64,000 nucleotides of DNA from Citrus sinensis (taxonomy: Eukaryota > Streptophyta > Magnoliopsida > Sapindales > Rutaceae), in contig NC_068558.1 of NCBI RefSeq assembly GCF_022201045.2, positions 48,401,501 through 48,465,500 on the forward strand. Direction: 5' to 3'. Made by a program: the position numbers and the translations under genes. Shown here in pieces: positions 1-64,000 of this stretch (positions are counted from its first letter, which is position 1; the number at the start of each line of letters is the position of its first letter). The notes beneath the pieces are model-generated. The model was not told the DNA's origin. It made no database searches and was given only the letters and a program-made list of their open reading frames with translations.

Positions 1-198
1 CCAAACACAACTCATCCCAGTAATAATAACATGACACAAAGCAAATTCTAATTGTATATGAACCTCTGAACACAAGTATCTATAGCGCTGAATGCCTACT
101 TATTACATTCAACATGAGAGAAACAAAAGAGGTTAGTGCTACCAAAAGTTTTAAATCAATTGGAAGCCTCAACAAGAAAGACTCTAATGATGCAAGAG

Positions 199-3100
199 TC
201 AGTGCCTGATAGTAAGCTCAGCCCTGAGGTGGAGGATACCATTGATGAAGTAAAGACTATCATCCGCCATGAAGGATGTCCATGGTATGGCAAATAAGTT
301 TCGGTATCCAACTGCCTTGCCTCCAGTGAATGTGTAGTTGCCTTTGTATTTGCTAACAAACTCCTCAGTAGGCTTTGACCTGGCTGCAAACTCGTAATCC
401 ACAGCAAAACTCACTGACCCCTTTTCCTGCATCCCCAAGAACAACCCAAAACAATGGAAAGAGCTCTGCTGGTCCATGTTGCAGTGTGCAGAGAGGAAGA
501 ACCCTTGCCCACCCAAGTGAAATGCTTGAGAGTAGACGCGTCCAGATGGGAACAAATTTTCACACTCCTCCCGCTTCAAGTCCAGGTAAACCACACATTG
601 TTGCCGAGGACGCTCAAATTCTACTACTTTGACGGGCCGATACTTGTATGCACGTTCAACAAAGCGTCGATTCAAGGTGACCGACTCCTCTGCCGCCAAG
701 GTTCGTTGTCGATGTGGGGCTTCAGCCTTAAAGAACAGAGCTTCAAGCACTAACTTGGACGCAACATCATGATCAAAGTCATTACAGGTTAAAACCTTCT
801 TTAGCTTCCGGCAGGTCATGTGAGGAAAGCGAATGAAGCGTGCAAGACGTGAGCCCAAAACCTCACGTCGCTCCTCCACTCTCGGGTACTGGGCTCTGGC
901 CCACTTTAACACAAAATCATATACAGCATCTTCAGAAGCAATTTGAAGATCATCACTAGACAATATTGCCTCAACTCCAGCAAGGGGCAAGGCCATTACC
1001 TCATCTTGGAACCTGGTAAAAATGAAAACCTCATGCATAAGCTTCCCAAATATTAGAAGCGTTAAAGTCTCACAAGCATTTAAACCTTCTAAATAAGGAA
1101 TCCAGTAGAACAGTCAAGAATACAATCCCATACAAGCAAGAACCTACTTGGTCATGTCCTTATATCGAGATGCAAGGTACTGTCTCGCAGCATCGGTCAA
1201 TGGCTGGACTGCTTCACCCATCAGGACACTGGAGGGAAGCTCCAGATAAAGCAATGCAGACTCTGGAGTCATGGGCATATTCCTCAATAGACGGCTGCAG
1301 TATCGCATGCATGAAGCAACCTCAAACTTGTCCGCAGCCATAAGCACATCAAGCAATGCAGGAGCTGCAGTAGTCGATAAAGTATTGCTGTACATAAAAT
1401 TCAGAAGTTCCATGAGGGCAGCTTCCTCTGCTCAAGAAAAGAAAGAACTTATTAAAAGTAGCACTGGTAAATTTAATTATCCAATAATAAGCAAAGGACC
1501 TCAAGCAAGAAATCTTACAAAGATAAAGAATAATTATTTATCAAATAACAGCCAATAAAAATTGACCATACCAGATGCATTGATACGCAGCGCTACATGT
1601 CGTTGTTCTGACTCCTTCATCCCATTTGAGAATAGCTACAACAGATAAACAAAAAAGATTCAGAATCATGTGATAGAAAACATCTATTAGTGATTGCACC
1701 AAAATTTTAAAAACACCACAGAGCAAAATCATAACCCTACTTTGTAGAAAAATGGACTTTTTGCCGCTAAGATTGGAGAGCTTATGTGTAATGTTTTAAC
1801 TCTCACAACTGTAGAACAATCCATGCTCCAGCTTGACTCATTTCCATTTGCAGCTTCATCACCTGCAAGAGTCACAACATTCAGAGTAGAACGACCATGG
1901 ACAAATCCAAAACAGATAGCCAAAGAGTTATAGAAAGAAACATATTCATTTACTCTAAAGATTACACGAGTTCTTCATCAAACAACCCATTAAACAAAAA
2001 TAATCTACCAAGTGTTGTATTGGACATATAATGCCTTATCGAATCCAGAAACCTCATGGGCACATTATGACATTGTTCAGTCTTAAACTAAAGACTAACA
2101 CGTGCACAAACCACCACCCCCCCCCCCCCCCCTGGGGCGCGGGAGAAAAAATAATATTACTATATCTTATCTTCCCAATAAGTACACAATCTATTAAAAA
2201 AAAAGAAAGGTCATACAGGACACTTACTCATTACTAATTTGACAGAACGAAAAGATCTGTATACTTTAAAGAAACACCAAAAGGAAAATGTAAATTCATA
2301 GAAAACCTTTTCACTACCTGAGGGTGACCCTTCAATCATTGCCTCCACTTCCTCATCTTGGTTTTCACAGCCCACACAATCATCCATATCGGGCTGGTTT
2401 AAAATCTGCTCCTCAGGGCAAGCAGAGAGATCCAAACCTGAAAATTAGTTGTAAATGCCAATCAACATCAAACCATATCATATGCCAGGGAAGCAAGGAA
2501 AGGCCCCCATGCTTATGAATAGGCTCAAACATTCACTAATAAAAAAGTAATACAATCTTTATTCTTACACATTTTCCAAGCCCTAAAAAGACTCGTAGGC
2601 AGATTAAATCTTTTTCCCACAACAGAAAATAGGCTAATATAACATATGAGAACTCATTTTTTGCAGCCAATCATCCACAAAGTATTTGCTACATTAACTC
2701 AGCTTTATATGATGAACAGCACAAATCCCCCGCCCCAACAATATTTTAGAACAAAAGAAAATCAAATCAAAGCTTCAACTAGAATTCTTCATTCAAAATG
2801 ACATTGATTGGACACTGGGGGTTATATGCTTCCATGAATTATACCAGCTTTTACGAGACCAAACAACAAAACTCAAAATTTAGACTGCATTACGTACTCC
2901 TCATTTTTCAGGCACAACAAAATCAAATTTTGATAAACAAATTACAGCTCAAATCTCAATATTCACTTTCCTCAGCTTTCTCACAGCTGCAAAACAAAGA
3001 TGCAAACTTTCAATTGGCCAAAACCACCCTCCTTTCTATCTTTATCCACAAATATCTAGCCAAACAAACAGTAACCATACAGGAAAATTGGAAAAAAATT

Positions 3101-3375
3101 TCAAGAAATTAAAAAAAAAACTGACCGTTGTCCTTCTGGGTGTCTGCTCTTCGCCTCTTACGGTCCCTAGCCCAATCGGCGATACTAGTGCACCCCTCTC
3201 CGTCGGACCTGCTCTCCGGAGGGTCACCCATGATCTCGATCCGAAGAAGCCGGTCTGAGAAATTACTATCATTAAAAGCGAACCCAAAATCTCCATCGGA
3301 GGAAGAAGCAATACGCGAGATATCCGAATCCATTTCTGTTCTCGGGTCAAATAGATCCGTGTTCACGTCTCTCAT
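199..3375 (-). CDS. POB1: BTB-BACK CUL3 adaptor, LRB/POB1 type
   Basis: Predicted 549-residue substrate adaptor of CUL3 ubiquitin ligases; the Arabidopsis LRB1/LRB2 (POB1) proteins act in red-light signalling on phyB/PIF3. I read six exons: 3126-3375, 2318-2437, 1741-1862, 1572-1635, 1148-1427 and 199-1012. All junctions are GT-AG and the frame is kept throughout. The start was chosen because the first residues ([18 protein letters not shown]) match the family N-terminus, which is followed by a basic KRRR stretch. The BTB/POZ fold spans about residues 140-240 ([21 protein letters not shown], then [10 protein letters not shown]). A BACK region follows ([16 protein letters not shown], then [13 protein letters not shown]), then the family-specific C-terminus. 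Length is close to the roughly 560 residues of the family. No lesion was seen. Confidence 0.93.
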
Positions 3376-5551
3376 TATGAAAACCCCCCACTCTCTCTCT
3401 CCCTTGACTCAATCTCTTTCTCAAAGAAACAGAGGATCGGAAAAAAAAAATGCACAAATGTTACGAACTTGAAACCCTAAAATAGTGAGCTGGCGGCGTT
3501 ATCTATAATCGCAAAGAGCAAATGGCTAGAAAGAAAGCATAGAATGATTAATGAAAAATGAAATGAATGAATGAAAAACCGAAGCCCACGTCCCCCCCAC
3601 CGTCGCCTGCCCTGGTTCATATATATAGAATATGTTAGGTTGTGCGTGCTGGTTTCGTTTTGTTTGGTAAATTTGGTTCCTTCATTTGTTTTGTTTTGTT
3701 TTGTTTTGGTCCACATGCGTGATCGTGTGTGTTGGAGTATGGCCAACCGTATATTGTTTGACAAGTTTTTATTTTTATTTTTTATGTTTTAATCCTTTAA
3801 GGCGGCCTTTGAATTTTTGTTGTATTTCTTTCTCGTTCTTTTCCTTTTATTTTGTTAGTGCCGACGTGGATAACGGAGTGGAGAGATTCAACTGATTTTT
3901 TTTTTTTAGTCCTAATGATAAGATCAATTAATTTTATTATGAAAGAGGTTATAATTTAAAAGAGATATTATTAAAAATTTATTATTTGAAATTATTCTTA
4001 ATACAAATAACATAGAGATAAAGGATTCATGACATTAATAATTAATGTCAAATTCAATGTATAAAAATTAATAAAATAGATGGATATAGTTTTAAAAAAA
4101 TTAGTACCTATATTTATATAGCATTTGAAATATGCAAGTTATCTTCAAAATCTAAAAGTTTATATTTTTTTTAATGTTTTTCTCTGAATGTAAATTTTGT
4201 ATATATTATCTAATGATTTAATAACTAATTCTAAAGAATAAACTATTATCTCAAATAGTTTTAGAAAATTCTTTTACTGTATTCAAAACATTTAATGTAA
4301 CGAAACATATATATTTTTTACTATACATATCATTTTTATTATGTGAAGGCATATTTCCCAATATGAGGTATAGAAAAATAATAACTTATTGTTATATTAA
4401 GTTTATTCTCATTTATTTTTTTTAAACGAACATGTTATATTCTGTGAAAAAAAAAACACCATCACATTATATTCAATCCAAATTTTTAACTGTATGCAGC
4501 TGCATGGTTCAAAATTTTACACAATTTTAATTTTTTTCTTTTCGTCATTTTTTTTAGAACTTGTGAGTTGTTACTTGTTACAATCATTTACCTTTATCAA
4601 CATGGTGATAAATTTGTAAATGAAATATTATTTTTCTTGTAATTTTGAATACTTTAACTAGGATTTATAAAGTACAATATTAATTCAAAATATATGTTGA
4701 TAAAGCTCACAAATAGTAATTAAAATTCTAATATTTGGATCTCAACTACATGATTCACTTAATTATTAGATAATAAATTTCATAATTAGTAAAATTAATA
4801 TTTTATCATCCAAGATTTGAATATTACATCAATTAGGATATAAATTAGGATCTCTAAAATTATTCATCTCCCAACTATTTAATTTCTATGAAGGCCAAAG
4901 CATTAGTATTTTAATGCATAATTTTTTTTTTGAAAACTATATATCCCAAATTTTTATCTTAAAAAAATTATCCTAATTGATGTGATATTTACTAATTAGT
5001 TGATGAGATATTATAATTAGTTTATTTAGATTTTTAAAAAAATTACTAACCGCCGCTTAATTAATTAATTGGTAGTGCATTGACCACTAATTGGAGGGAA
5101 AACGACGGAGAGCCCAAAAATACAAAATGATGGACGGCTACAATTAACAATTAATGGAATACTTAGTCTAATGAAAGGAATCTGATTATGATTAATAATT
5201 AAATTTTATTTTCACGGGTTAGGCGACAGGCGACCAAATCATAAAAATTAAAGTGACTCCGCGCCTTAAGAAATTAATAAATTCGACTCTGCCTCCTATT
5301 AATGATCAATTCACCAAACATACATGCACTATCTGAGTTGCAATAATGGCATTCTTGATAACTGTTATTTGGTTGAGATAATAAATCTCTTTTTTTAAAA
5401 TAAAAGATTAGAAGTTTAAATCTGCTCAAATTTTAAGAAAAGAAACTAGATTTGTCACATTGTCAATGAACTAAATTAAAAAAAAAAATCACTAAACATA
5501 GATTAATAATTTTCGCAGGTCCTTATCTTGGGACTAAATATTGCCTGATGC
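3376..5551. other. LRB upstream region and AT-rich intergenic DNA
   Basis: Roughly 3376-3480 is the probable 5' leader of the LRB gene, with CT-rich tracts on the plus strand. Beyond it the DNA is very AT-rich with no sustained reading frame that resembles a protein. I see no RNA gene or clear transposon boundary here. Confidence 0.5.
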
Positions 5552-5561
5552 TTGTACAAAA

Positions 5562-6679
5562 GGGTAATTTTTAAAAACCTCTCATGAGATTTAAGCATGT
5601 TGCAAGTAAATGGTGAAAATCAATTTATTTGTAAAAAAACCTCGTACCATCAGTTAAAAATTCCATTGACTAACTGTTAACTTTGAAAAGATAATATTAC
5701 CCCCAATAATAATTTATAGATCGACACAACTAAAGTACAAGGGCTGAAACTTATGATGCGTAAACCACTGACTTTATTTTTTTGATATTTTTACCCTCAC
5801 AATTCTAAATATTTACAATTTCATAAGTAATTAAAACAATTATTTTCACCATGATCAAGTTATTGATAATTCCTTAAAATCTTAAAAAAATTAAAATTAC
5901 AAATCTTAAAATTTATAAAAAAATATGCTACTGTTTTTCTATTAAATTTTCTGTTGTTTCTCGGTAAATTCGCTGTTATTTTGTGTATGACGCTTGCCCG
6001 AAAACGGTCACGATATATTTTGAATGGGTAATGATGGGGATTGATAGTAAAAGTTTGTATTTCTTAAATTTTTTTACATTTGACAACTCACTAATTCATG
6101 TGTAGGTCTATTTAAAATTTGTTCTTGTTTATGGAGCTTGTTGGAAATTTGTCATAATGCATTTTGAATGGGTAATGATGGGGATGGGCAGTAAAAGTTG
6201 TTTGTGTTATTTGAACTTCCCGAATCCATTAAGAGTAGAGGGGAAGAAGAAATGCAAATTGTTTGTGTGTGCCGCTTGTGAGCCTTAAATTAGCGTGCAA
6301 GCCAATTGTCCTATAGCAAAACAATTATATATATTTTTTAAGTTTGTAATTTTTTTAAAAGATTTTAAGGAAATATCAATAACTTGATCATGGTGAAAAT
6401 AATTATTTTAATTACTTATGAAATTATAAATATTTGGAATTGTAAAGGGTAAAAATATCAAAAAAATAAAGTCAGTGGTTTACGCATCGTAAGTTTCAGC
6501 CCTTGTACTTTAGTTGTGTCGGTCTATAAATTATTATTAAGGTAATATTATCTTTTTAAAATTAATAATTAATCAATGAAAATTTTAACTGACGGTAGGA
6601 GGTTTTTTACAAATAAAATAATTTTTACCATTTACTTGCAACAATCTAAAATTTCAAGGGAGATTTTAAAAAATTATCC
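5562..6679. mobile_element. Non-autonomous MULE-like foldback element (1.1 kb)
   Basis: The ends are long inverted repeats of about 360 bp (roughly 5562-5925 and 6315-6679), beginning GGGTAATTTTTAAAAACC at the left and ending AAAATTATCC at the right. The element is flanked by an exact 10-bp direct repeat TTGTACAAAA at 5552-5561 and 6680-6689. Long TIRs plus a 9-11 bp target duplication are the hallmark of Mutator-like elements. No transposase reading frame is present, so the element is non-autonomous. The central 390 bp has its own direct repeat: a GAATGGGTAATGATGGGGAT core recurs near 6020 and 6164. Confidence 0.85.
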
Positions 6680-7035
6680 TTGTACAAAAATTTGAATAAC
6701 GACTAGGGGCAAAAGAAAAATACAAAATTTTCAAAGTGAAGAAGGCAAAATTCAAATACGATTTGGAGAGATCCTTCTGTCAAGGTCATGTCACACCATC
6801 GTTAATAGACCGTGATATTATCAGTACTTGGTAAAATAATTAATTAATTTCTGCCAAAAATTGTTCGACAAGCAGGCAACCTCAGAGTGTAATGCAACAA
6901 GCCAAAAATTGGTAGTCTCGTCTTAGTAACTTCTTTCTTCGCTTTCCCGGCCAATTCCTCTTATTTATCTTCTTTTTTTATCGCAACGTACACTGTAAGC
7001 TGCAAGAGCAAGACACACGCAACCACAGGAATTCA

Positions 7036-7687
7036 GGGTGTGTTTTACCTACTATATTATATTATGTTATATTATATTATTTTAATATTGATATATTATA
7101 TTATACTGTATTATATTAGTACTGTATTATAATAATATTATATAATATTTAGTGCTATACTATACTGTATTATTTTTTAAATTAATTTAAATTAAATATT
7201 ATATTATATTAATGTTTTTATATTATATTAATATATTTAAATTGCATTAATATTTTATGTTATTATTTATATTATTATTAATTTTAAATTAATATTATTC
7301 AAATTTATTCATATTTAAATATTTTTATTAGCTATAATAAATTATAAATTTATTAATAAATTATAATGTAAAAATAAAAAAATATACTATTATTGAATGA
7401 TAAATTATTTATTTATTAATTTATATTAATAATTATAATGTAAAAACAAATAAAATAAAAATATTATATTAAATTAAAAACTATATTTATTTATTATTTT
7501 AGTATTATAATAATAATAATAAAGCAAAAAGCAAAAGTTAAAAGCAAAAGAAAAAAAAAAAAAACAAAGCTAATGCGTCAACTGACGCATTAGCCTCCCA
7601 CCCCAATCCCTTGTCATGTTTTCCCAAACATAAATTTAGTATTAACTTAATGTAAATAGTAATTTAATACTACAACCAAACACACCC
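7036..7687. mobile_element. AT-rich PIF/Tourist-like element, copy A
   Basis: It starts GGGTGTGTTTT and ends CCAAACACACCC, which are mutually inverted termini. It is flanked by the 3-bp direct repeat TCA (7033-7035 and 7688-7690). Short TIRs of this type with a 3-bp target duplication suggest a Tourist/PIF-Harbinger origin, but the usual target is TWA and no transposase remains, so the superfamily is provisional. Most of the 652 bp is ATTAT-rich low-complexity DNA. Near the 3' end is a 26-nt hairpin at 7569-7594. Confidence 0.65.
7569..7594. repeat. 12-bp-arm hairpin in copy A
   Basis: Perfect inverted repeat with arms GCTAATGCGTCA and TGACGCATTAGC around a 2-nt spacer. It sits directly after a poly-A tract inside the AT-rich element. 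A hairpin of identical geometry occurs in the neighbouring element at 8348-8373. Confidence 0.9.
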
Positions 7688-7706
7688 TCACTTCACTATA
7701 AGTTAT

Positions 7707-8488
7707 GGGTGCGTTTGACACATTATATTATATTATGTTGTATTACATTATTTTTATGTTGGTATATTGTATTATATTGTATTACATTAGCACTGTATTA
7801 TAACAATATTGTACTATGTTTGGTGCTGTATTGTACTGTATTAATTTTTAATTATATTATGTTTGGTGTTGCACTATACTGTATTAATTTTTTGTGATTA
7901 ATTTATATTATATATTTATAAAATAATATTTATTAGTACTTAAAAAAACTAAATATAAAAGTCTTATATTTTAGAAATTTAATTATAAAATGAATTGTGC
8001 TAATATTTTATATTATTATTTATGTTATTATTAATTTTAGATTAATATTATTGAAATTCATTCGTATTTAAATATTTATTATTTATTATATTATATTATT
8101 TAAAAATATTAAATATTATATATTAATATTACAATAATTAAATAGTGTAATATTAAATTATATTTTATATACTTTTAAGTATTTATTATTAATCATATTA
8201 AATTATAAATTTATTAATAAATTATGATATAAAAATAAAAAAATAAAAAATAATATTATATTATAAATTAAAAATTATATATTTATCAATTTTTATTATT
8301 ATTAAGTAAAACTAAAAGTTAAAGTTATTTAAAAAAAAAAAAAACAAGCTAATGCGGGAGTTCCCGCATTAGCACGCCTCCCGATGCCCAATCCCAATGA
8401 GGCTCAATTGCTCCCAAACATGTTATTGGTTTAAATTAATGCTGGGTCCACAATTAATCTTATGCAATACCACACACCAAACACACCC
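7707..8488. mobile_element. AT-rich PIF/Tourist-like element, copy B
   Basis: Relative of the element at 7036-7687. It starts GGGTGCGTTTGACAC, ends CCAAACACACCC and is flanked by a 3-bp direct repeat TAT (7704-7706 and 8489-8491). The interior is again AT-rich, with similar TATATTGTATTACATTA motifs, a poly-A tract and a hairpin at 8348-8373. Only about 19 bp separate the two elements, in the same orientation, so they are either a tandem duplication or nested-site insertions. No coding capacity. Confidence 0.65.
8348..8373. repeat. 12-bp-arm hairpin in copy B
   Basis: Perfect inverted repeat with arms GCTAATGCGGGA and TCCCGCATTAGC around a 2-nt spacer. The outer nine bases equal those of the hairpin at 7569-7594. 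The three inner pairs differ, but both sides changed together. Confidence 0.9.
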
Positions 8489-8491
8489 TAT

Positions 8492-8744
8492 AAGAACACG
8501 GACTTGATTTCTTACTTTAATTTGACCGTGCACATCTGACATCACAGAATGTGGAAGGTGTAAAAAAACGGATAGTTAGCCTCAATTTTAATTAATTAAT
8601 GAAAGCAACGACATATATTACGCATAAAATGTAGAGAAACAATTATTCAACAGAAAGCGAAAAGAAAAAAAAAAGAAAAAAAGAGGAACACTGTAGAGAT
8701 AGAGAAAACGGTGAACAAGTGTATGTTACACAACACACATACAG
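8492..8744. other. Short AT-rich gap
   Basis: Unique-looking AT-rich sequence with A-rich tracts near 8660-8690, just past the 3' end of the first MIR159-like precursor (which is on the minus strand). No gene or repeat boundary recognised. Confidence 0.4.
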
Positions 8745-8945
8745 GAGGTGGAGGTGCTCCCTTCAATCCAAACAAGGACAGAAGAAGGCAAACACGTCCC
8801 CGAGGTCATGCAAACCCTTACGATGCGCATATATATATATCTAAAGTGTACGTCACAGAGGTATCCACGAACCAGCTGACGGGTTAATTACCCTCTCTGC
8901 TTCCTCATTTTGGAGTAAAGGTAGCTAGCTCCATTTCAGTAACAC
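8745..8945 (-). ncRNA. MIR159: MIR159-like precursor 1 (variant mature sequence)
   Basis: Read on the minus strand, positions 8772-8752 give TTTGGATTGAAGGGAGCACC plus one base. The first 17 bases equal classical miR159 and the 3' end differs (GCACC instead of GCTCT). About 40 nt upstream in the transcript lies GGGTTTGCATGACCTCGGGG (8796-8818 region), matching the conserved second block (miR159.2 position) of MIR159 precursors. The partly complementary 5' arm (GGAGCTAGCTACCTTTACTC, about 8915-8935) closes a foldback of about 190 nt. In the family the mature RNA guides ARGONAUTE against GAMYB or TCP mRNAs. Pairing of the basal stem is imperfect, so processing is not certain. Confidence 0.68.
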
Positions 8946-9061
8946 CCAAAACCTAGTGGACTAGCAGGCGCTGCACTCTGAAACCTAAACCCACAAAGAC
9001 AAGAGGAGAAAGTTCTGTTGATGTCTCTGAAGGAACTTTTGTATATAGCTAGTAACTAGGG

Positions 9062-9069
9062 CTTTTATA
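9062..9069 (-). promoter_or_regulatory. Putative TATA box of MIR159-like locus 1
   Basis: Minus-strand TATAAAAG about 120 bp upstream of the predicted hairpin, a normal position for a Pol II pri-miRNA promoter. The locus at 16.9 kb has the same word in a similar place. Confidence 0.45.
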
Positions 9070-9249
9070 TCGAGAACCGAGAACGGTGATTGAGATGAGC
9101 CCTAGCTAGCTAGCAGAAGCCAGTGGACAGACGACGAGAATCGGATAGGATTTTGACATTAATGGGGGAAATCTGTGAGGATAGATTTTCTCTTGAAACG
9201 AGACAGCTGTGTAGTGTGTAAAGTGTTGTCTAACCTAATATAAATCTCT

Positions 9250-10490
9250 GAGTCTGACAATAGTCGAAACACATATCATTTCTAATGGAGGCGGAGGCCA
9301 CGCCACAGCCCCACGCCCATTAATCTTTCTTCTTTCCGTTTATCCTCTTTTCAAATTTCACAATCTGGGTTGTAACTAGGCCAAGTGTATCCTACATTGT
9401 ACCTAACATTACACTTGTAATTGCACCCTAAAATCAAACACGCGCTTGAATTTGTTGACTGCAATATTTCTGTTGATATACATTACATTATATTGAACGT
9501 TATGTAACATAGCATGATCTATTTAAGTAATAACTCATAACTGGCTTTTTTAGCAACTTACTGCAAATTCATTTGGGTTATTGGAGTGATCTAGTTATTA
9601 TGACACTCGACGTGTGAGATTGTAATGCTATAATCTTTAAATGCGAGCCCGAGGATTTCAATGGTAGAAAATATAGTAATAATAATAATTTTGAGGGGGA
9701 TCATAACCAAATAACAATAAAATGGGAGGAAATATAATATCCTCTAAAATTCACATGCAAATGCAATTGCATTAAATTAGAGAAAATTTTTGGTGTTCCT
9801 AAAACATTACTCCTTAACCATTCACTATTTACTATGTATATATGCAAATTATTAAGATTAATTAAAGTATATACATGACGAACAATAAAGTATCTACTAT
9901 TTGATAAGTAGTGCTCTAAGAGCATCAAAGACTTTTCCTTCATTAAATACCCTAATCTTCGTTGATTTTCTTTTACTTGGCTCCATATTTGATGGTCCAT
10001 CTAAGGCTTCAACGTAATTCTGAGCAACCAAGTTAGCTGTGAAATTATATTTATACTAATTTACTAATACTTATTACTACAAAATAATTATTAAAGGGAA
10101 ATTAATTTTATTTAACTAATTAAATCAATTAATAATATGACATGTTATCAGTATGATAGTCATATAGAGTTTTATTATGAAGTCAGAATTTGTTGAAACT
10201 ATCAACAGCATATCATACATGTTCCGTAAATTTTACGAGATGCCATCTAAATTGATGGGGAATTTATAAATGTCACCGTTCCATAAACGTTTATGGCATG
10301 TCATTATGACACTTGACATTAGCAAATCTGTTCAGCGCATTTGACGCCCCTTTTTATCACCTTTCCTGCCTTCTTGCAAAGCACACTCTGCAGCTGTCGT
10401 CGATAGTACACGACTCATCATCAAATTAACACATGCTGAACTTTATAATTCATCCAATCCAACCATTTATATTATTTTAATTTAATTAAA
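9250..10490. other. AT-rich intergenic DNA
   Basis: Contains the likely upstream region of MIR159-like locus 1 and AT-rich filler. Short reading frames here have no recognisable composition or motif. No transposon ends were resolved. Confidence 0.4.
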
Positions 10491-10562
10491 TATCCATCTC
10501 TTTTGATCGAATGCGTTATTAGTTGAGCATGAGATTGCTGTGTGTAAATTCCACATGTAGCT

Positions 10563-10877
10563 ACCAATGGGCCTTTGGTCCAGTGGGAGAGCCCTTGCAC
10601 TTAGAATAATGAGTGCAAGGGTTCGAGCCTCCATGAAAATATTTATGAGACTTATTTACAATCCTTCCTCAATTATCAAATAATTGAGTAGAGCCAGTCT
10701 ATTCCTCATAAAAGGTGAGTAGAGTAGACAGCCCTCGAATATTTGAGAGGGTTTGAAGAATTTGGGCAGCGCTTCAGAGGAGTACATGCCACGATGAAGG
10801 TCCCAATTGTAGAATCTGTTTATAAATATTAATTATAATACCTACAGTCCTGTATAACAGTATTAAAAAAAAAAAAA
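10563..10877 (+). mobile_element. tRNA-derived SINE, copy 1
   Basis: A 315-bp element with an internal Pol III promoter: an A-box-like TGGTCCAGTGG near 10577 and a B box GGGTTCGAGCC near 10619. It ends in CTGTATAACAGTATT followed by poly-A. The flanking 15-bp target duplication is ATTCCACATGTAGCT (10548-10562) and ATTCCACATGTAACT (10878-10892), one mismatch. This structure is diagnostic of LINE-mobilised SINEs. It interrupts the defensin-like relic described next. Confidence 0.9.
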
Positions 10878-10885
10878 ATTCCACA

Positions 10886-11050
10886 TGTAACTGAAAAGAC
10901 AAGGAGAGCAAGGCATAGAATCCCAACAAATTAAGAAGAATTTTTTGACAGTACGTAGCATCAGTGTTGGCAAAAGCCATTTTTGGGCAAATTCTTTGTT
11001 TAGGGATGATATTGCTGAAGCCCGAATCGTGCTTATTATTTTATACATCA
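10886..11050 (-). pseudogene. Relic of a defensin-like gene: promoter and exon 1 only
   Basis: On the minus strand this resembles the promoter and first exon of the intact gene at 13.2-13.6 kb. Both have TATAAA(A)TAATAAGC about 60 bp before the start, then GATTC, then ATGGCTTTTG(A/C)CAACACT. The signal-peptide-like exon continues as a hydrophobic stretch, but the cysteine-rich second exon is missing. A SINE lies directly downstream in the transcript sense. Sequence beyond the SINE (10490-10540) matches the 3' flank of the intact gene (12966-13010), so this was a duplicate that lost exon 2. Confidence 0.7.
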
Positions 11051-11807
11051 TTCTACACCTATCATAGAAGGTAAAGAATGATGCCTTTCCGGTTATATAA
11101 ATATTTATGTATCCTTTAACTCAGTATCCATATATAATTCTATTTTAGACCTTTAGATGTAATAAACAACTCAGACAGGTTACTTGCTTTGCGTTTTGAA
11201 GCATATATACAATTGGATTAAGGATTTTCCTTCCACAATTTGCAGAACAAGATACAGTAATAACTAAAATATTGCTAATTCTAATAAGATCCCTTGAGAA
11301 GTGTACGTAATAATTTTTTTAGTTTTTTTATTATTTTAAGTTTCCTTGCTCTTATTTTCAAATTAAACGTAATATTCTTGGATTTAAGCTATTGACGTTT
11401 TGTTACCACAAACTATAATAGACTAACTAATTAAATTATGCTTTGAAAATACTAGGGCAGTAAACTAGCTATTTGTATATTAATTATATAAACGAAATAT
11501 GTTGAAGGAAGATAGGCGAAAATTTCCTATTGTTTCTTCTATCATTATATGGAATGACAGAAAATTTCCATTATGCTTATGAAACAAAGAGAGAGAGAGA
11601 GAGAGATTGATCTCACGTTAGTGGAAGGATAATTTAATATTTATAATGCTTATTGAGGGGGACGGTATGGGAAATTTTAGTTTTGTTAATTAATGTATCT
11701 TGTTCTTGTATTATATGAATGAAACTATATTGAGGAGTCCACAGGGCGGAGAGGATGTGAATGTTAAAAATTACAATAATATTATCGGCTCATCTTATTG
11801 CTTTGCT
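11051..11807. other. AT-rich intergenic DNA with a GA microsatellite
   Basis: Unannotated AT-rich DNA with a short (GA)n run near 11588-11605. No gene-like frame and no transposon boundary seen. Confidence 0.4.
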
Positions 11808-11815
11808 TCATTTCA

Positions 11816-12563
11816 GGGAAAATTTACACCAATAGTCATAAAAATTTTGGCTTTTATCATCTTAACCCCCCAGACAAATTTCTATCAACATTAGCCATAA
11901 AAGAACCTTTGAGACTAAAATACCCCTCTCTCTCATCTCTCCCCCAACACTCTCTTTCACCCATCTCTCCCAAACCGAACAAACTCCCATCATCGGCGGT
12001 AACATCAGCCCTCGTCGGTGGCGGCTTCATCCCTCATCGGCGTCCGATCTACCATCTACAGTCTTCAATAAAGCCTAGGTTAGTTATTTTATTTATTTTC
12101 ATTTATACATAGTGGTATGAGTTATTTTCTGAACTTGGTCGAGAGTTTTAGTGAACTGCAAGTCGTGGGTGAATCTGGCGACATGTTGCCTGTCGCACCA
12201 ACGATTGGTGCGACAGGCAACATGTCGCCAGATTCATGCACGACTGGCAGTTCACTAAAATTCTCGAGCAAGTTCAGAAAATAACTCGTACCACTATGTG
12301 ATGCCGATTAGTATTGGATCCGGATAGATTATGATCATATTTAACTATTATCGTTGTCTTTTGTCGTCGCCGTTGGTTGATGATTCAAGAGTGAAAAACT
12401 GCCTTTAGTTTGACGAAAGAGGAGAAAGAAAGTTGCTTTTGGTTTATAAAGAAGGACAATTTGGGGAGAAAAGCGTGTGTTTGGTTAATGTTGATAGAAA
12501 AAAAGTTGAGAGGATTAATTGTAAAAATAACAAAAATTTTATGATTATTTTTGTAAATTTCCC
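11816..12563. mobile_element. TIR element carrying a 193-bp central palindrome
   Basis: It begins GGGAAAATTTACACC and ends GTAAATTTCCC; the homology between the two ends continues inward for about 45 bp. The 8-bp flanking repeat TCATTTCA (11808-11815 and 12564-12571) can be read as 9 bp if the next G is counted. The ends and duplication suit a Mutator-like element, with hAT as the alternative. Inside, the left half is GC-richer than its surroundings (CT-rich, then CATCGGCGG-type sequence near 11990-12060), which may be captured host DNA. The middle is a long hairpin. No transposase. Confidence 0.75.
12107..12299. repeat. Near-perfect 193-bp palindrome (95-bp arms, 3-bp loop)
   Basis: Arms run 12107-12201 and 12205-12299 around CGA, with only about seven mismatches. 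The innermost part (GGCGACATGTTGCCTGTCGC and its complement) pairs perfectly. If transcribed from either side it would form one long RNA hairpin. Confidence 0.93.
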
Positions 12564-12571
12564 TCATTTCA

Positions 12572-12960
12572 GACGCTCATGTTACTTAAAAGACATGAAA
12601 TGTGTTTACTCATAAATTTCATATATATGATAACGGTGCAAAATTCTTGATGATTTATCACAGCTTTGCTACAGTTGTGATTTGGGAGAGTACTGATTTT
12701 GTTGGCAATTATCGCACTTAAATCTTCCATCTCGCGCGATCGTCTCATTTTAATTAAAAAAATATATTTGCCATAATATCGCCCAACCTGAAACAAAGTT
12801 CCGCTGGCCACCAAGTGCTATTAAATAAATAAATATACAATATTTCATCAATTAACAAATACACAACCATCTAAAAATTAAAAAAAAAAAAAAAAAAACT
12901 TACTCACTTTATTACGTTTATAAAAATAAACAATATATCTGAAGTAATTATTTAAATAAC
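12572..12960. other. AT-rich gap
   Basis: AT-rich sequence with a poly-A run near 12880. I see no gene in it. The part from about 12960 onward is the 3' flank of the defensin-like gene and is shared with the relic at 10.5 kb. Confidence 0.4.
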
Positions 12961-13209
12961 AATCAATCCCTTTTGATCCAATGCATTATTAGTTGAAAAT
13001 GAGACTGTCTTAATCTTGAATTATGAGATCATTCACGCGATATCATATGCATCTAAAAGTCGCATGATTGTCTGAATCAAAGCGAGATTAAGGGATATCT
13101 GGAAGTAATTAAAAGTATAATTTATTTAATTATGAAGTCAAGCACAATGCTAATTAAAGGCCGACAAAGTTAACAGCTTGGGAACAACGATTTATAATGA
13201 AAATTGTCC

Positions 13210-13619
13210 TCATACTTTACAAAAACAATCATTAGGCGGGCCAGACTGATAAGGCGGAGAATGTTTCCTGCATACGACGCCGTACCGGGGGATATACTCT
13301 CCCTTGGACTTGCAAAGCTCCGTGCAGTCGGAGTCGTTGTTACAATGCCCAGCGTATAGCAAAGTGCCGCCCGGAGGCACTTCTGCGACTCCATACCCCG
13401 CCGCTGAAATTGCGTAATATATGATATATACTAAAATTAATTAATTAATTCATTCATTCATTCATCAATTAAATTTAGTTGCACGAGACGACTGATTAAC
13501 GATGCATTCTTAATTGATTTGTAGGCTTTAATTTAAATGTACGAACCTGAAGTGAGCAGAACGGCGATAAGCGCGACAAAGAAGACAAAGAGAGCAGAAC
13601 GAGTGTTGTCAAAAGCCAT
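13210..13619 (-). CDS. Defensin-like cysteine-rich secreted peptide (88 aa)
   Basis: Two exons, 13547-13619 and 13210-13403, joined by a GT-AG intron in the typical DEFL position just after the signal peptide; too short and split to show as one reading frame. Exon 1 gives a classical signal peptide (MAFDNTR, then a hydrophobic run ending VLLTSG). Exon 2 carries six cysteines spaced C-x5-C-x3-C-x13-C-x14-C-x-C. The C-x3-C and C-x-C pairs are the cysteine-stabilised alpha-beta signature. In the family such peptides are secreted and serve in defence or in cell-to-cell signalling; which applies here cannot be told. A TATAAATA lies 61 bp upstream of the start. A truncated duplicate lies at 10.9 kb. 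Confidence 0.78.
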
Positions 13620-13679
13620 TCTCACCAAACGCTAGATTTAGTTTGCTTGTGGAAGTTGCTGCGCTGAATCAAAGCTTAT

Positions 13680-13687
13680 TATTTATA
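13680..13687 (-). promoter_or_regulatory. TATA box of the defensin-like gene
   Basis: Minus-strand TATAAATA followed by ATAAGC, about 60 bp before the start codon. The same block and spacing are retained in the relic at 11039-11045, which supports its function. Confidence 0.6.
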
Positions 13688-14082
13688 CAACATTTTTGCA
13701 TATATTATAGAAATTAAAAATAAAAAAAACAACAACAACAACAGCAATATTAATGCATTTCTAATTTTACATCTTTTACAAGGATTTGGCATCCATATAT
13801 GAATCCATCTTTAAATGGAATTAAGTATCTCATACAGCTTGGCGTAGGGGTTTTTATGTTCTGAAGGGTATGCTGGGATTGATTCTCTTAAAATAAATTA
13901 AATGATTTTCACTCACTTAAGTCATATACATATTTAGAAAATGAAGTAATACTTATATATTATGCTCCTACGTTTTTTTTTTTTTTAAGTGTCGAGAGAT
14001 ATTTCAAATTTTATGCCAAATGGTATATCATTTATTAAGTAGTTAGTAATTCTTTACAGAATCTAAGTGAAATGAAACTTTA

Positions 14083-14841
14083 GGATGAGGTTATTTATAT
14101 TCTATATTTTACATTGAACACTATTTTACATTGAACACTATTTCAATAAATTTTAAAAATTAATTTTTACTCTGCACACTTTTTCAAGTATAAAAAATTA
14201 TCAAAACAATCCTCTATTTATATCTTACCATTATCTCATCCAATTTTATTCTTTATTAAAAGAAAAGAGTTCCATTCTATAAAATTCTATTATTGTTATT
14301 TGTTAAAAAGATATCAAATCTCTCTTTATCAAATTATCATTCTTCCTCTCTTCAAATAAAATATTTTTTCTTTAAAAGAATAAATTTCTCTTACTTTTAT
14401 TAGAGAGTTATGGACTTGAGAGTCCAATTTGAATTTGTAATTGACAATCTTCAAGCAACGGCAACATGTGCAGCTAATTTCACTTTCATTTTCCTTTTTT
14501 TTTAGGGGTTTATTTTTTCAAAATAATTTTACTTATTTTTGTGCATAAACAAAAATTATTTTTCAATTTCTTTAGTATACAGCTTGTTGGATTTTATTCA
14601 ACCTTTAATATTTTCTTTTACAATGATGAATTTGATTTGATATTGAAGAAAGTTAAATTAATTATAATTGGATTATTGAATTGGGAGGGTGTATTAAATG
14701 GTGTCAAGAGAAATAATATTTTACTAACTTAAATTAAATTATCCTTATTAGTAAATCACATTAAGGGTACTTCTAAAAGAACATTTTTTTATTAAAATTG
14801 AAATGTTCAAAGTAAAATATAGAGTGCAAATAACCCCACCC
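14083..14841. mobile_element. MITE with 35-40 bp terminal inverted repeats
   Basis: The left end GGATGAGGTTATTTATATTC and the right end (inverted) GGGTGGGGTTATTTGCACTC are related, and both continue as TATATTTTAC(A/T)TTGAACA. Flanks GAAACTTTA (left) and ATTACTTTA (right) agree at 6 of 9 bases, which is a worn target duplication. A tandem repeat of TTTTACATTGAACACTA lies near the left end. There is no transposase and the superfamily is not assigned. Confidence 0.6.
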
Positions 14842-14850
14842 ATTACTTTA

Positions 14851-16080
14851 ATAGAAATGACAAAAATTTGATTCATAAGGTTGTTAAACAACACTGAGGA
14901 TTTCAAAAGAAAAATCAACCAAAGTAGTTACAGTCATTAGGATTGCATTTATTGTAATTATTAACCACATATCACAATATCAAAACAATTTATAGTAAAT
15001 AATCCTCGTCAATAATATTGAATAATGAATAAAATAGTTAATAACTGTACTGATCAATAATCATAATAATGTTAATTGTGTTATCAGTTAGTAGCGATTA
15101 GTGATATGTATTGCTGCTTAGATTATGCCTTTCTTTTTTCTTTAACTATGTTCAATCAATATGTTTGTTATGAAATTTTTACAATAATTTTTGTCGCGTT
15201 ATTAATAAATATATCATTTTCTTACTTAATAAGAGAATATTCTTCCCACGTAATCAATATCATAACGATAATAAAAAAAGGGGTAATGGTTAATTTTCCT
15301 GATATAAAGATAGTTTTTAATATAATCTCACACTCACAGACACTTTTAAAGAAGGGGGGAGAGAGAGAGGATATATGTAGTAAATAATGCTCATCAATCA
15401 GTAAAATCCTATATGTTACTAGTTATTTTTTTGAAGTATCTAAATACAAACTTTTATACCTTGATTTCTTTGTTAATAAAAAGTCGATTTGCAATATTGA
15501 TACATATATATGTAGAGAAGGGTTGGGGGGGGGGAGGGCTGGAATATGAAATCAAAATCTACCTCTAAAGGTAAGGAGTAACATTTTTAAGACTTACGTA
15601 TAATTTATGGCTTGAGATTCAACACTTTAATTGAAAAAAAAGAAGAAGAAAGGATAACATGTACTCCTCTAGAAATTAATACAGTGGAAAAATAATTCTA
15701 AACCCACTGAATAAAATGTCGCACACATTTTCATCTAATAAGAGTTAGATCCTAGATTATGCAACCATTTTCAACTCTAGGATGTAAGATAATAAAGAAA
15801 AATAATTGATTAATTAATAAATTTCATTGTAAAACAAGAAAGACATACAAATTGAAATCTCTTGTCATCACACAAGCTTAATTCTATAGTATCAACTCCT
15901 CTAATAATAATATGAGTAGCCCATTGGTTTCGTGCTCAAGCATAAAGCCGTGTATGTTACTACAAATAAAACCATATAGCATAGAATTAATTATTTAATT
16001 AGTTTTCAGATTTTTTCTGAAATATCTTACCACGAGTGCATAGATAGTAAAATAAATTATGTAGTTAGATGGCAATTAAA
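14851..16080. other. AT-rich intergenic DNA
   Basis: No coding or RNA signal recognised. A G-run near 15524-15537 and several A/T runs are the only distinctive low-complexity features. Confidence 0.4.
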
Positions 16081-16085
16081 AAGAA

Positions 16086-16253
16086 TAAAGCTTACTTCAC
16101 CACAAAAATGAAAAGACAAAAGGGTGACCTAACCTCGTCTCCAAGCTCATGCAAACCCTATCCTCAAATATATGTCTTTTTGAGTAGTCAATTCATGGGC
16201 ATGCATTAACAAGAAGCTAGGCTTGGTCTTCCTTTCACTTCTTTTCTTATTTG

Positions 16254-16260
<7 letters not shown>
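16086..16260 (-). pseudogene. Decayed MIR159-like precursor 2
   Basis: The minus strand carries the conserved GGGTTTGCATGAGCTTGGAG (about 16139-16158) in the same spacing to the mature position as in the two flanking copies. The mature-equivalent at 16106-16086 reads TTTGTGGTGAAGTAAGCTTT, six mismatches from miR159. No good complementary 5' arm is visible, so it should not be processed as miR159. It is most simply a relic, though a diverged new small RNA cannot be excluded. Confidence 0.5.

Positions 16261-16287
<27 letters not shown>
16255..16287. repeat. (TA)n microsatellite
   Basis: Uninterrupted TA dinucleotides, followed 60 bp later by a poly-A run. Confidence 0.95.
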
Positions 16288-16288
<1 letters not shown>

Positions 16289-16914
16289 GATAGTCTAAGA
16301 GGCTTTAGATGCATTTCAGTCCACTGAATTCTGATATCTAGATTGGAAAAAAAAAAAAAAAAAAATCTGCTGGGATTTTCTTCTCTGAATTGGCGATTTG
16401 CATGCCGATGTTATTGCTGAATGACATCTACTTTTCACAATTGGTTTGATTCCTCAATTTTTTTCTTTAAAAAAACTTATACGTAATTAACTTTCAAAAG
16501 GCATCAATCCAATATTTGAATAATTAACCAAATAAATAAAGTAATAAGCGAAAGTACAGAGAAATTTTTTATTATTTTATTTGTCACGTAAATAAATAAA
16601 TAAATATTTAAAAAATTAATTAAAAGAATTTCTTTTCAGTGATACTCTTACTACCAAAATAGAGTAGTGAAGCCAACGACCGAAAACATGCCACATCGTC
16701 AAGTACATGAAGAGTTTATTAACATGTAAATTAACTTAAAAATGAATTAAAAAAAAAAGAAAAAAGAAAAAAAGCTAGCGTTCTTGATCTGGTGGGTGCA
16801 TATCAGTAACTTGATTGTTGAGCCAATAAGAGCCCTTCAGTACCTGGAAGAAAGATAACGCAGAACAATATAAATATTTCAGGGGAAAGGCCAGTTAGAA
16901 TAATGAGATGTCCA

Positions 16915-17093
16915 TGAATGGAGCTCCCTTCACTCCAATACCAAAAAGATCAAGGTAGCCTCGTCTCCCAGTTCATGCAAACCCTTAGACTGCGCCACAG
17001 TATTGAGTCTGCGCAACCACGGGTGTTCATGGACTAGCAGCCGTGGCCTACCATCACCTCCTTTCAGACTTGGAGTTCAGAGAGCTCCATTAA
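16915..17093 (-). ncRNA. MIR159: MIR159/319-like precursor 3
   Basis: The minus strand folds into a hairpin of about 180 nt. The 3' arm at 16939-16919 reads ATTGGAGTGAAGGGAGCTCC plus one base. The 5' arm at 17090-17070 reads ATGGAGCTCTCTGAACTCCA, pairing along almost the whole length with only a two-base internal mismatch and a G-U. The inner block GGGTTTGCATGAACTGGGAG matches the miR159.2 region. The mature sequence is intermediate between miR159 (TTTGGATTGAAGGGAGCTC) and miR319 (TTGGACTGAAGGGAGCTCC), but the precursor layout favours MIR159. This is the best-paired of the three copies. Confidence 0.8.
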
Positions 17094-17226
17094 AACCCTA
17101 ATTGCAGTTTCTAAACTACTAAACAAACTTCATTGCACCAACATAATATTGTAATGCTAAAACTTCAAAGCTATGCATGAAGTAAAAGAATAAAATTAGT
17201 TGCTGGACTTGGGAACCAAGATGGTC

Positions 17227-17234
17227 CTTTTATA
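17227..17234 (-). promoter_or_regulatory. Putative TATA box of MIR159-like locus 3
   Basis: Minus-strand TATAAAAG (followed by GACC) about 135 bp upstream of the hairpin base, in the same arrangement as at locus 1. Confidence 0.5.
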
Positions 17235-17249
17235 GCTAGCCTCATAAGG

Positions 17250-18670
17250 TGGGTGGGGGCTCTTGATGTAATTTGGAGCGTTGGATTTGAAACAAGAAAC
17301 ATGCATGTTTATGCAAAATCTGAGAATTAGATTTTCTTGTCTACAAATTAATGAAACGTTGCACTCCACATGGAAACTAGTGGTCATGGGTATCTTTCCC
17401 CTTTAACTTTACATTTATGAGTATTATTGGACGGCGTGACATATATCTTGGACTTCTAATTTTGTTCTTATCTCAATGATCTTAAGTTAAAGGTTAATTG
17501 AGAGTTTCAGAATCCGAATCCCAGTTGGTGATTCTTTCTACTAATGTTGGTTGGGATTATCTCAACCCTTTGATTTGTTTACTTTTCTAAACATGATGAG
17601 TGGGATTGGTGTCACATAAGTATTCTCACTATTACTTAGAAAATAATAACAGTCCTGAGGGAAGGTTTCTTTCCACCGATTAGGATGCTTAAAGATTTTG
17701 AAAATTGTTTCCCTTCCTTTAATGTGGACCAAGACTTAAAGCCCATCCTATATTTTAAAGGTTCTTTGACCTAATAAAGAGAACCCATCTGTAAATTTTC
17801 TCCCATTTTTTGCAGCAATAATGTAACGAAAATGTGACATTATTGTAGCAAATATGTGGGTGGCGCTCTTTATCAGTTTCGTCACATAAAAGATTAAAAT
17901 GTCCGGTCAGTCCTGATATTGATTATGTTTAAGGGTTCACTAATGCAAAATTCCTGGTTAAACACTTTCTTTGAATCTTATTAGCTAATGGTGGATTGTC
18001 GGTCATTCGTCATGTACAAGTGTTTTCTTTAATAGTGCCAACTTTTTTTATTTTTAATGCATATGGAAGGAATCACTACTAATAGTCATTGTCAGCAACT
18101 ATGTTCAGATGCTTGCTTTTCTTTTGATTAATCAAATTGTGCTAGAGCAAGTACACTATGACGCATTACATTATTGGTTCCAACAGTCGAAAGCGACTTC
18201 ACATCAAACTAGATTTTGGCTTGTTGATGCTCGGATTTGATCACACAAAAGGAGGTTCCTATGTTACAGCATCTGTAACACACACCCAAAGCAAATAGCA
18301 CACGTGTCCGGACTTACAGAGAAAAAGCAATGCAAATGCAAGGTTGGGGGGTTGGCTGAAGCAGCATCTGTAACTTAGCCACCTCCCACACCAAAAGATA
18401 CCAAGATTCAATATCTCTCAAGAGTCTGCACAACCCTGGACATGTCTTTGTTTCCCTGGAACAATTACTTCAGTTACGAAGTTTCTTATCTTTAGGTGGT
18501 TCGAAGTAATTCCATTAATCAATGATAAGTGGAAATCAGAGAGTCAGATAAAACTACATTTATGATCCAAAAGAAAAACACCATGGTGGGATTTAAATTT
18601 AGCTTGATCCGTGCAATTCTCATGTACATATGTAACACCGAATCCCGAAAGTACAAGCAAATCTTTGCCA
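17250..18670. other. Intergenic DNA between MIR159-like locus 3 and the coiled-coil gene
   Basis: Less AT-rich than the stretch before it. It probably holds the upstream region of the miRNA locus and, at its right end, the 3'UTR of the coiled-coil gene. No further gene recognised. Confidence 0.4.
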
Positions 18671-21600
18671 TTAGAAGGAACTTTTAGAGGGTTTTGAACA
18701 AGAGTGCTGAGCTTCTAACCTTGCTTCCAGTAATTTCTCCTTCAGGGTATTCACCTTCAAGCCTCTAGGTACTTTCAAAGAAGATTCGGATTTTTCAAAA
18801 TCTGGGGACGTCAATTTTGACATCCACTTCTGCACTGGACTTCCATGACTAGTGAATAAGGACTGAACATGAGAATCTTCCTTTAAATCAGTCTCAGGAT
18901 GAACCTTATCGCCTTCTGATGATAAGGAATGATTTCTGATTAAGTCATCAACCACGTGATTTAATTTCAATCCACCAGCTCCATTGTGTTTGCTTTCTTC
19001 GGTAGCCCCAGTCTCTCCTTCTAGCTCACCCCGTTCCCAATCTGGAAACTGGGACTCGGTTCTAGTCACTTGTTCATGGAACCATCCTGGTAAACTGGAC
19101 AAGTTATGACCCTTATTCCTTTTCCTTGACCTAACCTTTTTCTTTCCTGAATTTGAATTTACCAATTCTTCAAGATGCCCTTTTCTTGCACTATCCCCAT
19201 GCTGTTTAGAGCTGCCTCTGCTTTGTTTCCTGCTTGCACTCTTGTTTAGTTCTAAAACTTGTAAATCGACATCAGTAGAATATTCTTCATTAACAGTGTC
19301 TCGAGGAGCACTTACAGCCTCATTCAAGGGAAATGACTCTGTAGAATGACGAGAGGAATGACTTTTCTTTTGCTCATTTGTGGACAAGCTACCACCGGTC
19401 CTTGATTTAGAGAAGTGCTTAGCTTGAAGGAAATTCTCTATATCAAGACGTAGCTTGTCCAGAATTGTATTTTTATCTGAGAGACTATTTTGTGTTTCTG
19501 CAATCTTCATTTGCATCCGCTCATCAAGCCAAGATTCCGAAATATGGAGGATTAACCTGTCAGCATTTTTCATATGAGCATGATCCATCTCTGGCTTGTG
19601 TCTTAGTAATCGCACCTCTTCTTCATAATCCCTAATTCCCTTGGCGAACTCATCGCACAAGTTCTCCAGTAGAATCCTTGCTTTCCTTTCTCTTTCAAGT
19701 TCTTTCAGAATATTGGAGAAAGATGATTTCATATCAGAGAGATCTCGAGCTAGCTTCCGATGCAGACTTTCTGAGCATTTCCGTAGCTTCCTCTCATCTT
19801 CAAGCTCATCTTTCCATGACTGAACGGCAGCTTTGATTCTATTTCGCTCCTTGTCTTTCCTGATAATTTTTTCCTCCGCAACTTGCTTCATCAAATCATT
19901 CACTTCTTGCCTTTCTGTTTGCTTCTCTTGCAGCAACTCCTTTATTTTGGTCTGAGAATGATCTAGTTCCATTTTTAAAGCTTTCACCAAGGCTATATCA
20001 GATACATGCTGTTCTTCAAGACTCCAGATTCGATTAAGCACCGTCAGTAACTCCGTGGATGTTTTAAGGTTATACCTAGGCTTACCAAGCTTACCCCGAG
20101 AATCCAAAGAACTGGTGGGAGTAACTGCTGGGTTGTAAGCAGCCACCTGTACAGAGGAGGCGTCTAAATCCATTAAACTTATATAAAGAAGGTAAGCCAG
20201 CTTTTTGAATTGGACCGTCAAAAAGGCATAATAAACTGACAGATAGAATTGTGAAGTTCAAATCCATTACAAGATCAATGTTAATACAGGCAGTCACTGA
20301 AACTTTATCAGGAACTACGGGACAAAATCTTTGCCTCTCTTATCATAACTAAAGCAACATTGAAACGTGATATTTCAAAACATATTGATTTCAAATTTCC
20401 GACATTCATGGATATAACAAATCAATTAATCATAGAAATTAAGGAAGATCTTGTTTGGCTCCTTAGTAGAACAGATGAAGATTATAATTTACAAATTTCA
20501 GTGGGAAAAAAAAATGGTGTCATGTGTTACATGCTTATGTTGATGCCAATTTGAAAAAGATGAGTAAGAAGATATATCCAAATGGATTCCTAAGCGCCAT
20601 GCTCCCTCACATAACAATTTCCTTTGCACTCTGCATAATCTCTTTCCCATTTGATTCCAGTCCAGAAAAAAGAAGAAAACCTTGCAATGGAAGAGTCTTT
20701 GCCTATAACAGGCACATTGCTTGGATACACTCAATACGTACTACTTATATTTCCATATATTTATGACTTTTAACCAAACCACAGAGAATCTAGTCTAGAG
20801 AAAAATTTAAGTAAATACAGAAGAATAGAGATATTCACCTCCATTGAGTTATCATAACTGGCAGGAGATACAGGCTGCAGAGCATGACCATTCCTTTCGA
20901 CTGATTCATGGTGTTTCATCAATGATGCACTGAGGTGCCTCCTTGAGCCACTAGCACTCTCTGGCTGGAAGAATTGCAGGTCATGATTAGTTAACAGTAT
21001 CAAACTACTGAAATAGATACTGGTAATTCCTCTCCAAGTTCACATTTTATGTCTTATTTACTTGTCTTTTCGCTTCTCTAAACACCACAGCTAGAAGGGA
21101 AAAAAGGGGAAAAAAAAATCGAACTTCTGAATTACTTAGATTCAGTTTTCTTCTTTTTCACCATACGGCCAAATAAGCCTCCATCATATCACTCCATTAT
21201 CCTTGTTTTGACAAACAAAAACCATTGAATTGGCAAATTCAAACAATTGATTATTAAACTGACATTAGTCTTTGAGTAATGAAGGAAGGAACACAAACCA
21301 CCAAAATGAACTCGATGCATTACTAAAAAGATCCAGAGAAAAGAGGCCAGTAAGATAACGGGAAGACTCTAGAGCCACTTACATAATTGTAAATCATAGG
21401 AAAGCAAGTAAAACTTTCCGTTCAAAAAAACCGAAAGTATATAATAATCTCTCGTCAACAAATAACCGTTAACCATTAATACTTATTAGTACCCAAAACT
21501 TAAAAAAAAAAAAAAAAAAAGAAACCCAGCAAGCACTAACTTTATATATGTGTGTTTGTGTCTGTGTCAAAATAAGAGTAGTACCTGGCGAGGGTGAGGA

Positions 21601-21983
21601 TGAGGTGAACAAGTAGGGGGGTGACGGACATAGTTTGGAAGATTAAAAGGCCTGCTATTGTGGTTAAAATGTGATGATTTTGGGTTTGGCATTTTGGCAA
21701 GTGAGGTATGGTGGTGGTGGGGTTGGGGGTGAATTTCCCAGAGGGTGGCACAAAGTTTTCTAGCAGACACAGTAGTCGTTGTGGGAATATTATTAGGATC
21801 GAGAAATTCTTGAACAATGGGCCTGTTTAAAGATGTGAATTCAAGCCTCCATATCGGGGAAGGAGTAGAGGGACCTGATCTCTTCCCCACCTGAATCCCG
21901 CCTTTCTTCAACTTTTTCACCTTCATTTTCAATTCCTGCTTTTTCTGCTCCGCCGACTCTCCTTTTGCTTCTCCTCTTTCCAT
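18671..21983 (-). CDS. Coiled-coil protein, myosin heavy chain-related (At2g46250/At5g41620 type)
   Basis: 666 residues from three exons (21585-21983, 20839-20964, 18671-20146), all in phase 0. Exon 1 has the family's N-terminal motifs: a basic start, KKGGIQVGKRSGPSTPSPIW, and further on ARKLCATLWEIHP. Exon 2 is a serine-rich linker (GSRRHLSASLMKHHESVERN). Exon 3 begins VAAYNPAVTPTSSLD and then forms a long heptad-rich coiled coil (roughly residues 205-430, with many Glu/Lys/Leu). It ends in a Ser/Lys-rich tail with a basic KKKVRSRKRNKGH. No enzymatic motif is present, and the molecular role is unknown in the family to my knowledge. The gene order beside LRB agrees with Arabidopsis. Confidence 0.85.
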
Positions 21984-22730
21984 CTTCGCTGTTCACCTAC
22001 CTTTCTTTCGAGTTTCAGCCATCTTGCTCTCTTTTCACTTTCTTATTGGCTAACCTGGACCTCCTGCTTTCTTCCTGCTCGCACTGTGTGTGGGCATTGA
22101 CCATTTGAGTTTCATAGTCAGCACCGAATTGTTTTTTTTTTCCTGAGGCCAAAAATAGCATTATTATAATTATGCATGAACCAAAGACCGACATGCTTTT
22201 TTCCTCTTTTGATGCTAATCTAATCTATAAATAAGGCCACATGATTAATTCCTTTGAATTATAGGCCTCCTCGAAGCTACTATGCCTACGCGATTAGCTT
22301 CGTTAAAATCAAAAGGGCATCAATCAATCTTTGACCATGCTTTTACTGAACTCATTTAAGAATATTAAGTAAGATACGCCTGCTCCAAATTTAATTTAAC
22401 ATAATTAGATTTACAATGATGTCTTTTGTTCCCTCTCTGGCTCTTATCTCAATTGTGATTAAAACTAAAAGCACATCATGTCAATCAAGCCTTAGGCAAT
22501 CGGCTCCGAGGCAAATGGACCAAGCACGAGCACAAAACCACCGGCAGCATTTTGTCCGCTAATTCGTTTTTTGATGTGATCTTAGGCAGTTAAGCTCGGC
22601 TCTCCAGCTGTGACCAACCTTTACGCAAAATGTCGCAACAAAGTTTCTAAAAATAAGACAAACCTGTGGACTGTGTGGTCCATGTACTATTATTATTCTC
22701 AAATTCAATGTTCAACGAACCTCGGTTGCT
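21984..22730. other. Coiled-coil gene upstream region
   Basis: 5' leader and promoter region of the coiled-coil gene, grading into AT-rich intergenic DNA. No other feature seen. Confidence 0.4.
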
Positions 22731-23204
22731 ATAAATGAGCCTTTAATCCAACGAGTAAAATATTGTATTTATAATATTAAGTGTAAGAGTTCGAATTTTT
22801 GTAAGAGTTCGAATTTTTATAAGAGTATTATAAAGGTTAGTTTTAGTACTTTCTTAATTATTAACTAATTAAGTAGAGACAATTTCTCCTATACGAAATG
22901 TAAGTAGAGTACGCATTCATCGAATACTCGAATATTAGAGAGGATTTAAAGTATATGGGTAAGTGTTGTTAGTGGTTTAATGTATTATTAACTAATTGAG
23001 TGGAGACAGTATCTCTCTTACGAAATGTAAGTGGAGCAAACACACCTTAAATATTAAAAAATGTTTAAAGTATCTGGACAGCTGCTTTAGTTGATTAATG
23101 TATAACGGTGGTCTCAGTTATTTAGTACGATTATAAATATTGTAAGTGTAATATTTGATGTAATATCAGTAATAATATATATATAACAGAACTAAAAAAA
23201 AAAA
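22731..23204 (+). mobile_element. tRNA-derived SINE, copy 3 (old, internally duplicated)
   Basis: Same family as the element at 10.6 kb: a CCTTTAATCCAACGAGTAAA head, a B-box-like GAGTTCGAATTT that occurs twice, a body block TACGAAATGTAAGTAGAG, a tail ending AACAGAACTA and a poly-A run. A second body copy (ACGAAATGTAAGTGGAGCAA) makes it longer than copy 1. Flanks AACGAACCTCGGTTGCT (22714-22730) and AACAAACCTTCGTTGTT (23205-23221) form a 17-bp target duplication with four differences, so the insertion is old. Confidence 0.78.
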
Positions 23205-23221
23205 AACAAACCTTCGTTGTT

Positions 23222-25716
23222 TTACATTAATTATTATTATTTCATATATTGAATCTAAGAGGTAAACTGGTGATTCTAGTGACAATCACATGTTACCATT
23301 GTTTAATACCTGTATGTACTTGCCTACGCTTTATGTGGTGGGTATAGTAGTCGTTACTAACTGATCCTAAAAGCACGAGGGACATAATTATTATTATTGT
23401 AGAGAAAATAAGGACCACAAGATTCAGAAAAACGGACCATGTAAAAATAAAAAAAGGATTAGTTGCATCTTAATCAATATTCAAGAGTGGTCCACGGGAC
23501 ATCCCAACAGCATTCGTAAATGGATATAAGCTAACCCGACAAAACAATGATGAAATCAACAGCATTGAGAAAAACACATTTTAAGGTCACGTATACTGTA
23601 TACATTGAAGTCTGTTCTGATCTCCCATGATCTTGTGTACGGGAATTTGTTTTCAGGCCCCCCGATTTTGGGCATCTTGTGGGCCTTTCTGCGTTGGGTT
23701 TACAGACGTCCATTTTTTTTTTTTAAATTAGTGGTCTTTAGATACAATGTGCTCTTGCTATACACCCCCGTGAACATTCCAAGAACACCGCCCTAGTGTG
23801 TGTTGTCTGGGCTTGAACAAGCGATTGGGCTTCACCTTGACCGTCCCTATATATACTATATCTCCACAAAAATTTTCCGGGAAGAATGGACTAATTAGGG
23901 CTGGAATTCTTTACAAAATACATTTTATTTTATTTTATTTTATTGTTCAAATGGCTGAAAGACTTTTTTTTTTTTTGTATTTACCCTTTGCCGTGGATCC
24001 GCTTAGAGAAATCCAACCAACTTTATTATTATTAAATGAAAATTAATGCTTTAAACAAATGAGGAACTTGATATCACAATATTCAATACTTATTAGGGCC
24101 AAGAAGTAAAACTTCAATGCAAAGAATTGACAAAAGGGGAAAAAAAAATCTAGTAATTATGAACAAAATCTAATTAGATATGAGCAAGATCTGATACAAT
24201 TTACAAGCCAAATCAACTTTTCCAGATCGCCTGAAGAAACGACTTCAAAACCAGAGCAGTTTTGATTTTAAAACCATCGACAGGAGATAAAATAATTATA
24301 AAAAAAAAAAAGAAAAAAGAAAAATCAACAGCATGAAAAACAACGTAGTGCAGATTTTAAAACCATATGCAGATTTTAGCTCTGTCAGAAAGAGACAGTC
24401 ATTTACGCTTCGAGAATGTGGATTGTGTTGTGGTGGGCCTGGTGGCTCCTTTATTAAAGAGACTTTAAAAAAAGAAAAATTATAGAAATAGATTCATTAT
24501 TAAAGAGGAGGATCTTTACTATGTTTATGCTTTTATGTAAGTTTCTTTTTCTCTTGCAAAAATTGATCGTTGCATAGATGCCGATGTTCTTTTAGCGCCA
24601 GTTTTAGTTAAGATTCTCGTGGGGTCTCCCAACAACCCGTCGTCATCTTTAGCCGGTCACGTCAATCGAAATTTACAGTCGAGTTGGCTTTGATTTAATA
24701 AATCTCAAGTTTTCTTCAATTATATTTGTAGCAAGAATCGATCGGTCTCTTCTGTTACTTTTTCTCTTCCTTTGGATGGCAGTTTTTGGATCTTGTTAGT
24801 AAATTCAAAAATTTCGTTAATATTTCTGCACACTCTTGACCATATTTCTAAAGAAAATTTGCTAAAACAACAAAAATAAGCAAGAAATTCCTTTTTCTGA
24901 TTTATTGAATCCGAATTGAATAGTCCGAAACAAAATTGGGTTCAAGCGAGCACACACTGGACCTTGTCTCTTCAGAGACCCAGCCGCTCACACATCATGC
25001 TGAACCTGTGGTTCGGTTCAAGCTTCAAGATCAATGGGAAATTCAGGCTTGTGCCTTGTGTTGTTGTATGTAACCGTGGAAATTATGGGCAACCAATTTT
25101 AAAGCACAAAAACCAGCTCTTACAGGTTGTATTAGGAATAGGATGATGTGTGAGTAAAAAAAAAAAAGAGAGGGAGGGGGGGAAGAGAGACAGGCAGCGG
25201 TTAGTAAAAACTAAAAAGACCAATTTATGAAGTCACTGGTGGCATGGCTCCCCATCACTTGAATTTTGACTTGGAAGTAGGGCAAGGGAAAGCTACCAAT
25301 CTCAAGATTTTGATTTTGGGATGACAGAATCGGCAATGTCTTTAAAAAGAAACAGAAAATACAGCATCCCCAAATCTTATATTGACGTTGAGAGATTGAA
25401 AAAGACTTCTAGCACTCGTCCCTTAGGGCTCGAAGGTGACCGATCATAAACATCTAACCTTGAAATTGGATTAGCTCGAATGTGAATTTAATAAACACAT
25501 AACATTACAAGATGACATCACACTGCAAATTTGTATTCATGTATGTGGTTTGTGGTAAATCCCAATGCAAAGAATCATACTCCCAATTTTCTACAAACTT
25601 TAAGGAACAAGATTTCATGATAGCTGATTATAGGGGCAGAACAAATCAATAGGAAAAATGTGGGAATTCCAGACAATTTTGTCAATACCACCACAATAAA
25701 TCGAATAAAGAACAAA
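23222..25716. other. Intergenic DNA, no gene recognised
   Basis: Mixed AT-rich sequence with short open frames of no recognisable family, poly-T/poly-A runs (23713, 23965, 24300) and a purine-rich tract near 25155-25195. The right end includes the probable 3'UTR of the F-box gene. Confidence 0.4.
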
Positions 25717-26934
25717 TTAGGGAGCAATTTCAAGCCTGGGTTCAAAGCAAAACCCAGTAAAGAGCTGAAGAGGGAACCTCTTAGTCACAGGACATTTATG
25801 TGACCACCTCCATTGTTTCAGGTTCATATCATAAACAAGAAGAGATGGAGCTCCATAGCTCTGGATGTATATGAGATCATCTGTTCCGCTACTTGCAAAA
25901 ACATCATCAAACTCTCCAAATCCTTGGAAAAACTTATGTGGCATCCTAGCAACCTCTTGCCACTCCTTCCCATTCAGAACCCAGATGCCAATTCCCTTAA
26001 TTATGTCAGGCCGATCTTGTTTGCCAATTCCTCCAACCATTACCAGCTTCTCTTTCAGGTTCATTAGGCGCCCGCAAGTCAGAGCACAAGGTACTGGGAT
26101 AAAACTTTTTATCAGCAGAGCATGGGATGATCGGCTAGAAAGATTAAACGAGATCAGGCCATGACGATTTTCTGGTGCACCACCCCCAGTTGCATAAATC
26201 AGAAAATACAGAACCCCATCACAGATAATACTCTCATCTCCAGCTCTCCATCCCGTCAGCACCTCTTTCCAGGAGGTCACCCACATCATTGTATCTGAAT
26301 CATAAATATGGATTGAAAGCTCCCACTGAAAAAAATTCCCCGTGACTTGCTTAGACTTCACAATTGAGACAGTATAGCGATGTGATACTCTGTCCACTGA
26401 GAGTGAAAGCGCACTGTAATCAGAGAATTTCAAACCTGGTGGTTCCTCAAGCTTCTTCCAGCTTTTGGAGATAGGGTTGCAGACATATAACTCACTTCTA
26501 CTGTCATTGTCCATGAAGCAAACCAAACCATATGATGAAGCAATGAACCAATTGGATGTCTCAATGCAGGGGAGTTCAATACCATACCACTTTCGAAGGA
26601 TGGGATCATAAGCATAACCAATTGGCTCATCAGAGCTTGTAAACATAAAATACCAGGGCTTTTGTGATAGGACATTTGAGAAGTTCCACAGAAACCTTCT
26701 TGAACTGACAATCTCATGCCATCTTCTGCACACGCAGCCTGCTCTAAATATGCTAGCTATTGGGAGATAAGCTAGAATGCGTTCCAACAGGTCATCAGGA
26801 AGGATTAAGTCAACAGAAAGCGTAGAAGCTTCTTTATTGCCTTCATCACTAAGCTCTAAGAACGAATCAAACTCATTAATGCCTCTTGCCATGTCATCAA
26901 TGCAATGGTTGATCCAAGATGTTTCTCCATCCAT
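25717..26934 (-). CDS. HWS: F-box/kelch protein, HAWAIIAN SKIRT-like
   Basis: A single coding exon of 405 residues. The start gives MDGETSWINHCIDDMARGIN, close to the family N-terminus. An F-box lies at about residues 45-85 (ILPDDLLERILAYLPIASIF, then CVCRRWHEIV). A C-terminal beta-propeller-like region with kelch-type segments follows (LVMVGGIGKQDRPDIIKGIG; KEWQEVARMPHKFFQGFGEF). In Arabidopsis HWS (At3g61590) is an SCF adaptor that controls floral-organ boundaries and abscission and influences miRNA levels; that function is known for the family and not shown here. The transcript probably has a 5'UTR intron, annotated separately. Confidence 0.92.
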   Translation of the reverse strand: MDGETSWINHCIDDMARGINEFDSFLELSDEGNKEASTLSVDLILPDDLLERILAYLPIASIFRAGCVCRRWHEIVSSRRFLWNFSNVLSQKPWYFMFTSSDEPIGYAYDPILRKWYGIELPCIETSNWFIASSYGLVCFMDNDSRSELYVCNPISKSWKKLEEPPGLKFSDYSALSLSVDRVSHRYTVSIVKSKQVTGNFFQWELSIHIYDSDTMMWVTSWKEVLTGWRAGDESIICDGVLYFLIYATGGGAPENRHGLISFNLSSRSSHALLIKSFIPVPCALTCGRLMNLKEKLVMVGGIGKQDRPDIIKGIGIWVLNGKEWQEVARMPHKFFQGFGEFDDVFASSGTDDLIYIQSYGAPSLLVYDMNLKQWRWSHKCPVTKRFPLQLFTGFCFEPRLEIAP

Positions 26935-26937
26935 AAT

Positions 26938-28371
26938 CTAGAGAAAGTACATTAAAAAAGACTTCAACAGACAAAATTAACAAATTAAAAAAGAACAAGA
27001 AAATCGAGTTCTACATGAAAACAGATGAGAACTTCTCATCACCAATTAAGAAAGCATCAGATAATCATCACCAAAGAATATATCCCAAGTCAAAGTAAGT
27101 CAAATCCCTTGACAACATATCACATAACATCAGACAGGAGAAAAGTGTCATGCTTGGCATATTAAAATTCAAAGGAAAAAAGAACAGTAGTAAAATAAAT
27201 TATGTAAGAATCCTGAAACCCTGCTAACACCTTACACCTCTCAATTTTGTAGGACAGCAGCAAAAATTACAGAAAGCTCATCCAGTGCATTATATAAACA
27301 TAAATCAGTTTTCAGATTTATACTTTTTACCGCCAGAAGCAGATATAAGAAAAATACACAATAAACTGCAATTAGAACATCAAGATTCTACAATCAAACT
27401 GGAAATAAGGGCCAAACTACAGGAATACTAAAATAATTTGACTCAAAGTTTTCATGATTAAAATAATTTCTAATGCAAATTACGTACAGGCACAAAGGTT
27501 TATCTCCACATTATGAGACCTATAATTCCTCAAAAATGAGAACATCTAATCCCCATTGCTATGATTTTTAAAATAATTAATTTGAAATCAACAGAAATAA
27601 CAACAAAATCAGAATAATCAACCCCCCCCCCCCCCCAAAAAAAAAGAACTAAATAAGAAAATCCCATAAATCAAAATCAGAGAAGACATATCTTAAAATG
27701 ATTCTTAGCTTACATGCAAAGCAAGGAGAAAATACCATCATATGGGAACAAGTAAGCAACAATACCTGAGATCACAACTGTATAAACTCAGGTTATTACA
27801 CCAGAAACACATTACAACAAGTACATGAGCTTAATTACACACCCAGTTGTTAAAATTTTGCCGACTAATTTTGGAAGGAGAAAATATCAAATAGAGGAAT
27901 CAGACAATAACAAATGCCAATCTGAGAAGCAGATAAAGGATATGAAATTACTATTAATTTGCTACCAAAAATGGCTAAAAAAGCATTAAAGAAAGAAAGA
28001 TTTTTTTTTTTTGAAAGGGAAATATATAACCAGATTTCTTACCAAAACGAGATAGTTATTTAAAAATAACAACAACAACAATAATAATAATAATATTGTT
28101 TTGTTCACAGAAAAATAAAAATTCAGAGTTTTAACATGAAACCCTAAAAATGGTTTTGAGTTTGAATAATCAATAATGGTAGGTAGAGATTAAGGTTAGG
28201 CCATGCTTAGTTATCAGTCAAACATCAAAACCCCACATAACTAAAACACAAAAACATATTAAAAAAATATAAAAAAGAAAAAGAAAAAGAAAGAAACAAG
28301 AAGTTATAAAAACAGGAAAAAAAAAAAACACTTCAAAAAATGGGTTTCATCAAGAACATCAGTTCACATAC
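26938..28371 (-). other. Predicted 5'UTR intron of the HWS-like gene
   Basis: On the minus strand a strong donor, GGAAGAG then GTATGTGA, lies at 28372/28371. A strong acceptor, TTTCTCTAG then ATTATGG, lies immediately before the start codon. The 1.43 kb between has no protein-like frame and is U-rich in the transcript sense. Long leader introns are common in this F-box clade. Confidence 0.65.
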
Positions 28372-28759
28372 CTCTTCCAAAAGCCTAGTCCAGTGTCACT
28401 GTCCAAATGGGTGCCTAAAATTTGAAACTTTATAGTGAATATCAAGTAAAACGTTTATCAAGCATTAAACTAGAAACACATAAAAGAAAAATGAAACGGA
28501 ACAAATGTAGGCCATTTGCTTTAAATGATCAATACCCTATGTAGAGGGTTACTCTAGATTTGGCTTATAAACATGCCCAAGCAAAGCAAAGCAAAGCAAT
28601 CCCTTTGAAAGAGAGAAAAATAATTTCTTTTTTTTTTTTATAATTTTTTTCAGCTAACTTGGCCTCTTTTTTCATATAAGAAAAACGACAGGCAAGGAAT
28701 GAAGTGAGAAGCCGGTTTTTCAATAGGCGTGTATTTAGAGAGAGTGGTAGAGAAAACGA

Positions 28760-31700
28760 GGAAAAGGACGGACGGCGCTTGAAGCGCGTGGCTATTTGTT
28801 ACGAGATTTTTATCCCGTCATTTCATTTTCATTATTTTTATTTTTTAATATTATAAAAGCGCCCGACCCAATACTCATCTCCCATTTTATTATTTTTATT
28901 CAGCACTTAAATTAGAAGAAAAAAGAAAACAAAATTGGAAAATGAAGAAAAACATTGGGATTTTTTGCCACAATGTAAAAACAGAAAATGAGTAATGGGG
29001 TCTTACTCATCATCGCTTTCGATTTTTGACCTTTTTAGCTTCCTTTTTTCGTTTCCATAACTGTTAAACATTTAATTCCAATTGCCCCATGATCTGGTTC
29101 CACTTTTTCACAAATTTGTTTTTTTTTTTTTTTTTTTTGAATACACAAATTTGTTTTCTTTGCTTTTGATAAAATGCCTTTACCGCTTAGAGTAAGAAAG
29201 CTCTCTCTTCTCACAATTTGCTTTGGTTTTCGGACTGTGAAAGTGAGTTAGGGAGAGTCACTGGGCCTTAAGAGCTATTGGCAGAACCGGCACTCTGGCT
29301 TACGGGCCTTCCTGACCTAACCAAATCCCTCATCACACGTCATTTGTTTTCTCATTATCTTGCAAAGTTCAAAAGTCAATTTTATTTTTTTACCACATAA
29401 ATTTCATTGGCTCCTTAGTGGAAGGTGTCTCCGATAAATGTGTGAGTTGAGTTTTTGTCACATTATAAATAATATTAAAAATAAAAAGTTGCATTGACCA
29501 CTAGTGTAGTGATAAATATTTTTCAAATGAAGATGAATTTGTTTCCATCTAAAAATTGTTTCATCATTATCTAATGTCTAAAAGCCTTAGTATAGAGGAC
29601 CATTGTCCATTGATTTTATGATCTTATATTCTTTTCACAAGTCTTTACAAAATCTGTAGATTTTGAATGGGTACAAGTCTTCTTCTTTATATTTTTCTGC
29701 TATATAAAATAATTATTTTAAATGTTCACACAGTTTATTAAATTATTAGACCCATCGTTTCTTAGAAATGACCAAAATAGATTAGTATTAGCTCAAAATG
29801 ACCCAAATAATTTTGGACTGTGCTTGATAGAACAAAGTATGCACAAGTCTTGATAGGTGGCGCCTAATTCTAATTAAAATGTCAACAAATTTTATTTTAA
29901 AAAATAAAAAAGGATGGGAATCATAAGGTGATGTTCTGATGAGTAATCCGTGATGTTCTTCAACAAACTAGAGAATTTTTAGAATACCTTTGATGTATTA
30001 TAACCAATTGATGTATGCAAGACATGTGTAGTTAAATTTAATATAACCACCACTTGCATAATGATTTTTTAAAATAAATATACACATGTTATAGAATTAT
30101 TTACTTATTATATATCAGACATAACACCTCTTATATATTATAAAATTTCTCCAACAATTGATAAGTCGAGAAAATTTTGAGATTTTCCATGTGCATCGTG
30201 TAGTGCAATTCTTCACTTCATAGATGTCAAGGTAGAGGAATTTTTTGACAATTATTTTTGTTACTCCGAAAGTTCATTTTATGAATGAATTCCTTCAAAC
30301 AAAAATATTTATAAAAAAAAAATTCGGATTCACAATCATCGTACTGAGTCATTGAGACGGAATACTATTTACGAATAAACCCGTGAAAGTCACAAGGGTG
30401 GACCAAACTTGCTGCATACAATTCAATGTTTTTGACCAACCTACTCAGGCTGCAGAATCCATCAAAAACAAAGCATTTGAGGTTAAGAAATTGAAAATAT
30501 ATTAATTAACAATCAAATTAGTTGCATGTGTGCAGCTACAGGAATCCTAAGCATCAATGTGACCAATTACCAAAGGATGGAATTTCTACTTATTTACAAA
30601 AAGTAAATGAGAGAGAGAGAGAGAGAGAGAGACAGAGATTGTATGTTCTTTCTCTTTAATCTTCTTTTATACAAGTGGGAAGAAGAAGCCTCCCAAAGAT
30701 AAGACAAGCGAAGGAATTAGAACATGTCCTAGACTGGATATATGCCATTTCTACTGCTTACAAGCAGTACAAAGACAATGGAATTTATATCGAAAGCCTA
30801 AAAAAATCCAGAAGCATAATACAAAACAAAAACACACATTACGAATCACCCAAATAGTAAAATGATAATATAATATTTCACTAATGCTTGGTCCGTGGTG
30901 GGTGGAGCCTCATCAACAAATGGCTCAACACACACGTGAAAGACCGCAATTATATATTGTGTATATGGATATGTCTATACACAAACAGAGAGACAATACA
31001 TGGGGCATTGACATTTTAACGTGTAGCCTCCAAAGTGATTAATATAAAAAATGTACTGAAAAGAGAAGTGAAAAAGCTAGGGCTGATGATAGTGGCAACA
31101 CCACTTTAGCACACTCTTTCCAGCCAACCCACTTTGTGCACGTTAAGTCATGTCTCACTTCTAATGGTTAATTTATTTCCATTGCCTTTTTATTTTCATC
31201 ATATTTTATTTTTTAAAAAAAAAAATTAATTCCTTTTTCTTTGTCTTCGTCTTCTTTTATGTGTAGAAAGGAAAATCAAGCCCCATCACACACATCTGAA
31301 AGAAAATGGAGGTCCTTGAGACTAGACATTTGAAAGCGACGTTTTGAAATTCCGAGCGTTGATGAATGTTTGGTTAACAATTTTTTTTTTTAAAAAAATA
31401 TTTTCTGGGGTTTTTAAATGGGCAAAGTTATTTGCTAATTGGAGATTTTGAGTTGAGTGAGTTGACTCTGTAAGTTCAACAACTTTCATGTTGGGTGAGT
31501 CAGGCCAATAAAACCAAACATGGCTGACAGTAAAAGGTGTACAACCATAGACAGTTAGTGGAGCCAGTAGAGTTAGCCCAGCAAAGGGAAATTATTTGCC
31601 AACTCAGTGTCAGGCAAAATAGTTATAATTTCTTGAAGAAAATATGCCGAACCCAGTTCTCTCATCTAATGCGCTCTCAGTTAGTCTTTTTAAGCAATGT

Positions 31701-31839
31701 TGGTTGGGGGGAGAGGAACTTTGACAAACATGTGGGAAATGTGTTTGGATTCACTGGTGGCAGCTGTTTGTGGGGTCTTCGAAGCGCACCACAGCCATGA
31801 GCCGTGTCTTTCAGTTTCAACACGCTCCGTCACAATCAC
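28760..31839. other. Gene-free intergenic DNA
   Basis: AT-rich DNA beyond the HWS-like promoter. A (GA)n microsatellite lies at about 30609-30632. Reading frames near 30.7 and 31.6 kb lack recognisable composition, splice context or motifs, so none is annotated. Confidence 0.45.
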
Positions 31840-32224
31840 CGGTAGGGTTTTGGTCCTGAGAGAACTCTTACACTTATAATATTGAGGAGTAAGGGTTCGA
31901 GCTTTCATAAAAGTATTATGTGAGTTAACTTCAATTCTCCCTTGATTATCAAATAATTGAGTGGAACCAGTTTATTCCTCACGAAATGTGAGTGAAGTGG
32001 ACACCCTTCAAATATTATAGAAGATTTAAAGAATATGGGCCGCGCTTTAAAAGAGTACAGTGGACACCCCTCGAATATTATAGAGTGTTTAAAAAATATG
32101 GGCCGCGCTTCAGAGGAGTACACGCCACAACGAATGTCTCATTTGTATAATATGTTTATAAATATTAATTATAATATTTAATGTAATATCACTAACAGTC
32201 CTGTATAACAATATTAAAAATAAA
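31840..32224 (+). mobile_element. tRNA-derived SINE, copy 2
   Basis: It has GGTAGGGTTTTGGTCCTGAG (A-box part), AAGGGTTCGAGC (B box), then the same body and 3' end as copy 1 (TATGTTTATAAATATTAATT and CTGTATAACAATATT). Flanks at 31819-31839 and 32225-32245 (AACACGCTCC, 1 difference, TC, and so on) match at all but three of about 21 positions. A segment of about 60 bp (GTGGACACCC to GGGCCGCGCTT) is duplicated internally. Confidence 0.87.
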
Positions 32225-32415
32225 AACACGCTCCATCCCAGTCACACATATAATAGGTTGCTTTTTTTAAATTAAAAAAAAAAATTTATTCATATTTTAT
32301 ATATTAAAGTGCAAATAAAAGACTCATAAGGTCTCTTTCATAATCATCATATATGGAAGGGATGTGTATATGTTTGGTCACAATTTTATTTGGAGAAGTC
32401 ACCAGCGTCGTTCAT

Positions 32416-32567
32416 GGACTTGACTAGCTTACAGAATCTGTAAGCTACAGACTGCAGCATCAGCCGTTGGATGTGGTTAGATGTGGAGTGAGAAACTAAA
32501 CAATAGAAGATCGGATAGTGGGATGACGGGAGATGTTTGTTACAGAATCTGTACCATAGACAGGTCC
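32416..32567. mobile_element. 152-bp MITE, copy 1, with 10-bp target duplication
   Basis: It starts GGACTTGACTAGC and ends CATAGACAGGTCC (inverted: GGACCTGTCTATG), flanked by exact CGTCGTTCAT at 32406-32415 and 32568-32577. The terminal repeats extend about 28 bp and each contains a small palindrome (core TACAGAATCTGTA). The second copy at 57840-57991 has exactly the same length and about 92% identity. The 9-10 bp duplications indicate a Mutator-like transposase in trans. Confidence 0.88.
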
Positions 32568-32577
32568 CGTCGTTCAT

Positions 32578-35150
32578 TCAAGACGAGGATCATGAACAAA
32601 GGGAAGAGAGGACAGTTGTAGCCTGGAATTCGACAAATGGCTAAAAACAAAAGACATAATTATTTGCCTGCCTGACTCCCTAATGATTTTCCTTCACTTC
32701 CAAGCATCTAATTCTCCAGTTTTAAATTGGTGGGGGGCAAAGCAAGCAGATGTATTTTTGCCGAGAATAAAACCGCAAGTATACACAATAAAAACTAGGA
32801 AACCAGGTTTAAACATACTAGTTTGCCTTTCCAATTGGGTATGATTCAAAAGAGCTGGTTGTGCGTTAACAGTGTTGAACCAAAAAAAAAAAAAAATGAT
32901 GATAGTGTCATACTCCTATTAATGGAACTTATAAAAAAATTGATCAAAAGAGAGAAAATATAAAGGCCCTGACTGACATAAAAAGCTTATTAAAGAAAAT
33001 AACAAAATATTTTAGAGAAATTGTTGTGAAAATATATATGATGGGTCGGTCCACCAGTACCAATTTTTCCAAAACAATAGTCTCTCTCCCGATAATATTG
33101 TTAGATGGCCATTATAAATAATAATGAATGAATTGACCGTAAAATTCTTCGCCAACCAACCACAAAGAGGCAGAAATATCTATTCGTTTCACCTTCTTTT
33201 TTTTTTTTTCCAGGGAAAAAAATTTGGTTCAAAGAGGACATCATGTGCACCAAGACCTCAAATTTCAAATAGCAGGCACGTTTTGAGACTTTTGTCCCAT
33301 TACACTGTTCTGGGCAGTATTGTTTGTTTCACTATCAAACTAACAACAGTAACAGCTGTTTATGGGAAAAAAATAATAAAAGTTACTGTGCAATATTGAT
33401 TTTAGGCTACTTCATGTATTTATTACTTTTTTTTAATTATATAAAAATATTACTTATATTACAACTCATATTTTATGAAATTTTTATATTAATATTTATA
33501 ATCAAATAATTATTGAGATTAATTTATATAATTTATATAACACAATCTAAATTTTATTGAATTAATTTATAAATTTTATATATCACAATTAAAATTTTAT
33601 TCTTTTTAATATCTAAGGGATGTATTCAAAAGACATACACTCCACTCATATTTAAAAAAAAGAAAAAAAACTACATTCACGAAACCTGGGAAAGAAAATT
33701 AAACCTCAAACCCGTACCCGTGCCCTCACAAAGCCGAGTGGCTATTTATTACTCGCTTGCTGACCGATGAACAATGAATTTCATAATTTGTAGTTACAGA
33801 TCGCAACAACTATTGATGGCCACAAATGGAAAAGTAGGAGGTGACACAAGAGAGTCATTATCATGGTAAATTGTGAGAAGATCAACGATACGGCGCAATA
33901 TCCGGAGATTTATAATCGGGGACAGAAGAGACTTCTTTCTTCCGACATAGAGCCAGAGCCGTGGCATGCATCAGATATTGTAAGTTTTATCGATCCTATG
34001 AAATTGCATTTGGTTACCCCAAAATCAAATCAACGGTTGGGTTCCTACTTCCCACGCTGTTTTTATAATAATTTACCATAAGCTAAACAGACAGTCAATG
34101 GGGATTGTGGCTACTGTTACACGTTTCTACCTTTTTTTTTATAATTTAATTTACTTGAAACCTGCCTGTCCCTGAACCTGGCTTTAGTTTTAACTTTTAA
34201 CCCCCCATGGTTTTTGACATTTTTTCCAGCAGGCCACATAAACTCTCCAGTCAAAATGTCCTTTGAGAATTGCGCTATAAACAAGAAAAAAATATTGATT
34301 TCACTGTTGGATGGACATTTTAGACGTTCAAGGAAAGTCAGAACCCAAACCATTTTCCATTGGCCTAATCTAACTCTAATCGATGTCATCATGGGGTTGA
34401 TCTATACAATTTGATATTTCTAGCCGCAACAGACGATTAACTGGGGAGCGGGGACAAACACAGCAATTGTGAACTCTGGCTGCTATCTACATCCTTTCCT
34501 ATATATTGCAGTGGGCTCGACGGTCCAACCACAGCCCAAATCAGACATGTCCAATGTTTTGGCCTCCACATCCTGCTTTTCCCATCGAGTATATCATCAA
34601 CGCGATCCAAAGCCTGTCCCATCTCCCCATCCATTGCCAGTAGCAATAGGCGTACCAGCGAGGGCATACATAGAGACCTAACCTACAACACTCACGTTCA
34701 TTCTAATGTCGATATTCTTCTAAATCTAATCAACTAAAAGCAGCAACGAATTTATTATGAAAGCAGAGTATATAACAATCCATGCAACCAAAAAAAATTC
34801 TTTATCAGGGGGTCCCCAATCAAAGACAAGAATAGGAATCTTCGGTTTTCCTTTTCTCCTATAACTGGTTGGTATTTGCAATACAACTTGAAAGAACTAG
34901 TCAAAATGTCCCCTACTGCGGTACACAAACTAAAATCCAAATCGTTTCAGCAAAGCAGGATACAGAAGTGCAATTGTGCAAAACGAATGCACAGCCAAAG
35001 CCAACGCCACAAATACTCAATCATACAATACAAGAGACAAAAGAGTGGGGGAGGTTGGGGGGATAAGGGGAGGAAACCTTAACCTTAGAAATGCACTGCT
35101 GATTCAGGCCCAGGCCCACTGTGCATGTAAACCATCTTAACCGTTCAAAT
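32578..35150. other. Intergenic DNA, no gene recognised
   Basis: AT-rich sequence with partial tandem similarity around 33500-33610 (ATTAATTTATA...AAATTTTATT units). A somewhat less AT-rich patch at 34430-34690 has no recognisable coding potential. The right end likely includes the C2 gene's 3'UTR. Confidence 0.4.
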
Positions 35151-35936
35151 TTAGACGTCTACATTCTCATCAGACGGCTTCGAGCGATTCTTCCTTTCCA
35201 TCAACAGCCCGCACAACATACTCTCTGATGCTGACCTCAGACGATTTATTCTTGCCAAGCAGTTAAGTGATCCATTCCACTCCTTCAACACCGTTGATGT
35301 TGTTGACGATGAAGAAGTCGTCGAGTCAGCACCATCAGAACACAGAGACTCAGCACAAGAAGAATTCTCCCAAGACTCATCATCACCCGCATCAAACTCA
35401 TCAGCCATTGATTTCGATTTCCTCGTCATCAGACTTTCCTTGCGTTTACTCTCTCCCATTAGGTCACGGTACCCAATCGCAGAGACCTCATCGAAAGCCG
35501 GCAAATCAGAACCGTCGATCAGCATGGAACCAATGCTAAGCACTCCCTGGAACCTTCCTGAAGGGCGACGAATCTGGAAGGCCGTAAAAGACGGAGTCTT
35601 GGTAGCCACCGAGAGTGAGATGTTGCTTACGAGGAAACGGACGGTGCCGATGAGGTAATCTCGAAGGTAACCGGAGGCGTAAATCTCGACGGAGATCGCG
35701 GACGTTTCGGAGGATAGGAATTCTGGAGTTACTTTGAAGAGGAACTTTTCGTTCCAGATTGGACTCTCGGCGCCGGCTCGGTCGACTCGAGTGCAAAGCT
35801 TCGTCGAAGAATCGATCCAGACCAGCGCGTATGTTTGCATCCGACGCATTTTAGAGGAGGGCGACTTCAAGCCTTGCGCAGAGATCAAGATGATCTCTAG
35901 GATTTGCGTCGCCATCGCTATTTCCCTCGCTTCCAC
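35151..35936 (-). CDS. C2-domain protein (SRC2/BAP-like, At4g01200 type)
   Basis: Intronless gene of 261 residues, or 254 if the second methionine (MATQILEIILISAQGLKS) is used, which fits the usual C2 start better. The N-terminal C2 domain spans about residues 9-140 and shows the family marks YALVWIDSSTKLCTRVDRAG, SPIWNEKFLFKV and YLRDYLIGTVRFLVSN. C2 domains of this group bind membranes, often with calcium. The tail is acidic and serine-rich (DGADSTTSSSSTTS) and ends in a basic segment; its function is unknown. It precedes a GT gene in Arabidopsis too (At4g01200-01210). Confidence 0.85.
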   Translation of the reverse strand: MEAREIAMATQILEIILISAQGLKSPSSKMRRMQTYALVWIDSSTKLCTRVDRAGAESPIWNEKFLFKVTPEFLSSETSAISVEIYASGYLRDYLIGTVRFLVSNISLSVATKTPSFTAFQIRRPSGRFQGVLSIGSMLIDGSDLPAFDEVSAIGYRDLMGESKRKESLMTRKSKSMADEFDAGDDESWENSSCAESLCSDGADSTTSSSSTTSTVLKEWNGSLNCLARINRLRSASESMLCGLLMERKNRSKPSDENVDV

Positions 35937-36585
35937 TCTCTTTCTTGAATATTCACTTTTTGAGTGGCTGTGATTTGATCAAGATCAAGAGACGGAAGAC
36001 GGACGGCTTTGAGCGGAAGCAAGAAAGAAAGAATAAGGGCGAATCATGTCGCTGGCAGAAAAAGAAACGACCGCAGATGTTAACGTTTTGCCTCCTTATT
36101 CTGTTTTAAAGAGTTCTGGGAAAGAAGATGGCAGTTGAGACTGCACAACCGGAAGTACATCAAATGGCGAAAATACCCTTCGTTTTGGCGGTTCTTTTAT
36201 CTCTGGACGGTTAAGATTTGATCTAATCTAGAACTAGACTTGAATGAATTCGAAGATGCCAGCCATCAGTCAAGGGGTAAACAACTGCCAGTGCCACACT
36301 AACAAAAGGAAGAGTAACGGATGGAACTACACACTCATTCATACACCTTAACTTGAAAAAGCAGTACTCTATTGATACACTACCATCCATTGGACAGTAT
36401 AGCAGACAAACCCCAAATACAAAAACGAGAACCTCATAGTATGAATGTATGATGAGAAAACAACTTTTTTATTTTTTCACACAATATAAACATTACACGC
36501 TCTGCCATATGTGGACTCAACCCGTAAAACCATGAACACACACAACTGACTCATGAGGCTTACAATTGCAACATCAATTCCATAA
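35937..36585. other. C2 gene upstream region
   Basis: Leader and promoter of the C2 gene, followed by the 3' flank of the BAG6-like locus. No extra feature seen. Confidence 0.4.
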
Positions 36586-39500
36586 TCATATTCCTTGAAC
36601 AGAATTCTGCCTGAAGGATTGTGTTGCCCTTTTGTACCTTCTCGGCCCCCTCAATTTTCTCTTCCTGGATAGCTTTCTCTCTAAATCTTTCACTCTTCCA
36701 GTTAACTGGGATATGACAGTTAATTGCTCTTTCCCAGCTTCCATTAGCTTTTCCATCATTTCCCTCAGCTTTGCATTCTCTTCCATCACAATGTCCTTCT
36801 CATCAGCAGACATCTGGGAAGTTGTTGTAGCAGCAATGGTGTCCTCTGTGGTGATTTCAGATCCACTGGCCTCATCCATTCTGCTCTCTATGTCAATCAT
36901 GCTTTCTGGCTCACCGTACTGTTGTTCCTTCTCCAGCACCCTGCCTTCTTTATTTCCATCTACTCCTTGCAGCTGCACATCTTCATTTGTTACCTCAAGT
37001 GCCTGAGGAGAGACACTTATACCTGCTGATTCAGGGGAGGGCAACTGATCATCATCAATCCTTCCACCATCTTTTCCTTCATTTTTGCATACTTCATCAT
37101 CACTCCTCACTTTCCCTTCTATTGAAGACAATGGTAGGTTTTCCTCCATCTCGAGTACTGCATTTCCAGACAATTCATCCACCATAACAACCTTTGACTT
37201 TGTTGCAGTTGTTATATTGGTTACCCCATTGTACCTAGCTTCTCCAATGCTTGACCCCTTATCCTTCCCGATTTCACTTTCTTTGGCTTCGCCTTCTTCA
37301 AGTACTCCAACTGGCAGTTCAGCTACCAGATTTTCTATTTCACTTTCTTTATTTTCAATAGCTAGGTCTCCTTCGAGTACACCAACAGGCAATTCAGCTA
37401 CCAGATTTGTTTCTGAGTTGGTTTCACTTCCTTTGTTTTCAAAGCTGAGGTCTTCTTCAAGTGCTCCAATTGGCAGTTCAGCTGCTAGATTTATTTCTGA
37501 ATCCACATTTCTTGCTGTTTTCCCAATTTCATCTACATTATCAACATCAGCGGGCAAAGTTGAACCAGCTAACACATGCAATTTCACTTCACCATCAACG
37601 TTCTCACTCTTCCGTTTCCTTGATGATTCGCTATTCTTCAATTCCTGAAGAGGTTGTTCCTCATCGTCCAGTATCAGGGGTAATTCTGTTGCCTGTGCTT
37701 CTAGATTATCCTCCACATGAATTCCACCATTCACTCCATCGATCTTGGCCTCATTCATAGCTTTTGGTTCATCAAATGAGTCCTGAAGTTGTGCCCCAGT
37801 CAATTCCTCAGAGCTGGTCTGCTGAAGTTGAGGATGCATAATATCTTTCCCTTGATTCTCCGTCAATACAGCTTGAGAAACATCAACCCCTCCATTGGTA
37901 GCCTCAACCTGTACCATATCTGATGCAGATTCTCCTACTTGAGACTCCATGCTGTTTCTCTGTGGTAATTCTCTCACTTCACATTTTCCTTGCACTTCTG
38001 TGTCACTAAGAGCAGTCTCTGAGGTCTCCAAACCCTGAGAGTTCACTACAAGATCCCTCATTGAGGAAAGATTACCCTCATCTGGTTCCTTCATATCAAC
38101 CACATTGTCATGACTGGTCTTAAGAGAGTTTTCAAGAATTCCTCCAACCTTGTTTTGCACTTCTTGCATTCCCGCATCATTGGAAATATCATCCTCTGCA
38201 ACTTTAGCAATGGAATCAAGCTCCTCCTGCAAGGTTACAAGATCTTTTGCCAAAGCTTTCCTAATATCCCTGAGACTTGGATGCAAGAGCTAAAAAACAA
38301 GAATCAATAACAACAACCAGAATAATTACAAACCTTAACTTGGGGGAAGAAAAAAAGAGAAAAAAAAATTAAGAAGACCTTACATTAGAATTTCTGAGTA
38401 GATTTATCATATATATCTCCAAGTGTACATTTCAAAGATCTTATACCAGCACAAGCTATATAGTGATCCAACCACTGAGCTAATGGACTTTAAATTTTAG
38501 TTAAAAAACCTATACCAATCTGATTACTCTCCATTGAAATAAAAAACCTAAAATACGATTGATGCAATCTTAAACACAAAATAAGATTAGGTAGACATAT
38601 ACCTGTATAGTGTCTAGTTTTAGTAGGGTCCTCATTATCATTTCACCAATTAGTACTCTTTCCTTCTCATTTTTCAACAAATCAGAAGAAGACTCAAGGG
38701 CCTGAATACGCATTCTGATCTCAGCTGCTTGATCACGGACCTCAACCATTTGCTTCAATTTCTTTAGTGACTCTAATTTCCTGACTTCAAATCCACGGTA
38801 GGCTGACTGAATAAGAACGGCAGCCTGGTCATCTGAAAAGTTCTTTTCCTTTGCCATACATTCACCATTGACGGATTCATCTGAATCATTCAGTTTATCT
38901 TCTTCAGTTGCCCCCTCAGCCGCCATTTTTTCCTCAGATGTTGCCTTCTTATCTTGAATTAAGTCACATCCATCAGTGTCTTTTCCATTTCCCGCTGTGG
39001 ATGATTTCCCAGTTACGTCTTCCAAATCAGTGGACAACTTGATGGAGTTCTCCATATGAGAACCACTCTTCAAATGCTCATTTTTATTTTCACAGTTCTT
39101 ACCATCTACCACGGCCAAGGCTTTTTTCTCTGTTTTCTTTGGGTTCCCATCTCCCCTTCTTTTAAAGGAATCATCAGCAGATTGGGACCCTGTGGCGTGC
39201 TCTCTTTCAATACTGATGAAGCAGAAGGCTTGTGAACTTATTCGTCTGACTGTCTTTTCAGGCCTGGAGGACTAGGGGATATGGAATTCCCATTACTATT
39301 TTTCTTCTTTGACAAAGGTTCCAGTTTCAGACAAACAGGAGGTAATTTCGATGTCTTGGGTGGAGATGAGGACTGTCTCATCTTACTGGTTCTGAAGGAA
39401 TTATCTGCTGCAACTCCCTTCTCAGCACTGTCAGAGTGGTCCTCCCTGCACATTTCCACTTACCTTACAGGAATAGTTTTTTTATTAGCAGTGCCCTCCA

Positions 39501-40636
39501 TCATTTGTGAGCTTTTAGCCTTATCGTCAGAAAAATCCTCGTTTGGCTCAAAATTTTTCATCCTTTCATCACTCTCTGGAGGCTTCACCTGCATGAACTT
39601 AGAGTCAGAAGGTGATTCTTCGGCTGATATTGAAGCAACATTCTTCTCCTTTCGATCTTTCTTTTCAACCTCCCCTTCCTCAGTTTGAAAAGGCATCCAA
39701 AAAAAGGGGTACGGAAATTGCTGGTTCACCTTTTCTTTATCATCTTCACCATGCATAAAAAATTTAGGGCTGTTCGTATCTAGTGACAACCAGCATTTCC
39801 CTTGCCTTTGGGCCTTCTTTTCAGGCTCCCTTTGCTCACTGTTAGAAGGCATCCAGAAAACAGGATACGAGAATTGCTTCATTCCATTCTCATTTTGTTC
39901 ATTCTGTTTCCTCTTCTCATGTTCATCCTGCATCAAAGGTTTAAGGTTATTCATGTCGAGTGGAAACCAGCCATTCCACTCGCTTCGTCCCCTCAGAAGG
40001 TTCCATATTCTCATTGGACTTTGTGTTGCATGGAACCTTCTCCTGCTCCGCCACCTCTGATTCAAAAGACCTTCTGGGCTCATCATTTTTCTTCATGTAC
40101 GCTAGTGAAATCCATGCAATTGGGTATGGATAACTTTTTGACTGAAGCGGAACCACAGAATCACTCTTCTTTGCCACATCAGGCTCCTGCTCTTCAATTT
40201 TTACACCTTTGTCAATTCTCTGGTTGCTCATGTGATTAAGACAGCCACAACAATGATGATCTCTATGAGCATCTTTATCATACTCATACCTCTGCTGCTC
40301 CATTGCATGGTGTAGAAGAGGAGCATAATGGACAGGATATGGCTCAATGAATGGAGGATGATGCCCGCGATAGTAAAATGGCGGTGCAGGTGAGAAAGAA
40401 GAGAAGGAAGGTCTATATGCATAACAACCAGGGAAGTTACAATGGTTGCAGCAGCCATGACACGACATTGAGTAGCCATAGTTGCTGCCATAAGGCCAAG
40501 ATTCATATACTAGAGGAGGTTTCGAATGATCCATCATCACATGAGGTGGAACATTATTGTGGCTTGGATGATAATAATGAGGAAAAGGCATTTGGTTTCT
40601 CTGCTGATGGCATGAGTCCATGTATACTGGCATCAT
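36586..40636 (-). pseudogene. BAG6: BAG6-like co-chaperone, N-terminal half frame-damaged
   Basis: Homologous to plant BAG6, a calmodulin-binding HSP70 co-chaperone induced by heat and linked to autophagy and defence. The family start MMPVYMDSCHQ is at 40636. The Tyr/His/Pro-rich N-terminus and the SYPYPIAWIS, FSYPVFWMP and FPYPFFWMP repeats are present. The IQ motif (AAVLIQSAYRGFEVRK) and the BAG domain (LESLKKLKQMVEVRDQAAEI, continuing across an intron 38290-38602 to LLHPSLRDIRKALAKDLV) are intact. The last exon, 36586-38289, is open for 567 codons. Upstream I see four breaks: a frame change near 39970-39985, an in-frame TAA at 39460-39462, an in-frame TAA at 39238-39240, and a second frame change between about 39240 and 39120. 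The first TAA also creates a perfect donor (AAG-GTAAGT), so a 72-bp cryptic intron could bypass it. The alternative is sequence error. Confidence 0.72.
37290..37500 (-). repeat. Tandem peptide repeats in the BAG6-like C-terminal exon
   Basis: In-frame tandem units with the core AELPVGVLEEG / AELPIGALEEDLSFENKGSE occur three times. They are strongly acidic and still in frame, which suggests slippage within an otherwise low-constraint tail. Confidence 0.85.
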
Positions 40637-40639
40637 TTT

Positions 40640-41466
40640 CAACAAACAGCTCCAAGTAGTTCTTAATAGGGTTTTAAAATGTAGCTCGAAGAACCACTGG
40701 ATGACTTCGAAGTGTAAAAGCAAAAGCACACTGTATTATCAAAAAGGAGAAGCATTGTTAAGCATCCAATCCAATCACAAATGATATCATGCAAAGGAAG
40801 AGGAAAACAAAACTGTTATAGATGATTGGTGCTAATCATTACCTTTTTTTTCTTAGGAAAATGCAAAACTAAATCCTGTGAATCATCTCGAACTAATACA
40901 TTCTGACAGAATGAAGAAGGTATGAAAATGGATAGTAAAACTTACAAAATTTCAAGCCGGTATTTGGAGATGTGCAATTACAATCATTATTCTATTATAA
41001 TAATATCCCCACTATTTGAATTGAAAAAAGTAAAAAGGGGCAATATTCAGAACAAGAAGCTTAAAAGTTAATTTCAAGCAAAAGAATCTCAAACTCCAAA
41101 ATTATGCACAAACATCAAGACAAATATACGGTGTGAGCAATTAAAAGCCCTCACATGTCCATGATTATCAAACCTGTGCTCATCAAGAACTTAAAAATTA
41201 AAAAGTAACACACATTACAGCAAATTAAGAGAAGAAGTAACTTACATTTATAGTGTAGACAAGAAAAGAAGAATCCACCAACAACGTCCACAGTCCAGAT
41301 GACTCAGTTATCGGGGCAAATTCAATCCACAAACCCAAATAAGAGCTGTTATAATGACCTCTTCTAGCTTAGATACAATCAGCTGTATTCTCTTCCACGA
41401 GAGTCAGTTGTGTTAGATTTTGCCTTATATATATATTTACAAAATGCCCGATCGGAGAGTTTTAGA
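40640..41466. other. BAG6-like locus 5' region
   Basis: Probable leader and promoter. A minus-strand TATATATATAAGG lies near 41427-41440. I looked for alternating GAA/TTC heat-shock elements and did not find a convincing trimer. Confidence 0.4.
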
Positions 41467-41476
41467 AGATGAAAAA

Positions 41477-42690
41477 GGTAATTTTCACATACCTCCCCTG
41501 AAGTTTGACTTTGCTACACTTAGAGAGAATCCATCTATATATTAGCATATTACCCCCAGGACAGGTATTAGTGTTCGGCTGCCGTTAGATAGCTGAGTGA
41601 ATGTACAGAAGTACCCTTCACTACACATTTGAACCACTGAAAAAAATTCTTTGGTAAATTTGTCTTTTATGTTTGGCGCCAAATGAGCTAGAGTATTGAA
41701 AAAGCTATTATACCTTTATGATAAATGATTTTGATATTGCACAATCATAAAGTACAAAACTTACTTGAGTTGAAAAGATTTCAAACAAGTATTTTAATAG
41801 TGTGCAATTACATAATACGGTAAACTTATGAAATTTTTTTGAGTTAATTAATTTAAAACAATACCAATATTATCATTGGAGAACAACGATAATATAAACT
41901 CTTCTCAGCTCTATTTGAAAGACAATATCATACTTCTTTTTTTGGCACAATACTTCATTACTACCTTATGCTTGTCGTGGATTCAATAAATTCGCAGCAA
42001 TCAATTGGATCAAGCAACCACGAAGGCAAAAAATACAGAGGATGGAAGGATGGGATTAATGGCAACCTTGTTTGATTTCCAAATAAAATATATAAATGCT
42101 ACAAAAGAGTTGTTGTGAGGATGTCAAAATCAGATGACAATCCAAATAAACTATATTGTTGTTGTATAGATAACAAATATGGTTGTTGCCCTTGTGGCTA
42201 TTTCAAGTTCTAGATTCAATCCCCAGGTATTTCATAATAAAACCTAGTTTAAATTTCAAGTTTCGATATACTCTTCAATCACTGACTATTCAGATACCGG
42301 TCATTACTGTAATTTGATTCATTATTAAAATGAATGGATGTTATAACTTTAAAATGAAGCTAAGCATTTATCAAGTTAGGTTTTGAAAAGAGAGAAATGA
42401 AGCTAGGTATTAAAAATGAAAATGAATTATTAGCCCCTCAACGTTCACCAGTTTTAAAGCATTGAATTACTATACATTTTGGATTCATAGTATTTTATCT
42501 AATCAATCATTATGCATCAGTCTTTTTAAGATTTAAAAACAATAAATTGCTCTATTCACTCGACTGCCATCAGCTACTTAATGGCTGCCCAACACTTACA
42601 TACAATTAGGGGTTAATATGTCAATATATAGATAGATTCTCTCTTGAGTATAGCAATGCCAAACCTCAGGGGGATATTCAAATATTATCC
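41477..42690. mobile_element. MULE-like foldback element upstream of the BAG6-like locus
   Basis: The left end GGTAATTTTCACATACCTCC and the inverted right end GGATAATATTTGAATATCCC align. The similarity continues for about 170 bp (for example GAGAGAATC-ATCTATATATT on both arms, and CGGCTGCCGTTAGATAGCTG against GGGCAGCCATTAAGTAGCTG). Flanks AGATGAAAAA (41467-41476) and AAGTGCAAAA (42691-42700) agree at 7 of 10 positions, a worn target duplication. The ends are related to those of the element at 5562-6679. No transposase. Confidence 0.7.
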
Positions 42691-42700
42691 AAGTGCAAAA

Positions 42701-43600
42701 ATCTTCAGCCTTCGCGGTCTTTCGCGGGGTTCAAAAACTGAAGTGTCTGGATTTTTCTTGCCACGTGGACCTTTTTCGGTAGTCCCACGTGCTTGTTGAT
42801 AGAGTATTATTGCCGTCAAATGAACGTGGACAATTTAACAAACTCCTTGTCGGACAATAAGATCAGTCTCTAGATAATTCACTCTAATTAAAACTAAAAC
42901 ATAACGATTGAAATACTAATTTTGAGTGTTAGTTAACTGGTAAATATACTCCGAGGAAATTAAGGTGCGTACTTTGCTCCCATCAATAAAAAAGATATCG
43001 AATTTTCATAAAATTATAACTAAATAAAATGCTTAATTTTAAACAAACTGTTAAGCGAACATTCTTCAATAATTTTTTTTTCCCTTTTTTGAACAGCACT
43101 CGTGTGCGTTAGTTAAGAACTATCTTTTTGGAAAATAAAATATTAATAAAATATTTTTATATATTTGTGGGATAATGTCAAAATCACTAGAGAGATGGTT
43201 AAATTAGCTTAACGATAATGTGATGTTTGCATAGAATACAATTTTGATTACAGTATTATGTATGTGTTTAAACTGACAAGCAATATGCAAAATCTTGTAC
43301 AAAATTGAAGTCTTGTTTAGTATTATAGTCGATAATCATTAAAATATTTTGTAAATAACAGTTGCTAAGTTTAAAAAATAAGCTGATTTTATTTTATTAT
43401 TGTAAGATAAAAATCCTATAATATATTTACTATTTTTTATTAAATTTATCATATAAAAATTATATTTACCCTTATATAATCACTTTTATTTAATAATTAT
43501 AATATTTTTCTTATAACCAACTCTTTTTTTTTTTTTCTAGGACAACTCAATGCCATTACCAAACAGTAACTAAGGCACTTTACAATATTAAGCTGTTAGC
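42701..43600. other. AT-rich intergenic DNA
   Basis: No gene seen; long T-rich and A-rich tracts. The right edge adjoins the chitinase relic. Confidence 0.4.
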
Positions 43601-43604
43601 ACAT

Positions 43605-44010
43605 GATGGCACATCAGTTTACAATGAAAATTCCTGTTCTGGCTGCCTATTGCATCAGGCTTCCCTGTTCACTTACCCTAATGGTGGTGTGATCTCAGTG
43701 TACTGGGGTCAGAGCGTAAATGAAGGAATTTTAGCAGTTATGCAATTGTGAACATGGCATTCCTATCGACATTTGGTAATGGCCAGCCTCTGCAAATCAA
43801 CGTACCTGCCCATCGCGACCCGACCGATAATGGTTGCGCGAGGTTGAGCGATGACAGGGCCTGTCGAACTTTGGCCAACAGAAGAAGGTTTAATTAACAG
43901 CAGCTCCACAATGCCCATTCCCCGATGCATAGCTTGGTGGGGCACTAGGAACTGGTTTATTTGACTACGTTTGGGTCCAATCTCCCTTACCAAATTTCTG
44001 GTCATTATGT
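43605..44010 (+). pseudogene. Class III (GH18, hevamine-type) chitinase relic
   Basis: The plus strand has pieces of an acidic endochitinase in different frames. One piece is VISVYWGQSVNEGIL, the mature N-terminus. After a shift comes YAIVNMAFLSTFGNGQPLQI through NGCARLSDDRAC. Then, with an in-frame stop inside, comes QCPFPDA (stop) LGGALGTGLFDYVWVQ, which belongs near the C-terminal third of the enzyme. The intervening part, including the catalytic DxxDxDxE strand, is missing. It is therefore an internally deleted, frameshifted pseudogene and no chitinase can be made from it. Confidence 0.82.
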
Positions 44011-45050
44011 TAAGAACAGTTGGAATCAAAGCAGATCAAGTTCTATCGTTTATTAAGACTTCCCCAAAATATGGAGGAGTGATGCTTCGGTCTAGGCAGT
44101 ACGACAAGGGTTATATATAGCAGGATCAGCTATTAAACCGAATGTTTAAACCATATACATATTAGCCGATTTTCTTCACCTTAAATAATCAATGAATTAT
44201 TTAATCACACGCAATAAATTTAGAGCAAGAGCTTTGGCGTGAATTACTACTGTGGATGTGTTTCACTTGTTTGAATGCATGAATAAGAAAAGCACTGGGG
44301 AGGAAGAAATTATGCTTGTAATAACTTTAATTGAAGAAATAAATTTTCGCAGCATGGGTCGGTTCAGTAATTACTATTTAATTAGTACGGTCGGGTTGCA
44401 AGAAAACGAGTGTCGAATCTGAATCCCTGGTGCTGAACTATCATATTAATGTCTACAAATTGGTTGGTTAAGCAATTATTTATCAACTTTTTCTAATTCT
44501 TGTGTGGTTATTGTTACATGGGAACATGGGATGGATTGACTGACTTTTCTTCCAGAACATCTTTCAGACCTCAGTTCAAAGTGTCTATGAATTGGTTGCT
44601 TAACCGTGTGTGTGTGTGTGTGTGTGTGTGTATAGCAAGCATTTGTAATCCTTAAAAGCTTCATGGGAATAAACTTTGTTCTCCTGCAATTCTTGCTTGC
44701 TTTTCTCATACTAATTTAATCGCTCTATCATTTTATAAGTCAAATGGGAGAGGCAAAGAATTTGTAGTTCGTTGGATTTCTATCTATTGAGGGCTGTTTT
44801 ATCATTTATGTATGAATAAATTAAAATCTTGCTCTCTTTTAGTTTTATGATTATAATTACCTTTTTCTATTTTCCATTTTAATTGTTGTACCCTTCCATT
44901 TCATTGCAATTTACAAAAGAATCATAACTTGAAGACGGCAAGTTTATGAGTTTCCGAAAAAATTGTATTTGGTTATTTAGGTAATTTCAGTTTAAAAGGC
45001 GGGGTTTTATAAGGAGTTTTGAGGGGTGTCAAAAGATCTACCGTAAATAG
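44011..45050. other. Intergenic DNA with a (TG)n tract
   Basis: A (TG)n microsatellite lies at 44606-44632. Otherwise no gene-like sequence before the FCF1 promoter. Confidence 0.45.
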
Positions 45051-45088
45051 AACCCTAAAAATTCTGTAACGGCATTTTCGTCGGCCCA
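45051..45088 (+). promoter_or_regulatory. Telo-box and site II element of the FCF1 promoter
   Basis: AACCCTAA (45051-45058) and GGCCCA (45083-45088, site II core TGGGCC in reverse) lie 30 bp apart, about 290 bp before the start codon. This pairing is known to mark plant promoters of ribosomal-protein and ribosome-biogenesis genes, which fits the gene downstream. Confidence 0.65.
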
Positions 45089-45341
45089 AACTAAACCCCT
45101 GCGCTCAGGCTTAGGTTAAAAATCCAAAAGCCACCTGCATGTCTCTCAATCGCACTCGCAGTCGCAGATTCTAAAACGGCCCGTCGCCGACTCTGAGACT
45201 CTCTTCTACTTGTTCAACCTCACCCTAGTAATCTTACAATTAGATTTTTACGATTTTTGGAGAAGCAGGGAAGCCGGTTTCTGGTGAGATAACTGAAAGT
45301 CTTGCTCTTAGTGATAAATTTGTAAGCTTTCAATCAAAGAG

Positions 45342-47434
45342 ATGGGGAAAGCCAAAAAGGCTCCTAAATTTGCCGCCATGAAGAAGATCATCACCAAAAG
45401 AGCTATAAAAAAGTATTTGACCTTTTTTTTTTCCCACATTTTTACCTTTACTCAGTATGCTTCGTTACTATTATAATTGGTAAATCCTACATTGACTTTT
45501 TTTTTTTAATTTGTTGTCATTATTATAAAATTGTTGTATTCAGTTACAAAGAGGATGTTTTGAATCCCAACAAGAAAGACCTTACTAAGGAAAAGATGCC
45601 AAGAAATGTGTAAGCCTCCGCTCTACTTATCCTATAAGAATTTACTCTTTATTTGCTATTTATTTGATTTTGTTAATGCATATAAAAGATAATATAACTA
45701 ATTGTAATTATTGTACCTGAATTAGGCCTAATGTTTCTTCGGCACTTTTCTTCACACACAACACTGCCTTGGGACCGCCTTACCGGGTCTTGGTGGATAC
45801 CAACTTTATTAATTTCTCCATCCAGAATAAAGTAAGCAGAACTTGTTCTATTTTGTTTTACTCAGTTTTTGCTTTACTAATGTTCATGCCTTAACTTTAA
45901 TTGGGAGAATTAACTTTCTGTTCTGTCTTCTACTTTGTATAGTTGGATTTGGAGAAGGGAATGATGGACTGCTTATATGCGAAATGTGAGTTTTATTAAT
46001 CAAATATATTTGAATTATGTACTTTATTGTTTCCTTTTGTTCTCGGTAAAGTATTATCTTATTGTTTATACTAATTCTCTGCCCCTTTTGACCTAAAGGC
46101 ACTCCTTGTATTACGGATTGTGTGATGGCAGAGCTTGAGAAGCTAGGTCAGAAGTACCGAGTAGCTCTGAGGTATCTTTCTTAGCAATTTAATACTCTGC
46201 ATGTCTGGCTACTTTATGTTCGGTGTTCTCACTTGCATTATGGTGTCAGGTGGTTCCCAAGCTATCGGATGCTTTGTTTCCATTTGTTTTTATTGTTGGT
46301 CATAAATCCTTGTGCACTAACCATGTATTAGATTTTTTTCATTTTTAAAAAGTGAAAATTAATTTGTATTCTGCCTATATTAGGATTGCTAAGGATCCTC
46401 GTTTTGAGAGATTACCCTGTACTCATAAAGGGACCTATGCTGATGATTGTCTTGTTGAAAGAGTTACTCAGGTATGAATAGATCCTTATTATACATGCTA
46501 TGCATTAGTTTTGTAGTTGATACGTAGGGGTAAATTAAGTGTCCTTGAATCCAAAAATTACATCATTTTTTGGAATCACGAGTCTTTTAGGAGAAAATTT
46601 TCCATTGATGAAAAAGCATTTCAGATTTGTGCTCTAACTGTTTTTGAATATTAATTAATGATGAAATATGAGCTCAATGCTAAGAGTCCTGCTGCAAATG
46701 CTTTGGTGTTTCAATGTGTAATTCAACTGTTATGACCCTGCTAAGAACATTTCATCGGTCTTGTTACGGTGTAATGACATGCTTACGTTGTTTCAGGTCT
46801 TAGTATGTCTCTTAGAAAATTAGCATTGTCATATTTTTAAATAATTGAATACATGCTTCTTGTCTATTATCGTTTTAGTTATTGTTACTGGTTTCCAGCC
46901 AAATCATAACCAATTTAATTTTGTATTTGAAGAAGGAACTCCATTGCCCTTCAGTATTTTTCTTTATCGGTTTCTTGCAACTAACATGTATGGTGTTGGA
47001 AACAGCATAAATGCTTCATAGTTGCTACATGTGATCGAGATCTGAAGCGAAGGATACGGAAGGTAAGATCAACTGACTTGTATTTGGGCACTGCATTTCA
47101 TGATATTGGAATCCAGTAAATAACAAAGTTCGTTTTTTGGTAGGTTCCCGGAGTGCCTATCATGTACATAACCCGGCACAAGTATTCAATTGAGCGGCTG
47201 CCAGAGGCAACAGTTGGTGGAGGTATGCTGAAGCTATAGCTGTAATCATGTTATTGGTTGAAAATAGTGGTTCATTAGACTTCCAAAAACTTCAAATTAG
47301 CTGAGCGATATCGTCTCAGTTTGTGGTGACTTCTGAGTTGTAATTGTATTGAGTTGTTTTCTGTTTCTTTCTTTTGTGTGTATGTGTATCAATGTGAAAT
47401 TTATTTGTGTTTTGGTGCAGCTCCAAGAATTTGA
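45342..47434 (+). CDS. FCF1: rRNA-processing protein FCF1 (PIN-domain)
   Basis: 198 residues from nine exons: 45342-45412, 45544-45609, 45726-45831, 45943-45985, 46099-46171, 46384-46471, 47006-47062, 47144-47222 and 47421-47434. All introns are GT-AG and the frame holds. The start [20 protein letters not shown] matches the basic FCF1/Utp24 N-terminus. The PIN domain begins at [16 protein letters not shown], with conserved acidic residues also in [12 protein letters not shown] and [12 protein letters not shown], and it ends in [20 protein letters not shown]. In yeast and by inference here it is a nucleolar endonuclease-like factor for early 18S rRNA processing. It is the only plus-strand intact gene in the window and the neighbour of BAG6 in Arabidopsis as well. 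Confidence 0.93.
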
Positions 47435-48174
47435 TAATGGGAGGAGGATCATTCAATTGAGAATCATCTGTGCTGCTGTCCTAACTCAACGTTGAGCCTT
47501 AAGATGTTCTAAATATTAGAACTTTTGCGTAGGAATGATGATAGCTCGATGAAATGATGTGTGTATCAGTATTGTGATTGAGGCACTTATTTTGTGCCTT
47601 GTGTAATTCTATTAATGATATTTTTCCTACTAAATATTCCCAGTTTTCATTCTGTCGTTTATATCCCGTCAGCCAATCGCGATGAAAAAAGCAATATTTG
47701 TATGTTTGTTGGGACTTCGTTGTCCGCTCCCCGCAGATTCATTGATTAATTTATGTTTTCAATGATGCTAATGCCTTGCCTACCATGGAGATGGGAGGAC
47801 ATAATAGAAGTTAAATGAGGAATTAATGTGACAGCTGGTTGAACCACCAATTTTTGGTATTTGAAACCTAACAAACATTCATTGAAAGATTGATTGTACA
47901 GATGCTTGTTCTGAGTTCCCTCCTTTACAAACCTTCATGCCCATTTTCATTACAACTGAAGTGTACCACCAGATCCGAAATGAAAAAAACTAGTATACAT
48001 TTGCCATTCATCGACATGGCCAGAAGGATGCGGTTAAGTTGCATACAAAACCCACACATATCCTTTCTGGCAAAAATTAGACCAGAGGGGAGAGAAATCA
48101 AAAATTAAAAGAATCATCTAATCAAAACTACTTTGAAAGATGCCAGCTGCCAAAGAATCAAATGGACTCTAGAA
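47435..48174. other. Convergent 3' ends of FCF1 and the GT gene
   Basis: The FCF1 3'UTR from the left and the glycosyltransferase 3'UTR from the right meet here. No other feature. Confidence 0.45.
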
Positions 48175-51100
48175 TCATTGATGTAATATTGTTGTTGAGT
48201 TCGAATTTTCCGTCTCTTCTGGTGGAGGTTTCACATATTTTCCTATTACTTTTTGGCGTCTCTTTCTCTTTTGTCTGGTTTGTTTGTCTTTACTTTGCTG
48301 CTTCCTTTTCTCCTTTAGCTTATTCCGAAGATGCCTTTCTTTCTCAAATACACCTTGCCAAACGACCTCACCTGTTGACGGCCATAACCACCGTCTTCTA
48401 GGGTGATCAGAATCTGCCTCCTCGGCCATGTCCTCATCCATGCTTTTTAAAGTGCTGTATGAGAACCATCTGACCCACATTTGACCTCTCCGACTCTTAA
48501 ACTTGTGTTGCTCTTGCATTGCACCAGTCTCAGGGTTCACATATACCATCCGTCTTGCACTGTGATAAGCCCAGACATTTACAAGTAGCTCAAGCAGGCG
48601 TGAGTAACAATGTTTGTCCTGCAAGGACCATAAGATACGTAAAATAATCCCACTGATTGAGAGAAATGTTCTAGTAACAAAACTGAAGATTCACATGAAT
48701 TTATCTTAAAACGACAGGTTTTGAGAGGTGGGTAACTTCAATCCTAGACAATAATAAAGTCTCCCAATAAGGGAAAACATATATCTATATCTATATATAT
48801 GGATAGATAGATATACATATAGATATAGATATAGATAGATAGATAGATAGATGGGCGCAAAAACAACTTCCCATTCAGAACTTAAGTCTTATGATATCAA
48901 GTGGAAGCAAGTAACCTTAGATAAACTCAGATAACAGCGGCCACTTTCATGGTGCTCATCATACATTTGTGCATCCAAGGCATCCACAAACATCCTGCAA
49001 AAGAGACAAATAATAGATTGAGAATATAATGAATATTTTCTGATACCAGCAAAAGGTTAAATCATATATTATAGAGAAGCCCACAAGTGGTAAAATGCAC
49101 CTTGAAAACATAACAAACTCTAGGAAGGACCTTGTTGGCAAAACCCAACTCTGCACGACAGACCATGTATCCCCATCTTGAGGCATGAGGGGTAGAAATT
49201 CCAACTCATGCTTTATGCCATACATCCTCTTCAGAGACTCGGAAAAAGTAACCCTTCAAACCATTAATAGAATAGAGAAACCAAGTCAAGTATCCAGACA
49301 GCAGATAAAGAAACAAAATTGATACACAGTTGTGATATTTACAGCTCTTACTTGCAATTTCCAGCATTTATGGCATCACAAAATGACCAAAAATCCTGTC
49401 GCAAAGGGTTTCTCGAATCCACATCCATCCGAACCCAAAAGTAGAGTGCGTCGCCATGCCTTCGCGCTTGGATAGCATCTACCAAAGCATTTTCAGCGAT
49501 CCTAGACAACGATACCTGTTTAAACCCCAGAATTAGAATGAAAAAAAAAAGAGATCAAGAACACATTAAAAAAAAAAATTATGTAACTGCTTCCAGCCCT
49601 AAGAAAACCCAAAAGGTGGTAGTTGTGGGGTCATCAATCCTGACAGAATAATTTGAGCAGGTCTTGATTTAATCTCCAGAAACTTCTCTTAACTTGTTTC
49701 TCAAAATCTCCAGAAACATCTCAAATTATCATAAATGAGGATAGTGGCCAAGCTTCAGAAACTGAATGATTTAACAAATATATGTATTTTGTGAATTCTG
49801 AACTGCAAAATGCAAAGATACCGCATTTTAAACTGTAATCTTAGATGCAGCAATTGATCTATGTAATGGCAATAAAAGATCTATTTTCTCTCGGCCACAA
49901 GGCAGCAGATTTGGGCCACACACAGCAAAACTTCACCCTGCTGCTTTCACATTGATATAAAAGGACATGGAAACACACCTTGTTGGCTGTTGCTCTCCAG
50001 GACTGAAACCCTATCCAGGCATTCTTGTGTAAACGGTCAATCCGGTTTGCAATTGCAAAAAAGGCTCCATATTCACCAAGGATATCTCGGTAGTAAGGGT
50101 TATTAAGAAGTGGCAGACGGGAGGGTGCATCAACATCATCTCTTCTAGGTCTGCGGCCTTTGGAGGACTGCAATCATACAGTCTGTGTAGTTAAGATGAT
50201 TGGCAAAAGTGCATATTTTAAATTATTTCATGAATATAAAGGGTAACAAGTTTAAGAAAATAAAAAACAAAATCAAGCCCAAAAGAAATGCTACGAGTTA
50301 GAATTGCAAAAGTATGTGTAACTCACATGAATAATAATCAGTAACTGCAAGGGAAAGAGTATACAACCTTTTGTGTCATAAAACTTTCGGTATTACTAAC
50401 ATGGGTAATAATCAATAATTGCAAAAGCACGTATACGTAAAACGAATTCAAGGACAGTTAAAAGTTTCTAATTTACAATCTCAAAGCATGTAGAATTCAA
50501 ATAAAATTGTATAAAAGGATGTCACAATATGCTTGCTAACTCACCAATCCAATTCCACGATAGAGCGATCTATGGTGCAGAAAAGGCCAGGTTCCTTCCC
50601 CAAGGTAAGGTTCATAAATGCACAATGGTTGACCAGTCCTTTCTAGCTCCCCTTCATCCCTTTCATGCAAATCATTTTTAGTTCGATCAGCCCTTTTGGC
50701 ACTTCGATACACTTCGTCCCATGTTCCATGAGATTGATCAATTCTATCTTTTAACTGCATAAAATTCCTAAGAATGTGAAATTTCACAAAGGAATGGCTC
50801 AAGTAATAGAGTCCAGCAGGAAATTTTCAACCTCAAAATATTAAAGACTCATCACTGCCACTGCAATCTTACCTCTTCTTCTTCTCTTCTCTTTCTAACA
50901 TTGAGCATCTCAATATCTTTTTCTTCCTTCCAGATGTCATATAAAAATGAGTCATCAGTTTCAGGCACAGGAAGATAGCTGTCTCTTTCAGTATGGTTCG
51001 ACTGCAGCAGCTCAATCTGGTTTAAAAATCTGTTACTTCTTGAAGTTCTATCTTCATGTGTTGAATTTAGAAAAGCTTCAAATAGATGCCATTGCCATTC

Positions 51101-54100
51101 TTCTTTCAATTTGGGAGAAAGTTCTTTGATAGACTTGGGGAATGCAACTTCTGATGGCAGCTTGAGAACATTTTCAAGCAGCATAGCATAACCTTCAATA
51201 GTTTCCAAAGCCATCAGGTTCTTAACAGAACCTCTTCCTATTGAGGCAATATTGCGAGCAAAAGGTGATATTTTCCCATTTGTAATCACTTGCAATATAA
51301 TGTGTGTAAGAGCTTTAATATTTTCTTTAGGGAAAAGATAGCCATTCACCCTGTCATCAACCTAATTGTTATTGCCAACACAGTTAGTACCTTCTCTTAC
51401 AAAACGAAAATTTGAAGCATAAGATGATTCAGAGAAAAGTAGTTGTAAGACAAACAAATTAATTCACGGAAAGATTTTACTCCACCAACTAATTCTTAAA
51501 TGTGTACCAAATTGATCTTCCATATTTGCGGTAAGTTCAGAATGACAGGGAAGATGTTATGTGTCTTCCAGCCAATTCATTTGAAATGCTTTCACTTAAA
51601 GCAGGTTATCGCTTTAGATGTCAAGTTCCAAAGGCAGGAAGTATCTCTTGATGTTTTCAGGTTTGGTTAGGACAAAAATTTTGGGAGACCATAAAGCCTA
51701 CGTGGGCAATCAAGAAAGAGAATGCCAAAGAATGACCAAAGCCAATATGAAGCGTAATGGATTAGTGACAGCATAAGGATTGAAATAATGGAAAATGCAA
51801 GAGAAGCTATAGCGCCAGCAAAGAGAAGCAATTCATAGTTGAAATCCAAGATGCCATAAGATCATGAAGATTAACAAGAAATAGTTTGAGATTGAGAAAA
51901 GGACATAATGCCCCAACTTATAAGTTAAGCCCAGATTATGAGTCACCTGAAAAACAAAACAAAAATAAAATAAAGAAAAAGAAGGGCACAATTTGACTAT
52001 TTGACACTTTTCTAAATCTAGGAGAGCCTATGACTACCTTTTCTGTTAACATGTATCTGCTTCTAATTTCAAATGTTAGTTACTTCAGAGAAAATATAAC
52101 CGATGACAATCTTTATAAAATACTGAAGAAATAAACCATACATATTTTCTGATGTTGGAGAGGTCTGGGGCTATGATTGGTTTCCTGAAGCACAAAGCTT
52201 TCACCAAAATCTCAGGAAAAGTTTGCTCCTCGAGGAAAGATCCATATATCACAACATCAGCTGTGTTAAGAACACTGTCAACATCTCCTTCAGCAGCCAT
52301 GTGCTTCACAACTCCAAGAGGGTAATGAAGGTTATGAGCAATGGCCTGAGGGTAACCGGAAATTATTGGAACTTGGTTAATATAATAGAAAATTGGAGAA
52401 AACTATATACAATTAACTTGAACCATAGTCTTGAGCATAAGTAGATAAAACCATACCTCAATGACCACACTATAATTACTAGTTGAATCCCCGCTTAAAA
52501 TCATAACCTTGATTGGAGAATTTGATTCATTTTCTACAGAGACCTCCGAAAAAAGTGGTAAAAGAGCACGCAAAATAAGGGCATGCTCCAGCCATAACCC
52601 CCTGTACATAAATTGAGTTCCTACAATTGCAATGACAAGATCATCAGGCTTAAAGCCCATCTTGACACGTACAGTATCGTTGTACAAATCCATATTAGTA
52701 TCTGCTTCCCATGCTTTAGCAGGAGAACCCGGAATAACATAATAGTTTCCGGCATCAAATGCAGAGTACATCATCTGTAGAGAGCACAAAGAAATGAAAT
52801 GATTGGAAATACATCCCAACTTCAGAAACCAGTCAAAAGCATGAGCATTAATGTAACTACAGTTATACAAACAACACAATGATTAATATCAAAGAGACAT
52901 AAAACTGCCTAAATGATCATTTATATCCCTTTCACTCTGTTCATGAAAACTATATCCCAATATGTCATTTAAGAAATTTAACCAGCATCCACAAAACCAA
53001 ACATTCACGAGCAGTTATTACCGGCAAGACATAGTCTGGGAAAACAACCACAGTTGCACGGTTGAAAACTTTTTTCCAATCATTTAAAAGCTCAAGTTGA
53101 CCACTTGAAGCATAGTTTCTTGCACGAGTAGCAAGTGTTCCTTCGTGGATGGTCCATACGAGAGGAAGAGATTTGAAAGGTTCCTGCATGATACTGTAAC
53201 AAGTAAAATCAATGATGTTAACTGACAGATATCTTAATGACAACTACTGCCTAGAACGAAGCAACTTAAGTTCTGACAGGTCAATGTATCATCTGATCCG
53301 AAGAAAGTGAGTCTCTAACATTAGTATTCAAATAACCTTATCATAAAATTTTATCGAATTGCATAATGAAAACTTAATGGAGTTCGAAAAGAACATTCAA
53401 GAACATAACTATTTAAACATAAATGGAAGAAACTGAATCTTTGTCTTAGAGCCAAGACATCCTTATATGGACGGTTACGGTAAAGTAATTTAAAAGAGGA
53501 AGAAAACCAAGAACTTAGTAAGATTGAAATTTTGGGAGTTCAAAATAATATTCTTAATGAAATTTTGGGAGCTCAAAATAATATTCTTACTTAGAAATGA
53601 CAACCTTTGCTTCAAGTGAGTTCACAAGTATGCCATCATAGCTGCAAGATAACAGATATCACAAAAAATTGTTAAAACCAATAAACCAACCACAGCCAAT
53701 CATTTCAAACTAGATACGAAAAGCATCATGCATTATTGCAGAATCAACCCCCTGGTAAAACTAAATGAGAGTAATCAATTAAACAACTTGTACAATATTA
53801 AGATAAGATGTGTAGTAGTCCTAATGGTCCATTCAGAAAAGATGGATTTTCAAATAAAAGAAAATATCTGAGTAAAGCGTATAAAGTCTCAAAACATCAA
53901 ATTATCTGTAGATGGTGCTGATATACAAACTTTCAAAATGAAAGGATTTCTTGGAAGTGGTTAGATCTTGACTTCAACAGTGATACAACTTCCAGTGATA
54001 ACTCACAAAAATGTTGGGGGAGAAAGATACAACTAATGGTGAGGATTGCAAAGGCATTTCCTATAAGTACAACAATTGAACATACTGCTCCTCTACTAAC

Positions 54101-55236
54101 TGGAGTGGAAGACCCTCATTGGTTTTCTTCCAAGGATATCTAGCTAACATCTAAGTCTTAACTTCAGAACATATTCCAGACTTATTAACAGGATTCACAT
54201 ACTTTAGCCAATTGACAAAAGATGCCTTCTCCCGACCAGTTTGAAGAATGGCAACTGGAACTCCTATGTTTCTCCAAACCTCATGTGCTCGGCCATCTTC
54301 AAGGGAGTACACCTGCAGAAAAAAAATTGTTAAGAGGAATTTATTTATCCCAGAGAGCAAGATAGAAGCAATTGAGTATTAACTAAGTCGGTCTAAATGA
54401 CGATATCCCATGTAAAGAATACAAGACTCATAGCTACAGACGAGCAAGATAGAAGCAATTGAGTATTAACTAAGTCGGTCTAAATGAACGATATCCCATG
54501 TAAAGAATACAAGACGCATAGCTACAGACTTCATTCAACAACCGAGTTAAGCTTAACAAGAAGCTGAAACAGATGCAGCCTGCAGATTAGTGTCATTACC
54601 TGAATTGCATAACCAATCTCTCGTAATGCAATTGCAATAGTCACCATTTGCAATTGCTGTGGATCAATCAGCAGATCGGGAAACACCTTGAAAAAGAAAT
54701 CCAAGTCAAAACAAGCAAAACGGTAGCCCAATGAAGCACATAAAAATTCAGTAAAAACAAACGTGAGCTAGTAATCAAGAAATACTGACCAATGCTAGCT
54801 GGGGCTTTCTGTAACCAAAACGGTGTAGTTTCCTGTGGAAAACAGAAGTCAAATTGACATCTTTATCTTCACTTTGAAATTTCTCCATAAGCTTTAAAGG
54901 CAAAAATGTAACTTCCTCTCCAAAATCCAACAGACCCATCTCCTTCAAGAACATCAAATCTGCAGGGACTTTATCAAAATCCCGCAACGACCCTTGAGAT
55001 TCATCCATCACTGTCACTGACCCAGGTAAAAACAGCTGAAAAATAACCACAAAGAACAAGAAAACAGCCACAGTGCAAATCCATAGTAGATAATCCAGCT
55101 TCTTGAAAAACAAGAAACGTGAGAATCTCGATCTGTTTCTTTGCAGGAACGAGTGTTGCCTCTCAGTTCTCGACGAGGACCGGCCAAGATTGTCCCTTTT
55201 CAATGGAACCACAAGCCCACTCTCCAAAGAACCCAT
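48175..55236 (-). CDS. Large GT4-type glycosyltransferase, membrane-anchored (At4g01210 type)
   Basis: 1038 residues from 14 exons: 54790-55236, 54600-54686, 54203-54312, 53591-53641, 53022-53193, 52457-52774, 52142-52345, 50873-51361, 50545-50754, 49979-50167, 49352-49515, 49101-49253, 48916-48994 and 48175-48618. The N-terminus is cytosolic and Ser/Arg-rich. One transmembrane segment lies at about residues 47-70 (LLWICTVAVFLFFVVIFQLF), giving a type II Golgi topology. The middle holds the GT-B core, with NYYVIPGSPAKAWEAD and the E-x7-E-like FLEEQTFPEILVKAL then APDLSNIRKYV, as in GT4 enzymes. The basic tail (KEKRKQQSKDKQTRQKRKRR) is plant-specific. The substrate is unknown. Confidence 0.92.
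48781..48852. repeat. (GATA)n/(TATC)n-rich microsatellite in a GT intron
   Basis: Imperfect TATCTA and GATAGATA runs that can fold back on one another, inside the last intron of the GT gene. Confidence 0.85.
54355..54529. repeat. 87-bp tandem duplication in a GT intron
   Basis: Two head-to-tail units, each beginning GAGCAAGATAGAAGCAATTG and ending CATAGCTACAGAC, differing by one inserted A and one substitution. It lies between exons 2 and 3. The near identity points to a recent duplication. Confidence 0.93.
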
Positions 55237-55239
55237 TTT

Positions 55240-55946
55240 ATTACATTTCCATCAAAAACAAAACATGCAAATCAAGAAAAGCAAGAAGGCCAGGGAAGAC
55301 TGTCAATCAAAAACGGAATCTTTGTAAATTAATGTAGAGATTGGAGAGTGTATGGAGCTTGACAAATGAGTAAGATGACGTGGCGGGTGACTGTCTTGGG
55401 TTTGTTGTCACTTGTCAATGAGAGGCCTAAACAAAATTTTAACAGATTTCACAAACCAAAGATTTGGATTTGGAAGAGCCACGGGATTTTTGTGAATCTT
55501 GAAAATGAAACACCAGTGCTACCAACTACCATCGTTGCTTGCTCGCTCGCTTGCTTACGACCTACAAACTCGGTGGAAGAATCTAATATTCTCCAAATTA
55601 ACTCGTGGGTTGTCTTTTTAAGTGTCTGATTGCTTTTGTTTATTTTTTAAGAAAAAACTAAATGAAAATTATTGTCGGTTATAATCATGTCTTTTTCAAT
55701 AGGAGCTTAAGGTACAGTAAGATGAACAATATTATGACGTTAATCGTTATATTTATATTTTTTATTTTTTTATTATAAGATTCGAATTGTTATGATATGA
55801 TTATTTAGGCAGAGTTTATTTACCTTGTAACTGTTGATAATGACGGGTGCTATAAATGTTTATCTGTTTAAAGCAAATTTAAAACTATTGATTAATTCTC
55901 AGTCTAAGTATAACTCTGCTGTGAGCCTAAAGCACGTGGAGCTGAA

Positions 55947-55977
<31 letters not shown>

Positions 55978-56690
55978 CGTCATATGTGTTACTAAGCTTT
56001 ATTTATTTATTAGAAAATAGAACTGTATTTCACGCGGTTTTAAAAAAAAATTAATATTATTAATTTTTCTTACTTTACACTTGATGAAACTGATAAAAAA
56101 TATGAATTAATTTTCTTTTAAGATGAGGCAACTTTATAAAAAAATAAAAAAAAATTATTAGTCAGCAATACATATAAAGAAACAACGCAAGATAAAGAAT
56201 AAAATGAGAGAATATATTATTAAAGTGATTTTATTCATTTCAATTATGTGTGTATAAAACAAAAAGATGAGCTCTCCTTTTATAGTTACATAATCACTTC
56301 ATGAAATTAATGAAAAATTATGAATTATAATTTCTTGTGAGATAGTGGGAGTTATAGGGAAACTAAATGTTGCTAATGAGAGATAGTGAGGAAACTAAGA
56401 GATATATGTTATGAACATCCACATTTATTTTAATAAACTCATAACACTCTCCCTTGGATGTTCATTACAAAAAATGTGCCTCATTAAAACTTTTACATAA
56501 TTGTTATTGTGTAATAACAATCAAATTAATTATGAGAAGATGAAAATCCAAATCTAAAAGAAATTTTCTCTATTTATTAGATAATAGAGAATATACAAAG
56601 ATGAAAAATGGTGATGCCACATCACCTCCTCAAGTCCCAACTTTATATATATATATATATATTTGTTTATTTATTTTTATTGTGTGAGAT
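55240..56690. other. GT gene 5' region and AT-rich DNA with a possible LTR fragment
   Basis: The first 150 bp is probably leader. A (TA)n run lies at about 55948-55973. At 56200-56640 is sequence reminiscent of Ty1/copia LTRs (CTCATAACACTCTCCCTTGG, then ATGTTCATTAC and ATGTGCCTCATTAAAACTTT). I found no LTR pair, primer-binding site or coding domain, so it is only a possible fragment. Confidence 0.35.
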
Positions 56691-56694
56691 TGGT

Positions 56695-57713
56695 CGTGTG
56701 GGTTTACGATGATAGATCGCTTGTATTATATTGTTTGCATTGTATTAAAACATTAATTTTATGTTAATTTATGTTTAACTGTAATTTTTTATTGTATTAT
56801 ACTATATTAAAAAAGGTAGCTAATAAAATAAAAGGTGTATAAAAAATAAACTCATGAGCCATGAGAGATAGAGTTTAAACAATATTCCATAACAATAAAA
56901 TTCATAATTTAGATATAGTTATTTAATTTTCATTATTTAACAAAATTTATATTTATTAAATATTAATTTATATTTATATTTAAATAAAAATTAATTTTAA
57001 TAATAATAATAATAATAATAATAATATAAGATGGAAATGAACCTAAATATAAATGATAATACATTATTTTACTTTTATTACATAAACTTATTTTAATTTT
57101 TCACTTTAAATACATAAAATAAATTTATGAATTTTATGTTTAATAATTTATTATTTAAAAAACTAAATTTAAATTAAAAAACTACAGTCGACGTTAATGA
57201 ATAAAAATAAATTTATAGTTTAATGTCATATTGTTTTATAATATAATATAATTCATATTATAATATATAATTATATAGTAGTATTTTTTTTGCAATGTCA
57301 TATTAAATAATACTATATTATAATATGATTATATTATATTCTAATAATTAATATATAAATATAAATTACATTATAGTATAATATTATTAATAGTATAAAA
57401 TAGTATTGGAATATTTTATTATTTAATAATGGTACATTATTAATTTTTATAATATAAAAATTAATATCTAGACCCAATGATTTAATACTTAATTCCAAAA
57501 ATTAACAATAAAACTCTAAAAAATTAATAAATTTAAATAATATAAATTTAATTTTAACATTAATATAAAATAATATCATTTAATATAATTACAATTCATA
57601 TTACACCAAATATAGTATTGCATTACAATTTAATGCAGTGTACTTTAATGCAATACGTCGTAACGCAATATAATTAATACAGTATAATGTAATACAATAT
57701 GTCAAACACACTT
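56695..57713 (-). mobile_element. AT-rich element related to the 7.0-8.5 kb pair (degraded)
   Basis: Read on the minus strand from 57713, it starts GTGTGTTTGACATATTGTAT and continues TACATTATACTGTATTA, clearly like the head of the element at 7707. The other end (near TGTGGGTTTACGA, 56697) is not a good match to CCAAACACACCC, and the 26-nt hairpin is absent. (TAA)n is expanded at 57000-57024. Boundaries are approximate. Confidence 0.45.
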
Positions 57714-57839
57714 TTAATAAATAAAAATATTTAACAGCTTAGACAACTCGAAGGATGCTCTTTAAGGGCTATCAAATTTTATGATAAATTAGAAAATTCC
57801 CTTTTATTTTATAATTTCTGAGTTCTAATAAATTAATAT

Positions 57840-57991
57840 GGACTCGACTAGCTTACAGAATCTGTAAGCTACAGACTGCAGCATCAGCCGTTGGATGTGG
57901 TTGGATGTGGAGTGAGAAATTAAACTATAGAAAATGGGACGGTGGGATGACGGGAGATGTTAGGTACAGAATCTGTACCATAGGCATGTCC
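57840..57991. mobile_element. 152-bp MITE, copy 2, with 9-bp target duplication
   Basis: It starts GGACTCGACTAGC and ends CATAGGCATGTCC, between AATTAATAT repeats at 57831-57839 and 57992-58000. It has the same length as the copy at 32416-32567, with about 12 substitutions and no indels. The right-end palindrome is perfect here (GGTACAGAATCTGTACC) but damaged in copy 1. Confidence 0.9.
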
Positions 57992-58000
57992 AATTAATAT

Positions 58001-58922
58001 AATTCTGCAGTGCCAGCTAACACAATATGCTTTCCTAATTTTGTCAATTCCTGTTTTCTTTTTGCCAATTATCAAATTCTTGTTGGCCAAATTTTGAACG
58101 ATACTTTGGACAAACCCACAAGTAAAATAAAAATTATTATTGATTCATTGTTTCCACCTGCGTTGTCAAGTGCGTTAAACTTAAAAAAAAAAAAAAAAAA
58201 GCAATGTGTGTGCATCGGTCAAATTTGGGAGAAAATTAAAATCGAAGTGCAGCTAATCGGTTATAAAAAATTATATTCAACTGAAATTGGAATTTTATAA
58301 ACCGATAAAAAAATTAAAAAAAATATTGATTTAATGCTTCTTGCTCTACAAGTTTGTTGTACGATTGGATAATAAATTTTAGATTTACTGAAACTCGAAA
58401 ATTGTTTTCTTCAATTTACCGCGGCCTGTGGGAGTCAAAACTATTGAAGTATATTTACTTTATAAATTGCAACAACACTTGAGTTTGTAGTCCGACGGTT
58501 AGACTAATTGCCTTCTAAGCAATAGACAAAATTGATTCATTTGGCACAACATTTATTCATTATCATCTTATAGATATATTAATATTTTTATAGAAAACAA
58601 TTCTTATCAAGAGGCATATTTCCATCAAAAAGTTGGCGACCCGCCAGCAATCTGATGGGGGTTACATGTTGAAAGAATTTCTGAAGTGCACAAGCGCTAT
58701 CAAAACATTTCCAATAAATTACATGGACTTTGTGCAAACAAACCCCGTCAGAAACAAATGAAACAATGAGCTTCTTAGCGGCTGAATCTTGAAATGTTGC
58801 CCTTTGATTCCATGGCGCCCCTGATGAGCACCAAGACGATCCAATTGGCAAGTCAAACTCCATTTAAGGTTCACTAAGGACTATTGGTCCTGCAGAAAGA
58901 GATCATATGTTTCCCCAGATTG
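58001..58922. other. Intergenic DNA and GT77 gene 3' flank
   Basis: Poly-A near 58182. A tRNA-like relic at 58484-58556 is listed separately. 58588-58922 adjoins the GT77 stop codon and is probably its 3'UTR. Confidence 0.4.
58484..58556 (+). pseudogene. tRNA-like relic (UCU anticodon position)
   Basis: TTTGTAGTCCGACGGTTAGA resembles a tRNA D-arm. ATTGC-CTTCTAA-GCAAT makes a perfect 5-bp stem with a 7-nt loop carrying TCT. The T-arm (TTGATTC) and acceptor stem are degraded. It could equally be the head of an old tRNA-derived SINE. Confidence 0.3.
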
Positions 58923-61194
58923 TTACAACTTGCCTAAGGGGGACTCGACAGCATGATCATCAACCAACCAGAGACCAAAATCACGGAATCTCTTTATCTT
59001 TTTCTCAAAACCTGTGATGTAATTATTGTGGATAATTACATGCTTTCCTTTAGTTTCTTCAACCCATGTCTGGTTTTTAAAGTACAATCCCCCAGTTGGA
59101 AATGCTGACTGGGGTAGCAGGTAGAGATCCACCTGCAAAGGATCGATATTAAAATGCCATCAGAGAAATCCCAACAACATAACGTCCCAAAAGTTGTGAT
59201 GTTAAGCAAAAATCAGCCAATAAATTTTTGCTTAGTTAAAATGAGCCGAATGAGATTCTACCTACTAGCAGGAAAAGATGGAATAAAGACTTCAAAGAAC
59301 ATATTTCAACCACTAAAAAGAGCAACTCAGACCTATTCAAAATGACAACCAACTCAAACCCGTGAACCAAAATTTCTGCCATTTTTATTTTATTTACACA
59401 TTCAACTGAGTGTTGTAGTTTATATTATACTTTATCAAGAACGAGGCTAATTGCAATATGGCTAGTTTCCATGGCACATGAGAGCTGATTTTGCAAAAGC
59501 AAGTTTAGAAGCAAAAGCTCAGCAGACGGATTCAGAAGAAAGAAACTAACAGTTTTAGACACATTGCTAATAATTAGAACATGAGAAGACAACATTAGAT
59601 GACAAAGATAAAGAAGATCATGAATGAACAGTTTCCTGTCATGCATCAAAAATAATTTCTTATCTGATAAAGTTCATGTATTTTTTTTTTTTTTTTTTCA
59701 TTTTATTGAGAAGGACAAACTAATCCAAATTGTTCTCTTTGATCACAGAAAAACTTGAGAAGTAAAATTGACTAACGATTCCCCTGAACTAAAAAACTAC
59801 CAATCTCAACCTAAAGTGAGAGAGGTGTATGCCTCGAGAATCAAAATTCACAATAAGCCATAACCATTTGTTAATATTTGATTGCTAGTAGGAAGAAAAG
59901 GATCAATCATAGAATTACTGAGGCATACAAAGGTCACCTGCAATTCAACCATCATATGAAAAGTCAATAGATTTAGTCTCATAAGATGATTTCAATGAGG
60001 ACAAGGAACCAAAGCACCAACATCATAATTTCATTCTGACAGTGGCAACAAAGGCACACAGAACACACCTGTCCAGCAGTTTTATTCAGTGCCCAATTAA
60101 ATGCAGGCTGATCATTTGCTTTCTTTGCCTTGGACCAAGGTTCAGCCTGAAGCTCCTCAATCCATTTCTTCATGACTAGCTTTGCACCATCAGTGGGACG
60201 CAGGAAAATCATACAACTACAAATGTAAGTGCGGCCTTTTTTTCCTGGAGGCGGCAGATCATGCGAATGATCAAGAGGCTTCACCTGGTCCCAAATGGGG
60301 GGAAGAAGGCAAGAATCAAAATGATGAAACAAGCTGCAATTGATGGGAATGCACAAGCACTTGAGAATTGAAATAGCAAATTCACACTAATTCCAATGTC
60401 ATTGAGTACAGTGTACGTACAGCAGCCATGTCATCAGTGAAGTACACATCGTGATCTCCCTGGAGATAGGGAAAGGGATCTTTCAACCAAACCATATCAA
60501 CATCATTGTACATAACGTTATACCCAAGCTCTAATATGTGCAGCAGATGACGAGGCCTCCGAGATGTAAAATTGAAGAATCCCTAGACACACACCCGCAA
60601 ATCATTCAAAGAATCATTTGAAGAAAGTAAGTAATCAATTACTGACTAATACAAATAACATCAGGAAACAGAAGCAGCAAATGTTTATGAAAATGTTTGT
60701 TTAACCTGAGAGCCAAACTTATGGGCAGTTTGTGAATCGGGAGCAGGCGGCACGAGGACAGCGTGACCAGGCCATCTCCCGTTCACTTTATAAAGAGTGG
60801 CGTAATCCTCTGCAATAACCAGCACTTGATCTTGGTGCTTTTGTCTCGAAATACTAATCAACCAGTTGTTTAGAAACGGCAAGTAAGGCTGACTCACAGC
60901 GCAGACGATAATAGTGCCGTTCTTAGCCACAAACGACGCCGCTTGGGACAGCGTGTAGTCACGCCATTTAGCGAGAGAGGAAGTAGCGTTTGGGAACATG
61001 AACCCGGGGGTTCCAGTCCAGGGGAGGATTACGCCGAGTACGACTAAGAGAGAGAGTAACACTAGAAGAGTTGTTCGGTTGAGAACTAGTAACATTGGTC
61101 TTTGGAATTGGAAGGTCATTGAATTGCGCGGCGAAAGAGGGTACGGATTTGGTAACGGATTGTGTAACGGCCGTTGATGCAGCCACTGTGACAT
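58923..61194 (-). CDS. RGXT: Rhamnogalacturonan-II xylosyltransferase-like, GT77 (MGP4/RGXT)
   Basis: 358 residues from four exons, 60706-61194, 60421-60582, 60069-60284 and 58923-59132, all in phase 0. The start MSQWLHQRPL was chosen because the upstream in-frame methionine has no family support. A type II anchor lies at residues 36-58 (MLLVLNRTTLLVLLSLLVVL). Then come GTIIVCAVSQPYLPFLNNWL and the catalytic DxD motif in NVMYNDVDMVWLKDPFPYLQ (Asp190/Asp192), and the C-terminus IHNNYITGFEKKIKRFRDFG. The Arabidopsis relatives transfer xylose to fucose in pectic RG-II in the Golgi; loss of MGP4 harms pollen tubes. Length fits the family (about 360-380). Confidence 0.92.
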
Positions 61195-61436
61195 TGTTGT
61201 CGCAATTTTAACCAAGTAGAAAAGATACAAGGAATCGAAGGAAGGAGTATTGATGATATTTTGAATCAGTGAGCTGACTGCTCAGATTTTTCAGATTTGG
61301 ATCTGTAATATCGGGTTTGCGATTCCAGCTTCAGTGTCCGGTCTGTCGGTGTGTTGTCAGTGATGAGGTCGTTAGTCCTTCGACCCAATTATAATTATTT
61401 TATTGCCTTTTCTCCATGGCGACCCCACCCCAAGAA

Positions 61437-61467
<31 letters not shown>

Positions 61468-62526
61468 GTGCACCCTTTTGTTTTTAATGCGGACTTTTAA
61501 TTGATAGTTATAATTTAACACTAAAATATTTAAAATATTTGTTAAATATTTATTATTGTAGTTAATAATTTAAAATTTTTCATTTGAAGAATTTTTTAAA
61601 ACTTTTTTTTATTAATGTGAACAATGTTTTGATGATGCTCTAAAATTAAGTTGACTTATTACAGGCTTTTACAGTGAAAAACTTATAATATTTTGATTAT
61701 TTTTATCATAATTATCATTAATAATTTATAATTATCGCATACTAGCAACTTTTATTTATTTTATTTTACAACAACTATTTATTTTATTTTACAACAACTA
61801 TGACTTTTAAACTACAACATCTTACTATCAAATTGGGCCTTAAAAGGATTTCAGATTCTTCTGTAAATAATAAGATATTCAATTTTCAGTGATAGAATGC
61901 AACCTAATCTTCTTCTATACATACAGACCAGAACTGTAGAATCTATCTTAAAGGTAACCTAGTTCTTCAATCTTCATTTTGGTTGGGTCCCCATGTGAGT
62001 ACAGATGCAATATGTACTGCAAACACATGCCTGAGATACAGAAATAACAAACAATTCTAGTCATATTTATGGTGGCTAGTTCATCTCCAGCCCTCATCAG
62101 TACTCACATGTCCTCTTGAGATCTGGAAATAAAATAAAATAAGCATAATGAAAGAGGTGCATAGTTTACAAGCTTCATCACTGGCATTATCAACATCACC
62201 TAAATCATTACAAATATATGTTGGACAGTTGAAAGAGTTTGGTAATCTACACAACTAGATTTCAACAATCATTTACCAGAGCTACAATACAGTGAGCAGA
62301 CATGTTAATGATCTTCATTATGGGAGTTTATACACAATTTGCTCAATTATTACGCCACCAAGAGAAAAAGATTGGAGTAGAAGAAACAATAATTGATTAA
62401 ACCAGCTCATTATCAACAATCATATGAGATGATTGACATTAGCTAGCTCGCTATCAACAATCATATGAGATGATAACTGATGGCAACTTCTCCTAATTGA
62501 CATGTTTGACTTGCCTTGATAAGTAT
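61195..62526. other. GT77 promoter and 3' flank of the terminal gene
   Basis: (AAT)n microsatellite at about 61437-61468, then AT-rich DNA. From about 61850 the sequence is less AT-rich and may be the 3'UTR of the gene that runs off the right edge. No other gene seen. Confidence 0.45.
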
Positions 62527-64000
62527 TCATGAGACATAACCAGCCTTCAGCTTAGACGTTTTCTGTTTAACAAAGAAAGCTGATAGCACACTTTTGCTGC
62601 GAACAGGGGCACGTACAATCTCACGCCTTGGGTTGTCAAATGATCTAAATGGTGCCAAAGTTTTGTTACCCTCCATTGCGTCCTGCAAAAAACAATGTTA
62701 TTGTTACTCGTCTAGTTTTTTTTTCCTTCACCTGCCTAGACAGGGATTTAGATATTGGAGAACAAACGCGCAGTACAGAACATGCAGAAGACATCCAAAA
62801 TCTCTCATAACTATTGACTTAATTCTCTCAATAGGAAATCTTTAACTTTAAAAACAGCATAATTGATCATAAAATATGCACAAAACTGAATAGTAGATAA
62901 GAAAAATTATAGTCTCTCATACATGCACAGGCACACAGCAGATCCCTACATAGAGTTCAGTAGTTAAATTTGCAAGATCATATAAACCCACCGACACCCC
63001 CAAGTCATAATTATTTTCAGACTATCTACAACAAGTTGCAATATAATGATTGTGCAGACACATCTGGAACCAAATCTGCAAGGCTTGTGCAGACACATCT
63101 GGAACCAAATCTGCATGGCTTGTGCAGACACATCTGGAACCAAATCTGCATGGCAATATCTCCAGTATTCAAAATTCTTCTGCTCTTGAAATGTAAAACT
63201 ATTTTGCACCACCAAAAAAGAACAGCATTTTGCTTAGATCATCAAAATTGAAGCAGCAAAGTAGACTTCCTAACTCATGGAATAGTGCATATCGATTGCG
63301 TCTCTTGTTATGGCCAATCAAATATCACCTTCAATCTACTTTGGGATTAAGTTTTGAGCTCAATATTACTGCCCACATTAAGGATCCAACTCAGGAACTT
63401 ATAACCCACTTGAGTTGGAATAACTGTTATAAGCCCCAACCAGTGACAATTTTCACAGGCATAATCCAATTAAAAAGGAAAAAATAGGAACATGAATGAC
63501 AACATTTATCACGACAATAAAAGTTTATACATGACAATAATTCAGACACTTCCATGGAAACATTATGTGGAATATGAGAAACATATACAGAAAGCCTTGA
63601 CCAACCAAATGGAGAACAAAAGATCACCAAACAAACACTAACACACTCAAAAAAGCTCATACAAACATCACGCTAAGCATAACTCCATTTACTCCTGTTT
63701 TGACTAAAGTAAACAATTAGAAGAGTGCTGGACAAGTCAGGGTTCTTGTTGATTTTGACATTACCCTGCGTGCAACACCGAACGATTGCACAAGTGCACT
63801 AGATGCAGGACCTCCACTTGATAATTGAGCAGAGACAGCAGAGGACTTTGTCAGCTTATTCTCTTCATTATCTACAGTAATAAGAGTTCCCAATATCAGA
63901 TATTACTTTTCCTAGTATTATTCACCATCAGCAAAATAGCAAGTGTACTAAATTATGATAGTACAAGGTATCTCTCTTTTATACATACCCAACAGATGGA
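62527..64000 (-). CDS. 3' end of an unidentified gene (partial)
   Basis: Three exons can be read at the right edge: 63989 to beyond the window, 63765-63871 and 62527-62682, with good GT-AG junctions and a continuous frame to a TGA. The encoded C-terminus includes SSAVSAQLSSGGPASSALVQ, SFGVARR, then APFRSFDNPRREIVRAPVRS and SAFFVKQKTSKLKAGYVS. It is basic and serine-rich with no catalytic motif. I do not recognise the family. The spacing and frame retention make it likely a real gene. Confidence 0.6.
63051..63154. repeat. Three tandem 35-bp units in the terminal gene's intron
   Basis: TGTGCAGACACATCTGGAAC plus CAAATCTGCA(A/T)GGCT repeats three times with a single substitution, inside the intron 62683-63764. 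Confidence 0.93.

Follow-up and report, generated by a model that had tools for sequence, protein, structure and literature searches.

Three MIR159-like foldbacks lie on the minus strand of the Citrus sinensis DNA analysed here (the window, a stretch of 64,000 nucleotides). They are real and homologous, and they very probably make up an old tandem array of MIR159 genes whose chromosomal position corresponds to that of MIR159C in Arabidopsis, in which copy 3 is intact, copy 1 is weakened and copy 2 is a pseudogene. The three copies look like three stages of decay, one apparently fully working, one weakened and one without a microRNA. The cluster, which spans 8.4 kb and has diverged members, is considered to be old rather than fresh because almost no similarity is left beyond the precursor arms and because the MIR159C position is conserved. 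Taken as a whole, it is a tidy but ordinary case of the birth and decay of gene copies; its only odd part is the pattern of decay in copy 2. The features referred to below are as follows.

8740..8937, minus strand: copy 1, weakened MIR159 precursor whose 21-mer resembles miR159c (71.5 bits with Rfam, against a cut-off of 74; MFE -67.9, z -2.7)
8752..8772, minus strand: copy 1 miR159-like 21-mer TTTGGATTGAAGGGAGCACCT (17/21 paired; 42 nt from ACR3; the same in the second version of the region)
8794..8814, minus strand: copy 1 ACR3 segment (differs from copy 3 at 4/21)
9062..9069, minus strand: TATA-like site (TATAAAAG), 132 nt upstream of the copy 1 hairpin, putative promoter element
16077..16272, minus strand: copy 2, MIR159 relict with the upper stem kept and the miRNA end lost (Rfam 32.5 bits; z -5.8, -4.5)
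16086..16106, minus strand: copy 2 former miRNA slot (differs at 7/21 from copy 3 and at 9/21 from copy 1; 49 nt from ACR3 instead of 42)
16135..16155, minus strand: copy 2 ACR3 segment (differs from copy 3 at 2/21)
16257..16284, no strand: miRNA*-side (TA)14 tract of copy 2, of reduced length in the region's second version
16907..17099, minus strand: copy 3, intact MIR159 (miR159b-type) precursor (Rfam RF00638 115.1 bits; MFE -91.8, z -6.9)
16919..16939, minus strand: copy 3 miR159 21-mer ATTGGAGTGAAGGGAGCTCCA (18/21 paired; same letters as gma-MIR159b-3p and gma-MIR159f-3p)
16961..16981, minus strand: copy 3 loop-proximal conserved segment (ACR3), 42 nt, that is two 21-nt steps, before the miRNA
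17067..17087, minus strand: copy 3 miR159* region (differs at 3/21 from the printed gma-MIR159b-5p)
17227..17234, minus strand: TATA-like site (TATAAAAG), 135 nt upstream of the copy 3 hairpin, putative promoter element

The cluster as a whole

The Rfam MIR159 model (RF00638, curated cut-off 74 bits), run against all 64 kb, matched all three loci at the places, and on the strand, given by the first-pass annotation: copy 3 with E 1.9e-24, copy 1 with E 2.8e-13 and copy 2 with E 0.0027. By this measure copy 3 belongs to the family; copy 1 falls below the cut-off, also in the second version of the region (70.6 bits), as does copy 2. Pairwise identity among the copies is 66-75% over 77-88 alignment columns. 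A 12-base block, GGGTTTGCATGA, is present once in each copy and nowhere else in the window. Counted from the start of this block, the mature sequence begins 45 nt further on in copies 1 and 3, and the miRNA-like slot of copy 2 begins 52 nt further on. Copy 3 contains TTGGAGTG and copy 1 TTGGATTG, which identifies both as miR159-type and not miR319-type, the six miR319-type sites having TTGGACTG.

When folded, copies 1 and 3 each form a long foldback whose 3' arm carries the miRNA and whose 5' arm carries the miRNA* opposite it, with 17 and 18 of the 21 miRNA bases, respectively, paired to the 5' arm; copy 2 lacks this arrangement. Copy 3 pairs best, as the annotation had it. TATA boxes had also been placed at comparable distances from these two copies, and the motif is indeed found there. 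TATAAAAG itself is common (the window has 11 sites where 7.25 would be expected), and it is only the matching distances that speak for the TATA-like sites; copy 2 has no TATAAAAG at a matching distance upstream. In a tree of nine precursors of the genome, based on approximately 200 diverged positions, copies 1-3 group together with an ultrafast bootstrap of 81 (moderate), and copies 2 and 3 are sisters with one of 75, values that by this method are not strong.

Two further matches were rejected, one to MIR403 at 12149-12257, which scores 33.9 bits on one strand and 33.1 on the other against a cut-off of 70 and reflects a palindrome rather than the family, and one to mir-3688 at 48781-48832 (E 0.77). 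Viral contigs were also scanned for the core of miR159, with no matches.

Copy 3 and copy 1

Copy 3 is a full MIR159 precursor and, to judge from its sequence, an apparently working gene of the miR159b type. Its anatomy is complete, with the duplex, the exact 21-nt phase and the TATA-like site. A MYB exon in this genome (L021) contains a site to which the 21-mer is fully complementary (21/21); canonical miR159a departs from it at three positions and copy 1 at four. The open reading frame that holds this site also contains the end of a MYB repeat, at a score below Pfam's own cut-off, and motifs suggest that the gene is of the GAMYB type. The hairpin and leader of copy 3 are without change in a second version of the region, which differs from the first by 141 substitutions in 22,168 aligned bases; this is no proof of constraint because only approximately one change is expected in 193 bases. 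The 21-mers of copies 1 and 3 were not found in the main texts of three Citrus papers that mention csi-miR159, which were searched for GAAGGGAGC; two of them give no sequence of this kind, and the third gives the canonical miR159a form and miR319 only.

Copy 1 is evidently a homologue just under the Rfam line, judged by its score and fold. In the second version of the region its hairpin has one substitution and a 6-nt gap, outside the miRNA, and its leader has one change. The changed 3' end ascribed to this copy holds by comparison with miR159a, from which the 21-mer differs at three positions; from ath-miR159c it differs by one base.

Copy 2: a lost miRNA end and a retained upper stem

The claim that copy 2 has lost its pairing proved to be mistaken. 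Its stem survives, with a z of -5.8 for the whole fold, and of -4.5 when the TA tract is removed; the upper (loop-proximal) stem alone has a z of -4.5 to -5.2. Relative to its own shuffles, copy 2 folds better than copy 1 (z -2.7). What has been lost is the miRNA/miRNA* end: the miRNA slot pairs partly within itself, and the spacing to ACR3 is 7 nt longer. Copy 2 is probably a pseudogene that would no longer be able to release miR159. Its hairpin has three substitutions and a shorter TA tract in the second version of the region.

Chromosomal position and comparison with other systems

The cluster is flanked by a BTB/BACK gene of the POB1 type, an At5g41620-like gene and BAG6. We take At2g46250 to be a member of the At5g41620-like family. 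In Arabidopsis, MIR159C (At2g46255) is likewise numbered between At2g46260 (LRB1) on one side and At2g46250 and At2g46240 (BAG6) on the other. The neighbours of the cluster match those of MIR159C, and the chromosomal position is conserved. The Arabidopsis gene has already been described as a weak, near-obsolete copy; unlike the Citrus locus, with its three foldbacks of which one is intact, it is annotated as a single stem-loop of 225 bp, with transposable elements 214 bp upstream. A search of the PDB with the neighbouring BTB gene gave no matches at E 0.01.

A local MIR159 cluster as such is already known. On tomato chromosome 8, five MIR159 genes lie side by side within approximately 2.1 kb and, as reported, their authors suggest a single transcript (PMC9569937), whereas the Citrus cluster extends over 8.4 kb, is diverged and has a separate TATA-like site upstream of each of copies 1 and 3. 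The soybean genes MIR159b and MIR159f have a printed mature 21-mer identical to that of copy 3, with a star sequence that differs at 3/21; unlike the Citrus copies, the soybean MIR159 loci listed there are widely separated, with two at a distance of 4.1 Mb from each other on Gm07 and the others on Gm09 and Gm16 (PMC3141666). Four of the six miR159 sequences reported for cucumber are on one chromosome.

Alternative explanations

It is unlikely, although conceivable given the near-obsolete state of MIR159C at the same position in Arabidopsis, that all three copies are relicts and that the canonical miR159a does the work. A canonical precursor exists (L015, C3:42.28 Mb), and the one paper among the three Citrus papers that prints miR159 gives the canonical form. 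However, the foldback of copy 3 is as good as that of the canonical precursor (115.1 against 114.8 bits), copy 3 shows no change between the two versions of the region and it matches the MYB site better than canonical miR159a does. That the foldbacks arose independently, or are chance hairpins of AT-rich DNA, is scarcely credible: copies 1 and 2 do score under the Rfam cut-off and little flanking similarity remains, but the restriction of the 12-base block to these three loci within 64 kb, the Rfam E values, the identity between the copies and their shared group in the tree all speak for common descent.

A further proposal is that copy 2 remains a MIR159 gene although it has lost miR159, and is kept for small RNAs of its loop-proximal stem (the ACR duplex), so that a by-product duplex is now the product. 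There is family precedent for loop-proximal small RNAs (PMC3118147; grape vvi-miR159c.2, PMC4434875), and the differences between copies 2 and 3 (2/21 in ACR3, 7/21 in the miRNA slot) reverse the usual family pattern as described in PMC3118147. The strength of the upper stem also favours it. In simulations with substitutions only, those with random indels being harsher than real evolution, z was at or below -4.45 in just 2 of 100 runs when 18 substitutions (half of 35 differences) were placed in the upper stem of copy 3, and in 1 of 100 with 22 (half of 43) in that of copy 1. By the count of stem pairs, however, 16 and 15 of the 100 runs reach copy 2, and Fisher's test on ACR3 against the slot gives p 0.13; a one-sided binomial test of ACR3 against the slot's own rate gives 0.013, to which no weight is attached, since the rate was itself taken from these 21 sites. 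An arm substitution makes the stem weaker in the region's second version (z -3.4), and copy 2 is not listed by an Rfam search of that version at E 0.01. The missing TATAAAAG also counts against the proposal, and a late loss of the miRNA end fits the same facts, 16 of 100 runs keeping that z after eight further substitutions in copy 2 itself. We consider a live copy 2 very improbable, and continue with the cluster of one intact, one weakened and one defunct copy.

Origin and significance

The tree suggests that an ancestral gene gave rise to copy 1 and to an ancestor of copies 2 and 3, which would have duplicated again, copy 2 afterwards losing its miRNA end. Copy 3 would be transcribed from its own promoter, and its precursor cut loop-first by DCL1 into phased duplexes; its miRNA would then be loaded into AGO1 and cleave GAMYB mRNA. 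Copy 1 can probably still be cut, to a product that matches the target less well. The tandem birth and death put forward in the first-pass annotation can thus be upheld in part, in that the copies group together and are in differing states; it needs correcting in that the cluster is old, the decay of copy 2 had been misread and a local MIR159 cluster has been published before.

The locus brings together, at one position, three stages in the decay of a deeply conserved microRNA. If it were true that copy 2 makes ACR small RNAs, this would bear on why the family keeps loop-to-base processing, a question left open in PMC3118147 (2011). The comparison also suggests that the near-dead MIR159C of Arabidopsis may be what remains of a locus which in Citrus has an apparently working gene of the miR159b type.

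MIR159 foldbacks and the state of copy 2

The three MIR159-like loci that the first-pass annotation placed within 8.4 kb are real and correctly positioned, as each is matched on the minus strand by the Rfam model RF00638, for which the cut-off is 74 bits:

16907-17099, minus strand, copy 3, Rfam RF00638 (MIR159), 115.1 bits
8740-8937, minus strand, copy 1, Rfam RF00638, 71.5 bits
16077-16272, minus strand, copy 2, Rfam RF00638, 32.5 bits

The weaker RF00638 matches on the opposite strands of copies 3 and 1 (56.3 and 42.6 bits, respectively) are to be expected because these loci are foldbacks. Copy 3 folds with a minimum free energy (MFE) of -91.8 (z -6.9) and copy 1 with -67.9 (z -2.7). The earlier reading was mostly right, although it misread copy 2, which was said to have lost its pairing. 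This statement fails, since copy 2 folds at -62.1 with z -5.8, and still at z -4.5 once its TA tract is removed; only the base of the stem, the would-be place of the miRNA/miRNA* duplex, is gone, and the upper stem is retained. Five types of MIR159/319 stem-loop are set out in PMC3118147, of which types 2-5 carry the miRNA without a well-conserved loop-proximal duplex; the pattern in copy 2 is the reverse.

Whether the stem of copy 2 is under selection was addressed by introducing random substitutions into the upper stem of copy 3 and scoring two marks, a z at or below -4.45 and 39 stem pairs. With 18 substitutions (half of the 35 differences), the z mark was reached in 2/100 simulations and the stem-pair mark in 16/100; with all 35, the figures were 0/100 and 2/100. 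For the upper stem of copy 1 with 22 substitutions, they were 1/100 and 15/100. When indels were combined with substitutions, the z of copy 2 was reached in 0 or 1 of 100 in each of six settings. The stem of copy 2 is thus better than expected from free decay since the split. However, when eight substitutions were added to copy 2 itself, 16/100 were still at that z, so that a late loss can also explain the good stem. Copy 2 differs from copy 3 at 2/21 positions in ACR3, the loop-proximal conserved segment, and at 7/21 in the former miRNA place (Fisher p 0.13); that copy 2 might have been retained for a small-RNA product of its ACR segment is a long shot. PMC2988730 reports very weak expression, poor processing and hallmarks of obsolescence for Arabidopsis MIR159c, which is still active on overexpression.

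Relationship among the Citrus precursors

The core TTKGANTGAAGGGAGCNC has 12 exact matches genome-wide, namely six at miR319-type loci, one at the canonical miR159a (C3:42.28 Mb), two each for copies 1 and 3, and one on C5. A segment beginning TTTGCATGA starts exactly 42 nt, or two 21-nt steps, ahead of the miRNA in copies 1 and 3, and 49 nt from the miRNA-like slot in copy 2; TTTGCATGA is absent from the six other aligned Citrus precursors (miR159a and five miR319-type). Each copy contains the GGGTTTGCATGA block once, and these are its only three occurrences in the window. A tree was built from nine precursors: the three copies, miR159a and five miR319-type loci out of six; the short-form miR319-type locus, the second versions of the cluster and the C5 locus, which has no foldback, were left out. 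It separates copies 1-3 from the others (ultrafast bootstrap 81) and pairs copies 2 and 3 (75), both with moderate support. Likeness between the copies drops outside the precursors, which argues that the duplications behind them are not recent.

Two soybean entries in PMC3141666, gma-MIR159b-3p and gma-MIR159f-3p, have the same 21-mer as copy 3, and so does gma-MIR159b in PMC2335117; PMC5852092 gives a version offset by one base, with reads, for tree peony. The cluster is real, but the surprise first attached to it was overstated; clustering of MIR159 as such is already known from tomato (PMC9569937).

A second version of the region

The region recurs on the same contig, 1.34 Mb off, with 98.9% identity across 22.3 kb (from C3:49745999 onwards; loci L005, L003, L004, L006, L036 and L037), and sampled parts of the window (1-30036 and 51715-59123) have second-version pieces at 94-99%. 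This may be a leftover second haplotype in the assembly or a real large segmental duplication. The second version carries about 5.2 kb extra at the place of window 22229-22245.

The hairpin and leader of copy 3 have no changes between the versions. Copy 1 has one substitution and a 6-nt gap in the hairpin, outside the miRNA, and one substitution in the leader. The copy 2 hairpin has three substitutions (two unpaired near the loop, one at a paired 5'-arm place) and a shorter TA tract in the second version, where its stem is weaker (z -3.4) because of the 5'-arm substitution. At E 0.01, Rfam lists copy 3 in both of the loci L001 and L010, and copy 2 in neither.

A candidate MYB target of copy 3

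The C5 match to TTKGANTGAAGGGAGCNC (locus L021) gave no Rfam foldback at E 0.01. Its site, at about 1501-1521 of the locus (C5:16066514), lies inside a 384-aa ORF on the opposite strand, with the end of a MYB repeat near the ORF start. The ORF has no Pfam match at E 0.001; its score against Myb_DNA-binding is 17.8 bits (E 0.0037), below the family cut-off of 24.4, and its matches in the PDB are to chains of WER and further MYB proteins, the best at E 0.00022. The translation over the site reads ELPSLQYTETD, which we take to be the GAMYB protein motif. The site would lie in an exon of a GAMYB-type MYB gene, a name that comes from this motif. The copy 3 21-mer is complementary to the site at 21/21 positions; with wobbles counted as departures, there are 3 for canonical miR159a, 4 for copy 1 and 7 for copy 2. 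In sweet orange, degradome data for the loci named in PMC5030777 support GAMYB mRNAs as targets of csi-miR159.

Another C5 locus (L032) holds a relative of the copy 3 miRNA with two mismatches (C5:13044933-13044952), possibly a second target site or a chance match; the reversed pattern, used as a control, gave four such matches.

Chromosomal setting

The window spans C3:48401501-48465500. The neighbouring genes are:

199-1113, minus strand, BTB/BACK POB1-type gene (ORF)
18671-20257, minus strand, At5g41620-like gene (ORF)
25717-26937, minus strand, F-box gene (ORF)
35151-35978, minus strand, C2 gene (ORF)
36586-39271, minus strand, BAG6 (ORF)

Copies 1-3 thus lie between the BTB/BACK and At5g41620-like genes, followed by the F-box, C2 and BAG6 genes, all on the minus strand. 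Citrus was already suspected in the first-pass annotation, and the BAG6-type protein shares 99% identity with one from Citrus sinensis.

Other repeats also occur in the window. Between copies 1 and 2, 12107-12299 is a near-perfect 193-bp palindrome (MFE -169 kcal/mol, z -29.8) that resembles a foldback transposon or MITE; its identification as MIR403 was rejected, the Rfam match reflecting structure only. An inverted repeat of about 360 bp (5552-5917 and 6330-6687) has 88% identity, and a 154-bp repeat (32414-32567 and 57838-57991, same orientation) 92%.

In Arabidopsis, with gene order read from locus numbers, At2g46240 is BAG6 and At2g46250 its head-to-tail partner, presumably a member of the At5g41620-like family; At2g46260 is LRB1. 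At2g46255 is given as MIR159C in PMC2988730. Among the matches listed for Carya illinoinensis, an At5g41620-like one (I3843_01G066300) and a BTB/BACK one (I3843_01G066400) have adjacent tags, and the adjacency of this neighbour pair is therefore old.
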